This document shows positions 1 through 64,000 of a DNA stretch of 64,000 nt, piece by piece. This stretch comes from Mytilisepta virgata (taxonomy: Eukaryota; Mollusca; Bivalvia; Mytilida; Mytilidae), in the NCBI GenBank assembly GCA_028015205.1, contig JAPWFG010000026.1, positions 930,001 to 994,000 on the forward strand, written 5' to 3'. The notes under the pieces were generated by a model. That model saw only the letters and a list, made by a program, of their open reading frames with translations, was not told where the DNA came from and searched no databases. Both the position numbers and the translations under genes were made by a program. Each line of letters starts with the position of its first letter. The stretch's first letter is position 1.

Positions 1-258
1 AAGGTGTGGGTGTTTAAAGATATATCAGTTTTGTCCTTTCCACTAGGTATAACTGTAGATAACAGTGGTAACGTGTATATTGCATCGAGCAACAGTGGCA
101 ATGTCGTCGTACTGTCACCTGATGGGAAGAAGAATAGACAACTACTTTGTCGGACTAATGGATTGGGGTGTCCGTGGGCGATCAATATTGATATGAATAA
201 AAGAAAACTGTTAATTGCAGATGTCCAGGGTTATGGGTTTTTATACAATATATCTTGA
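1..258 (+). CDS. B-box/NHL protein, C-terminal end only (copy 1)
   Basis: Reading frame 1 is open from the window edge to a TGA at 256-258 and gives the last ~85 residues of a protein closely similar to the C-terminus of the intact gene at 15430-17133. It contains the propeller-type repeat core NSGNVYIASSNSGNVVVLS and the same SPDGKKNRQLL stretch. It ends with FLYNIS, five to six residues beyond the place where the intact copy stops. The 5' part, including the B-boxes, lies outside the window, so it cannot be judged whether this copy is functional; no disabling change is visible in the part present. The family has B-boxes, a coiled coil and an NHL-like beta-propeller, and such proteins are common and expanded in bivalves. 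Confidence 0.75.
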   Translation, partial: KVWVFKDISVLSFPLGITVDNSGNVYIASSNSGNVVVLSPDGKKNRQLLCRTNGLGCPWAINIDMNKRKLLIADVQGYGFLYNIS

Positions 259-987
259 AAATGCTTGTCTATATACATGATATACATAAATTAAAAAATC
301 TTCCTTACTGATGACAAGTACTGATATAATCTAAAGGAAAGATTTTCCAATACAAAAAGTTAAAATAGTTGTTAATGCTTTTTTATTAGATTCATATAAA
401 CAACGTCTTTTAATTAAAACTTGTTGATCCCAATTTCTATGCACAAGATGTGCACATTTCGTTTATTTACGACTCTTCAGTACAACTCAAGGCCTAAAAA
501 GGTTGAGGCGCAAATTCAAAATGACCGGAAGTGGTGACACCAAAATCATCTAAAGACAGAGCTGTGCATAAGAGAGATACTCTTTATTTTTGTAACAGTA
601 AATTTTAAGTATCAATTTCGAGATATTATCTAAATACTAGCAACTGAGATGGGGATATCCTCAGGGACTTGGAGTCCACCAGCAGTGGCATCGACTTAGT
701 GGTGCTCGGTAAAACAATAATATTATTACCAATTTTGATGCACAAAATGTGCACATTTCGTCGATTTACGACTCATCAGTTGTGCTAAAGGCCTAAAATG
801 TTCAAAACGAAAATAAAAATTTAAAAGGTTGAGGAGCAAATTTTAAAAAATTCCAAAATTACCGGAAATGGTGAAGCTAAAACCATCTAAAGACAGAGCT
901 AAGCACGAGGGAAATACACAAATTTTAGAATTTTGTAACAGTAAATTTTAAGTATCAATTTGCAAGATATGTTTTCCTACTTCCAGA
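259..987. repeat. 3' flank of gene copy 1: two tandem ~300-bp repeats
   Basis: Two related segments lie head to tail (about 421-720 and 725-980). Each starts near a motif like GATGCACAAAATGTGCACAT, continues through ACGACTC(A/T)TCAGT and ends with a conserved AAACTGTTAC-type stretch (GTAACAGTAAATTTTAAGTATCA). The first carries TACTAGCAACTGAGATGGGG and GGAGTCCACCAGCAGTGGCA. The same flank follows both pseudogene copies (35741-36180, 43480-43920), and its second half reappears at 54689-54956 after the LTR element. A lone diverged copy is at 9240-9530. The repeat family is not identified. No coding capacity. Confidence 0.7.
720..723. other. Paralogous empty site (ATAT) of the LTR retrotransposon
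   Basis: The sequence around 711-730 reads AAAACAATAATATTATTACC. In unit 3 the same sequence is split, with the left half ending ...AATAATAT at 43920 and the right half starting ATATTATTACC at 54689. The 10.8-kb LTR element therefore inserted at the equivalent of 720-723 with a 4-bp target duplication ATAT. This copy never received the insertion. Confidence 0.85.
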
Positions 988-1670
988 GCTAAAAAAGGAC
1001 AAATATACCTAAGGAGCAATCAAACCAAACGCAATCCATTGGACAGACAAACGCGGGAAGACAAACGAACAACCACAAGCACAACAAATAAACACAGAAA
1101 ACTAAAAAACAATGAACAACACGAACTCCTATAAAAACCAGGAGTGAACCCAGGTGCTCCGGAAGGGTAAGCAGTTCCTGCTCCGTATACGGAAACGTCG
1201 TGAAGTTCAAAAAAGTCAATCAGGTGGAAGTCACAAATCGGTGGAGGCATATGAAAGGTTACGACAGTGGGAACAGGTCCAACAGCATCTTAGATATTGG
1301 AACACTGTAATGGTCAATCAATTCGTGATGACGACCGTAAAATTAACGTAGACGCCATATGCAGGCGATGGAAAGTCTTGGAATTTGTCGTTATTTAACG
1401 ACAACACATCATCTATATAATGAAAAGTTAAATTAAAGGATTGGGCTAGTTTCCTTTTGTTTTCACGTAGTAACACTTGAATGAAGTCCGCTTCATATGA
1501 GTACAGAAACAGATCGGCGAGTTGATTCCTATTGGAATGCCGATTGTTTGTTGAAAAATTAGACCGCCAAATTCAACGAATATGTTGTCTATGAGAAAAT
1601 CTAACATGTCTGTAATTTCATCTTCAGAATACTTTTTGTCAGAATCAGAGTGGTTCTTCACGAAAAAAAA
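988..1670 (-). mobile_element. Truncated Penelope-like element (RT fragment and 3' UTR)
   Basis: Minus-strand 5'-truncated retroelement piece. From about 1661 downward it encodes KKYSEDEITDMLDFLIDNIF and QQTIGIPIG (reverse transcriptase motif B region). After a frame change it encodes HYIDDVLSLNND at about 1390-1425 (RT motif C, YIDD). The frame then jumps into a short APAYGVYV remnant, showing an internal deletion. The rest (about 1210-988) is the 3' untranslated part, with CTTCCGGAGCACCTG in common with the element at 56877-59060. Block C runs straight from the equivalent of ~987 to ~1671 (54950-54970), so that is the empty site. Frameshifted and inactive. Confidence 0.75.
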
Positions 1671-3239
1671 GTACGTTTACCGAACTGAGTATCTGACATT
1701 GTCTATATTTAATGCAAGCCTTACCAATATCCGTTTAAAAAAAAAAAAAAAACAAAACTACCGGTAACTTTTAATCGCTTCTGTTTTATCCTATACCCAC
1801 TCAATTGTGTGGTATAAAGTATAAAATTCAAATTGCTAACAGTTAACAGTTTTAACAGTTTCAAAAGGGTATTCAGGTGAATACCGGTACATGTGTCTAT
1901 GGAAGGCCAAGTTGCCAAATTTACAATCTATTAATATTTATCAATTTGGTATTCGTTTTCTAATGTAAAATACTATATTTGTAGAAAGTATGAAGGAGCG
2001 AAATATTTTGGTAAGTCAAAATAACCACTGGGAGAAAGCTGTGGTTTGTAACTTAAGTTACGCACAGCCCACATAATTTTGAACCAATATCGGTGAAAAT
2101 AAAAAATACACAGAATAGACCTTTGGCATGGTCTCTTAATGACAGTAATTGACTTTTTTACATTTAGATAGATAAATATAATTGTAGTTTCTACCTTAGA
2201 AAACATCAAGCTCCAATTACCGAATTATACAGTATTCATTTTTAGAATTGTGCGATGATGTTCGTAACTTAAAAATCATATTCATACAGTTTGAATTTAT
2301 GCGCATCAACGTCTTTATTGTGCAATCCTCTGACCTTTCAAAAATTGTGTATAAAACGCAATTAAAATTATAATACCCTCTAAAATAGGAATTCAGTAAT
2401 TTTCATCAATCAAAAAGAATGAAAAGTGGATTTCTGTAAGCTTGAACCTTTTTGTTTTCACCGACATTCCAAATTATGTTGGCTGTGCGCAACCACAGCT
2501 TTTCCCAAGTGAATAACGACAGAAGGGTTTTTAACGAATTGCTTAATTATGAAATAATGAAATGTACCGGCGTTTATATGCCTCAGCGAATACAAATGTA
2601 TATAAGCACGTTTTTGTTTTCTTTTTTATCGAAGTGTATAATATAAATTTTTTCAGACTTTCACATAAAGAAGCAACCTTGCAATGTTTGGGGGTGGTGG
2701 TATGTGCTGGGCTAAAGAAAGTAACCCTTGATCCAGTAGTTTTTCCATGTTCGTATTTTTAAAAAAAATGTTTATTAATTCAAAAAATTAATTTTGTTAT
2801 GAAACAACAATTGCAAAATATAGCATGATTTTAATTGGTCTCAAATTGATTGTTCATAAATATGCAATCAAGCAAAACGTTAACTGACATAAAAATGAAA
2901 TACAATTTTAAAAAAATAAATCTAAAAGCCATTGCAAAATGCCGTTGTTGTTCACTATTTGTATAAATGAATTTGTCTCCTCTAATTAATTTGAATTCAA
3001 TTGATAATCTCCGTAATTTTGTTTTATTTCGTGCTACTGATTCAGCAGTGTTTTATAATCTCTATTCACATTAATAGGCATACCTTCTAGATACCTCTTT
3101 AATGCTATAATAAGGTATAATTGTGCATTGCGTTCCAATCGCTATTTAAAGATTTAAAAATAAAGGCCTAACTTCAACTACTTTGAAATTGAGTAAATAG
3201 AAACTCACGAAATACAATGAAAATTGAAAAGCGGCAGCG

Positions 3240-3640
3240 TATAAAAAAAACGAATAAATCAGTAGCGAATAAGTAACAGCATATCAGTCGAGCGCAGAAA
3301 CTGGTTCATAGTTATTTCAACTCCAGGATGCCAGAATTAACACAAAAAAAGACATGAACAGAAAAGAAAAGAAATCATTAAAAAGGGGTAACGTATAAAA
3401 CGCGAATAAGGAACGAATAATTAACAGGATATCAGTAGATGTCGGAGACGGGTACATACGCGCTAACAGGGTAATTTCTCTTCTACGAACCAATAATTAT
3501 CACCACAAAAGAAAATAAAAGAAAAAAACCATTAAAAAAGGGGCAACGTACAAAAAGCGAATAAGGAGCGAATTAGTAACAGGGTATCAATCCAGCAAGG
3601 AGACGGGTACGTACGCGCTAACAGGGTAATTCGCGTCGAA
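3240..3640. repeat. Tandem minisatellite, ~3 monomers of 120-160 bp
   Basis: Diverged head-to-tail monomers each contain GCGAATAAG...AACAG, a GGAGACGGGTACATACGCGC box, then CTAACAGGGTAAT and CTACGAACCAATAATTA, followed by an AAAAGAAAATAAAAG-type purine run. Equivalent monomers are in block B (20095-20500). Block C has about five, split by a Penelope-like insertion. Confidence 0.75.
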
Positions 3641-3889
3641 GATTTTAGAACTTACATGCGTACAAGACAGATGGAAAAAAAAAGAAATGAATAAAGGCAT
3701 CAAAACGGCAAGTTATTAAAGCCCGATAGTGCATCTTTGAGACTGTAAACACGTTTTAAAGAATGATTTCGCCCTAAAATAGGTTAATATGTGGTTGGCA
3801 CACTTGCCTCTTTCAAAGTATCTCAAAAATTCTTTAAAATTAAGAAAGGAATGATAAAAAAAAAAGAATGTTATTAAAAAAAAATAACG

Positions 3890-4022
3890 AAAAAGTAGCG
3901 AATAAGGAATAAATAACAAATAAGTAGCGAATAAGGAATAAGTAACGAATAAGGAATAAACAATATCAGTAGGGAATAATGAATAAGGAATAAATAACGA
4001 ATAAGGAATAAGGAATAAGTAA
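3890..4022. repeat. Simple repeat, AATAAGGAATAAATAACG-type
   Basis: Irregular tandem array of GAATAAG, GAATAAA and TAACGAATAAGG words. Shorter equivalents lie at 20745-20872 and 59730-59790, so the array has changed length since the block duplication. Confidence 0.75.
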
Positions 4023-4204
4023 CCAACTTCACTGAACTTTCCTTACCTACAGAACAATTGACTATTCGAAAGGTTAGTGAAGGTCATACAATCTTTCTCT
4101 ATGTTTACAATGGACAAAGTTAAAAAGTTAGGAAAAAAACTTTTAAAAACGAGAAAGCTTATTGTTCACATTTAAAATATACGAGGGAGAAATAATACAT
4201 ACTA

Positions 4205-4724
4205 GTCAACAAAAGAAACGATACAGAGTAATGCATTTTTCATATATTCATAATTTCAAATAGCCGTACTTAGGAGAAAAATAGACCCACACGTCTGGTT
4301 TTCACAGTGAATTGTTTTCTCATCAAAAGCATGGATTTTGTGCAAAAAGTTAAAAATAAAAAATTCCAATTTTTGAAATTTCAAAAATCACATTGTTCAA
4401 CCCAAAATTAAAAAATCAGTATTTTTACCCCACTATGTGAATCATAATGTCTGTGACAAAAGATTTGAGTTTTTTCTACTGATTTCAGCTACTGGATTTT
4501 CATTTACAAAATGTGTGTCGATTTTCTTCTCGGTTTTCCGCAAATTTAATTTAACCCTCTTTTGGAAATTTCCATTTTCCACCATTTCAAGTTTTATCCA
4601 AATTTCAAAATGAGACGAATTATCAAGAAATGAAGTAACAAACCACTGTTGCCCTCATATTAAGTTTTTTAAGGAATTACCAAGATATTTGGTTCCGAAC
4701 TCGCGTATCGTTACTTTTGTTGAC
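4205..4724. mobile_element. Tc1/mariner-like MITE (block A copy)
   Basis: Inverted ends GTCAACAAAAGAAACGATAC at the left and the reverse complement of GTCAACAAAAGTAACGATAC at the right (one mismatch over 20 bp). TA dinucleotides lie immediately outside (4203-4204 and 4725-4726). The ~520-bp interior has no open frame. TA-bounded inverted repeats of this kind are typical of Tc1/mariner non-autonomous elements; the family is inferred. Confidence 0.7.
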
Positions 4725-5099
4725 TAATATATAATTTAATCTTACACTTTATTGACTAACTGACACATATTTTTACAGGTTTTTTTTCTTATAATATTTA
4801 ATAATTTTGAGAAATATATTCTTGTGAAATTCATTTTCAGTCGGCTCCAAGCAGATAACGACTTTGTCAACTGAATTGAAGAGGACAAGGTCACAGTTTG
4901 CATTTTAATGAAAAAAGCCATTTCATTGCTCTTTCATGCAAGTAGTGCCAATTTTGTTTACGTTGAAACTAAAGGAATTGTACTTCACAATTAAATATCC
5001 ATACTGTATAAAAAGCGCTGAACAATTATTTGTGAAACTGTTATGGAACTCAAGATTCAAGCACTTTTGTGGTGATTGATGCTTGACGTTTGATACCAT

Positions 5100-5560
5100 T
5101 TAGTTTTTCATTAGTTTCCTTAATTCTTTATAAAGTCTTTATTTCTAATTACAAACAGAAACCAACAGCTACCCCCGTACTCCCAAGACTCGAAGACAAG
5201 TTGAATAACTGCATATTTAAAGTGCTACGATTCACCCTTTTCAGCTCCGAATGTTTCAAATACGTTTGCAAATATTCCGTCCCGAAGCTAAAGGACAGCA
5301 ACTGATCAGCAGTTATATCATTTAGTTTTTCAATAGTTTCCTAACTTCTTTATAAAGTCTTTATTTACTAATTACAAACAGAAATTAGATACAGGCAGTC
5401 GAAAACGACAGCTACCCTCGCACTCCCAAGACTCGAAGACAAGTTGAATAACTACACATTTAAAGTGCTACGATTCACCTTTTTCAGCTCCGAATGTTTC
5501 AAATACTTTTGCAAATATTCCGTACCGAAGCTAAAGGACAGCAACTGATCAGCATTTATA
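5100..5560. repeat. Local tandem duplication, period ~222 bp
   Basis: The segment from TAGTTTTTCA (5101) to CAGCAGTTATATCA is repeated from 5323. Both copies share ACTCCCAAGACTCGAAGACA and CTCCGAATGTTTCAAATAC. Block C carries a single copy (63000-63225), and block B has lost most of it. TTA at 5100-5102 is the empty-site equivalent of the Harbinger insertion at 61242. Confidence 0.75.
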
Positions 5561-5689
5561 TCAGTTTTTAGAAGTTGTTTAGAAAAAAACAACTTTCTCT
5601 ATAAATATAGAACACTGCATATTCGAGTATTTAAACTCATATATAGGAATTGTATCCAGAAATACAACTTTTTGTTATATTTATCTATT

Positions 5690-6300
5690 AGGGTTGTGTT
5701 CTGTCGTGTTTGTTTTTGTAGCTCACATGACCCCAGTGTCAGGTGAGCTATTGTCATCACCGTCGTCTTTCCTTCGTCGTCCGGCATATGCCGTCGTCTG
5801 GCGTCCCGTCGTCCACAATCCACATTTTAATCTTCGCAGAAACTACTGGGCCAATTGGGACCAAATTTTGGTGGAATGGTCCTTGGGTGGTCCCCTTCCA
5901 AAAGTGTGTCGGGTGTCCTCTACCTTCGAACAAGATGGCGGCCACCTAAAGGGTTTCATGCCTTGTTCAGATTATTTTTTTCGCTGCCTTTGCAGGCCAT
6001 AATGTTTTTTTTTTTCAAATGCACTTATCCTGGAAAATATTGTTGGCATTTGTTTTTGTTTTTTTTTGAAAGGGCACAATATTGAGGCAGATTATTTTTT
6101 TCAATTTCGCACACAGCAAGATTTTGTTTTCAGTCAAAATAACACTTTTATATGGAATACACGTATATCCCTGTTGGAACTGATCGCTATATACGTAATA
6201 GGCAATGCACTATCAGGTGAGCGATACAGGCTCCTAGGAGCCTCTAGTTTTTTTGTGAGCGCGACAGAAATTTTGCAGTAAAAAAGACGAACTCCTTATC
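5690..6300. repeat. GTCGTC-rich interspersed repeat (block A copy)
   Basis: Begins with a TCGTCGTCC-type microsatellite, followed by CTGGGCCAATTGGGACCAAA, AAGATGGCGGCCACCTAAAG, T-runs and GGGCACAATATTGAGGCAGA. Similar copies are at 22030-22620 and 63350-64000. All three frames look partly open across the copies, but frame and length differ between them, so this is non-coding repeat and not a gene. Confidence 0.7.
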
Positions 6301-6920
6301 CTATCCTTGTTGGACACAGTTCCTTTGAACATTTAAATGTAGTAGAGAATTGCAATTTAAAACCGTTAGTTCTCTGTTATATTTAGTAGAGAATTTTGAA
6401 CATCAAATACATTTGCTGAGGGGCTGTTTCTACTTTAAATGTGATAGAATGTGGAAAACGCTTTTATTGTATTTGATACATTGTATACAAAGTGTGGAAA
6501 GGGGGTGGGGGATTTGTTACGTTTTGTTCCCTTCTTTTTACTCCGTCTACTTTTTTCTTATATATTTTTCTGATTTCATTTTATCTAATTTTCTGGTTTT
6601 ATGGCGATATTTTTATCTGGAATTTCAGATTTATTTTATCATCCGCTTTTTTTGGTTACATGGATATTTGTTCCGATAATTAAAATTAGATCTCTTTATA
6701 TGAATGTCAAATATTGGCAAATAAAAATGATAGTAAATCTAAGTATTAATAGTATATGATTTTCATATAATACTAGTAACCTCATAACTCCATGTATAAT
6801 CCTCTGTCTATACAATCACTGTATCAAACTTTTAACAAATCAAGCGATTCACTGTACGCTACGATAACGTCAAGACCGATAACTCTTGACGTTACGTCAT
6901 TTGCTAACGTCCCACCTTAA

Positions 6921-9239
6921 GCCGAGTAAGCACTGCCAATTAACATTTTTAATTATGAATCCAATCAAGTTTAAATATACATGTATTCCATATAAAATGT
7001 TTACTACACTTTTTGTGCTTCTGTGTATTTTTAGGTTGAGCTTTTTGGTTCAATCCCTTTTCTTTTTTGTTTATTATTATTGTGAGGTATTGATTACTTT
7101 AATTACGACATACGAATTGGTGTGAAAAATATATAAAAAAATGTTATTTTTGGGATGAGGTTGTGCCTTGATATATGTCCCACCAACACATCTGGCAGTC
7201 AAGCTCGACTTATCATAGAATACCTGTATTCAATGATAAGAAAAGAGAAATAATTCTCAAAACAAATTCCTATTTTGTTACTGATTTACGGTGAAAATGA
7301 CGAAAATGCCATTTTTGGCTCTAACTGCATCCCTTGCATCTTTAAAAGATGGACAAATTCAATCAAATGCTAACATCTAGACTCTCGTTTTTGCTAGCAT
7401 AAAGCAGTCCTGTTGAGTTTGACGTCATTGTATCGAGTAGTTTGGTTTCCATGGCAACGAAAAATTGCATGTTCGAAGCGGCTAGCGGTCTTGTCTTTTG
7501 TCCTCCAATCATCTACACTCCTCACTCCTCCTCCCATTCTCCCACCCATCCTCCTATCCCGGAAATCAGCCTGATGTTAATGTTCATATTTGTTTTTGGT
7601 CTTATTTGCATACATTTGCAATTAAACAAGGTAAAATCATTGAAAAAGCATTGTATGACATCCCCCCCCCCCCCCCCCATAGTAATTTTTTTTATCAGTT
7701 TTTGGTTTGGAAAGTTTAGGGGTCACAATTTCCTAGGGGTTAAAAAATTGTCATGTCATTGCAATAAGCATGATAAGGGGCGTAAAAATCAGAGGAATTA
7801 CAACATTTAATCATTCTTAGATATACTTAAAAATATGCAGATCAGATTTACGCAAAAATTAAGACTGAATCCCAATTAATGTATAATCATAGCTTTCATG
7901 CGTTTCGAATACGCTGAAAAATTCCTGGCAATGCAATAAAGTTTATGTCGTCGAGTTCTTTTTTTCCGTTTCAAAATACAAAAATTCGTCTTTGTGTATT
8001 ATATTCCGTGTTTTTATTTAAAAAATTAAGAAATTGCGGTCTTTATCTCTATGTGGCCCCTAGATAGGACGAGGATCTGTTATAAATTGATATTTAGAAA
8101 CAGCAAATATAAGTCTGTTCGGTCTGGTTCCTTGGTGAAAAAAACAAACAAACAAAAAATACATGTTTTATTTGAATAATTGTTAATTTCATTCATATCA
8201 CCCCGAATCCAATAACAGTCACGTTAGATCAGGGACAATCTAATTTAAAAAAAATCTCCGCACTTGCTCATTATTTTCATTCGGTTCTTTACATTTCGCG
8301 CGCGGCACATATTAACAACCGAATAAAAATAAGATGCAAGTGTGGAAAATTAATTTTAATTAGATTGGATCCGGGTCATAACAATAATTTGTTTATTCTG
8401 GAATGCTTCCGAAATTTGTGTGTTTTAGTATATGTTGTCTCCCATACCAAAAGCTGTCTCAATAAATCAGTAAAGGGGATATTCTTAAATTTGATTAATA
8501 TTCTTCGTTCAACCCATATTTAAACAGAGAATAACTTAAACTGATGGACGTTAATGAAATACAGAAAACGACTTTGCTGGTAATAAATTGAATATAAATT
8601 TCAAAAAATAATTTCCCGAATGTTTCCTTATTATAGCTATATTGTTAAGTCCTTTTACACTTCTCTAAACGAGCAAGTTATTTGATTACAGTTTATGGCA
8701 TCAGGATTTAAGGAAATAAATATCTGAAAATATTTGTTATACAAAATTCCAAAATCACGAAATTTGACATTACTCATTTCAACAAATGGTAGATATATGT
8801 AAATAATGAACCTTAATAGTGTTTAATTTAAAAATTAAATTAATCTGCAGTAGTTGAACTGTAATTATAACATATAAGATAAATTCTTAAATGGGACGTT
8901 TTGTAATAACTTGTGAAATCTCGTCTGTATCATTAAAATATCGTTTAATTTCCATTTCTGTAGAAGACAAATGATCTTCTGTTTTTTACACCTTTTCACC
9001 TCACAGTTTTCATGCTAACATGTTCTGATTTTCTAACGCAATTTTGTTTTTACCTTAAAGAGTTCTTAACTGGTAAATAAAGCATATTTTCTTTGAAACA
9101 GTAAATTAACTGTCAAATTGCTTATTTTCCAATTAATTTTAGAACATGTATTATAATTTATTAATATTAATTTACAATAATTTTTCTGTTACAAGTAAAA
9201 TGTTAACATGTAAAAAACGTGTAAATCATTGTCAATACT
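6921..9239. other. No gene seen; AT-rich unique DNA with a C17 run
   Basis: No recognisable protein, RNA gene or paired transposon ends found. Contains a 17-base C run at 7662-7678 and CT-rich sequence at 7500-7560. The open frame at 7442-7810 is low-complexity and has no family resemblance I recognise. It is not present in the other duplication units. Confidence 0.5.
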
Positions 9240-9530
9240 CAAATTTTTACATCTAATAAGATTCTTTTATACCAATTTGCATGCACAATTTACGATTTCG
9301 ATTTAAGTTTTAATGTCGGGCTAATATCGAAATACTAGCAACTGAGCGGAGGATACATGTTTTGTACCTTTGGGGACTCGCACTCCACCAGCAGGGAAAT
9401 CGGCTCAGTGGTAAAATTTAAAAACATTTCTTAGATTTACGCCTCATCAGTTGTGCTCATTGCCTAAAATGATGAGAACCAAAATAAGGATCCAAAAAAG
9501 TTCAAATTTGCCAAAATGAACAAAAGGGGA
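9240..9530. repeat. Diverged lone copy of the gene-flank repeat
   Basis: Shares TATCGAAATACTAGCAACTG, ACTCCACCAGCAG and ACGCCTCATCAGTTGTGCTC with the 3' flanks of the B-box/NHL copies (421-980). It is therefore a dispersed repeat and not part of the gene. The adjoining stretch to about 9760 includes GCGGCCATCTTG but no gene I can support. Confidence 0.55.
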
Positions 9531-10243
9531 AAATGCCAAATCCGTCTAATGAAACCAGTACTGATTGTTTCGGACATCGAAATAAATATTCACAAAAAGC
9601 TCCCATTGCCACGGGATCCCAAGAACTTTTCGATCCTGTCAGCCATTTTCTCGGAAAACTAAAGACCTCAACTTTGACGGCGGCCATCTTGCTAATGGCG
9701 GCTATTTTGAAAGTTCTTAGATAGTTGTAAATCTGCCAAGTTTCATATAAATCGACGAGGAGATGATGTGCCCGAGTTGGTCGGATGACGAAAGAAGAAA
9801 CCGAGTAAAAACAATAAATTCCCCTCCAAGCTTATTGACTGTCGATCACGAAATATTTTTTTACATGTGTTATATTAAAATTTGTTTTACTATAAAAAAG
9901 TATGTATTGACAAATCAAAACGTTAATATAACATACACATGTGCGCAACGCTTAAAATCAGTACAACCATATGAAAGTACACTTCTTTCAGAGTTGTTCT
10001 CACTGTTACATGTAGATTAATGCCACACTGCTCTATCAACTAACAGGTTGAGAGTTATTGCCAGGTATAAATGTCAGTTTATAGGTGGGAGTTACTCTCT
10101 GGTCACCCTGATGTCCTTCGCCGGTACGGTACTGGTCGACAATTACATGATAATGCGAAAAAACCCTTTAAAACATGATATGACTAATATGTGCAAACGG
10201 AAACTCAAATAAGTTTTGCAGAAATAAATACATATTGGAAGTA

Positions 10244-10422
10244 GAGTCACACCTGCTCTAAAGGGTACCTCTATATAGCAAATCATTGTCTATAAAGGGC
10301 ACAGTGAAAACGTTCCATTTATAAACAAAGTATGTAAAATTAACCTCTCTATAATTAGCATCTGCTCATTAAGGGCACTTTTTTCTGGTTCCTTAGCTGC
10401 CCTTTATAGACAGGTTTGACTG
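10244..10422. mobile_element. Short mariner-like MITE
   Basis: Imperfect inverted ends: GAGTCACACCTGCTCTAAAGG at the left and the reverse complement of CAGTCAAACCTGTCTATAAA at the right. TA lies just outside on both sides (10242-10243 and 10423-10424). Length 179 bp, no coding capacity. Family assignment is inference from TA target and end sequence. Confidence 0.5.
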
Positions 10423-12834
10423 TATACATTTTTATGTACTCTAGTTGAATATCGCCTACTAAGTATGCTGGATAAATTGGCCAAAATAAATAAACATTTT
10501 TTCGTCATGAAATTGTTTTGAAATAATCCGTTAGTCCTTGTTTTGTACATACTTAAGTGTTTTCGTAAATTATTCAGAAAGTATTCAGAAGTATTGAAAT
10601 TGGTCATGTTTTGTTGAATTTCTCGCATTTTTATTCTGCCTTCCTTTGAAGATACAAATCGGTCGACAAAAACCGTTGAAGAATCGTGTCCATTGAAATT
10701 GTGATTTCCCCTTGGAAAATTCTTACTATATATTTAACAATTGTATTGTCGATTATTAAGTCTATGATCCCAAAACTATCTGAAATTGATGCTTCCTTGG
10801 GAATCAGAAGTGTATAGGCATATTTGGTGTTCTTTTTACTGGAGAAAAGCTTTATTTTGAATCAAAGAATTGCTTCATAAAATTTTAAATTGATGACCCA
10901 ATTTTGCACGAGGATGTCTTGTTCGAAAAGGTTACACAACAATGTGTCTACACTATACATGTTCTTTGCATATTTCATGTTAAATGTTAGCAATTAATAC
11001 ATTCACAAGAAAAAATCAATAGCATTTTTTTTCAATTGGCAAATAACCTTGACTTAAAATTGTGTTATGATTTATAAAACGTATCACAAAATACCTAAAT
11101 AAATTTGATGCACTGTATGGTCATTTCGTTGACTGACAACTCATCAGCAGTGCTCGAGATCAAAATATTGGAAAACCGGTTAAAGATAAAATAATGAATT
11201 AATAAGGACAATGATCAAAAATCAAAACAATTAAAACAAACAGGTATCCTAACTCAGCAAAGTGTTACCTCTGCATCAAAAAAAAGAGCCTTAGAAATTT
11301 CTGGTAATTTTTGTCAAATTTTGAACGGACAATTTAAAGGCATTTGAGTAATGAATCATGCCAGGACAAAAGTTCCGGCTAACTATCCCATGATTTCAAG
11401 GTGAGTCATGCGAATAAAGGGTTTTTAGGTAGTTTAAATGAATTTCAATTACAACAATGTCAAATAAACAAATAAAAAACATATTCACACATCATCCACC
11501 TTTAACAAGGCCTATAGTTGTGCGTACAAATGAAAAGCATCAGATAATCACAAGTTGAGGAACCACATGTGTACAATGTCATCCCAAAATTTGAGATTTT
11601 TCTTAAATATCCCGTTACTTAACACATCAATTTGCACAGAAGTTCATTACTTCAAAGGTGCTATACTAAAATTTAAAGAAAACGTCAGAAGAGGATTTTT
11701 TTCTACATGGATCTAAAGTTTGGCCAAAAGTTGCATAATGTCTTAATTAGTCAATGGTTCTGTGCTACCATTTGTTTATCAGAAAGACCCAGAGAAATTT
11801 TTTTTTTCGTCAGGCAATTTTTTTCAAAGTCTTGAAATATAAGAAAATGATTTATGTATTTGGTAAGACCAACAAAAATTGACCGTATTTTAAAAATGTT
11901 AGCCAAAATCATTAGAGGCACCTTACATATATAATACATAGTCATTGTCGGAAAATGTAAAATTTATTTGGGCGAACTTTCGTGAGCCTTTTCCCCATAT
12001 TTCACAGCGAGCCCAAATAAATTTTATATTTTCCGACAATGACTTTGTATTGTCTTTATCCTGGAATTCCTTTTTAGATGCGTACAATGACCTAAAATTA
12101 CGTTTGAAGTGGAAATTCAACTGCAGCGAAAACACGGAAAACGGCACGACGTCATTTGGTACATTCGCCAAATATTGACCTAATACGACTAAAGTTTATT
12201 CTACCCCTTTTATTAGACCGGAAATTGCTTGATTGCAGGATAAAATAACATAGTCTACTGCCGCACTCCCGTCATAAAATGGTGAAGTTACCCCCCCCCC
12301 CCCAATATCCCCCTCGAGACCGTAATTTGTTGGTAGTATTTAAAATTCTTCTATCTTCTCATATTTCTATATTTCATCGTGTGCAAGGTAGATTAATTCA
12401 ATTATATTAAAGATGATGGGTTTTTTCGGTTCTCTTTTTCTTTTTTTCTTTTTCCATGCCTAAAGAACGACAACTCTATCTTGTACAATGGTATGTTATG
12501 ATAGGGGACAAGTACTATATTTCTTTGAAGTTATGTTACTGTACCACATTAAGTTGAATTGGAGGATAGAGTTGAGGCAAGGAAATCATTTTTTTTTTCA
12601 TTTTTTTTTTTTAAAAATTGTTCTCGTTGCAGTTTTCAAAAATTGTCTTTGGATTTGGACCTATCCCTCTTCCTCGTGTTTTGTATCTCACTGCATTTAT
12701 AGCTCTATAAAGAACGAAACAAACAGTAAATATTAAACCAATATCAGGGTCTGGCTGTATGATATTTTTTTTTACATTCTGAATACCTTGTTATCTTAGA
12801 TATTAAGAGACATGCCCCATGTGTTCCAGGCATT
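10423..12834. other. No gene seen; holds a fold-back at 11933-12051
   Basis: AT-rich unique DNA. A weak match to the mollusc repeat core ACTCATCAGCAGTGCTCGA lies near 11140. A C13 run is at 12291-12303. The small frames here show no family features. Confidence 0.45.
11933..12051. repeat. Fold-back element, 41-bp arms, 37-bp loop
   Basis: The left arm (11933-11973, starting AATACATAGTCATTGTCGG) pairs with the right arm (12011-12051) at 39 of 41 positions. The arms end in ATTTATTTGGGC around the loop. The open frames on both strands here mirror each other because of the palindrome and are not genes. Confidence 0.8.
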
Positions 12835-13330
12835 AGAATACGTATAATTTGCATGAATCCTAATTAACATAAGTATTTTAATATTTTCATGCGTCTACAT
12901 ATGGCACAGCTGATTCTCAACGTTTATAAGATTTATAACGATTTACCAATAAAGAGAATTGCCGCCATTTATAATACTTCACTATTCGTTTTTTCCATTC
13001 AGAATATTACAAAAAAAAAGTTCAAAGAAAGTCCATATGTATTGAGTATAGGTGTAAAGTAAGTCAAAGAGAGAAACAGAAAATATATTACTTAGATTAA
13101 GGACTGCCTACAACATGCATAAAAAGTTTAATTTATGAATGATATCAATATACCAGATAAAATGTTAAGTACACAGGTAAATATGTGTGTTGGACTTTGA
13201 TATTTTACTTCCTCCTTGAAACGACCTTAATGGAGGTTTGTTTGTTTCAAACAACTGACAAAACAAAACCGTAAGTTTTTAGAACATTACATTACATTAC
13301 AGCAAATACAAAGTAAATCCACCGAGCAAA
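12835..13330. repeat. 5' distal flank of gene copy 2, paralogous to 32601-33090
   Basis: Shares ATAATTTGCATGAATCCTAA, TAACATAAGTATTTTAATA, ACCTTAATG(G/T)AGGTTTGTTTG and ACCGTAAGTTTTTA with the start of the duplicated unit at 32601 and 40337. Non-coding. The next stretch (13361-13530) is instead related to 23600-23740. Confidence 0.65.
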
Positions 13331-13688
13331 TGAAAGATGATTAATGTTTGTATAAGTCCATAAGGAGAGTCATGGAGCTGTCAACCTAACCTGCATAATT
13401 TGTTTGTTACAGTAGCCAGGTTCTACGATAATAACCTCAATAAATTTAATAAGTGCGCACATTTCGCTTGGGACCTTTCTTTCTTGTGTCTACGATTATC
13501 TTCTAGGGTCCCTTTGGAATGTATTGTTACCTACACCTGTCTTATTTCTGAACTATTTCCTGGCATGTATTTCTTTAGTTCGCCAATATATTTGATGTAT
13601 AGATATATCTTGTGTGCACTGATGTAGATTCATTTTTATTTTGTCGGGGCCATTCAAGTAAGGTTTTTAATTGCAGTGAAGATCGTAA

Positions 13689-14480
13689 AGCGTTTTACTA
13701 TTTATTCTAACTTCAAGATATTTAATAAACTTTATAAGATATCTCATATAGTTTATAAGATATATTATATAGTTGATAACATGTCTTATATAGTTTATAA
13801 GATATCTCATATAATTTAAAAGATATCTCATATAATTTTCTGTGGCCTCGGTTGCGATTGGTCTAGGTAGTTCGTCATGACTACTAATGATCACTAGCCT
13901 GTCAACACTGAAGTTATGAGTTCGAACAGCACCTGTGGCGGGGTGTGTTCGACTCCGATCTAAATTGCCAATTTTCCTACCAAAGGTCGGTGGCTCTCTC
14001 CGGCTTCCTCCAACAATAAAAACTGGCCGCTGCGAAAAAGCCATATGTGCTGAAAACGGCATAAAACCTCAACTAAATAAACATACAATTTTCTTTATAA
14101 GATATCTTATAAATTATATGAGAATCTTATAAACTATATATGAGATATCTTATAAAATATATAAGATATCTTATAAAGTATAAAAGATATCTTATAAAGT
14201 ATATAAGATATCTTATATACCTTATTAGATAACTTATCTTATAAACTATATAAGATATCTTATATCAAAAATATTTATAAGATATCTTATCAACTTTATA
14301 AGATATATTATGTTCTTTATGAGGTATTTTATATACGTTATAAGATATATCATAAACTTTAGAAGATATCTTATAAAGTATATAAGATATCTTATAAAAA
14401 ACTAGATTATATAAGATATCTTATATATCTTGAGATATCGTATATATTATATGAGATATATCTTGACGTTAGATTCTTCC
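13689..14480. mobile_element. AT-palindrome MITE, copy 1, split by a SINE
   Basis: Starts with CGTTTTACTATTTATTCTAA and is filled with many copies of the palindrome ATAAGATATCTTAT joined by short AT spacers. The right end near 14478 (ATATATCTTGACGTTAGA) is a partial inverse of the left end. A SINE sits at 13842-14086. Open frames here are reading artefacts of the repeat. Confidence 0.6.
13842..14086 (+). mobile_element. tRNA-derived SINE with 8-bp target duplication
   Basis: A 245-bp insertion inside the palindromic array, flanked by AATTTTCT at 13834-13841 and 14087-14094. The 5' half has tRNA-like polymerase III features, including a B-box-like GAGTTCGAAC. The 3' half (GGTCGGTGGCTCTCTCCGG, CTTCCTCCAACAATAAAAAC, TGGCCGCTGCG, GGCATAAAACCTCAA) resembles the conserved 3' part of widespread mollusc SINEs as I remember them. 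The target duplication and tRNA-like half are seen; the family is inferred. Confidence 0.7.
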
Positions 14481-14690
14481 AAAGCTTCATTGAGAATGAG
14501 ATAAATACTAGACATACATAATAAACATTATCAGAAAATGTGCATATTATGGTTTCGTAAAATTCGAAATATTTATTACGTAGCCCGACTATTTGATAAA
14601 CTTTAGGTGGATTACCGATTTATTCTATGTTCGGCCTTGTCCCTTCGTTTTTGCATTTCATCCTGACAAGAGAAGTCAGAAACTGTAGGT

Positions 14691-15100
14691 TATGGCAAAC
14701 CGTTTTACTATTTATTCTAACTTCAAGATATATCATATAATATATAAGATATATCATATAATATATAATATATCTTATATAATCTAGTTTTTATAAGATA
14801 TCTTCTACGTTTATAAGATATTTTATAAAGTATATAAGATATCTTATAAATATTTTTTATATAAGATATGTTATATACTTTATAAGATATCTCATATATT
14901 TTATAAGATATCTTATATAGTTTAGAAGATATCTCATATAATTTATAAGATATATTATAAAGAAATTTATTAGAGATAGCTTATAAATTATATGAGTTAT
15001 CTTATAAACTATATAAGATATCTTATAAACTATATGAGATATCTTATAAAGTTTCTTAAATATCTTTATGTCAGAATAAATAGTAAAACGGCTTGCCATA
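14691..15100. mobile_element. AT-palindrome MITE, copy 2, complete
   Basis: 31-bp terminal inverted repeats (left TATGGCAAACCGTTTTACTA..., right its inverse at 15070-15100) match at 29 of 31 positions. They are bounded by GTAGGT on both sides (14685-14690 and 15101-15106), a probable 6-bp target duplication. The interior is a dense array of ATAAGATATCTTAT palindromes. It lies about 330 bp upstream of the intact B-box/NHL gene. Superfamily unknown. Confidence 0.7.
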
Positions 15101-15400
15101 GTAGGTGGTCGTCTCGTTCACATGTCATATCATATAATATAAATGAATTCCAGAGGTGTCATTTAGGATATAATGTAGAAACCCTTAAATCTTCAAACTT
15201 TTTCACTATTTAGAACCTCTGCTATCTTCATCATATCTTTCCTTGTCGCCTCAAATGCCTATTCCTTAATTAGCAAAAGGTAATTAAGTCATTTTTAATG
15301 TTAAAAGACAAACAAAAAGGATCGTTACCTAAAAGCAGTTGTAAAATGATATACCAGAGATAAGTTTCGAATGGGAGTAAAAAAGAACTGTAAAACTATA

Positions 15401-15423
15401 TATCATTTTGTATTACTTGTAGG
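15401..15423 (+). other. Probable 3' splice acceptor in the 5' UTR of gene copy 2
   Basis: A T-rich tract followed by ATTACTTGTAG ends at 15422, seven bases before the ATG at 15430. The same ATTACTTGTAG/GTAAA arrangement precedes the ATG in both pseudogene copies. This suggests a single coding exon preceded by a 5' UTR intron. Inference from sequence only. Confidence 0.45.
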
Positions 15424-15429
15424 TAAATT

Positions 15430-17133
15430 ATGGCGACATCTGGTGATTTCGTTTGTGGTGTCTGTGAATATAAAAAAATCTCAAAACCTGCAGAGTACTG
15501 GTGTTCTGAATGTGATGAAGGATTGTGCTCTTCTTGCGAGGACCATCATGGATCATCTCGGGCATCCAGGAAACATGACGTTCTATCGCTTGAAAACTAT
15601 AAAAAGTTACCATCTGCTGTTGCCAAAATAACAAATCACTGTGAAGAACACGATTCAAAATACCAGAACTACTGTCGACGGCACGACAAACTGTGCTGTC
15701 CAGTTTGCATTTCATCAACACACAAGGAATGCAAAGATATACAAGCTTTAGAAGAAATAATTAAAACCGCAAAAATGACGTCACTACTTGAAAATATGGA
15801 GGAGAGTTTAAAATGTATTAAGGCAAACATTAGCAGTGTAATTAAAGACCGTACCGATAACTTGACCTTCATCAAAGAACAACGCAAGAAGTATCAGGAC
15901 GAAATTAAACAAATGCGAAAAAGAGTTATGTCCCATGTTGATGCCCTAGAACAACATATGTTACAGGAACTCAGTCACGCAGAACATAAATCGAAAACTG
16001 TGATCGAAACCATAATCACACAACTCGCAGAGAAATCCAAGACAATTGAAGACTTAGTTAATGATATTGCAGCAATGAAGCAGTTCGCATCACCTCTTCA
16101 GACTTTTATTGGAAGTAAAATCATTGAGGAGAAAGTCAACAAAGAGGATCAGTATATAACGTCACTATCAGAAAATAAAAGTCTTCATCAAATCGAACTG
16201 AAAGTCATCATTGACGATAAGATATCGGGTGTGTTGTCTTCTATATTACGTTTTGGTACGGTGACTACAGAAACATCTCCTCCATCTCTGATCATTAAAA
16301 CAGGAAAAGAAAAACAAGCCCAAATCATGTCTTCTGTACCACCCCGATCTCCAACGTCCATCGAAGACATAAAGGTAGCTATTGAATCTAAAGTAAAAAT
16401 TTTGAAAAGTGAGTCATTAAATGTACGTGGCTGCAACTTTTTGCCAGACGGAAGAATAATATTCGCTGACGATAAAAATAAAAAACTTTATATACTGAAG
16501 GAAAACGGTGCCTTGTCAAAAGAAATATCTTGTCAAATCACCGACTTAAAAGACGTCACTGTAATAGATGACAAAACTGTTGCTGTAGCAGGATACAATG
16601 AACATTATAGACGTGGTGGAATCCAGATCATTAATATCGAAACAGAGATGATTGTCAAGAAAATTAAAATCAACGATCCAGTTCAAGGTATTATATATGA
16701 CAATGGATCCTTATTGTGCTGTGTTATTGGGAAGGGAATTCTAAGAATTCAGATACAGAGTGACAATATAACTACTGTAGTTAAACAAAGTCAATGGCTT
16801 GGTTGGTCTTATATAACATTATACGGTGACAATATATATCAAACTAACTCATGCACCAACACCGTCATATGTTACAATATGAAAGGAGAGAAGTTGTGGG
16901 TGTTTAATGATAAGTCAGTTTTGTCCTGCCCATATGGTGTATCTGTAGATAACAGAGGTAACGTGTACATTGCATCGTACGATAATTACAATGTCGTCGT
17001 ACTGTCACCTGATGGGAAGAAGAATAGACAACTACTTTGTCAGAAAGATGGATTGGTGCGTACAAACGCGATCAATATTGATATGAATAACAGAAAACTG
17101 TTAATTGCAAATTACCAGGGTGATCTGGGTTAG
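15430..17133 (+). CDS. RING-less TRIM-like protein: two B-boxes, coiled coil, NHL-like propeller (copy 2, intact)
   Basis: 567 residues, uninterrupted. B-box 1 is at about residues 9-49 (C9, C12, C25, C28, C33, C36, then H39/H40 and H49). B-box 2 is at about 70-102 (C71, H74, C82, H85, C90, C93, H98). A Lys/Glu-rich coiled coil runs over about 105-250, and NHL/beta-propeller-like repeats over about 320-567 (DNRGNVYIASYDNYNVVVLS, SPDGKKNRQLL). There is no RING finger before B-box 1, so ubiquitin-ligase activity is not expected from this chain alone. Relatives act as TRIM-like scaffolds, and bivalves have many such genes, often proposed in innate immunity; function here is inference. The start follows a conserved acceptor-like site. 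The C-terminus stops about five residues early (GDLG) compared with copies 1, 3 and 4, because unrelated DNA begins at about 17125 and supplies the stop codon. It is the only intact copy in the array. Confidence 0.85.
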   Translation: MATSGDFVCGVCEYKKISKPAEYWCSECDEGLCSSCEDHHGSSRASRKHDVLSLENYKKLPSAVAKITNHCEEHDSKYQNYCRRHDKLCCPVCISSTHKECKDIQALEEIIKTAKMTSLLENMEESLKCIKANISSVIKDRTDNLTFIKEQRKKYQDEIKQMRKRVMSHVDALEQHMLQELSHAEHKSKTVIETIITQLAEKSKTIEDLVNDIAAMKQFASPLQTFIGSKIIEEKVNKEDQYITSLSENKSLHQIELKVIIDDKISGVLSSILRFGTVTTETSPPSLIIKTGKEKQAQIMSSVPPRSPTSIEDIKVAIESKVKILKSESLNVRGCNFLPDGRIIFADDKNKKLYILKENGALSKEISCQITDLKDVTVIDDKTVAVAGYNEHYRRGGIQIINIETEMIVKKIKINDPVQGIIYDNGSLLCCVIGKGILRIQIQSDNITTVVKQSQWLGWSYITLYGDNIYQTNSCTNTVICYNMKGEKLWVFNDKSVLSCPYGVSVDNRGNVYIASYDNYNVVVLSPDGKKNRQLLCQKDGLVRTNAINIDMNNRKLLIANYQGDLG

Positions 17134-18112
17134 GCCAAAATTTTCCACTCGTTTAATTTTTTTCATATTTTCGTCATGTATTATATATGTCTCAATACAC
17201 CACCTGAGAAAATTTTGTTGAAATTCGACCACGCGTTTCCTTCACAGGGTTCATTGAAAATTGGCATTTAAGGGGTACCTTTCATTCCATGAGATGACAC
17301 AAGTTAATGAATATTACTACCTCTCATAGGACATATGTTTGATAAAAAAATAGTTATAATTGTTGAACTGAAGAACAGGGATATAGTCTCAATCAAAAAT
17401 GAAATATGATGGTAAAATTCATTCTTTATATGCAAATTCAAAGGTAAAAAGTACCAGACATGTTAGGAATTTCGTTCATTTTCAGTTGCCTCATTAAATA
17501 TTCAAACAAATCATGGTTACTAGTATATGATTTAAGGCAGAAAATATCTCTAAAACATTCGATTCATCAATTAAATGCTATTTAAAATAATCCTGAAAAT
17601 GTCAGGAGTGTAACATTGTATGTGTGATGGACTATTACTGTTACAGTATAAGACTAACATATGTGATATAAGCAACCACTGAGATGAGAACGAGATAAGC
17701 ACACAATACAAACACACACTTCTCAGAGGGGGGGACTAATTCTAGATTATATATTACGAATTGATGGAACGAGTAGAAAATTCTAGTAAGGATTTATGAA
17801 ATTATTGCAAATATTAACAGCATTTTCTTCATTTCGAGCGGCTTTTTCATCATCGTAATATGCATTTCATAATTGCCACTGGATGTTAAACAATAATTCA
17901 TCAATATATCAAATCCTACGTAATTATCGATTTTGCACACATTTCGAAAAAGTTTTAGATCCGTTACGGAGATGCCCCTTACCGAACCTCTTCACTTCGT
18001 CTAATGCAAGGAAATTTTGTACGTCATAGTAATTCCACGTCATTCCTATTGTTTGACGTCAAGACAAAAAACATCAATAGGAGTTATCTCCCATACCCCA
18101 GGCCTACCCCCT
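17125..18112. mobile_element. Unrelated ~990-bp insertion/replacement after gene copy 2
   Basis: Homology to the other gene copies ends within the last codons (about 17125), and homology to blocks A and C resumes at TAATGCAAGC (18113). The interval is absent from the other units, while their 3' flank (259-1700) is missing here. The ends are weakly inverted: GGGTTAGGCC at the left, and at the right the inverse of GGGGGTAGGCC. This suggests a DNA transposon whose insertion was accompanied by deletion. No open frame of interest. Confidence 0.4.
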
Positions 18113-19021
18113 TAATGCAAGCTTTAGCAATATCCCTTTGAAAAAAAATAGGAAAAACTGTTCTCCAAAACTACCGGTAAATTTTACTCGCCTCTGTTTT
18201 ATGCTATACCCACCCAATTTTGTTGTATACAGTATAAAATTCAAAGTTATTCAAAAGGGTACTGGGGTAAATACAGGTACATGTAACTATGGAGGCGAAG
18301 TTGCCAAATTTACAATCTATTAATTTTATCAATTTGGTATTAGTTTTCCAATGTAAAATGTTAAATTTGTAGAAAGTATCAAGGGGCGAAATATTTCGTT
18401 AAGTCAATAACCACTGGGGAAAACTGTGGTTCGTAACTTAAGTTACTCACAGCCCACATAATTTTGAACCAATTTCGGTGAGAACTTTGACATGGTCTCT
18501 TAATGACAGCAATTGACTTTTTTACATTTTGATAGATAAAGATAATTGGATTTTCTACCTTAGAAAACACCAAGCTTCTGTTATTAAATTATACAGTATT
18601 CATGTTTAGAATTGTGCGATGATGTTCGTAACTTAAAAATCACATTTATACAGTTTAAATTTACGCACATCAACGTCCTATATATATATATACATATTGT
18701 AAGTACGCAAAAAGTGTGTATAAGATGCAATTAAAAGTATAATACCCTCTCAAATAGGAATTCAGTAATTTTCATCAATCAAAAAGAATGAAAAGTGTAT
18801 TTCTGTTGGCTTGAGCCTTCAGGAAACCTTAATCTGTGCAGTTTTTGTTTTCACCGACATTCAAAATGATGTTGGCTGTGCGCAACCACAACTTTTATCA
18901 AGTGAATAACGACAGAATTGTTTTTAAAGAATTTGCTTAATTATGAAATAATGAAATGTACCGCCGTTTATATGCCTCAGCGAATACAAATATATATAAG
19001 CACGTCTTTGTTTTCTTTTTT

Positions 19022-19108
19022 GCTGATGAGAGGTAACTCCTTGAAATGCGTCGTATACAGCATATTATAAATTTACCATATCTAATATTAGTATCTTTGG
19101 ATTGTTAT
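19022..19108 (+). mobile_element. 5'-truncated copy of the hammerhead-like insertion
   Basis: Block A reads straight through (TTTTTTATCGAAGTGTATA near 2625). Block B has ~87 extra bases that begin exactly at GCTGATGAGAGG and end with CTTTGGATTGTTAT. This sequence matches the last part of the longer insertion at 19248-19611, so it is a shorter member of the same family. The flanking repeat is only a T-run. Confidence 0.6.
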
Positions 19109-19247
19109 TTTATTGTAGTGTATAATATCAATTTTTTCAGACTTTCACATAAAGAAGCAACCTAGCAATTTTTGGGGGTGGTGGTACGTGCTGGGCTAAA
19201 GAAAGTGACCCTTGTTCCTATCGTTTTTCCATGTTCGTATTTTTAAA

Positions 19248-19611
19248 GATGCCTCTGCATGGTGGACCCTAGGTCCCCGAGGGTATTCGCAAACCCAGTC
19301 GTCAGACTTGTCTGACATGATTATTCATTGATTTGTTATAGAAATTACCAGTATTTAGCAAAATTCAAAAAATAATAGAATTACTAAGGGTTCGTTCCTT
19401 GTACTGCACATGGTAGATCTCCTTAGCTGAAATTTGGCTTCCTATTTCGGTATTTTTGGTTATGAGTACTTCTTGTTTTAAAATAAGTTTGGTTTTTGGT
19501 CTTCCAAGTGTTTCGTTTTTAATGCTGCTGATGAGAGGTAACTCCTTGAAATGCGTCGTATACAGCATAGTATAAATTTACTATATCTAATTTTAGTATC
19601 TTTGGATTGTT
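19248..19611 (+). mobile_element. 364-bp retro-insertion (SINE- or retrozyme-like) with hammerhead-like core
   Basis: Flanked by a 9-bp target duplication ATTTTTAAA (19239-19247 and 19612-19620), with the empty site in block A at about 2757-2768. It contains CTGATGA, a short stem GAGG/CCTT closed by a 5-nt loop, then GAAA and a GTC (19528-19557). An outer ATGCTG/CAGCAT pair is at 19522-19527 and 19563-19568. The 5' region has a box-B-like GGTATTCGCAAACCC. The 3' end is TTTGGATTGTTAT. No coding capacity. The insertion is certain; ribozyme activity is not shown. Confidence 0.6.
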
Positions 19612-20094
19612 ATTTTTAAAAAATGTTCTTTAATTCTAAAATTAATGTAGTTTTTCCCTGTGCGTTTTTTTCCAAAAAAATCATTAATTCTAAAATTAAT
19701 TTTGTTATGAAACAAAAATTGCAAAATATAGCATGATTTTAATTGGTCTCAATTTTTTTCAATGATTGTTGATATTAATGCAATCAAGCAATTGCAAAAT
19801 GCAGTTGTTATTCACTATTTGTATAAATGAATTTGTCTCCTCTAATTAATTTGAATTCAACTGATAATCTCCGTAATTTTGTTTTATTTCGTACTACTGA
19901 TTCAGCAGTGTTTTATAATCTCTATTCACATTCACAGGCATACCTTCTGGGTACATCTTTAATGCTATAATAAGGTATAATTGTGCATTGCGGTCCAATC
20001 GTTATTTAAAGATTTAAAAATAAAGGCCTAACTTCAACTACTTTGAAATTGAGTAAATAGAAACTCACGAAATACAATGAAAATTGAAAAGTAA

Positions 20095-20500
20095 CAGCGT
20101 ATAAAAAAAACGAATAAATCAGTAGCGAATAAGTAACAGCATATCAGTCGAGCGCAGAAACTGGTTCATAGTTATTTTAACTCCAAGATCCCAGAATTAA
20201 CACAAAAAAAGACATGAACAGAAAAGAAAAGAAATCATTAAAAAGGGGTAACGTACAAAACGCGAATAAGGAACGAGTAATTAACAGGATATCAGTAGAT
20301 GGCGGAGACGGGTACATACGCGCTAACAGGGTAATTTCACTTCTACGAACCAATAATTATCACCACAAAAGAAAATAAAAGAAAAAAACCATTAAAAAAG
20401 GGCCAACGTACAAAAAGCGAATAAGGAGCGAATTAGTAACAGGGTATCAATCCAGCAAGGAGACGGGTACGTACGCGCTAACAGGGTAATACGCGTCGAC
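20095..20500. repeat. Minisatellite monomers, block B
   Basis: Same monomers as 3240-3640, about three copies, with GGAGACGGGTACATACGCGC and CTAACAGGGTAAT boxes. Confidence 0.7.
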
Positions 20501-21050
20501 GATCTTAGAACTTACATGCATGCAAGACAGATGAAAAAAATAAATGAATAAAGGCATCAAAAAGGCAAGTTATTAAAACCCGATAGTGTAACTTTGAGAC
20601 GGTAAACACGTTTTAAAGAATGATTTCGCCCTAAAATATGTTAATATGGGGTTGGGACACTTGCATCTTTCAAAATATCTCAAAAAGTCTTTAAAATTAA
20701 GAAAGGAATGATAAAAAAAAGAATGTTATTAAAAAAAATAACGAAAAAGTAGCGAATAAGGAATAAATAACAAATAAGTAGCGAATAAGGAATAAGTAAC
20801 GAATAAGGAATAAACAATATCAGTAGGGAATAATGAATAAGGAATAAATAACGAATAAGGAATAAGTAACCAACTTCACTGAACTTTCCCTACCTACAGA
20901 ACAATTGACTATTCGAAAGGTTAGTGAAGGTCATACAATCTTTCTCTATGTTTACAATGGACAAAGTTAAAAAGTTAGGAAAAAAATTTTAAAAACGAGA
21001 AAGCTAATTGTTCACATTTAAAATATACGAGGGAGAAATAATATATGCTA

Positions 21051-21573
21051 GTCAACAAAAGAAACGATACAGAGTAATGCATTTTTCATATATTCATAAT
21101 TTCAAATAGCCGTACTTAGGAGAAAAATAGACCTACACGTCTGGTTTTCACAGTGAATTGTTTTTTCATCAAAAGTATGGATTTTGTGCAAAAAGTTAAA
21201 AATAAAAAATTCCAATTTTTGAAATTTCAAAAATCACATTGTTCAACCCAAAATTAAAAAATCAGTATTTTTACCCCATTATGTGAATCATAATGTCTGT
21301 GACAAAAGATTTGAGTTTTTTTCTACTGATTTCAGCTACCGGATTTTCATTTACAAAATGTGTGTCGATTTTCTTTTCGGTTTTCCGCAAATTTAATTTA
21401 ACCCTCTTTTATAAATTTCCATTTTCCACCATTTCAAGTTTTATCAAAATTTCAAACTGAGACGAATTAGATGAAGAAATGAAGTAACAAACCACTGTTG
21501 CCCTCATATTAAGTTTTATAAGGAATTACCAAGATATTTGGTTCCGAACTCGTGTATCGTTACTTTTGTTGAC
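21051..21573. mobile_element. Tc1/mariner-like MITE (block B copy)
   Basis: Same element as 4205-4724, carried along in the block duplication. Left end GTCAACAAAAGAAACGATAC after TA at 21049-21050; right end followed by TA at 21574-21575. Confidence 0.7.
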
Positions 21574-22029
21574 TAATATATAATTTAATCTTACACTTTA
21601 TTGACTAACTTACACATATTTTTACAGTTTTTTTTCTTATAATATTTAATATTTTTGAGAAATATATTCTTGTGAAATTCATTTTCAATCGTCTCCAAGC
21701 AGGTAACGACTTTGTCAACTGAATTGAAGAAGGAATCGTCACGGTTTGCATTGTAATGAAAAAAGTAATTTCATTGCTCTTTCATGCAAGTAGTGCGAAT
21801 TTTGTTTCAGTTGAAACTGAAGGAATTTTACATCACAATTAAATATCCATACTGAATAAAAAGCGCTGAAGGCAACAATTATTTGTGAAACTGTTATGGA
21901 ACTCAAGATTCAAGCACTTTTGTGGTGATTGATATTTGACGTTTGATACCATTTTCCTAACTTCTTTATAAAGTCTTTATTTACTAATTACAAACAGAAA
22001 TTACATGCAGGCAGTCGGAAACGACAGCT

Positions 22030-22620
22030 ACCACCGCCCCAAGGGTCAGGTGAGCTATTGTCATCAGTTGGCGTCCGTCGTCTGTCCTTCGTCGTCCGGC
22101 ATATTCCGTCGTCTGTCGTCGATCGTCCGTCGTCCATAGTCCACATTTTAATCTTCTCAGAACCCACTGGGCCAATTGGGACCAAAATTTGGTGGAATGG
22201 TCCCCTTCCAAATTTGTGTCCGGTGTCCTCGACCTTCGACCAAAATGGCGGCCAACTAAAGGGTTTCATGCCTTTGCCAGATTATTTTTTTCGCTGCCTT
22301 CGCATGCCATAATGTTTTTTTTTTCAAATGCACTTAAGCCTGGAATATGTTTTTTGCAATTTTTTGTTTGTTTTTTTGTTTTGTTTTTTGAAAGGGCACA
22401 ATATTGAGGCAGATTATTTTTTTCAATGTCGCATACAGCAAGATCATTTTTTTTTTCAGCCAAAATATCATTTAACCCTGTTAGAACTGATCGCTATATA
22501 TGTAATAGGCAATGCATTATCAGGTAAGCGTTACAGGCTCCTCAGGCTCATGGGAGCCTCTGGTTTCTTTTTTTTTTGTTAGCGCGACAGAAATTTTTCA
22601 GTAAAAAATACGAACTCGTT
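22030..22620. repeat. GTCGTC-rich interspersed repeat (block B copy)
   Basis: Copy of the repeat at 5690-6300, with GTCGTCCGGCATATTCCGTC, CACTGGGCCAATTGGGACCA and AAAATGGCGGCCAACTAAAG. Not coding. A 16-base G run follows at 22877-22892. Confidence 0.7.
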
Positions 22621-23310
22621 ATCCTTTCCTTGTTAGACATAGTTCCTTTTAACATTAAAATTTTAGTAGAGAATTACAATTTAAACCCGTTGTTCTCCGT
22701 TATATTTAGTAGAGAATAGTGAACATCAAATACATTTGGTAAGTTCTGTTTCTACCTTAAATCTCATAGAATGTTGAAAACGCTTTTATGAATGAAACAA
22801 TCTTGCATACATGTTTTTATGAAAAGTAAATGGTGTATATGTATTGTGTTTGATACTTTGTATACAAAGTGTGAAAGGGGGGGGGGGGGGGGTGTTACGT
22901 TTTGTTTCCTTCTTTTTACTCCGTCTACGGTCTACTTTTTCTTATATATTTTTCTGATTTCATTTTATCTAAATTTTTGGTTTGAGGGCGATATTTTTAT
23001 ATGGAAATGCAGATTTATTTTATCATCCGTTTTTTTTTTTGCTTACATGGATGTTTGTTCGGATTCTTAAAATTAAATATCTTTATATGAATGTCAAATA
23101 TTGGCAAATAAAAAGGATAATAAATCTAAGTATTAATAGTACATATTTTTTCATATAATACTAGTCAATTCATAACTCCTTGCATAATACTCTGTTTATA
23201 CAATCACCGTATCAAATTTTATACAAATCAAGCGATCCACTGTACGCTACGATAACGTCAAGACCGATATAACTCTTGACGTTACGTCATTTGGTAAAGT
23301 CTCACCTTAA

Positions 23311-23740
23311 AGGAATACGATACAATAATGTTCCTCCAATGGATTTTTGCTGAAAATGTACCAGATGGTCAATTTTTATGTATGCTTTTCAAATATGCAA
23401 AAAAAACATACCTTCATGAGTTTTTAAGGTAATCAACACTGATTGGGGCACAGGAAATCCGTTCCTCTTGGAATCGGCCTTTCTGAGAGTTTGTTTAAAA
23501 AATCTAACAAATTGTCTGGCAATTTTTAAAATATAAAAGTAAAGTGCAATGTAAGTGACGTAAATTACTAAAAGCAGATATATGACGATGTAGAACAAAC
23601 ATGGGTTATTTTGTTTTTTAACAGTAGCCAGTCTCGATCCGTGTTAATTGTTTGCAGTGGCGCCAGCAAATTTACAAAGTCTGTACATTTTGCCTAGAAT
23701 ACTTCATTATTTAAACGGTTATCTTCGAAGGGTCTCTCGG
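23311..23740. other. No gene seen; contains paralogue of 13361-13530
   Basis: The segment 23600-23740 (ACAGTAGCCAG, GGTTATCTTCGAAGGGTCTC) resembles 13400-13520. The earlier part (23330-23420, AAACATACCTTCATGAG) is weakly similar in inverse orientation to 32130-32240. No coding sequence supported. Confidence 0.4.
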
Positions 23741-23899
23741 TAAGGGGACGACCATTTGATATTCTGGGGAGGGGGGCAGGAGGATTTGTTTTGGATGGGT
23801 TATTTATTTATGTGGAAAATAAAGACAGATTATTTATTTTCTGCACCGTCATGACCGTTGAAGCATGATTTTTCATTTTCAGTAAAAAAAAGGGACTGA

Positions 23900-24160
23900 T
23901 TATTTATTTTCACAATTATATATTATATTTTTAAATTCATATTTTATCCTTAAATAAATAACATAGTCAAGATTGTATCTGTTCGGAATTGTGGCTGTTC
24001 CACCTTGCAGTCTCAGTCCCTGTCCAGCACTGTGGTATTCTTTAAGACCATCATAAAGATACCATTTGTTGTTGTGTTTGATGCTAGCACAAAAATGGAC
24101 ACCATTGCCATAAATCAGTGCACCAAGTTCATATAATATGTACCATTTAATCGAAATCAA
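23900..24160 (-). pseudogene. Fragment resembling a peptidase catalytic segment, inside a transposon
   Basis: An 86-residue open frame whose centre, GVHFCASIKHNNKWYLYDGL, resembles the histidine-containing segment of ubiquitin-specific or related cysteine peptidases (pattern G-x-H-F-x-A-x(8-10)-W-Y-L-Y-D). Such fragments are found in some DNA transposons. It lies within the TIR element at 23744-25603. No catalytic cysteine region is present, so it is a remnant at best. Weak assignment. Confidence 0.35.
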
Positions 24161-24349
24161 TCATCATCCTCTGGAAGTGAATCTTTTGAATTCAAAACTG
24201 CATATATTGTATATTGCATACGTACAAAAAACAATATAGGTTAAAATGGGAAAAGGTATTAAATGTTCATGAGACAATATACCTCAAGTGAAATGAAACC
24301 CATTTTCAGACAATTCAAAAACATTAATATATCCTTGTTGTTGATAAAA

Positions 24350-25303
24350 ATCCAGTAATATAGCAATTATGTCTGAGCTTGGCAGAATCCCTGTATATTT
24401 TACTATTATTTTGTCAATGTTGAAATATTTTCATAGACTAGAAAATTTAAAGCAAGCTCTATTGTATGATACTTATGTGTGTAACAGGCAATTGCATTCT
24501 TGTAAAGTTAATACTTGGTATTCTAGTATTATGTTTATATTGAAAGAGATAGATTTACCAATATCAAATTTAAAGGAACTTAAATTAGGTCGTTTATGCA
24601 AAATTTTTAAAAATAAACTATCAAAAAGTTTCCTCAATTTTTGGGATGGCTTTAGAGAAAGTAGTTTAAATTCCGACAAAGGGAAATTATTAACATACTT
24701 CACTGTCAAAAGATGTTTTGAAAGAGGGAACTATCTTGATTTAAATGATTTTAAAATTAAACAATCAATTTGTAAAATTAGAGTTAGTGCTCATTGTTTA
24801 AAAATAGAAACTGATATATATGCTAAAAATGATATTGAACGTTCACAAAGACTATGTACTAAGTGCATACTCGGAGAGGTTGAAGACGAGGAACACTTTT
24901 TAGCTCAATGTCCATTGTATGAAAATGAAAGAAAAGTATTTTATGAAAATATATCTTCATTTTGTAATAATTTTGGGAACCTGAATAAAACAGCAAAGTT
25001 TATTTGGCTATTGACTAATGAAAATATTAATGTCCTAAAAACATTGGGTATATTTATAAATAAGTGTTTAGAAATAAGAAATTTTATATAATAACATGCA
25101 AATATTTTAATTGATATATTATGATAAAATAGATATTGTGCATATAGTATGGCTCTGACCGGACTGCGGTTATTGTGGGTTTAAATATATATATGTAAAC
25201 TGTATATGTACCTCCAATGATATACATCCTTTGTATTTGATTGCTTGCTCTTAATGGGCCCTTAATTGGAAATAAAAAAAAAATTATTCTTATTCTTATT
25301 CTA
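24350..25303 (+). mobile_element. Non-LTR retrotransposon (LINE), 5'-truncated 3' end
   Basis: An open frame of 240 residues (24369-25091) matches the post-RT C-terminal part of LINE ORF2. It begins near SELGRIPVYF, continues with ICKIRVSAHCLKIE, and includes a Cys-His motif CTKC-x9-H-x4-C (CTKCILGEVEDEEHFLAQC). RT and endonuclease are absent, as usual for 5'-truncated copies. A short 3' UTR follows, ending in AAATAAAAAAAAAATTATTC and a TTATTC microsatellite tail (to 25303). Nested in the Harbinger-like element. The exact 5' junction is uncertain. The frame being fully open suggests a fairly recent insertion. Confidence 0.7.
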
Positions 25304-25738
25304 TATGGTGTAGTTTATATATTATTAAAAGATTTGGGAAGTTTTTCCCGAAAAAAATATGAAAAAAGACGAATTTTGGTAGAATCTGGTGCCATCTCAT
25401 GCTTTAAAACATGCATTTATAAAATGGTTTAAAAGACCTGCCGAGTTATTTATTTTCAATACATTGTAGGTCAGGTTATTTATTTTCAAACTACCACAGA
25501 ACAAACCATTCATTTTTGTTATTATCAAGGCTGAGTTACTTATTTTCAAAATCCTCCTGCCCTCCACACCCCCAACCCCCCAGAATTTCAAATGGTCGTC
25601 CCCTAAATATTGTGACTCACGCCTGGTCAAGGTCAAGGTCGGTACTATTTCAGTAACTTGCTATAAAGCTAGATGAAAGGTTTTTTAGTGTAGTGATGAT
25701 GAGAAATCTTGTTGGACGCATACTGCTAGAAAAACGCG

Positions 25739-26357
25739 ATCAGATGCCGTAAGTGAGACTGATAAAAAGACCGCATATGAATTTTGGCTTCTCCAGGAAA
25801 ATTCAAGACCCACTGGAAATAAATCTGATATAAAGAGAATGCGAATTGGTCCAAAATTATACAGTTCTCATATGGTTCATATTCTAGAGAAGAGTCAGAC
25901 GGACGTCTATTTTGAATTCACTAAAAATGTGCCAAAGAACATTTGAAAGGTGCAAACCATATTTTGTACAACCAGTGAGGCCGAAAGACAGACAAACTTG
26001 TGTATGTCGATATCACGTTGAAGCAAAAACATTGTTTAACTCTTGCATGAATTTCCTGAAAAAAATGACCGATGATAACCGCTCATCGTTGGAAAATTTT
26101 CCCATATATGAACACTTCAATGAATTGTTAATTGTACCCTATGTCCGTGAGAACCATATAGCATGAAATGTTTGAACAGAAATTGCTTAGAATGTGGAGT
26201 TGGAAATTTGAAATTTCTACCGGAGGAATTGGACACGGCAGACCCTGCCCCTCGTGTAACATGGTCAAGATATGAGTATATTAACTTCAACTTTAAGAAA
26301 GGTAAAACGTTGAGAAAATTGTCATTAGTCAAAATTGATATCAGGAAAGGTCAAGAA
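25739..26357 (+). pseudogene. Broken frame of an unidentified Cys-rich protein (transposon-like)
   Basis: Three consecutive segments look coding but change frame. The first starts DAVSETDKKTAYEFWLLQEN (about 25739-25945). The second, 25912-26166, has CVCRYHVEAKTLFNSCM. The third, 26163-26360, has CLNRNCLECGVGNLKFLPEE and WSRYEYINFNFKKGK. The CxCRYHVE and CxxxxCxxCGVG patterns are reminiscent of a repetitive protein family of unknown function scattered in animal genomes, probably transposon-derived, but I cannot name it. At least two frameshifts or stops make it a pseudogene. Confidence 0.4.
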
Positions 26358-29300
26358 TGAATGAAATACAACATGTACCAATCAACAAAGCAACCCAACA
26401 GACAGAGCTCCCGACAAAAATGCCATAAAACACAAACATAAATACAAAAGAGGGTCAGGATAGTCTGACACTGAACAGTGGTGGGGTTAAACCCGTTTTA
26501 TGGTACCAACCACCCCCCCCCCCCCCCATCTATCCTGACATTTTGGTGTATAAAACACACTATTAATACGTATATGATGACCGCTTTCAGGAACTTCAAA
26601 GATTAGTACAGACGTGATCTTTTTCGTAAATTATTGAAGTGTCATGGTTTAATTTGCTTAAGTTCAGCTGAAAATCAAATTAGATCATATATTATTTATT
26701 GTTATTGGCTTTAAATTGCCTCTTGTACCAGTGGAGGCAGTTAACTACATTGTAGGTAAGTACTTTCCTGTAAAAACCAAGAATCAACTAAATTACTTGC
26801 AAAGTGTTAGGATATGAATTTAGTAGTAGATTTATTTCGACGTTAAAAGAGGTAGCTGCCTACTCATACATGTAAACAAAATTGTTGGCCATTGATTTAT
26901 TGGTACTTACAATACTTCCTCTCCAAGAGATGGAAAAATTAGTTTGTGGCTAAAGAACGACAACTCTACTTTGTACAATTAGCAGTAGTGACGGTTTTAT
27001 TCCACGTGATTTAGGGAAGTGTCATTATTTATCAGCAGAGAGGGTCGTAGCAAATCTCCTTCTTCTGAACTGGGAGGAAATTAAAGACATCCCCTAAGGA
27101 CCATATTATGGAGACATGACCCCTCCCAACTAAAATGAATTAGTGATGTTATATTTTCCTCTTATGTTTATTACATATAGTAAGACAAATTATACAAATT
27201 GAAATTAAGTTTCTCAAACTTTATACTTATGTTTTAAATGTTGAAAGTAGTGAGGTTTGAAAAAAGGACATAAAATATGATACTATCCTTTATTTGTTTA
27301 CAGATGCTCTTATTATTGTGAAGGACCAAAATGAAATTAAAAACTTCGCAGACGATTAAAAATAGCTTAGTTATTGAATAAAATTCTTCATTATTCATAA
27401 ATTCTGTTGAAATTCATGTACGAAATGATAAACAATATGAATGGTCAAGTTGAATAATTTCAATTTTTCTTGAATGACTATCTGAAGCTTTAAGGAAAAA
27501 CATAGGCGGGTCAGAATGTGCTCATTTAAATTGTTTTTAAAATTCAAATTTATTTATTGAAATAGCGTCCAACAGTGGACAAGCATCAATACATAACAAG
27601 GAGCCAACAATAACAATACATAAACAATGAATAGATGTCACATGTAGTAATACCACAACTGAGGAATCAGAATAAAATTAGATCCTTAAAAGATGAAAAA
27701 TGTTACAAAAATGGTTATCCATTTTGCACTTTGTCAAAACTGAATTTTAACAGCATTTATAAATACTGGCTTGGGCGCCATAAAAGTTGAGAATATTCTT
27801 AAGTCTGAGAATTTTGAGAACTATGGGGATACTCGAATGTGATTGGCTGAGAATGGGAATTTGAGTAAAATTTTCTTTACTCAGCAAAAATAGTTCTTTA
27901 TGACGCCCATGGCCTGAATAATTTTCTATCCTTGAACACAACTCTACAGACACATTTTTTACACCTTTTTTTTAAATATATGAGAAACTATTCGATTGAC
28001 GCCCTCTATTCATTATTGTATTCATCTACAACCCCCTCCTCCCAATGGTAATGTTTTGCACGCAGTGATGACCCGCTAAAATGCTCCAACTTCCCTAGCT
28101 GACAAATAATGACCGTTCCTTTATTCTTTACCGTTTAAAATTCAGGAGATCACTGTCTCCGCCCACTACAATCCCCCATGCCCGAAAGTTGAATTTTCTA
28201 CAGGTTTTACCTGTATACCACAGCAGTTGTTGGTTAAAACGGATAGAATTTACCGTAAGATTTGAAGAACACATTTAAATCTAATAGATCGTCTACTGCT
28301 CCCTGTTGTAATAGTAAAATAAATAACGAATTAAATATGTATATATTTGAATATCACTCCAATTTCAACCGAAAATCTAGATGTACAGTAATATTTTTAC
28401 ATACTGAATTCCTGTTAACTCCAACATGCTTTAAATATTGTTAAATAAAATGTAATGTAATGCAAACTCCATGTCTGCTTTTCTAGTAAAAACACTTTGA
28501 TCCAACGCCTAAAAATTAAAATTCCTGATCAAAAGAACGTGGTTAAATTCTTTACAACATATTTTCGCAATTTTATACAAATGCACATTATTATCAAACC
28601 AATTATTATTTTGTATGTTCAAAAATAATTATACAAGTTGAATTATAGATGTCTATAAGGGACAAAAAAAGGAACTAGCTTGTGAACTGCCTATGACGTT
28701 TATTAAAATCTAGTCGTGTATACATGTTCAATAGATAGGCATAGTATGAAACATGGAGTAGGGAATGGACACATTTTTGTAGTGGAATCTGGAGTCTTTT
28801 ATGGAGTCATTTTGTAAACTATTTCTTGAGCGGAGTCATACTAGACGAGTTTGGACTATTTTTTTAAGTGGAATCTGTGGACCATTTTTGTAGTGGAATT
28901 TGGAGTAATTTTTAGAGTAACCTAATTAATTTTTTTTATTGTATGAAATTAATTACCTGTATAGATTACCAATTTACATGTGTTTTTAACACTAGTGTTA
29001 AAATTTAAATATTTTGCTATACTATGTAGAATTTTCACCTAAATTATTGACATTTCAGCAATAGTATTCCATTTTAATTTGTGGTTCATGTAACCAAATC
29101 GAGTCACGTGAATTGATTAACAGCTCAATGAAAACACATTCTAACGACATAATTACTGGTCTTCATTTTCAGAAATCATTTCATTGCTTCCACAAAAGTC
29201 TTTAGGAAAGATTAGAACAATTTATAGTCTACCATATAAAAGTTTTCAAACAGTAAAAATACTTTAACACGAATGAACGAGTTTGAACAAAAAACAATTA

Positions 29301-32300
29301 TACACAACATAAATTTATATTTTATTATCATTGTTAGTATTTTATATATTTGTTTTGAGTTTTGAAACTTATAGCCATGTAATAATTTAACTTCATATGA
29401 CTTTGTCCCAGTTGAAATGCCGAATGTAATTCCAATTGTTGAAAAACATGTCCTCCAAATTCAACAGAGATATTAACGATGAGAAATTCTGGTTAACTGG
29501 TACTGGTTTTAGAATATTGTGTTTCTGAAGTTGTACGAAACCATGTCACATACACACGGTAATAGTTTTGATGTGATTTGGGTTTGACTGTAATACTATA
29601 AGTACATTTTAATTCCACATTTTCAAATGTGACTGGTAGATAATTGTGTATTATCAGATTGATTAATTTGTTATATTCTTATTCTTGACAATCGTGTTTT
29701 GTTGGGTAAATTTTAGATTAAATTACACATTGAAGAGACATCACTTCAAACTTTACTCTTAAAATGACTCCAGACCCTGCTCCGTAACTCTCTCCAGACT
29801 CCAATCGAAAAATCAATCTGGACTCCATTCCATTTTGTACTTTAATTACACTAATTACATGTGTGTTTATTTGGGTATACATGAAGCTATTTTGCGGGCT
29901 AGTGTGCTGGGGTCTTGTGGGTCATTTATAATTATCTTGACCGAACATTTTGATGAAGATTCAAATATCCTTATAGGAACAATTCTTTTCAATTATTTGA
30001 AAACTTTTCAATAACTTCAGCACAAATAACAATTCACTATATAGTACAAATTCAAGTTTATTAAGAGCATGGATGGGTGGGAAGGGGGTATAATTCCAAT
30101 TTATTATGATTATAAGTATCAATTCCCACTAATCTTATAATTAGAAGTACATCTTCAATTGAATTCAAAACTTGCCATACTTAGATTTGAACAAATTTAA
30201 TTATTTTCTCAAAACATTTATAGGCCATATGTCTATATTCTGTATTTAATATATACGTTTTTATGAATAATTTTAAAAAGATTATAGGGATATTTAACAT
30301 CATAATGTTATCATTAATCTAACTAACTGGCCTCACTGTTTCTCAAATCAGGCATCCAATAAGTGGTTACTTTATTATTTACTGTGAACTGTAAGATAAC
30401 CTGTCAAATGTATTTGTAAATACTACCAGCCTCAGCAAAAACTTCAAATCATTACTATCTTTGTATTATACAAAAGAGGACATTTTAAATACTTATTAAA
30501 CACTTCACATATATTAGTGATTTATTAAGGCGGTGTATTTTATTTATTTTATTTATCACATGCTTATTTTAAATTAAATAATTAAGAATTACACTTTAAG
30601 CTGTACATAACCTATAGCCTGCAGCCCACAGTCCCACAGTCCCACAGTCTCATAGCCCACAAGACCCGACCAATAGTTACTTTGCGTTTGTTTATTTGGA
30701 AATTTTGATATTTTTTCTTCCTCTTGGGAACGACCTTACTGACGAATTGTTGTTTGAAATAAACTAAAGATCAGAATTATCAGTTTATAGCGAACGCAGC
30801 GAGTGCTATAGTAGCATATGGATTTTCTACATATCGGTCATTTAGAAAAGTCTTTGTTTAATGGGGAAGCCATATTGCGCTAAATACTTTGGCAAGAAAA
30901 ACTTTCATTTGCCGGAAGTAGGTAAAGTAAGGGAAATAACGGAAAATAACCGGAAATGAGTTTCTGGAAAGGCTAATATTGCCGTGCTTGCATCATTGGC
31001 CACGCCAACAACATATTAAAACATTACATTATTAGCAGATTTAATGTAAACTAATAAGTTCAATAAAACCAAAATCTCCACCAAGTAAATAACAGAAACA
31101 ATGCAAATTTTGCATCAAATATATATACATGAGAAATATTATACATTTTAAAAAATCCCGACATCGTCGAAAAATGCATATTTTTATATCGATTAGGGAC
31201 GTAATTTGTATACGATTTAAACTGTTAAAAGTAGCATGCAGCTCTAGAAATGTTTTTCAGTTATTACAATATAGCTCCAAAGTATTACTTTTGTTTACGG
31301 AATTTGTGAAATTGATGTATAAGAAGACGTGGGTTTGTTAATTTTAACCATAGAGACAACGGGTAATCGACGAGAAAAGGAGCGATATTTACTGTTGATC
31401 AGGGACGCATCTAAATTTAAACTGTCAGGATCAACATTATTAGAAGGAATAGTGTTCGAAGACCAAGGAAAGAGCAAAAGGTAGAAAACGGGATATATTA
31501 ACGGAAAATTTAAAATTTATTGAAGGGCCTATGCAATTTCAATGAGACAATGAGACAAATTGAGTACAGATGGCGGATTGCCACGTCATCAGTGCCACGT
31601 GATGTCTTACTTAGTTGGATATGAATAAGTACTGGTTTATTGCTAATCGACCCCTCCCACTTTTCAATAGAACCATCCTGAACTTCTCTATATTAGTACC
31701 ATTTTGAACAGTTCAACCCTAAAACCATTTTGGACGGTTCTACCCTAGAACCATTTCTGACACGTTGGCTCTACCATATAACCGTTATAAAATGGTTCTA
31801 GGATAGTCTTCGCTGACAGAATAGTTCAGATGTTAGAACTGATCTCAACTGTACATGTATACTCAAACTTAAAGAAAGAATCATTAGAGGATGCTTTCCT
31901 ATATGCCCCTAACGTTACCACATGATCACCAATATTCCTTATTTGGCAAAAAAAATAATTAGTTGATCTATCTTTGCCATCTCTCATCAGAAAACAATAT
32001 GGGTGTATTTTGGAATTTAACAAAAGACCTAGTGAAGTTATCTACATTGTTGTATTTCGTTAAAATAGTTTTTTTTGTATGAAAGTCTTAAAAAATTGAA
32101 AAATATACCAAAATCCGTGTCAAATATCTTAAAAACCAAGTCATGAAGGTATGTTTTTGTTTTCGTATTTGACAAATATATAAAAAATTGACGTTATTGT
32201 AAAATGTCAATCAACATCATTTGAGAATCTTAACGTGCAGTATTCCCTTAAAACATATTTATGAGTACTCATTCGTACGTTCCGGTTTGTACACGCAGTC

Positions 32301-32600
32301 TAGTGCATGGTATTATTCAGACTATAATATGCAAGTCAGCATTTCAAACTTCGAATTATGTAGGTCAAATAATTGCACATATTACATAGTAAGTGCCCCT
32401 GCTCCGAGGTCTACATGTATGCTAAATGTTACCTAGATAGTAAGAAACATGCAGTTCCATGAATTAGACAAAGAAACAACAAAATTGATAACAGGAAATA
32501 TCAGAAATGACACAGCAATGAATAATTACAAAGAATACGCTTCCAGTGGAAATAGTGTGGCCGAAGGGACCTTTAAAAATCAAGTTATTATACATTGCGT
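26358..32600. other. 6.2 kb with no supported gene
   Basis: AT-rich DNA, including a C15 run at 26513-26527. Inversely related GGAGTC-rich segments (28746-28930 and 29755-29840) could mark a degraded ~1.1-kb element. A ~37-bp, three-unit minisatellite lies around 31660-31800. Small open frames here have no recognisable domains. No tRNA or rRNA seen. Confidence 0.5.
31660..31800. repeat. Degenerate ~37-bp minisatellite
   Basis: Three imperfect units of AACCATTTTGGACGGTTCTA followed by CCCTA. Within each unit ACCATTTT and GAAC/GGTTC words can fold on each other. Confidence 0.5.
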
Positions 32601-33330
32601 AGAAAGAACGTCTTATAATTTGCATGAATCCTAATTAACATAAGTATTTTAATACTCATATCTCATGCGTCTATATGTTGATTCTCAAGTTTAATGACGA
32701 TTTATCAACAACGAAAATTACCGTCGTTTATACTTCACCCCTCATTATAAACATTAACATTCAAAATGTCATTTTTTTTTTAAACTGACAATGTTATATG
32801 TTCAGAGATAGTACAATGTAGTATAAAGTGTTTGTGTATAGTTAGCCAAAGAGACAAACAAAACATTTATTATTTAAGTGAAATTGAGCATGAATAAAAA
32901 TGTTGATTTATGAACCGATCAAGTTTAAATATACCATACACAGGTAAATATGCACGTTGAACTCTGATGTTTTACTTTCTTTGGAAACAACCTTAATGTA
33001 GGTTTGTTTGTATCAAACAAATTGGAAATCAGAACCGTAAGTTTTTAAAACATTATATTATATCAAATGCAAAGTAAATCCACTGATTAAACCAAAGATG
33101 ATAAAGGTTCACCATAACAAATGGACAAATATGGCTGTGGTTGCACCTACAAATTCACTCTGAGCTCAGACTTACCTGTGCAGTTGAAAACATTTTAAGG
33201 CCTGGCATCCACTACATATGTAAAAGTTAAATAAATTTTGTGTTTCAGACAGATAAAATATTTTGTCTTGTGTCGACTTGCCGCTAGAGTACGGTTTTTT
33301 ACTATAGCTAAGATCGTAAATCGCTAAATT

Positions 33331-33497
33331 CAGGAGCAGATTCAGACGGGGCGCACCCGGCGAGTGCCCCCTAGAAAAAGCCACGTTTCTGACAATTCAT
33401 ATGAATTTTTACCATAAAATCGCCGAAAACATTTTTCTATATCTATCATTACCAACACTTCAACGCCCCCTAACGTCTATTCCAGGATCCGCGCCTG
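33331..33497. mobile_element. Possible hAT-like MITE (copy A)
   Basis: Ends CAGGAGCAGATTC at the left and the inverse of CAGGCGCGGATCC at the right, a CAGGNGCNGATNC type of terminus common in short animal DNA elements. The flanking 8-mers are only loosely alike. Internal GGGGCGCACCCGGCGAGTG and CGCCCCCTAACG are GC-rich against AT-rich surroundings. Confidence 0.35.
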
Positions 33498-34043
33498 ACA
33501 TAAATATCAATCCACTTCGTAGATGGCATGTTGTCACATTGACGTGATCCAATAACCGGTATTTTTATACTAAATATGATTTTTATGGTCACACGTGGTA
33601 ACCATTAACAGAAAATGTCCATGTTATGGTTTTGTAAAATTCGAAATATTTACTAAATTGTCCTTTTTAATTACAGGGTATAGGCTATTATGTGTACCTG
33701 TAAATGAGTCTATACCAAAGAATCTCCATAAGTATATTTATATTTAATTTTAAATTTTTTTATACAGTTAGTAATTCATCCATGCTGTATCTACAACCCT
33801 TAAATCCTCAAGCTGTTTCACTATTTAGAACCTGCTATCTTCTTCATATCTTTCGTATGTCGCCTCAAATGCCTATTCCTTAATTAGCAAACGGTAATTA
33901 AGTCATTTTTAATGTTAAAAGACAAACAAAAAGGATCATTAGCTAAAAGCAGTTGTAGAATGATATACCAGAGATCAGTTTCGAATGGAGTTAAAAAAGA
34001 ACTGTTAAACTATACTTAATTATGTATTACTTGTAGGTAAAAA

Positions 34044-35740
34044 ATGGCGACATCTTGTGATTTTGTTTGTGGTGTATGTGAATATAAAAAAATCTCAAAA
34101 CCTGCAAATTACTGGTGTTGTGAATGTGATGAAGGGTTGTGTTCGTCTTGTGAGGACCATCATGGGTCATCTCGCGCAACCAGGAAACATGGCATTCTAT
34201 CGCTTGAAAACTATAAAAAGTTACCCTCTGCTGTTGCCAATATAACCAATCACTGCGAAGAACACGATTCAAAATTCCAGAACTACTGTCGACGGCACGA
34301 CAAACTGTGCTGTCCAGTTTGCATTCCATCGATACATAAGGACTGCAAAGATCTACAAGCTATAGAAGAAATAATTAAAACCGCAAAAATGACGTCACTA
34401 CTTGAAAATATGTTGAAAGTTTGAAATGCATTAAGGCAAACATAAGTAGTGTAATTAGAGACCGTACCGATAACTTGATCTTCATCAAAGAACAACGCAA
34501 AAAGTATCAGGAAGAAATTAAACAAATACGAAAGAAATTTATGTCCCATTTGGATGCCCTTGAATAACATGTTACAGAAACTCAGTCACGCAGAACAAAA
34601 ATCGAAAACTGTGATCGAAACACTTATCACACAACTCGCAGAGAAATCCAAGACAATTGAAGACTTAGGTAATGATATTGCAGCAATGAAGCAGTTCGCA
34701 TCACCTCTTCAGATTTTTATTGGAAGTAAAACCATTGACGAGAAAGTCCATAAAGAGGAACAGTTCATGAATTCACTGTCAGGAAATAAAAGTCTTCATC
34801 AAATCCAACTGAAAGTCATCATTGACGACAAGATCTCGGGTGCGATGTCTTCTATATTACGTTTTGGTACAGTAACTACTGAAACATCTTCTCCGTCTCT
34901 GATCATTACAACAGGAAGCGAAAAACAAGCCCAACTTATGTCTGCTGTACCACCCCGATCTCCAACGTCCGTCGGAGACATTAAGGTAGCTTTTGAATTT
35001 AAAGTTACATTTTTGGGAGCAACGTAATTATCTGTAACTAGCTGCAACTTTTTGCCAGACGGAAGGATTATATTCGCTGACGATACAATAAAAAAACTTG
35101 TTATACTGAAGGAAAACGGTGCTTTGTCAAAACAAATATCTGTCAATTCGTCGAATTATTTGACATCACTGTTATAGATGACAAAACTGTTGCTGTAGCA
35201 GGAAACAATGGAATCCACATCATTAATATCGAAACAGAGAAGAGTGTCAAGGAAATTAACACCAACGGTATAATTCATGGTGTAATATATGACAAGGGAT
35301 CCTTATTGTGCTGTGTTCAAGGGAAGGGAATTCAAAGAATCCAGTTAACGAATAACAGTATAACTACTCTAGTGAAACAATATGGGTGGCATCGTGGGAC
35401 TTATATAACATCATACCGTGACAATATATATCAATCTATTGCATCCGAAGATACTATCACATGTTACAATATGAAAGGAGAGATGCAGTGGATGTTTAAG
35501 GATACGTCAGTTTTGTCCTATCCAGAAAGTATAACTGTAGATAACAGTGGTAACGTGTACATTGCATCGTACAGTAATCATAGTGTCGTCGAACTGTCAC
35601 CTGATGGAAAGAAGAATAGACAACCACTTAGCGTGGAAGATGGATTGATGTATCCGTTCGCCATCAATATTGACATGAATAACAGAAAACTGTTAATTAC
35701 AAATTTCCACGGTGATTTGTTTTTATACAAAATAACTTGA
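34044..35740 (+). pseudogene. B-box/NHL pseudogene (copy 3)
   Basis: Full-length relative of 15430-17133 with several disabling changes. Both B-boxes are open for 126 codons (34044-34424). Then a 1-nt deletion at about 34411 causes a stop, and at about 34563 a CAA codon has become TAA. A 2-nt deletion private to this copy follows. The coiled-coil part is open from 34554 to 35027, ending at TFLGAT, and further small indels lie around 35085 and 35140. The propeller end is open again (35306-35740) and finishes FLYKIT. The acceptor-like ATTACTTGTAG upstream of the ATG is kept. Most lesions are shared with copy 4, so the gene died before the tandem duplication. Confidence 0.85.
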
Positions 35741-36180
35741 AAATGCTTGTCTATATACTTGATATACATCTTCATCACTGATGACAAGTACTGATAAAAT
35801 CTAAAGGAAAGGTTTCTCAATACAAGAAGTTAAAATAGTTAATTAGATTCTTATAAACAACGTCTTTTAATTGAAATTTATTGATACCAATTTCGATGCA
35901 CAAGATGTGCACATTTCGTTTATTTACGACACTTCAGTACTGCTCAAGGCCTAAAAAGGTTGAGGCGAAAATTCAAAATGACCGGAAGTGGTGAAGCCAA
36001 CATCATCTAAAGACAGAGCTGTGCACAAGAGAGATACTCTTTATTTTGTAACAGTAAATTTTAAGTATCAGTTTATAGCAATTATCGAAATACTAGCAAC
36101 TGAGATGGGGATGTCCTCCGGGACTTGGAGTCCACCAGCAGTGGCATCGACTCAGTGGAGCCCGGTAAAAACAATAATAT

Positions 36181-37708
36181 TGTAAGACTGTGAGCCCAGT
36201 GTACTGTTAGACACCACTAGGAAAACAGTGTTACAAAATAAGGGGTCCGTTTGTTGTCGGAATTTAGATGAAGTTCATGTATTAGGATTCAACAAATGAC
36301 AAAGGCGTAGCTAAGAATTAATACTTTATTATAATAAAACAAGTAAACAAATATGAAACGCGATTCTTTGTCTTTCCTCTGGTTAGTCAGGAGCAATCAA
36401 ACTTATATTATTCATGTAATACTAACATCTACCGAGCGGTTACTGACAATTCTGGTGCGACTGCAACCCGCACCATAAGTAAAATTATATGATCAACAAA
36501 TATTACTCCACTAGATAAAACAAAATATTCTAACTAATCCCAATAAACATATGTAAGATTTAGTTAACTGCTATAATCAATCCTAGAGCGTCTAATTTAT
36601 TTCTACAACTTGCGGCAACCTGCACCTGAAATCCAGTCGTTAACCAAATAGCTAAATTCGAGCACCCTACGAATTTTACAATACAACAAGAGAACTTTCT
36701 ACTAGATAATTCAATATACAAACAAAATTAACTATTTTTACTACAGTATTTAGCGGTCAACAAGTTTAAATGAACAAGCGCCACCCGCACCCTCAAGGCT
36801 GAGAATGAACACAAAATGGCGACCAAAAATAGAAATATTTTTACAACGTTTATAAAATCCCTTTCTTTGAACACCTAAGCTTTACATCACAAGAACTGAT
36901 AAACAAAGAACTAATTACTACCACTTTTTTATGTTTCTGTTGACTAGGTGACAAAAATATTGAAGGTTGCAACCCGCACCTACAACTAACTGGACAACCC
37001 GCACCTTTGATATACGATATAAACTTCTAGATAAAACTACCCCAAAATAAACAAACTTAGTTATAACTAGTTCGCACCTCCTCCCTGGTTCTGTAATCAG
37101 ACATCATACAACCAATACAATGCAGTAGCTAGCTAAACATTTAATGTGCAGCACCAGAAAACTTAAAGTTTCTACTAGGTCGTAGCCCGTTCTGACGTGT
37201 TGCAACAGCCTTTTATACTGCCGGATGACGTCTTTGTTACTGTGACGTAAAGTTTAAGCTAAGACAACCAATCAAAAACCAGAATTGAAAAGGGGATTTC
37301 CCTTTCTTCAAAACGTAAACAAACAGCGTAAATGTGTTGTACGTGTGTGTGTTTGAAACAGTATTTCTTGGTTATTTATTTATACAAATGGACATATGTT
37401 TTATATGTACAAATGTACGGCTCAGTTATATAAGGATTCGCAGTAGTTTCTGCTAAACTGGATCATTTCTACCCAAACAGGTACAGTTTTAATATGGAAT
37501 ATCCATCATTTCAGTACAAACGTACATCTTGAAATCATGAACTTCAAGATTATCTTACAAACTTTAACTATTCAATTTCTGTCTATAGTCTAATATACTG
37601 ATGAGCAAATATTCACACCTATACTGGTACAAACATGTATGTGGTATCCGAGATAAAAAAATATAAATACAAGACATTTCAATGCATAATGTCCGTGGCA
37701 GCGTAACA
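36181..37708 (-). mobile_element. LTR, duplicated 3' LTR in copy A
   Basis: 1528 bp, TG...CA bounded (plus strand TGTAAGACTG...GCGTAACA). Copied from the 3' LTR at 43921-45448 by the tandem duplication. The flanking sequence on the left is the same gene-flank repeat as in copy B. Because it has no partner 5' LTR, it could be mistaken for a separate insertion. Confidence 0.85.
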
Positions 37709-38313
37709 CTGCCCCCTACCAACTTTGGCATTTGGTCTCCAAATAGAGTGCAGGTAAGTAATTTCTTTGTCTTCATAATTTTATATTTTATAAGGTTTTC
37801 ATACTGTAGTAAATACATTTTTTTTTACTGGTTGGATAACCTGGCAGTACAGTACTTCAAGTGCTTTGATTTTATTCCCGAATTAATTTCTTTGTCATTT
37901 CATAATAACTATATTTCCATTTGTAAATCTTAAACATTAATCAAACATTTCTTTTCCCATACTTGTTTTTGCATTTTTTTTTTTCTTCTTTTGCAGGTGC
38001 AGACATTTACAGGATTATAGCACAGCCAACATAAGAAACTAACACAAGATGAACATAAAATTATTTTATATATTATAATTTCTTGAACATAACAATTGAT
38101 TTATACATATGCTTTCTTTGTATACATTAAACAATTTAACTTTAATTTAGTGTCTCTGTCTTTCGGTGAACATTATTTCCGCCTCCAAGGGTTTATTCCA
38201 TACTACATTTGTCATGTTTGTTTTAACACTACATTTGTTTTACTACTATTTTTGTGATAACACTTCTTCATTTAAATCTAATACTACATATTTACAACAG
38301 TTTACTATCAATT

Positions 38314-39660
38314 CTAATTTCCTTCTTGAATCTCGTTTGGATACAGGTAATTATTTACCTGAGCTATACGTCTCATAATTATTCCCTCCAGACTGAGTAG
38401 CTTATAATATCTAACTTCTGACAAGAGTTCCTGTAAATATCTAATTTCCCTAGGCAGAATGGTTGTATCAATACTTGCTCCATTCCTCAAATAATTGAGA
38501 ATTAATCTGAAATGGGCTGGGTCCCTGTCAAAGAAATAAGTATTGTTGTTTGGACGAAACGGTGACTGGGGAAGAAGCATCAGGGCAAATAAAGAGGTTG
38601 GGCCTGCTCTTAGAACCACCTTACTGGTCTGGAAACATGTCCCACCAACATTCAGAATAATACGCTATTCTTGTATTTCCTGGCATGATAGTAGCAGGGA
38701 TTGTACCACGATATCCAATGGCTGTTCAACTGGAGCAGGTACTCTTTCTTCTACCATGACATCGGATGACATACTTGGTGCCAATCTTACTAAGTGCCTA
38801 ATATCGTCCTGCTGTGTGCTTTTACTGTAACGACTGCTTCCTTTCAGTACCTGAACTTCTACCTTTTCCTTTGGTTTACATCTTTCTGTCTTGTTGCTAA
38901 CTCTACTGCTTTTAGAATGTGTACTGCTTGATGACGATGATCTTGAAGAGGAAGATGATGACGAGGAAGACGATGATGATGATCTACTTCTTTTGCTGCT
39001 TGCATCTTTCTTTGAAATACTACTACTTCTACCTCTTTCTGTAGGCTCACTTGTTTTACTTTTCTTACTGCCACTTCTGTGTCTTTCCTTTTTATTACTA
39101 CTACTTCTCTTTCTTTCCTTATCACTACTACATGTATTTCTACAACCTTTACTGACATTTCTGCTATCATTTTCTTGATCTAACATCGTACTTTCTTCTT
39201 TGTTACCCATGCTACTAATTTCAATCTGCTTAACAGTTTCTGAGGACACTGTCCTGCAAACCTTACTGGCTCTATTTAAACTTTCTTTTTCCTCTAGTCT
39301 CCTTTTCGTTCCTCTATCTTGTATTTCTGTACTCCTTGCTCTCCTTTCTTTCTCCAATAGGTTCGTCTTCTCTTCTCCTGTTGACTTTACTCTCTTTTTC
39401 ACCAATGTAGGAAGAACTTATTTTTCGTATCTTTCAAACTCGTTTTGGGCCTCTTCCCCCCTCTTTCCATCCCTTGTGAACATCATCATGTCTTTTAATG
39501 TCACATCTTTACAACCATGTTGTAAATTTTTCCTGTTGAATATTTTCCTGCAAATTAGACACTTATAGCTGAAGCCAGCATGTTGTTCTTTCAAGTGTCG
39601 TTCCACCCTCCATTTAGTTGGAAATTCTAAGTCTTCACAGACTCCACAAACCCATGCAAT
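38314..39660 (-). pseudogene. Retroelement third frame (zinc finger, RS, BTB), copy A
   Basis: Duplicate of 46051-47397. One continuous frame interrupted by TAA at 39418-39420 (shared with copy B) and by a private TAG at 38665-38667, just before the ILNVGG motif of the BTB domain. Here the RS-rich and BTB regions are joined without the TGA found in copy B. See the copy B entry for domain detail. Confidence 0.75.
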
Positions 39661-39793
39661 CTAAAATTACAAAATTGAATAGCAATTTTTAATTATTATG
39701 TCCGCTTCGAAATTCATTCACTTTTTCATAACTTCGAAAATAATAATAAATTATATATTCAACTATAACAACATTATACAATTTATAAAAATT

Positions 39794-40336
39794 TTAATTG
39801 TCTCCTCTATATGGTTTAAGTTTATTATGGTGCACCACCTTTGGTGCAACTTTTGGACCAATTCTTATTCTGTATAATACATCATTGATTTTGTCCATAA
39901 TTTCTACAGGACTTATCCAAGGTCTTTGTAGTTTGGGGTTCAAACCAACTCTTCGTTGAGGCCTATAATACCAAACTTTGTCCCCCTTTTTATAACTGTT
40001 TTTCCTCATGTTATGATCATAGTATCTCTTCATTCTCTCACTAGAAATTTTCAAATTCTCCCTAGCATATTCATGTATCTCTTCCATTCTTGTCTCTAGT
40101 TCACGTGCAAATTATGTTGAACTTTTATATTTACTTTCAGTCGGTTTCCCCAGTAACAAATCAATGGGCAAATAGATCTCTCGTCCAAACATCATTTTAT
40201 TAGGTGTAAACTTTGTAGTCTCATGTTGTGAGGACGTATATGCCATTAACAAAAGTGGGATATATTCATCCCAATCTCGCTGGTGTTTTGATACAAAACA
40301 AGCTAACATATTTTCTAATGTTCTGTTACACCTTTC
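39794..40336 (-). pseudogene. Integrase C-terminal fragment, cut by the duplication junction
   Basis: Duplicate of the end of the integrase (after the catalytic Glu region): HQRDWDEYIPLLLMAYTSSQ, then the GPY/F-like region and PKVVHHNKLKPYRGDN. A private TAA at about 40105 replaces a Glu codon, and the 5' side ends at the junction 40336/40337. It cannot encode an integrase. Confidence 0.85.
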
Positions 40337-41067
40337 AGAAAGAACGTCTTATAATTTGCATGAATCCTAATTAACATAAGTATTTTAATACTCATATCTC
40401 ATGCGTCTATATGTTGATTCTCAAGTTTAATGACGATTTATCAACAACGAAAATTACCGTCGTTTATACTTCACCCCTCATTATAAACATTAACATTCAA
40501 AATGTCATTTTTTTTTTAAACTGACAATGTTATATGTTCAGAGATAGTACAATGTAGTATAAAGTGTTTGTGTATAGTTAGCCAAAGAGACAAACAAAAC
40601 ATTTATTATTTAAGTGAAATTGAGCATGAATAAAAATGTTGATTTATGAACCGATCAAGTTTAAATATACCATACACAGGTAAATATGCATGTTGAACTC
40701 TGATGTTTTACTTTCTCTTGGAAACAACCTTAATGTAGGTTTGTTTGTATCAAACAAATTGGAAATCAGAACCGTAAGTTTTTAAAACATTATATTATAT
40801 CAAATGCAAAGTAAATCCACTGATTAAACCAAAGATGATAAAGGTTCACCATAACAAATGGACAAATATGGCTGTGGTTGCACCTACAAATTCACTCTGA
40901 GCTCAGACTTACCTGTGCAGTTGAAAACATTTTAAGGCCTGGCATCCACTACATATGTAAAAGTTAAATAAATTTTGTGTTTCAGACAGATAAAATATTT
41001 TGTCTTGTGTCGACTTGCCGCTAGAGTACGGTTTTTTACTATAGCTAAGATCGTAAATCGCTAAATT

Positions 41068-41234
41068 CAGGAGCAGATTCAGACGGGGCGCACCCGGCGA
41101 GTGCCCCCTAGAAAAAGCCACGTTTCTGACAATTCATATGAATTTTTACCATAAAATCGCCGAAAACATTTTTCTATATCTATCATTACCAACACTTCAA
41201 CGCCCCCTAACGTCTATTCCAGGATCCGCGCCTG
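41068..41234. mobile_element. Possible hAT-like MITE (copy B)
   Basis: The duplicate of the element at 33331-33497, carried in the 7.74-kb duplication. Confidence 0.35.
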
Positions 41235-41780
41235 ACATAAATATCAATCCACTTCGTAGATGGCATGTTGTCACATTGACGTGATCCAATAACCGGTATT
41301 TTTATACTAAATATGATTTTTATGGACACACGTGGTAACCATTAACAGAAAATGTCCATGTTATGGTTTTGTAAAATTCGAAATATTTACTAAATTGTCC
41401 TTTTTAATTACAGGGTATAGGCTATTATGTGTACCTGTAAATGAGTCTATACCAAAGAATCTCCATAAGTATATTTATATTTAATTTTAAAATTTTTTAT
41501 ACAGTTAGTAATTCATCCATGCTGTATCTACAACCCTTAAATCCTCAAGCTGTTTCACTATTTAGAACCTGCTATCTTCTTCATATCTTTCGTATGTCGC
41601 CTCAAATGCCTATTCCTTAATTAGCAAACGGTAATTAAGTCATTTTTAATGTTAAAAGACAAACAAAAAGGATCATTAGCTAAAAGCAGTTGTAGAATGA
41701 TATACCAGAGATCAGCTTCGAATGGAGTTAAAAAAGAACTGTAAAACTATACTTAATTATGTATTACTTGTAGGTAAAAA

Positions 41781-43479
41781 ATGGCGACATCTTGTGATTT
41801 TGTTTGTGGTGTATGTGAATATAAAAAAATCTCAAAACCTGCAAATTACTGGTGTTGTGAATGTGATGAAGGGTTGTGTTCGTCTTGTGAGGACCATCAT
41901 GGGTCATCTCGCGCAACCAGGAAACATGGCATTCTATCGCTTGAAAACTATAAAAAGTTACCCTCTGCTGTTGCCAATATAACCAATCACTGCGAAGAAC
42001 ACGATTCAAAATTCCAGAACTACTGTCGACGGCACGACAAACTGTGCTGTCCAGTTTGCATTCCATCGATACATAAGGACTGCAAAGATCTACAAGCTAT
42101 GGAAGAAATAATTAAAACCGCAAAAATGACGTCACTACATGAAAATATGTTGAAAGTTTGAAATGCATTAAGGCAAACATAAGTAGTGTAATTAGAGACC
42201 GTACCGATAACTTGATCTTCATCAAAGAACAACGCAAAAAGTATCAGGAAGAAATTAAACAAATACGAAAGAAATTTATGTCCCATTTGGATGCCCTTGA
42301 ATAACATATGTTACAGAAACTCAGTCACGCAGAACAAAAATCGAAAACTGTGATCGAAACACTTATCACACAACTCGCAGAGAAATCCAAGACAATTGAA
42401 GACTTAGGTAATGATATTGCAGCAATGAAGCAGTTCGCATCACCTCTTCAGACTTTTATTGGAAGTAAAACCATTGACGAGAAAGTCCATAAAGAGGAAC
42501 AGTTCATGAATTCACTGTCAGGAAATAAAAGTCTTCATCAAATCCAACTGAAAGTCATCATTGACGACAAGATCTCGGGTGCGATGTCTTCTATATTACG
42601 TTTTGGTACAGTAACTACTGAAACATCTTCTCCGTCTCTGATCATTACAACAGGAAGCGAAAAACAAGCCCAACTTATGTCTGCTGTACCACCCCGATCT
42701 CCAACGTCCGTCGGAGACATTAAGGTAGCTTTTGAATTTAAAGTTACATTTTTGGGAGCAACGTAATTATCTGTAACTAGCTGCAACTTTTTGCCAGACG
42801 GAAGGATTATATTCGCTGACGATACAATAAAAAAACTTGTTATACTGAAGGAAAACGGTGCTTTGTCAAAACAAATATCTGTCAATTCGTCGAATTATTT
42901 GACATCACTGTTATAGATGACAAAACTGTTGCTGTAGCAGGAAACAATGGAATCCACATCATTAATATCGAAACAGAGAAGAGTGTCAAGGAAATTAACA
43001 CCAACGGTATAATTCATGGTGTAATATATGACAAGGGATCCTTATTGTGCTGTGTTCAAGGGAAGGGAATTCAAAGAATCCAGTTAACGAATAACAGTAT
43101 AACTACTCTAGTGAAACAATATGGGTGGCATCGTGGGACTTATATAACATCATACCGTGACAATATATATCAATCTATTGCATCCGAAGATACTATCACA
43201 TGTTACAATATGAAAGGAGAGATGCAGTGGATGTTTAAGGATACGTCAGTTTTGTCCTATCCAGAAAGTATAACTGTAGATAACAGTGGTAACGTGTACA
43301 TTGCATCGTACAGTAATCATAGTGTCGTCGAACTGTCACCTGATGGAAAGAAGAATAGACAACTACTTAGCGTGGAAGATGGATTGATGTATCCGTTCGC
43401 CATCAATATTGACATGAATAACAGAAAACTGTTAATTACAAATTTCCACGGTGATTTGTTTTTATACAAAATAACTTGA
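41781..43479 (+). pseudogene. B-box/NHL pseudogene (copy 4)
   Basis: Tandem-duplication twin of copy 3. It has the same early frameshift after 126 codons (41781-42161), the same TAA at about 42302, the same TFLGAT end (42308-42766), and the same open C-terminal end (43045-43479). It lacks the 2-nt deletion of copy 3 (AACATATG kept) and differs at a few residues. A truncated two-B-box protein could still be translated from either copy, but nothing shows that it is. Confidence 0.85.
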
Positions 43480-43920
43480 AAATGCTTGTCTATATACTTG
43501 ATATACATCTTCATCACTGATGACAAGTACTGATAAAATCTAAAGGAAAGGTTTCTCAATACAAGAAGTTAAAATAGTTAATTAGATTCTTATAAACAAC
43601 GTCTTTTAATTGAAATTTATTGATACCAATTTCGATGCACAAGATTGTGCACATTTCGTTTATTTACGACACTTCAGTACTGCTCAAGGCCTAAAAAGGT
43701 TGAGGCGAAAATTCAAAATGACCGGAAGTGGTGAAGCCAAAATCATCTAAAGACAGAGCTGTGCACAAGAGAGATACTCTTTATTTTGTAACAGTAAATT
43801 TTAAGTATCAGTTTATAGCAATTATCGAAATACTAGCAACTGAGATGGGGATATCTTCCGGGACTTGGAGTCCACCAGCAGTGGCATCGACTCAGTGGAG
43901 CCCGGTAAAAACAATAATAT

Positions 43921-45448
43921 TGTAAGACTGTGAGCCCAGTGTACTGTTAGACACCACTAGGAAAACAGTGTTACAAAATAAGGGGTCCGTTTGTTGTCGG
44001 AATTTAGATGAAGTTCATGTATTAGGATTCAACAAATGACAAAGGCGTAGCTAAGAATTAATACTTTATTATAATAAAACAAGTAAACAAATATGAAACG
44101 CGATTCTTTGTCTTTCCTCTGGTTAGTCAGGAGCAATCAAACTTATATTATTCATGTAATACTAACATCTACCGAGCGGTTACTGACAATTCTGGTGCGA
44201 CTGCAACCCGCACCATAAGTAAAATTATATGATCAACAAATATTACTCCACTAGATAAAACAAAATATTCTAACTAATCCCAATAAACATATGTAAGATT
44301 TAGTTAACTGCTATAATCAATCCTAGAGCGTCTAATTTATTTCTACAACTTGCGGCAACCTGCACCTGAAATCCAGTCGTTAACCAAATAGCTAAATTCG
44401 AGCACCCTACGAATTTTACAATACAACAAGAGAACTTTCTACTAGATAATTCAATATACAAACAAAATTAACTATTTTTACTACAGTATTTAGTGGTCAA
44501 CAAGTTTAAATGAACAAGCGCCACCCGCACCCTCAAGGCTGAGAATGAACACAAAATGGCGACCAAAAATAGAAATATTTTTACAACGTTTATAAAATCC
44601 CTTTCTTTGAACACCTAAGCTTTACATCACAAGAACTGATAAACAAAGAACTAATTACTACCACTTTTTTATGTTTCTGTTGACTAGGTGACAAAAATAT
44701 TGAAGGTTGCAACCCGCACCTACAACTAACTGGACAACCCGCACCTTTGATATACGATATAAACTTCTAGATAAAACTACCCCAAAATAAACAAACTTAG
44801 TTATAACTAGTTCGCACCTCCTCCCTGGTTCTGTAATCAGACATCATACAACCAATACAATGCAGTAGCTAGCTAAACTTTTAATGTGCAGCACCAGAAA
44901 ACTAAAAGTTTCTACTAGGTCGTAGCCCGTTCTGACGTGTTGCAACAGCCTTTTATACTGCCGGATGACGTCTTTGTTACTGTGACGTAAAGTTTAAGCT
45001 AAGACAACCAATCAAAAACCAGAATTGAAAAGGGGATTTCCCTTTCTTCAAAACGTAAACAAACAGCGTAAATGTGTTGTACGTGTGTGTGTTTGAAACA
45101 GTATTTCTTGGTTATTTATTTATACAAATGGACATATGTTTTATATGTACAAATGTACGGCTCAGTTATATAAGGATTCGCAGTAGTTTCTGCTAAACTG
45201 GATCATTTCTACCCAAACAGGTACAGTTTTAATATGGAATATCCATCATTTCAGTACAAACGTACATCTTGAAATCATGAACTTCAAGATTATCTTACAA
45301 ACTTTAACTATTCAATTTCTGTCTATAGTTTAATATACTGATGAGCAAATATTCACACCTATACTGGTACAAACATGTATGTGGTATCCGAGATAAAAAA
45401 ATATAAATACAAGACATTTCAATGCATAATGTCCGTGGCAGCGTAACA
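43921..45448 (-). mobile_element. 3' LTR of the retrotransposon
   Basis: 1528 bp; in element sense TGTTACGCTG...CAGTCTTACA. Five near-copies of (G)CAACCCGCACC (plus strand) lie at 44203, 44355, 44519, 44709 and 44735. A TATAAAA (minus strand) is at 44951-44957, next to a GACGTCAT. AATAAA-type signals on the minus strand lie near 44065 and 45115. Confidence 0.85.
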
Positions 45449-45460
45449 CTGCCCCCTACC
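45449..45460 (-). other. Polypurine tract
   Basis: In element sense GGTAGGGGGCAG lies immediately before the 3' LTR (TGTTACG). This is the expected place and composition for the plus-strand primer. Confidence 0.7.
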
Positions 45461-46050
45461 AACTTTGGCATTTGGTCTCCAAATAGAGTGCAGGTAAGTA
45501 ATTTCTTTGTCTTCATAATTTTATATTTTATAAGGTTTTCATACTGTAGTAAATACATTTTTTTTACTGGTTGGATAACCTGGCAGTACAGTACTTCAAG
45601 TGCTTTGATTTTATTCCCGAATTAATTTCTTTGTCATTTCATAATAACTATATTTCCATTTGTAAATCTTAAACATTAATCAAACATTTCTTTTCCCATA
45701 CTTGTTTTTGCATTTTTTTTTCTTCTTTTGCAGGTGCAGACATTTACAGGATTATAGCACAGCCAACATAAGAAACTAACACAAGATGAACATAAAATTA
45801 TTTTATATATTATAATTTCTTGAACATAACAATTGATTTATACATATGCTTTCTTTGTATACATTAAACAATTTAACTTTAATTTAGTGTCTCTGTCTTT
45901 CGGTGAACATTATTTCCGCCTCCAAGGGTTTATTCCATACTACATTTGTCATGTTTGTTTTAACACTACATTTGTTTTACTACTATTTTTGTGATAACAC
46001 TTCTTCATTTAAATCTAATACTACATATTTACAACAGTTTACTATCAATT

Positions 46051-47397
46051 CTAATTTCCTTCTTGAATCTCGTTTGGATACAGGTAATTATTTACCTGAG
46101 CTATACGTCTCATAATTATTCCCTCCAGACTGAGTAGCTTATAATATCTAACTTCTGACAAGAGTTCCTGTAAATATCTAATTTCCCTAGGCAGAATGGT
46201 TGTATCAATACTTGCTCCATTCCTCAAATAATTGAGAATTAATCTGAAATGGGCTGGGTCCCTGTCAAAGAAATAAGTATTGTTGTTTGGACGAAACGGT
46301 GACTGGGGAAGAAGCATCAGGGCAAATAAAGAGGTTGGGTCTGCTCTTAGAACCACCTTACTGGTCTGGAAACATGTCCCACCAACATTCAGAATAATAC
46401 GCTCTTCTTGTATTTCCTGGCATGATAGTAGTAGGGATTGTACCACGATATCCAATGGCTGTTCAACTGGAGCAGGTACTCTTTCTTCTACCATGACATC
46501 GGATGACATACTTGGTGCCAATCTTACTCAGTGCCTAATATCGTCCTGCTGTGTGCTTTTACTGTAACGACTGCTTCCTTTCAGTACCTGAACTTCTACC
46601 TTTTCCTTTGGTTTACATCTTTCTGTCTTGTTGCTAACTCTACTGCTTTTAGAATGTGTGCTGCTTGATGACGATGATCTTGAAGAGGAAGATGATGACG
46701 AGGAAGACGATGATGATGATCTACTTCTTTTGCTGCTTGCATCTTTCTTTGAAATACTACTACTTCTACCTCTTTCTGTAGGCTCACTTGTTTTACTTTT
46801 CTTACTGCCACTTCTGTGTCTTTCCTTTTTATTACTACTACTTCTCTTTCTTTCCTTATCACTACTACATGTATTTCTACTACCTTTACTGACATTTCTG
46901 CTATCATTTTCTTGATCTAACATCGTACTTTCTTCTTTGTTACCCATGCTACTAATTTCAATCTGCTTAACAGTTTCTGAGGACACTGTCCTGCAAACCT
47001 TACTGGCTCTATTTAAACTTTCTTTTTCCTCTAGTCTCCTTTTCGTTCCTCTATCTTGTATTTCTGTACTCCTTGCTCTCCTTTCTTTCTCCAATAGGTT
47101 CGTCTTCTCTTCTCCTGTTGATTTTACTCTCTTTTTCACCAATGTAGGAAGAACTTATTTTTCGTATCTTTCAAATTCGTTTTGGGCCTCTTCCCCCCTC
47201 TTTCCATCCCTTGTGAACATCATCATGTCTTTTAATGTCACATCTTTACAACCATGTTGTAAATTTTTCCTGTTGAATATTTTCCTGCAAATTAGACACT
47301 TATAGCTGAAGCCAGCATGTTGTTCTTTCAAGTGTCGTTCCACCCTCCATTTAGTTGGAAATTCTAAGTCTTCACAGACTCCACAAACCCATGCAAT
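46051..47397 (-). CDS. Extra retroelement frame: C2H2-type fingers, RS-rich segment, KCTD-type BTB domain
   Basis: One frame of 449 codons between integrase and the 3' LTR. First part (47397-47158): two Cys/His motifs, CGVC-x13-H-x4-H and CLIC-x10-H-x-C. Middle (47142-46531): basic and Ser-rich, with SRSSSSSSSSSSSSSRSSS-like RS runs and many KKxR motifs, suggesting a nuclear protein. Last part (46521-46054): a BTB/T1 domain of KCTD type (ILNVGGTCFQTS, YFFDRDPAHFRLILNYLR, LLSEVRYYKL). The KCTD family binds Cullin-3 or oligomerises; whether this copy does is unknown. TAA at 47155-47157 (in both copies) and TGA at 46528-46530 (only here) interrupt the frame. There is no signal peptide or membrane segment, so it is not an envelope. 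The frame opens directly after TTGTAATTTTAG, an acceptor-like site, so expression may need splicing. Confidence 0.75.
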
Positions 47398-47415
47398 CTA
47401 AAATTACAAAATTGA
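47398..47415 (-). other. Candidate splice acceptor for the extra frame
   Basis: Minus-strand CAATTTTGTAATTTTAG ends at 47398. The in-frame stop formed by its TAG means the zinc-finger frame can only be entered by splicing or internal initiation. Present identically in copy A (39661-39678). Confidence 0.45.
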
Positions 47416-47530
47416 ATAGCAATTTTTAATTATTATGTCCGCTTCGAAATTCATTCACTTTTTCATAACTTCGAAAATAATAATAAATTATATATTCAAC
47501 TATAACAACATTATACAATTTATAAAAATT

Positions 47531-49453
47531 TTAATTGTCTCCTCTATATGGTTTAAGTTTATTATGGTGCACCACCTTTGGTGCAACTTTTGGACCAATT
47601 CTTATTCTGTATAATACATCATTGATTTTGTCCATAATTTCTACAGGACCTATCCAAGGTCTTTGTAGTTTGGGGTTCAAACCAACTCTTCGTTGAGGCC
47701 TATAATACCAAACTTTGTCCCCCTTTTTATAACTGTTTTTCCTCATGTTATGATCATAGTATCTCTTCATTCTCTCACTAGAAATTTTCAAATTCTCCCT
47801 AGCATATTCATGTATCTCTTCCATTCTTGTCTCTAGTTCACGTGCAAATTCTGTTGAACTTTTATATTTACTTTCAGTCGGTTTCCCCAGTAACAAATCA
47901 ATGGGCAAATAGATCTCTCGTCCAAACATCATTTTATTAGGTGTAAACTTTGTAGTCTCATGTTGTGAGGACGTATATGCCATTAACAAAAGTGGGATAT
48001 ATTCATCCCAATCTCGCTGGTGTTTTGATACAAAACAAGCTAACATATTTTCTAATGTTCTGTTACACCTTTCTACCATTCCATCAGACTGGGGGTACAT
48101 TACTGTGGTTCTAGTTTTCTCAATTCCCAAAATTGAGCACATCTCTTCAAAAACTTTTGACTCAAAATTCTTGCCCTGGTCTGAATGGATCTGCATGGGG
48201 ACCCCAAATCGTGTAATAAATTTATTAACAAGTTTAGATGCTACATTTCGGGCTTCTTGATTTTCTAATGGAATTGCTTCAACCCATTTAGTGAAGTAAT
48301 CACCAAGGACCATTAAATATACATTTCCTGACTTTGTTCGTGGCAGAGGGCCCATAATATCAATTGCAACCCTCTCCAACGGTGCTCCTACATTGTATAG
48401 TCTAAGAGGTGCCTTAGGCTTATTTCTTGGCGTTTTTCTACTATTACATATATCACATTTTTGACACCATTTTTCAACATCACGGTACATATGGTACCAA
48501 TGGTACCTCTGTTTTACTTTGTTCAAAGTTTTCTTTAATCCAAGGTGACCCCCCGTTACACTGTTATGTAACTGGTTTAATACAAGCTCTACTAAGCCTT
48601 GTGGTATTACTATTTGCTTGGTAACTACACCTCCCCTGTTACTTTCAAACATTTTACACAGAATCCCATCAACCAGTTCTAATGAATCCCAACGATTACA
48701 ATAATATTTTACACATGGGCTAAATCTTGAGATTTCTTGCCAACCTGGCTTTTCACCTTTTGCTAGTAACTCTATTAAGGTTTTAAGATTTATATCATTT
48801 CTCTGCTGTGTATACAATAGTTCATTCTCAATCTCTACCTCACTTCCGTATTTTGTATTTTCACTTTCTCTACTTTTTCTTGATTGACTTCTAGTAGTCA
48901 CTACTGCTACCTTGTACTCAGTTTCTTTTTTATTTACTTTCCCTTTATTTCTATTGCTCTCACTAGTTTTTCGTAACTCTCCGACTTTGCAATTATCTTT
49001 TACGTAGTCATGCTTGCCAGTGACTTCCAAAGGACAGCGAACACTGGATTCCAAGCTAGGATTGTTTTTAATTTCAAGGGTTCTACTCTCGCCAACGACT
49101 TCCAAAGGACAGCGAACATTGTAATCCGAGAGATAGACCGACTCTTTTTCAGGATGCCCAGAAGCGTCGCTCCCGCTGGCGACTTCCAATGGACAGCGAA
49201 CACCAAGTTCCGAGAGACGAACTTTTACTTCTGAATTTATGACATCACTGGACGTTACCCCTGCCTGTAACGACTGAACTGGCGGAATATCAGTTCTGCC
49301 GGTGACCTCCAAAGGACAGCCAACACCGGTATCCAGACACTTGAAAATTCCTAAACCAGATTCATGGCTAAATCGCCAACCTTTCGTGCCTGAGAAGAGT
49401 TGCATTTGCCGGTGACCTCCAACGGACAACCAACATCGGAATCCAAAGTACAA
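47531..49453 (-). CDS. Integrase region of pol (-1 frame relative to RT/RNase H)
   Basis: A 640-codon frame. The first ~150 codons (49453 to about 49000) form a linker with four VRCPLEVxG-type repeats. Then a zinc-binding N-terminal domain (HNSVTGGHLG ... CQKCDIC) leads into the catalytic core with the DDE triad: AIDIMGPLP (first Asp), HSDQGKNF (second Asp) and VERCNRTLE (Glu). A GPY/F-like C-terminal region follows (WIGPVEIMDKINDVLYRI), ending YRGDN. The catalytic residues are intact. It overlaps the previous frame at 49351-49453 and is offset by -1, either by a second frameshift or a 1-nt mutation. It joins target DNA to the element's cDNA ends in the nucleus. Confidence 0.85.
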   Translation of the reverse strand: MYFGFRCWLSVGGHRQMQLFSGTKGWRFSHESGLGIFKCLDTGVGCPLEVTGRTDIPPVQSLQAGVTSSDVINSEVKVRLSELGVRCPLEVASGSDASGHPEKESVYLSDYNVRCPLEVVGESRTLEIKNNPSLESSVRCPLEVTGKHDYVKDNCKVGELRKTSESNRNKGKVNKKETEYKVAVVTTRSQSRKSRESENTKYGSEVEIENELLYTQQRNDINLKTLIELLAKGEKPGWQEISRFSPCVKYYCNRWDSLELVDGILCKMFESNRGGVVTKQIVIPQGLVELVLNQLHNSVTGGHLGLKKTLNKVKQRYHWYHMYRDVEKWCQKCDICNSRKTPRNKPKAPLRLYNVGAPLERVAIDIMGPLPRTKSGNVYLMVLGDYFTKWVEAIPLENQEARNVASKLVNKFITRFGVPMQIHSDQGKNFESKVFEEMCSILGIEKTRTTVMYPQSDGMVERCNRTLENMLACFVSKHQRDWDEYIPLLLMAYTSSQHETTKFTPNKMMFGREIYLPIDLLLGKPTESKYKSSTEFARELETRMEEIHEYARENLKISSERMKRYYDHNMRKNSYKKGDKVWYYRPQRRVGLNPKLQRPWIGPVEIMDKINDVLYRIRIGPKVAPKVVHHNKLKPYRGDN

Positions 49454-49460
49454 ACTATCT
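49000..49460 (-). repeat. Five degenerate repeats encoding V(G/R)CPLEV(T/A/V)
   Basis: Plus-strand copies of GACTTCCAAAGGACAGCGAAC-like sequence begin near 49020, 49099, 49181, 49304 and 49423, spaced about 80-125 bp. Each encodes V-x-CPLEV followed by T/A/V and G/S. The first in element order is in the RT/RNase H frame and the other four in the integrase frame. Confidence 0.75.
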
Positions 49461-51843
49461 TCTCAGTAATAACCTTCATTCCCCCTTTCTGTTCTTGGTG
49501 TAATCCGGGCCCTGGATTTACACAAGCTACCATTTTTGGGGATGATCCCTCACTAATCTCATTCCTCTGTTCCATGCATGGTCTATTTTCTTGTTTCTCA
49601 CAATATGGACATACTTGTCCTGCACAGGGACGCCGTGACAACGCATCGGCGTTATTATGTATTCTACCGGCTCTATGCTCAATTTCAAAGTCGTACGTTC
49701 CTAATAATTGTAACCAACGAGCAATTTGTCCTTCAGCTATCTTAAAATTCATTAACCACCTAAGTGCGCCATGATCGCTTCTTACTTTAAACCTTCTCCC
49801 ATACAAGTAGTGATGAAAGTGCAAAATTGACAAAACAACTCCTAAAAGTTCTTTTCTAGTGACACAATAGTGTCTTTCTGGTTTAGACAGTGTCTTACTA
49901 AAATAACCTATAACTTTTTCCTGTTCATTTTGTATTTGTGACAAAACAGCGCCTACGCCTTCATTACTTGCGTCACAGTCAAGAACAAACTGACCCTGAT
50001 CAATTGGATACCCCAAAATTGGAGCTGTGGTAAGTGCATTTTTTAGTGAATCAAATGCTTTCTGACAATCTTTATCCCATACAAATTTCTTATCTAACTC
50101 CGTTAACTTGTGTAGTGGTCTTGCTTGATTTGAAAAATTTTTCACATATCTCCTGTAGTAAGAACATAATCCTAAAAAGGACCTTACCTGCTTTACATTT
50201 TTAGGAACAGGCCAATCAACCACAGCCTTAATTTTCTGTGGATCGGTAGCAATTCCATCTTTACTTACTACGTGACCTAAAAATGTTACCTGGCTCTGCA
50301 GCAAGGTGCACTTTTGTGGGCTTAACTTTAAGTTTGCCTCCCTTAATCTTATAAATACTTGCTCAAGATTTGACAGATGTTCTTCGAACGTTTTTGAAAA
50401 GACAATTATATCGTCTAAATAAACTAAACAAATTTTCCAAGACAAACCAGCCAAAACCTTTTCAACTAATCTTTCAAATGTTTGTGGGCTATTAGCCAAA
50501 CCAAATGGCATACATACAAATTGCCATAATCCACTTCCAGGTATAGAAAATGCCGTCTTTGGACGATCATCAGGGGCTACTGGGACCTGCCAGAAACCTT
50601 GACGCATATCTACAGTCGAATAATATTGGGAATTTTTCAGGGCGTCAAATGTATCATCTATTCTAGGTAAAGGCTGACTGTCTTTTATAGTTACTTCATT
50701 TAACTTTCTATAATCGCAACAAAATCTAACAGACCCATCTTTTTTAGCAACCATCACTATAGGTGAGCACCAAGGCCCACAGGATGGTTCTATGATACCA
50801 TTCTCAGCCATTTCCTTAATTTCCTTTTCAGCGAGTTCCCGCTTCGACAAGGGGATGCGATATGGCCTTTGTTTAATGGGCTTTGCGATGCCTGTATCTA
50901 TCTTATGTTCTATTAAATTTGTCGAACGTATATCCCTTTTAGAAGATGAGAATACATCTGCATATTTTGCTAATAATTCCATTAACCTATTCCCTTCCTC
51001 TTGATTTAGATTCTCCCTACTTCTTTCAAACAGTTCTTTCACGTGTAGCGGCAATTCGCCCTGATTTAAAATTTCAGTTTTATTTAAAGAGCTAACTCTC
51101 TTTATTTCTATTTCCTCAACTGGCTCAATGTTAGCTACTATTGTATCTCTATATACCTTTCGTACCTCACTATTTATATTTATTACTCTTACTGGAATAA
51201 TATCATTTCTAAGATTTATCAGCGATTTAGCTACTAATAATCCACTCCTCGCAATAAAAGTGGAGGCAGCTTCTATAATTCCCTCCGTATTTTGGGTAGA
51301 ATTCCCAATGGTAACACATGGAATAATCATTTCTGATTCAGGAGGAACCTCTGTGTCCTCACATATTGAAATTTTGCAACAAGAATTTTCAATTTCATCT
51401 AATGAGAAACAAGGTATTTTCCTACCATTTAGGGTCATATGCCCCTGACCTATCATTAAATTACACTTATAGCCTTTCAAGAAGTCTAAACCTAATATAC
51501 CATCATTTTCTATATCTGCTATTAAAATTTCATGTTCATACGGTTTGCCTGCAATATTTAACTTCATGTTAGTTTTACCATAAAAAGGAGACAATGCACC
51601 AGTCGCATTGACGAGACTGGCTCTAACAAAGTCTAAAGTAGGCTTTGATTCTAATTTTTCGAAAATTTCTTTTCTAATAACAGTCACGGTGGCACCCGTG
51701 TCAATCAACATTTTAACAAATAAATTATCAACTCTAACATTAATAAAATAACCATCATGCTTTTCAATAAATGTGGTGTTTGAAACCTTGGACCTATTGG
51801 GCTTTTTAGTTGAATTCCGGTCCTCAAACCCAACGCCTAGTAG
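49351..51843 (-). CDS. Protease-reverse transcriptase-RNase H part of pol
   Basis: Open from the frameshift site at 51843 to a stop at 49351 (831 codons). Retropepsin motif LIDTGATVTVI starts at 51708. RT: DYRKLNEVTIKDSQPLPRID, VDMRQGFWQVPV (motif A), FGLANSPQTFERL (motif B) and the catalytic YLDD in VYLDDIIVFSK, all intact. RNase H: LDCDASNEGVGAVLSQ, KELLGVVLSILHFHHYLYG, SDHGALRWLM and NNADALSR. The Cys-rich CPYCEKQ follows. It makes element cDNA in cytoplasmic particles. It is expressed by -1 frameshifting from gag and has no own start: the first ATG at 51711 is inside the protease. Confidence 0.9.
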   Translation of the reverse strand, partial: LLGVGFEDRNSTKKPNRSKVSNTTFIEKHDGYFINVRVDNLFVKMLIDTGATVTVIRKEIFEKLESKPTLDFVRASLVNATGALSPFYGKTNMKLNIAGKPYEHEILIADIENDGILGLDFLKGYKCNLMIGQGHMTLNGRKIPCFSLDEIENSCCKISICEDTEVPPESEMIIPCVTIGNSTQNTEGIIEAASTFIARSGLLVAKSLINLRNDIIPVRVININSEVRKVYRDTIVANIEPVEEIEIKRVSSLNKTEILNQGELPLHVKELFERSRENLNQEEGNRLMELLAKYADVFSSSKRDIRSTNLIEHKIDTGIAKPIKQRPYRIPLSKRELAEKEIKEMAENGIIEPSCGPWCSPIVMVAKKDGSVRFCCDYRKLNEVTIKDSQPLPRIDDTFDALKNSQYYSTVDMRQGFWQVPVAPDDRPKTAFSIPGSGLWQFVCMPFGLANSPQTFERLVEKVLAGLSWKICLVYLDDIIVFSKTFEEHLSNLEQVFIRLREANLKLSPQKCTLLQSQVTFLGHVVSKDGIATDPQKIKAVVDWPVPKNVKQVRSFLGLCSYYRRYVKNFSNQARPLHKLTELDKKFVWDKDCQKAFDSLKNALTTAPILGYPIDQGQFVLDCDASNEGVGAVLSQIQNEQEKVIGYFSKTLSKPERHYCVTRKELLGVVLSILHFHHYLYGRRFKVRSDHGALRWLMNFKIAEGQIARWLQLLGTYDFEIEHRAGRIHNNADALSRRPCAGQVCPYCEKQENRPCMEQRNEISEGSSPKMVACVNPGPGLHQEQKGGMKVITEKIVCTLDSDVGCPLEVTGKCNSSQARKVGDLAMNLV

Positions 51844-51849
51844 TTTCCC
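51790..51849 (-). promoter_or_regulatory. -1 ribosomal frameshift signal: GGGAAAC plus H-type pseudoknot
   Basis: Heptamer G_GGA_AAC at 51849-51843 in the gag frame, two codons before the gag TAG (51839-51837). After a 9-nt spacer, stem 1 TTGGG (51833-51829) pairs with CCCAA (51801-51797). In the loop, GGACC (51823-51819) pairs with GGTCC (51794-51790), making an H-type pseudoknot. Slipping back one base enters the open pol frame with no stop. Confidence 0.75.
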
Positions 51850-53063
51850 TTTTTACCACCATTTTGGTTGTCTTGCATATTATATTTATTTTGGTGGAAG
51901 TTGTCACCCCTTCTTTGGTGAAAACTTTGTCTATTTCTATATTGACCCGTGCCAAACTTGGATGTCTGATTTATCTCATGTTTATTGTATCTGACATTTT
52001 TAGATAATTCTGATACAGTTCGTTCTAAGTTCTTAATTCGTGTATCAACTAAATTCTCATTTTGAGACACGTGATCAACACTTCTGACAGGTTTTCCCCT
52101 TTGTCTATCAGCTACTCTTAATGCCTCTAACTTAACTGCTATATTTTCAGCTTCGGTCATAGTTTTAGGACCGAGTTCTTTTAATCTTAATCTTATTTCA
52201 CTTTCAGGTATTGCATCTATGAAATAATCTATTGCCAATGTATCGGCCACCTCTGATGTAACATTCCTATATGCTTTTCTGGTTAGCTTTTTTATACTTT
52301 CTACTAACTCAGGTATTGTCTCATTCCTTCCTCTAACTTTACCCTGCAGTTCAGCTTTAAATAGCTCGCTGCGATTTACAGAACCATATCTATTTCGTAA
52401 TGCATCAACTAAGGCGTTAAAATCTCTACATTTATTTTCATCAAGTTCCGCTAGTATTGTTCTAGCCCTACCAGACAAACTACTTGCCAAAGCTAAAGAT
52501 TTTACATTATAGTTCCAACCATTAAGCTCTGCCAAAATTCGGAACTGTGCGAGGTATTCGTCAAAGTCATCTGTACCGTCATATATTTGAGGTTTAATTT
52601 TTAAATTTCCAACTTCACTTCCATTTGCGACATTTAATTCTTGTATTTTATTTATATTTGAATTTGAATTTTCATTGATTTCTCTTTGTCTAGTGCCAAT
52701 TGAAATTCCCCCACCAAGATTTTGAAATGGATCATTTTCGGTTTGACGAAGATTTTCGTCATTTCCAATTTCTCCTGATTGCCTGACTTCTAATTTCTTT
52801 CCTAAAATACCAACTTTTTCTCTTAACTCATTTACTACATCCAATACCTCACCCTTCATAATCTGCATATTTTTCTGAATACCAGAATTTAATAAGTACA
52901 TTTGTTTTGATAACGTACTTTCAATTTGATTTTCACTACTAGACCTACAACTTGGAACGTTGGAACTTTGACCAGTAGTGTTTTCATCACAGTCTTCAAA
53001 GTTTTCATTTTCTAAGCAATCAGTGTTCACTTTAAATGTTACTTCCTCATCTGAACTCTCCAT
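51837..53063 (-). CDS. Gag polyprotein
   Basis: 408 residues, starting with an ATG 99 nt after the 5' LTR. An acidic, Asn/Ser-rich N-terminus is followed by a coiled-coil-like stretch at about 50-90. A capsid-type domain lies at about 150-310, with the Ty3/Gypsy gag pattern YDGTDDFDEYLAQFRILAEL and LRNRYGSVNRSELFKAELQ. The C-terminus is Asn/Gln/Gly and Arg/Lys-rich (QYRNRQSFHQRRGDN). There is no CCHC zinc knuckle; the basic tail probably binds RNA instead. It forms the particle core. The pol frame is reached through the frameshift at its last codons. Confidence 0.85.
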   Translation of the reverse strand: MESSDEEVTFKVNTDCLENENFEDCDENTTGQSSNVPSCRSSSENQIESTLSKQMYLLNSGIQKNMQIMKGEVLDVVNELREKVGILGKKLEVRQSGEIGNDENLRQTENDPFQNLGGGISIGTRQREINENSNSNINKIQELNVANGSEVGNLKIKPQIYDGTDDFDEYLAQFRILAELNGWNYNVKSLALASSLSGRARTILAELDENKCRDFNALVDALRNRYGSVNRSELFKAELQGKVRGRNETIPELVESIKKLTRKAYRNVTSEVADTLAIDYFIDAIPESEIRLRLKELGPKTMTEAENIAVKLEALRVADRQRGKPVRSVDHVSQNENLVDTRIKNLERTVSELSKNVRYNKHEINQTSKFGTGQYRNRQSFHQRRGDNFHQNKYNMQDNQNGGKKGNY

Positions 53064-53140
53064 TTTGACTTATTTTTGTAATTTAGTTTATTTACTTCAC
53101 TACCAAGCAACAAAATAATGCACTTTGTATATTGTTGAAT

Positions 53141-53158
53141 CCCACCGCTGCTGCACCA
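53141..53158 (-). other. Primer binding site
   Basis: In element sense TGGTGCAGCAGCGGTGGG begins 3 nt after the 5' LTR. The plus strand here (GAATCCCACCGCTGC then TGCACCA) looks like a tRNA 3' end including part of the T arm and CCA. The match is closest, from memory, to leucine- or serine-type tRNAs; exact identity is not resolved. Confidence 0.65.
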
Positions 53159-53161
53159 ATT

Positions 53162-54688
53162 TGTAAGACTGTGAGCCCAGTGTACTGTTAGACACCACTA
53201 GGAAAACAGTGTTACAAAATAAGGGGTCCGTTTGTTGTCGGAATTTAGATGAAGTTCATGTATTAGGATTCAACAAATGACAAAGGCGTAGCTAAGAATT
53301 AATACTTTATTATAATAAAACAAGTAAACAAATATGAAACGCGATTCTTTGTCTTTCCTCTGGTTAGTCAGGAGCAATCAAACTTATATTATTCATGTAA
53401 TACTAACATCTACCGAGCGGTTACTGACAATTCTGGTGCGACTGCAACCCGCACCATAAGTAAAATTATATGATCAACAAATATTACTCCACTAGATAAA
53501 ACAAAATATTCTAACTAATCCCAATAAACATATGTAAGATTTAGTTAACTGCTATAATCAATCCTAGAGCGTCTAATTTATTTCTACAACTTGCGGCAAC
53601 CTGCACCTGAAATCCAGTCGTTAACCAAATAGCTAAATTCGAGCACCCTACGAATTTTACAATACAACAAGAGAACTTTCTACTAGATAATTCAATATAC
53701 AAACAAAATTAACTATTTTTACTACAGTATTTAGCGGTCAACAAGTTTAAATGAACAAGCGCCACCCGCACCCTCAAGGCTGAGAATGAACACAAAATGG
53801 CGACCAAAAATAGAAATATTTTTACAACGTTTATAAAATCCCTTTCTTTGAACACCTAAGCTTTACATCACAAGAACTGATAAACAAAGAATTAATTACT
53901 ACCACTTTTTTATGTTTCTGTTGACTAGGTGACAAAAATATTGAAGGTTGCAACCCGCACCTACAACTAACTGGACAACCCGCACCTTTGATATACGATA
54001 TAAACTTCTAGATAAAACTACCCCAAAATAAACAAACTTAGTTATAACTAGTTCGCACCTCCTCCCTGGTTCTGTAATCAGACATCATACAACCAATACA
54101 ATGTAGTAGCTAGCTAAACTTTTAATGTGCAGCACCAGAAAACTTAAAGTTTCTACTAGGTCGTAGCCCGTTCTGACGTGTTGCAACAGCCTTTTATACT
54201 GCCGGATGACGTCTTTGTTACTGTGACGTAAAGTTTAAGCTAAGACAACCAATCAAAAACCAGAATTGAAAAGGGGATTTCCCTTTCTTCAAAACGTAAA
54301 CAAACAGCGTAAATGTGTTGTACGTGTGTGTGTTTGAAACAGTATTTCTTGGTTATTTATTTATACAAATGGACATATGTTTTATATGTACAAATGTACG
54401 GCTCAGTTATATAAGGATTCGCAGTAGTTTCTGCTAAACTGGATCATTTCTACCCAAACAGGTACAGTTTTAATATGGAATATCCATCATTTCAGTACAA
54501 ACGTACATCTTGAAATCATGAACTTCAAGATTATCTTACAAACTTTAACTATTCAATTTCTGTCTATAGTTTAATATACTGATGAGCAAATATTCACACC
54601 TATACTGGTACAAACATGTATGTGGTATCCGAGATAAAAAATATAAATACAAGACATTTCAATGCATAATGTCCGTGGCAGCGTAACA
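53162..54688 (-). mobile_element. 5' LTR of the retrotransposon
   Basis: 1527 bp, TG...CA bounded, about 99.6% like the 3' LTR. A minus-strand TATAAAA at 54192-54198, beside GACGTCAT, is the likely core promoter for gag-pol RNA. Followed by the target duplication ATAT at 54689-54692. Confidence 0.85.
54192..54212 (-). promoter_or_regulatory. LTR core promoter (TATA box with CRE-like site)
   Basis: Minus strand reads GACGTCATCCGGCAG then TATAAAAGG. A TATA box about 490 nt into the LTR with an upstream CRE-like half-site is a plausible polymerase II promoter. The same sequence is at 44951-44972 in the 3' LTR and in the copy A LTR. Confidence 0.5.
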
Positions 54689-56594
54689 ATATTATTACCA
54701 TAAATGTGCACATTTCGTCGATTTACGACTCATCAGTTGTGCTCAGCGCCTAAAATGTTGAAAACGAAAACAAAAATCTAAAAGGCTGAAGATTAAATTT
54801 AAAAAAAAGCCAAAATGACCGGAAGTGGTGATGCCAAAACCAGCTAAAGACAGAACTGAGCACGAGGGAAATACACAAATTTTACAATTTTGTAACAGTA
54901 AATTTTAAGTTTCAATTTGCAAGATATGTTTTCCTTCTTCCAGAGGTAAAATACGTTTCATCGAACTGAGTATCTGCCATTGTCTATATTTAATGCAAGC
55001 TTTAACAATATCAGTTTGAAAAAAAAAGAGGAAAACTGTTCTCCAAAACTACCGGTAAATTTTACTCCCCTCTGTTTTATCCTATATCCACCCAATTTTG
55101 TTGTATACAGTATAAAATTCAAAGTTTGACTGGCCCATTATTCAAAAGGGTACTTGGGTAAATACAGGTACATGTAACTATTGAAGGCGAAGTTGCCAAA
55201 TTTACAATCTATTAATTTTATCAATTTGATATTAGTTTTCCAATGTAAAATGCTATTTTTGTAGAAAGATCAAGGAGCGAAATATTTCGGTAAGTCAATA
55301 ACCACTGGAGGAAAGATGTGGTTCGTAACTTAACTTACTCATAGCCAACATAATTTTGAACCAATTTCTGTGAAAACAAAGAATGCACAGAATATAACTT
55401 TGGCATGGTCTCTTAATGACACCAATTGACTTTTTTATATTTTGATAGATAAAGATAATTGGATTTTCTACATCAAGCTTCTATTACCGAATTATACAGT
55501 ATTCATTTTTAGAATTGTGCAATGATGTTCGTAACTATAAAATCATATTTATACAGTTTGAATTTACGCGCATCAACGTCTTATATATATATATTGTAAG
55601 TTACGTAATCCTTTGATCTTTCAAAAAGTGTGTATAAAACGCAATTAAAAGTATAATACCCTCTAAAATAGGAATTTAGTAATTTTTCATCAATCAAAAA
55701 GAATGAAAAGTGGATTTCTGTCACCTTGAGCCTTCAGGAAACCTTAATTCGGTGCAGTTTTTGTTTTCACCGACATTCAAAATTATGTTGGCTGTGCGCA
55801 ACCACAGCTTTTCCCCAGTGAATAACGATAGGACGGTTTTTAAAGAGTTTGCTTAATTATGAAATAATGAAATGTACCGGCGTTTATATGCCTCAGCGAA
55901 TACAAAAATAAGCACGTTTTTGTTTTCTTTTTTATCGAAATGTAAAATATAATTTTTTACAGACTTTCATTAAAAGAAGCAACCTTGCAATTTTTGGGGG
56001 TGGTGGTACGTGCTGGGCTAAAAAAAAGTGACCCTTGATCCTGTAGTTTTTCCATGTTCGTATTTTTCAAAAAATGTTCATTAATTCTAAAATTAATGTA
56101 GTTTTTCCCTGTGCCTTTCTTTCCAAAAAAATTATTAATTCTAAAATTAAAATTTTGTTATGAAACAAAAATTGCAAAATATAGCATGATTTTAATTGGT
56201 CTCAATTTTTTTATGATTTTTGATAATTATGCAATGAAGCACAATGGTAACTGACATAAAAATGAAATACAATTTTTTTAAAAATTCTAAAAGACATTGC
56301 AAAATGCCGTTGTGATTCACTATTTGTATCAATGAATTTCCCTCCTCTAATTAATTTGAATTCAACTGATAGTTTCCGTAAATTTTTTTTATTTCGAACT
56401 ACTGATTTAGCAGTGTTTTATAACCTTTATTTACATTCATAGGCATACCTTCTAGATACCTCTTTAATGCTATAATAAGGTATATTTGTGCAATTCTGTC
56501 CAACCGCTATTTAAAGATTTAAAAATAAAGGCCAAACTTCAACTAGTTTGAAATTGAGTAAATAGAAAATCACGAAATACAATGAAAATTGAAA

Positions 56595-56876
56595 AGCGAC
56601 AACGTATTAAAAAAACGAATAAGGAACGAATCAGTAGCGAATAAGTAACAGCGTATTAGTCGAGCGCAGAAACTGGTTCATATGCTTTAACAAGGTTATT
56701 TCAACTCCACGAACCCAGAACTACACCAGAGACATGAACAGAAAAGAAAAGAAATCATTAAAAAGGGGCAACGTAAAAAACGCGAATAAGGAACGAATAA
56801 TTAACAGGATATCAGTCGAGCGCGGAGACGGGTACATACGCGCTAACAGGGTAATTTCACTTCTACGAACCAATAA
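56595..56876. repeat. Minisatellite monomers, block C left part
   Basis: Two monomers of the 3240-3640 type. The second is cut after CTACGAACCAATAA by the Penelope-like insertion and resumes at 59061 with TTAACACCAC. Confidence 0.7.
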
Positions 56877-59060
56877 CCTAATCATCAACGACGTGAACGG
56901 AGTCATGGCAATAGACATTAAACAAAACCTCAATGTCATGATATTTCTATCAAAGGCCTTCTCCCTTTCATACAACAACCATTAGGTCTTCATCACATTC
57001 GCACAAAATTATATTCTTTACCCCTCCGAATGCTACATGCTTTATATCAAGCCTGCTTAGACAGTAGAACTACTGATTCGAATTCACCGGAATACAAACT
57101 GACCTCTGTTGTGTTGGATATTGGACGTCTCCGACTTTTCAAACCAGTTGGTACCCATGAAATTGAACAAGACAAACGTTCTTTTCTGCCACTATTTTTT
57201 GCCAACAAAGGTTTAGATGCCGTAAATCTTGGCAATATCCTTCACCACAAATCGGTCAGATTAACAGTTCCGCCTTATTTCAAAGATCAGTCCGTTCCCA
57301 TTATTTCTTATACCTATACTACACCAATTGCATCAAAAATATTCAATCACAAACGTGCATTGCAGGACCTCAAAATCGACGATCTCAAAGCTAAGCCACC
57401 TGATTGTTCATGCAACAGTTCTCCATTCAAATATAGTCCTGCTGGCCATGTCATTACAGGAGATTTAAATATCATAGATAATGAGTCTCTTCGTGATGTC
57501 CTTGCAAAAAGTCCTAAGTATCGCGAACCCGTATCCATAAATTGGAAATATAATTTCAAACTACTGATGGATGCTGTGGAGGACTATGCCAGAAAATGGA
57601 CCAAACGTGAACAAGAGCCACTAGATTCACTTTCAGAGTGGGTTAAAGCTGTGAGATCGTTGATTCAAGTTCGAATTGATAAACTTAGAAGGTCTATGAG
57701 TAAAAAAGGAACATCAGTCTTCAGCAACCCCGATGCTGCCAAGACATTGTCCGCCATTCATGACAAATATGTTGTTGTTCCTGCAGACAAGGCCCCTAAT
57801 AACATCGTTTTTGTATGCAAAAACTACTATATTCAATGCTTGATCAATGAACTAGGGATTGCTAGTTCACTTGGCAACCCTACCTATAAAGCTACTACAC
57901 TTTCAAAGGAAGAAATAACCGACAATCATAGATCGGTCTTATTGTCATTTGGTATTTCCATCAAAGATGATGATTGTGATCTTCCTACCTTGTACTGGAT
58001 ACACAAGTTACATAAGTGTCCATACAAACAACGCTTTATAACTGGATCTGCCAAATGTTCCACCAAACCATTGTCTCAACTCATACTTTGTTAAAAACCA
58101 CTCTAAATCTAACAAAAAATATACAGAGGACGAAATTGTCCTGATGATTGAATTTTTGATCGACAACATATTTGTTCAATTTGGTGGACGTGTTTTCCAA
58201 CAGGCAGACAATTGGCATTCCTATGGGTACTAATTGTGCGCCACTCCTGGCCGACTTGTTCCTTTACTCATATGAGGCAGACTTCCTTGACGGGCTTCTC
58301 AAAGAAAAACAAAAGAAGTTAGCCCGTACCTTTAATTTCAGCTTCCGCTACATACTAGATGATGTTTTATCACTCAACAATTCACGTTTTGGGAATTTCT
58401 TATATCTCATCTATCCCAATGAGCTCGAAATTAAAGATACCACAGACACTGCCAAGTCTGCATCTTATCTTGACCTTCACCTCGAAATTGACACCAGAGG
58501 AAGGTTGAATACAAAACTTTACGACAAACGGAATGACTTTGACTTTCCAATCGTCAACTTTCCATTTTTGAGCGGCAATATTCCAGAAGCGCCGGCTTAT
58601 ATATTTCACAACTCATACGTTATTCCAGAGCTTGTGACATATACATTGACTTCCCGGACAGAGCCCGGCTCCTGACAGAAAAGTTGCTCAGACAGGGGTA
58701 CGTTACTCCTAAGCTGAAGTCATCCTTATTAAAGTTTTATGGGCGTCATCATGACTTGGTTGACAGGTATGATAAAACCGTTTCCCAAATAAAATGGACC
58801 TGTTCCATTGATATTATCCCTTTCTCATACCGGATTTGACATGAGCAGCATGGCGGGTGTGCTGCAGGAAGCAGAGACTGCTTACTCTTCCGGAGCACCT
58901 GAGTCCGGTTTTTTGGTTCGGTCCATGTTGTTCATACGTTTTTAGTTTTTAATTGTAGTGCATGTATTGTTTTGGTCTTGTCTTCGTTGTTCTCCGGAGT
59001 TTGTCAGTTGTAACGATTTTTCTCTCCTTCGAATATCCCTTTGGTATTTCTTGACATTAC
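56877..59060 (+). mobile_element. Penelope-like element inserted in a satellite monomer, degenerate
   Basis: RT-coding part in pieces. A 354-codon frame (57030-58094) has KYVVVPADKAPNNIVFVCKN and LPTLYWIHKLHKCPYKQRFI. It runs directly at SYFVKNHSKSNKKY into the region before motif B, so the segment with RT motif A is deleted. A 4-nt insertion (GCAG) precedes GIPMGTNCAPLLADLF (motif B, 58172 onward). Motif C reads RYILDDVLS with one extra Leu in the usual YIDD. A further frameshift near 58640 precedes LLKFYGRHHDLVDRYD. No GIY-YIG endonuclease is seen. The 3' UTR with CTTCCGGAGCACCTGAG ends near 59060. Inactive. Confidence 0.8.
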
Positions 59061-59490
59061 TTAACACCACAAAAGAAAATAAAAGAAAAAAAACATTAAA
59101 AAGGGACAACGTACAAAAATCGGATAAGGAGCGAATAATAAACAGGATATCAGTCGAGCACGGAGACGGGTACATACGCGCTAACAGGGTACTTTCACTT
59201 CTATGAACCAATAATTAACACCACAAAAGAAAATAAAAGAAAAAAAACATTAAAAAAGTTGCAACGTATAAAAAGCGAATAAGTAACAGGGTATCAGTGG
59301 AGCGCGGAGACAACTACATACGCGCTAAGCGGGTAATTTCACCTCTACGAACCCATAATTAACATCAGAGACAAGAAAATAAAAGAAAAGAAATCATTAA
59401 AAACGGACACCGTAGAAAAAGCGAATTAGTAACAGGTTATAAATCCAGCAAGGAGACGGGTGGGTACGCGCTAACAGGGTAATGCGCATC
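59061..59490. repeat. Minisatellite monomers, block C right part
   Basis: About three monomers with CGGAGAC(G/A)(G/A)(G/C)TACATACGCGC and TAACAGGGTAAT-like boxes. Together with 56595-56876 block C has about five, against three in blocks A and B. Confidence 0.7.
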
Positions 59491-59916
59491 AAAGATCTGT
59501 AAAACAGATAAAAAAAGAAATGAATAAAGGCATCAAAAAGGCAAGTTATTAAAACCCGATAGTGTAACTTTGAGACTGTAAACACATTTTAAAGAATGAT
59601 TTCGCGCTAAAATAGGTTAATATGTGGTTGGAACAGTTGCCTCTTTCAAAATATCTCTAAAAGTCTTTAAAATTAAGAAAGGAATGATCAAAGCAAAGAA
59701 TTGTATTAAAAGTAAAAAAAAAAATAACGAAAAAGTAGCGAATAAGGAATAAGGAATAAATAACGAATAAGGAATAAGGACTAGGTAACCAACGTCAATT
59801 ATATTTCCTTACCTACAGAACAATGGACTATTCGAAAGGTTAGTGAAGGTCATACAATTGTTCTCTATGTTTACAGAAGTTAGGGAAATATAGGTTCTTC
59901 TTCAGGGAAAAGTGAG

Positions 59917-60028
59917 TTATGGAATTTCTCCACCCGATATAGTTAAATTTTCGATTTTCAACACGCGAGCCTTAAGTGAGCGTGTTAGAATCTAAAATTT
60001 TACAATTGAGGGTGGAGAAATTCCATAA
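59917..60028. repeat. Long palindrome / fold-back in a block C insertion
   Basis: TTATGGAATTTCTCCACCC at 59917 pairs perfectly with GGGTGGAGAAATTCCATAA ending 60028. The inner arms (TAAATTTTCGATTTTCAACACGC and its near inverse) extend the pairing to about 50 bp per side around GAGCCTTAAGTGAGC. It lies in ~390 bp (about 59880-60270) absent from blocks A and B. Confidence 0.75.
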
Positions 60029-60337
60029 ATCAGGAGTCAATTGAAGGAGAATCTATTTCTCCTATGATTTTCGACAAAAACCTCAAGAAAATGTCGTTGC
60101 TATATGTAGTTTGTTTACATAGACGTCATTTCGGGACTTCTCTAGTTTATCGTTCCAATAACTGTAGAAAAAAGGGCAGTAATTCTCACCTCGAAATTTA
60201 ATCACCGGGAAGTGGTTAAAGATATTATGTATTTTTATCGCACCGATTAAACACGCCAAGAATAGAAAAAAAACCTTTAAAAACGAGAAAGCCTATGTTC
60301 ACATTTAAAATATACGAGAGAGAACTAATATATTCTT

Positions 60338-60861
60338 GTCAACAAATGAAACGATACAGGGTAATGCATTTTTCATATATTCATAATTTCAAATAGCCGT
60401 ACTAAGGAGAAAAGTAGACCCACACGTCTGGTGTTCACAGTTTTGTTTTCTCATCAAAAGCATGGATTTTGTGCAATACGTTTGAAATAAAAATTCCAAT
60501 TTTTGAGATTTCAAAAATCACATTTTTCACCTCAAAATTACAAAATCAATATTTTTACCCCATTATGTGAATCAGAATGTCTGTGACAAAAGATTTTTTG
60601 AGTTTTTTTCTACTGATTTCCGCTACTGGATTTTCATTTTACAAAATGTGTGTCGGTTTTCTTCTCGGTTTTCCGCAAATTTAATTTAACCCTCTTTTGG
60701 AAATTTCCATTTTCCACCATTTCAAGTTTTATCCAAATTTGAAAATGAGACGAATTAGATCAAGAAATGAAGTAACAAACCACTGTTGCCCTCATATTAA
60801 GTGTTTCAAGGAATTACCAAGATATTTGGTTCCGAACTCGTATATCGTTACTTTTGTTGAC
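60338..60861. mobile_element. Tc1/mariner-like MITE (block C copy)
   Basis: Third copy of the element at 4205-4724. The left TA has mutated to TT; the right end is intact, followed by TA. Confidence 0.65.
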
Positions 60862-61241
60862 TAATATATAGTTTAATCTTACACTTTATTAACTAACTTA
60901 CACATATTTTTACAGGTTTTTTTTTTTAAATATTTAATAATTTTGAGAAATATTTTCTTGGGAAATTCATTTTCAATCGTCTCCATGTAGGTAACGACTT
61001 TGTCAGCTGAATTGAAGAGGGCAACGTCACGGTTTGCATTGTAATGAAAAAAGTCATTTCATTGGTCTTTCATGCAAGTAGTGCGAATTTTGTTTACGTT
61101 GAAACTGAAGGAATTGTACTTCATAATTAATTTTCATACTGAATAAAAAGCCCTGAAGGCAACAATTATTGTGAAACTGTTATGGAACTCAAGATTCAAG
61201 CACTATTGTGGTTATTGATGCTTGACGTTTGATACCATTTA

Positions 61242-62983
61242 GGTCGTGTTTGATTACAAGAGAACCAGATACGGTTTCATAATCCGGTTTTTCAAAAACT
61301 TACAAATGAAATCAAACGCTAAAACTAAAACTAAATACCGGTTTTGTTAAAGAAAACCGGTTTTAGTTTCGATATTTGATTTCATTTGGAGACCAAAGAA
61401 TATTCTAAATCAAATTAATGAACATGGATATTACAAGTTATCCTGTGCTTGATTTTCTTTTCGATGATGATTTAAATTTTATACCAATGATTAATTTTAT
61501 TGCTGCTGGAAGAACAAAGAGGGACAAAAAACCACGTATTGAAGGTTATGTTGAAAATATGCTACCTTTCTATAATATAGATGACTTCAGATCTGTGTTC
61601 CGTGTTAGCAGATCACTGTTTGAAGAACTTGTGTGCATGATTGGTGACAATGTTGTAAAAAAACACCCTCGTGGCCGAGGTAAAAAGCCTGTGTCCGCTG
61701 AAAAAACCATCCTTGTTGGATTGTATTATATGGGATGAAGGAAACAATTAGACGGATTGCGGACAAATTTAATATTTTAGAATATTCAGTAGTAAAGTGC
61801 CGAAACAATTTCCTAAGTGCACTACATGCTCAGTTACAGGACGTTATCAAGTGGCCGAAGGTACGTTATCAAATTAATAAAATCGCTGCTTCATTCTGCA
61901 CATTTTCTGTCGAATGATGTTATAAACAACGAATACAAACTAACAGCAACCGTCGGTAGTTTTGTCCATTTAGCGTTTTAGTGGAAGACCATTTGATATT
62001 CTCGGGGGGGGGGGGGGGGGGGGGGGGGGGTGGGGAGTAATTTTGAAAATGAAAAACTGAGCTTGGCAATAACTAAAAAAAAAAAACACGATGAAAATGA
62101 ATATGTCCTCCATACTATAGGACAAGACAGGATTGTATTAAAAAATCAACAAAACCAAAGCCATTCTGTATTGAAAAAAAAATCTCACGAAACAATAATG
62201 TATCTAAATCTTACACACAAATATCATATTATATATAGTAACCACTAATAAAATAACCAGCAAAAAATTAACCCCTCTTTCCCGCGGGTAACTGCGCGTA
62301 GGCAGAATAACTGTAAGGGAAAATGCACGTCGTAAAAATAACCCCTTATTTCCCTCGGGAAACTGCGTGTAGGCAAAATAAAGACAAAATGAGCGCGTAA
62401 ATAAAATAATTCATTTGTCGGCAAATTGCATGTCTTTTTAAATAAGAACTTGTCGTTGGGTAGAAATGGCGGCGGATACAAAATTGTCTTGTAGATTTAG
62501 ACTTATTTAGAATATATTCGTCTACAAAAAGACTCTGTGCACATCAGGAAAAGAACCCTATTCTGATTTAATAATTATATCTTTATTTTCAGTTCCGTAT
62601 AATAATACAGTTATGGCCTTCATAGAAGTTAATATCCAAATTATTTAAATCTCGAAAATTTCATCAAGTTCGCACGTTGACATGTTGACCGGAACAGAGG
62701 ACCATTAAAATGCACCCTATATGCAATAGAATTATGTAAAGTTCTTTTTTTGAATAACATATTTTTTAGAAAGACATTTATCATGAATATAATCAGACTG
62801 TACTAACGATTCAGTTTCTTGGCTGGTGGAGAGCGAGTTCGTCGCCATCTTGAATCCGATAAATCTTGTTTCAGGGCAGGTTTCATCGTTTCTTGAATCC
62901 GAGAAAATCCGGTTTTGGTTTCTTGTAAAATAACGTGTTGGTTTTCAAACCCGGTTCCGGATTCTTTGTAATCAAACACGGCC
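61242..62983 (+). mobile_element. PIF/Harbinger element with truncated transposase
   Basis: 1742 bp with inverted ends GG(T/C)CGTGTTTGATTACAA, flanked by TTA on both sides (61239-61241, 62984-62986). The empty site is at 5100-5102 in block A. Sub-terminal AACCGG/CCGGTT words repeat near both ends. It encodes only the N-terminal third of a transposase, and the DDE part is missing. A 27-base G run (62004-62030) follows a one-ended fragment of another Harbinger-like family (61984-62003). A ~70-bp direct repeat with CCCTCTTTCCCGCGGG is at 62268-62400. Confidence 0.8.
61418..61917 (+). pseudogene. Harbinger transposase (HARBI1-like), N-terminal fragment, frameshifted
   Basis: First part (61418-61738): YVENMLPFYNIDDFRSVFRV, SRSLFEELVCMIGDN, RGRGKKPVSAEKTILVGLYY. 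The frame then changes at about 61735 and continues KETIRRIADKFNILEYSVVK and LHAQLQDVIKWPK to 61917. This is the helix-turn-helix-containing N-terminal region of HARBI1-like transposases. The catalytic DDE region that should follow the WP-K motif is absent, so the copy cannot transpose by itself. Confidence 0.7.
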
Positions 62984-62986
62984 TTA

Positions 62987-64000
62987 GTTTTTCAATAGTT
63001 TCCTAACTTCTTTATAAAGTCTTTATTTACTAATTACAAAAAGAAATTAGATGCAGGCAGTCGGAAACGACAACTACCCCGTACTCCCAAGACTCGAAGA
63101 CAAGTTGAATAACTACATATTGAAAGTGCTACGACTCATTTTTTTCAGCTCCGAATGTTTCAAATACTTTTGCAAATATTCCGTCCCGAAGCTAAAGGAC
63201 AGCAACTAATCAGCAGTTATATCAGTTTTTATAGTTGTTTAAAAAGGGAACGTTCTCTATAAATATATAACACTGCATATTCGGGTATTTAAACTCAAAT
63301 ATAGGAAGTGTATCCAGAAATACAACAACTTTTTGTTTACATTTATCTATTAGGGTTGTGTTCTGTCGAGTTTGTTTTTGTTAGCTCACATGACCCCAAT
63401 GGTCTGTTGAGCTATTGCCATCACTTGGCGTCCGTCGTCTGTCCTTCGTCGTCCGGCATATTCCGTCGTCTGTCCTTCGTCGTCCGGCATATTCCGTCGT
63501 CTGTCGTCCATCGTCCTTCGTCCACAATCCACATTTTAATCTTCTAAAAAACCACTGGGCCAATTGGGACCAAACTTTGGTGGAATGGTCCTTGAGGGGT
63601 CCCCTTCCAAAATTGTGTCCGGTGTCTACGACCTTCGACCAAGACGGCGGCCAACTAAAAGGTTTCATGCCTTTGTCAGATTATTTTTTTCGTTGGCTTT
63701 GCAGGCCATAATGTTTTTTTTTTCAAATGCACTTAATCCTGGGAAATATTGTTGGCAACTTTTTGGGGTTTTTTGAAAGGGCACAATATGGAGGCAGATT
63801 ATTTTTTTCAATGTCGCATACAGCAAGATAATTTTTTTTTCAGTCAAAATAACATTTAATCTTACTCGAACTGATCGCTATATATGTAATAGGCATGCAC
63901 TATCGGGTGAGCGATAGAGGCTCCTAGGAGCCTATGGTTTCTTTTTTTTGTGAGCGCGACAGAAGTTTTGCAGTAAAAAAGACGAACTCCTTATCCTCTC
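62987..64000. repeat. Block C, second part (continues past the window)
   Basis: Matches 5103-6310: a single copy of the ~222-bp segment (63000-63225), then the GTCGTC-rich repeat (63350-64000) with GTCGTCCGGCATATTCCGTC twice. No gene; open frames here come from the repeat. Confidence 0.75.

What the first reader, a model, noticed from the sequence alone, without database searches (positions are those of the whole stretch)
46051..47397. LTR retrotransposon carrying a zinc-finger / RS-rich / KCTD-type BTB frame in the env position
Between integrase and the 3' LTR, where retroviruses place env, there is one frame whose last part is a clear T1/BTB domain of KCTD type (ILNVGGTCFQTS; YFFDRDPAHFRLILNYLR). 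It is preceded by a long Arg/Ser tract and two Cys/His finger motifs. KCTD proteins are host oligomeric, often Cullin-3-linked, adaptors, so this looks like host-domain capture. I do not know of a described Ty3/Gypsy lineage with this cargo. A possible role (nuclear targeting, or redirecting host ubiquitination against restriction) is inference.
Basis: partly seen in the sequence, partly recalled or inferred. Interest (0 to 1): 0.87.

Follow-up and report, generated by a model that had tools for sequence, protein, structure and literature searches.

The report
Retrotransposon clade with spliced KCTD gene
Where retroviruses keep their envelope gene, a clade of LTR retrotransposons in this genome (likely a bivalve's) carries a conserved third gene that joins two zinc fingers to a KCTD-type BTB domain, and the gene is predicted to be made from a spliced message whose start codon likely sits in the element's own terminal repeat.

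Summary
In detail: on the minus strand, between integrase and the 3' LTR of a Ty3/Gypsy-type element (LTRs 43921-45448 and 53162-54688), frame 46051-47397 encodes two Cys/His fingers, a Ser/basic linker and a C-terminal KCTD-type BTB (Pfam BTB_2, 65 bits). Both window copies carry stop codons. It is not a local capture. Among scored integrase places, 37 of 38 at >=46% identity have a BTB match within 4 kb downstream (the exception keeps fingers and linker and is cut by a nested insertion), against 1 of 32 at <=45%. Nine loci were read with one open frame from fingers to BTB, and four further families have LTR pairs >=99.66% identical. Neighbouring lineages have finger third genes without BTB, so the BTB was probably added once to an older gene. 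A phase-0 acceptor precedes the fingers in all 14 loci where the pair was found, with no in-frame ATG between. Five of seven 5' regions hold one MS(D/Q) mini-exon with a phase-0 donor, placed inside the LTR in two. Predicted product: a spliced, nuclear, self-assembling nucleic-acid-binding accessory protein. Its function (RNA handling versus CUL3 adaptor) is inference. My paper searches found no description of it.

The parts
53162..54688 (-). 5' LTR (TGTTACGC...CTTACA on the element strand)
   Evidence: self-BLAST 99.67% over 1529 columns to the 3' LTR; ends read
43921..45448 (-). 3' LTR
43917..43920 (.). 4-bp target-site duplication ATAT, left copy
   Evidence: flanks printed
54689..54692 (.). 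4-bp target-site duplication ATAT, right copy
   Evidence: flanks printed
54059..54085 (-). predicted start mini-exon MSDYRTREE inside the 5' LTR, followed by GTGCGA (phase 0); also in the 3' LTR at 44818-44844
   Evidence: the same plan in four other families
51837..53063 (-). gag (408 aa, Retrotrans_gag)
49351..51711 (-). protease / reverse transcriptase / RNase H
   Evidence: Pfam
47531..49453 (-). integrase (H2C2, rve, p58_C); in a different frame from RT here, while other close copies lie in long pol frames (1414-1442 aa)
47398..47412 (-). predicted 3' splice site, attttgtaattttag, ending directly before the finger exon (phase 0)
47158..47397 (-). ORF3, finger part (C2H2 + C2HC-like pair and following helix)
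47155..47157 (-). in-frame stop shared by both window copies
46531..47154 (-). ORF3, Ser-rich basic linker
46528..46530 (-). in-frame stop private to this copy
46054..46527 (-). ORF3, BTB part; BTB_2 match about 46129-46398
45449..45460 (-). purine-rich stretch before the 3' LTR (likely polypurine tract)
   Evidence: read; motif recalled
36180..40336 (-). second copy of the 3' half of the element (LTR, ORF3, end of integrase) in the 7.7-kb tandem duplication

Best explanation
This is the third gene (ORF3) of a clade of Ty3/Gypsy-type retrotransposons, encoding a two-finger zinc domain, a predicted disordered Ser/basic linker and a C-terminal KCTD-type BTB, and it is predicted to be translated from a spliced subgenomic mRNA that joins a start mini-exon, likely in the LTR, to an acceptor just upstream of the fingers, giving a protein that likely self-assembles and binds nucleic acid in the nucleus as an accessory factor. 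Shown by sequence: position, domains, presence throughout the scored members of the clade, acceptor-like sites, conserved mini-exon peptides. Predicted: BTB fold, disorder of the linker, the splice joint. Inferred: nuclear location, oligomer formation, binding of the element's RNA or DNA. The role I think most likely is Rev-like: an element that splices its own transcript must also get the unspliced genome RNA out of the nucleus, and a multimerising nucleic-acid-binding protein made from the spliced message would fit. The BTB was probably added once to an older finger-bearing ORF3.
Against: No transcript was seen; the splice joint is predicted, with a generic donor matrix typed from recall. 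Two of seven families (L046, L052) show no MS(D/Q) mini-exon, and the MS(D/Q) rule was chosen after seeing the peptides. The mini-exon lies inside a matched LTR in the window and in L048; in L047 it runs across the cut end of the match, in L049 it lies beyond the cut match, and for L050 no LTR pair was found. The window's own ORF3 copies are interrupted. dN/dS is saturated for most family pairs, and near-identical pairs give ratios above 1 from a handful of changes. RS dipeptides clearly exceed composition only in L032 and L042, so an SR-protein reading is weak. In the integrase tree L058 was counted as a BTB-clade row although its BTB is cut off, and long outgroup branches are flagged. The retro-versus-host BTB split has support of only 48/93. 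Absence of BTB at <=45% integrase identity rests on the window-BTB search; only five of those 31 places were read. No RNA target, localisation or oligomer was tested; the Rev-like role is analogy.
Confidence: 0.58

Rival explanations
1. ORF3 is a CUL3 adaptor: the KCTD-type BTB recruits Cullin-3 and the fingers bind a host factor, which is ubiquitinated and removed, as lentiviral Vif does with Cullin-5.
For: Closest folds include KCTD13, KCTD10 and KCTD5. Four of the five KCTD-family BTBs in PMC5664961 bound Cul3 (passages).
Against: KCTD1 and KCTD16 have the same fold and do not bind Cul3 (PMC5664961), and KCTD15, KCTD1 and KCTD16 are among the fold matches too. The interface papers I asked for were not held, so interface residues were not tested. 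Finger ORF3s without BTB exist in neighbouring lineages, so the BTB is not the core.
Confidence: 0.22
2. ORF3 tethers the pre-integration complex to chromatin or regulates the element's own LTR (fingers on DNA, BTB as oligomeriser, like host BTB zinc-finger factors).
For: C2H2-type fingers plus a domain that multimerises in relatives; several linkers are rich in Lys/Arg.
Against: No target-site preference or LTR binding was tested; the BTB is KCTD-type, unlike the BTB of host BTB-ZF factors (recalled).
Confidence: 0.15
3. A host KCTD segment was picked up once by chance in this copy and is drifting, without function.
For: Both window copies have stop codons.
Against: 37 of 38 scored integrase places at >=46% identity carry it; open frames in several lineages; correlated divergence.
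Confidence: 0.02
4. The frames are host genes that the elements landed beside.
For: Several relatives are annotated as host proteins in Mytilus and Ruditapes. One BTB place (L043, 537 aa frame) shows no fingers and no pol match in the 4.9 kb read and looks like a host gene.
Against: Same strand and mostly 1.0-1.7 kb behind integrase at 38 scored rows on many contigs; LTRs enclose ORF3 in five families.
Confidence: 0.02

Closest known systems
Errantivirus / gypsy-type env (Metaviridae)
   Same: Third gene between integrase and 3' LTR, expressed from a spliced subgenomic mRNA (PMC4276936, passages)
   Different: Pfam shows no envelope domain in ORF3; it is a finger-linker-BTB protein, and its start codon is predicted upstream of gag, likely in the LTR
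Additional ORFs of plant LTR retrotransposons (env-like sense ORFs; antisense ORFs of Grande, RIRE2, Retand)
   Same: Extra ORF between pol and 3' LTR kept in most copies of a family (PMC7264820, abstract)
   Different: Plant hosts; several are antisense; the abstract names no BTB or KCTD protein
Chromoviruses
   Same: Ty3/Gypsy lineage that gained a host-type domain (PMC12440569, PMC2774666, passages)
   Different: The chromodomain is at the end of integrase; here the host-type domain is on a separate third gene
KCTD family (KCTD5, 10, 13)
   Same: BTB fold
   Different: KCTDs carry the BTB at the N-terminus with variable C-termini (PMC5664961); here it is C-terminal behind fingers
Rev/Rex or Vif accessory proteins of complex retroviruses
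   Same: Working analogy only, recalled: accessory protein from a spliced message
   Different: No sequence relation tested or claimed

Membership tests
Ty3/Gypsy (Metaviridae) | PR-RT-RH-IN order in pol | tested here: met
Ty3/Gypsy (Metaviridae) | LTRs with TG...CA ends and 4-6 bp target duplication | tested here: met
   TG...CA and ATAT for the window's element; not read for the other families
Ty3/Gypsy (Metaviridae) | groups with Ty3/Gypsy references in an RT tree | not tested
   no named reference sequences were fetched
Chromovirus | chromodomain at the integrase C-terminus | tested here: not met
   Pfam scan of the window integrase and of L032 pol shows none
Troyka | CG...CG ends and 3-bp duplication | tested here: not met
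   TG...CA and 4 bp (definition from PMC12440569 abstract)
Errantivirus-type element | third gene encodes an envelope glycoprotein | tested here: not met
   Pfam gives BTB_2 and sub-threshold fingers only; membrane segments were not computed
Errantivirus-type element | third gene expressed from a spliced subgenomic mRNA | tested here: inconclusive
   acceptors and mini-exons predicted; no RNA data
KCTD protein family | KCTD-type BTB (BTB_2) fold | tested here: met
   (fold predicted for the relative P0044)
KCTD protein family | BTB at the N-terminus with a variable C-terminus | tested here: not met
   BTB is the last domain in the ORF3s read
KCTD-type CUL3 adaptor | binds Cullin-3 | not testable with these tools
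   no complex prediction; interface papers not held
Rev-like RNA export factor | binds element RNA and promotes its nuclear export | not testable with these tools
   -

The most novel reading that the evidence does not exclude
An invertebrate LTR-retrotransposon clade has independently evolved complex-retrovirus-style gene control: an LTR-embedded start mini-exon spliced over gag-pol to a regulatory gene, whose product took a host KCTD-type BTB as its multimerisation (or CUL3-recruiting) module on top of an older zinc-finger accessory protein shared with neighbouring lineages.
Probability: 0.35. Interest if true: 0.88.

Novelty: new variant of a known kind. Interest (0 to 1): 0.74.

Why it matters
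Extra genes in the env position are usually envelopes or unexplained ORFs. Here a clade with recent insertions keeps a gene of recognisable host-type architecture, neighbouring lineages may show the stage before the BTB was added, and the way it is expressed can be predicted from sequence. That makes two things directly testable: whether invertebrate retrotransposons use Rev- or Vif-like accessory proteins, and how a mobile element gains and keeps a host domain. It also warns that gene models named 'serrate RNA effector', 'flap endonuclease 1-like' or 'nipped-B-like' in mussel and clam annotations may be retrotransposon ORF3s.

Tried and rejected
Chance frame: rejected by profile scores and genome-wide recurrence. 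Recent local capture: rejected. SR-protein identity of the linker: weak; of ten linkers counted, clear RS/SR excess only in L032 and L042, borderline in L009 (37 of 500 shuffles as high). Start codon in gag with a donor inside gag: the donor scan gave no consistent site near the gag ATG across families; a mini-exon further upstream was found instead. Frameshift or read-through from pol into ORF3: not general, because stops and 133 nt separate integrase and fingers in the window; in L032 the pol frame and the ORF3 frame overlap by 17 nt, so there it is not excluded. Viral contigs (IMG/VR): three scans, no relative. CUL3 interface residues: papers not held, left untested; the KCTD5 F128A/L161R passage in PMC11084553 is not enough to score an interface. 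Host tree: retro BTBs on one side, support 48/93 only, so the donor KCTD gene was not identified; the 'retro' label of the 20 database rows in that tree is my inference. Loss of the BTB in the neighbours instead of gain in the clade is not excluded: the trees are unrooted. Genome-wide searches with the finger piece and with the LTR did not complete, so copy counts rest on the BTB and integrase searches, which the tool calls lower bounds. Paper searches for BTB/KCTD or extra finger ORFs in LTR retrotransposons; none of the listed titles, abstract starts or passages I saw describes this. Further papers named by those searches were seen as listings only.

Full report
WHAT IS IN THE WINDOW. On the minus strand lies an LTR element with LTRs at 53162-54688 and 43921-45448 (99.67% identical), TG...CA ends and a 4-bp duplication ATAT. 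It encodes gag (51837-53063), PR-RT-RNase H (49351-51711) and integrase (47531-49453). Between integrase and the 3' LTR one reading frame, 46051-47397, encodes a finger pair, a Ser-rich basic linker and a BTB_2 domain. It is interrupted by two stops. A second copy of the same region lies in a 7.7-kb tandem duplication and has the first stop plus one of its own.

IT IS A CLADE-WIDE GENE. Searching the genome with the BTB piece gave 95 places. From that table I picked 24 places, host-like ones left out, with an uninterrupted stretch of at least 346 aa around the BTB (18 of at least 400 aa; counted); not each was checked to run from the acceptor. Nine were read with one open frame from fingers to BTB: L009, L011, L020, L021, L022, L023, L024, L032, L042. 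Searching with the integrase gave 70 rows; only 69 of 4230 first-look candidates were scored, and a few rows are two matches in one element. By coordinates, 38 of 70 have a BTB match within 4 kb downstream on the same strand. The split follows integrase identity: at 46% or more, 37 of 38; at 45% or less, 1 of 32. The one exception above the line (C12:46339734, 60%) has fingers and linker followed by a nested Gypsy insertion (L058). Of fifteen loci read for pol (L031-L045), fourteen have RT and/or integrase in the orientation of ORF3; two of these, L042 and L045, show integrase only. The fifteenth, L043, holds a different 537-aa protein without fingers and is probably a host gene. Of the 95 BTB places, 39 were paired with a scored integrase row; those of the rest that I looked at are other ORF3 copies whose integrase was not among those scored, fragments, and host KCTD- or Kv-like genes.

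LINEAGES ARE OLD, COPIES ARE YOUNG. Window and L032 pol are 50-51% identical, and both families carry ORF3. RT and BTB distances among 13 elements correlate (Mantel r 0.70, 0 of 9999 permutations; some of the 13 are close relatives of each other). L009 ORF3 is 56% identical to M. trossulus P0059 over 436 positions, and L032 ORF3 53% identical to P0132, of unnamed source, over 423. Yet LTR pairs are 99.66-99.87% identical in four other families (three of these pairs are cut by the end of the fetched piece, and for a fifth family, L050/L023, no LTR pair was found). Selection: L020 versus L023 BTB has dN 0.20 and dS 4.2, linker ratio 0.33; L009-L010 BTB 0.27; most other family pairs are saturated at synonymous sites, and near-identical pairs (L009-L011, L020-L021) give ratios of 1.2-1.6 from a few changes. 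I therefore lean on open frames and co-divergence rather than on the ratio.

HOW IT IS MADE. In the 14 of 18 loci where the finger pair was found by pattern (L010, L030, L015 and L017 gave no match), a T-rich stretch ending in AG lies 12-18 nt before the first finger Cys, always in phase 0, and no in-frame ATG lies between (out-of-frame ATGs do occur). An upstream exon would therefore have to supply the start. Scanning 5' regions for an ATG and a phase-0 donor with a generic matrix gave exactly one MS(D/Q) mini-exon in five of seven families: MSQAQLASAVAM (L047), MSQAQLKSDVAM (L050), MSQQQIKSDIGM (L049), MSDYQNQAAK (L048) and, in the window's 5' LTR at 54059-54085, MSDYRTREE. Dinucleotide shuffles gave one in 2100. 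The MS(D/Q) rule was set after seeing the peptides; independent of it, in the first three the 36 nt are 58-75% identical while 100 nt on each side are 24-36%. L046 and L052 gave none. The mini-exon lies inside a matched LTR in the window and in L048; in L047 it crosses the cut end of the LTR match, in L049 it lies beyond the cut match, and for L050 no pair was found. The M. trossulus model P0059 has eight extra residues, MSDVMSLK, just before the part that aligns with ORF3 of L009; its exon structure was not seen. The joint remains a prediction until junction reads are seen.

WHERE THE BTB CAME FROM. Five less related elements without a BTB match were read (L053-L057). Four, from three families, have an ORF3 with two fingers by eye (Pfam scores just under the cut-offs) and other tails (L053/L054 596 aa, L055 425 aa, L056 290 aa), with an acceptor-like site and an ATG just after it; L057 has a GDSL-lipase-like ORF. 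In the integrase tree of 17 rows the BTB-clade rows, L058 included, lie on one side of a branch (92/94; long branches among the outgroups are flagged there). The simplest reading is one gain of a BTB at the end of an existing finger gene; loss in the neighbours is not excluded. The host donor was not resolved.

WHAT IT LIKELY DOES. P0044, a database relative with all three parts, was predicted with 27 aligned rows: BTB confident, fingers moderately so, linker low. The BTB matches KCTD13, KCTD10, KCTD15, KCTD5 and KCTD1. KCTD BTBs are oligomers in most structures, and some, not all, bind Cul3 (PMC5664961, abstract and passages). From this I infer a multimeric nucleic-acid-binding accessory protein; because it is predicted to come from a spliced message of an element that also needs its unspliced RNA exported, a Rev-like role is my first choice and a CUL3 adaptor the main rival. 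Neither is shown.

AGAINST THE LITERATURE. Gypsy of Drosophila expresses env from a spliced mRNA (PMC4276936, passages); plant elements carry conserved additional ORFs in the same place (PMC7264820, abstract); Kojima 2025 lists chromodomains and envelopes as acquired parts, with no occurrence of BTB or KCTD in its main text (PMC12440569, abstract and passages); the main text of the mollusc survey PMC6238403 has no occurrence of BTB, zinc finger or third ORF, nor has that of the annelid survey PMC8220671.

Noticed in passing
window 32601-40336 and 40337-48073: 7.7-kb tandem duplication at 99.57% identity that includes the 3' half of the element and a B-box-like host gene (by eye, 41781-43479); real duplication or assembly artefact not decided.
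   Followed up: partly
window 49013-49447, minus strand: Five repeats of about 43 nt encode V(G/R)CPLEV motifs between RNase H and integrase; possibly spacer or protease sites.
   Followed up: no
L053 and L054: Integrase-related elements with a 596-aa ORF3: fingers and a long tail with no Pfam match.
   Followed up: partly
L057:3548-4132 +: GDSL-lipase-like 195-aa ORF downstream of a Gypsy integrase (Lipase_GDSL_2 E 1e-6, just under its cut-off).
   Followed up: no
L043:232-1842 -: 537-aa frame with a charged, coiled-coil-like stretch (by eye) and a BTB_2-like end, no fingers and no pol match in the 4.9 kb read; probably a host gene.
   Followed up: no
database proteins P0046, P0109: ORF3-like BTB proteins named as Candidatus Thiodiazotropha MAG proteins; probably host clam DNA in symbiont bins (host inference recalled).
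   Followed up: no
database proteins P0077, P0118, P0130, P0131: ORF3-like proteins annotated as serrate, flap endonuclease 1-like, CWC22 and nipped-B-like in Mytilus and Ruditapes; the names probably follow the low-complexity linker.
   Followed up: no
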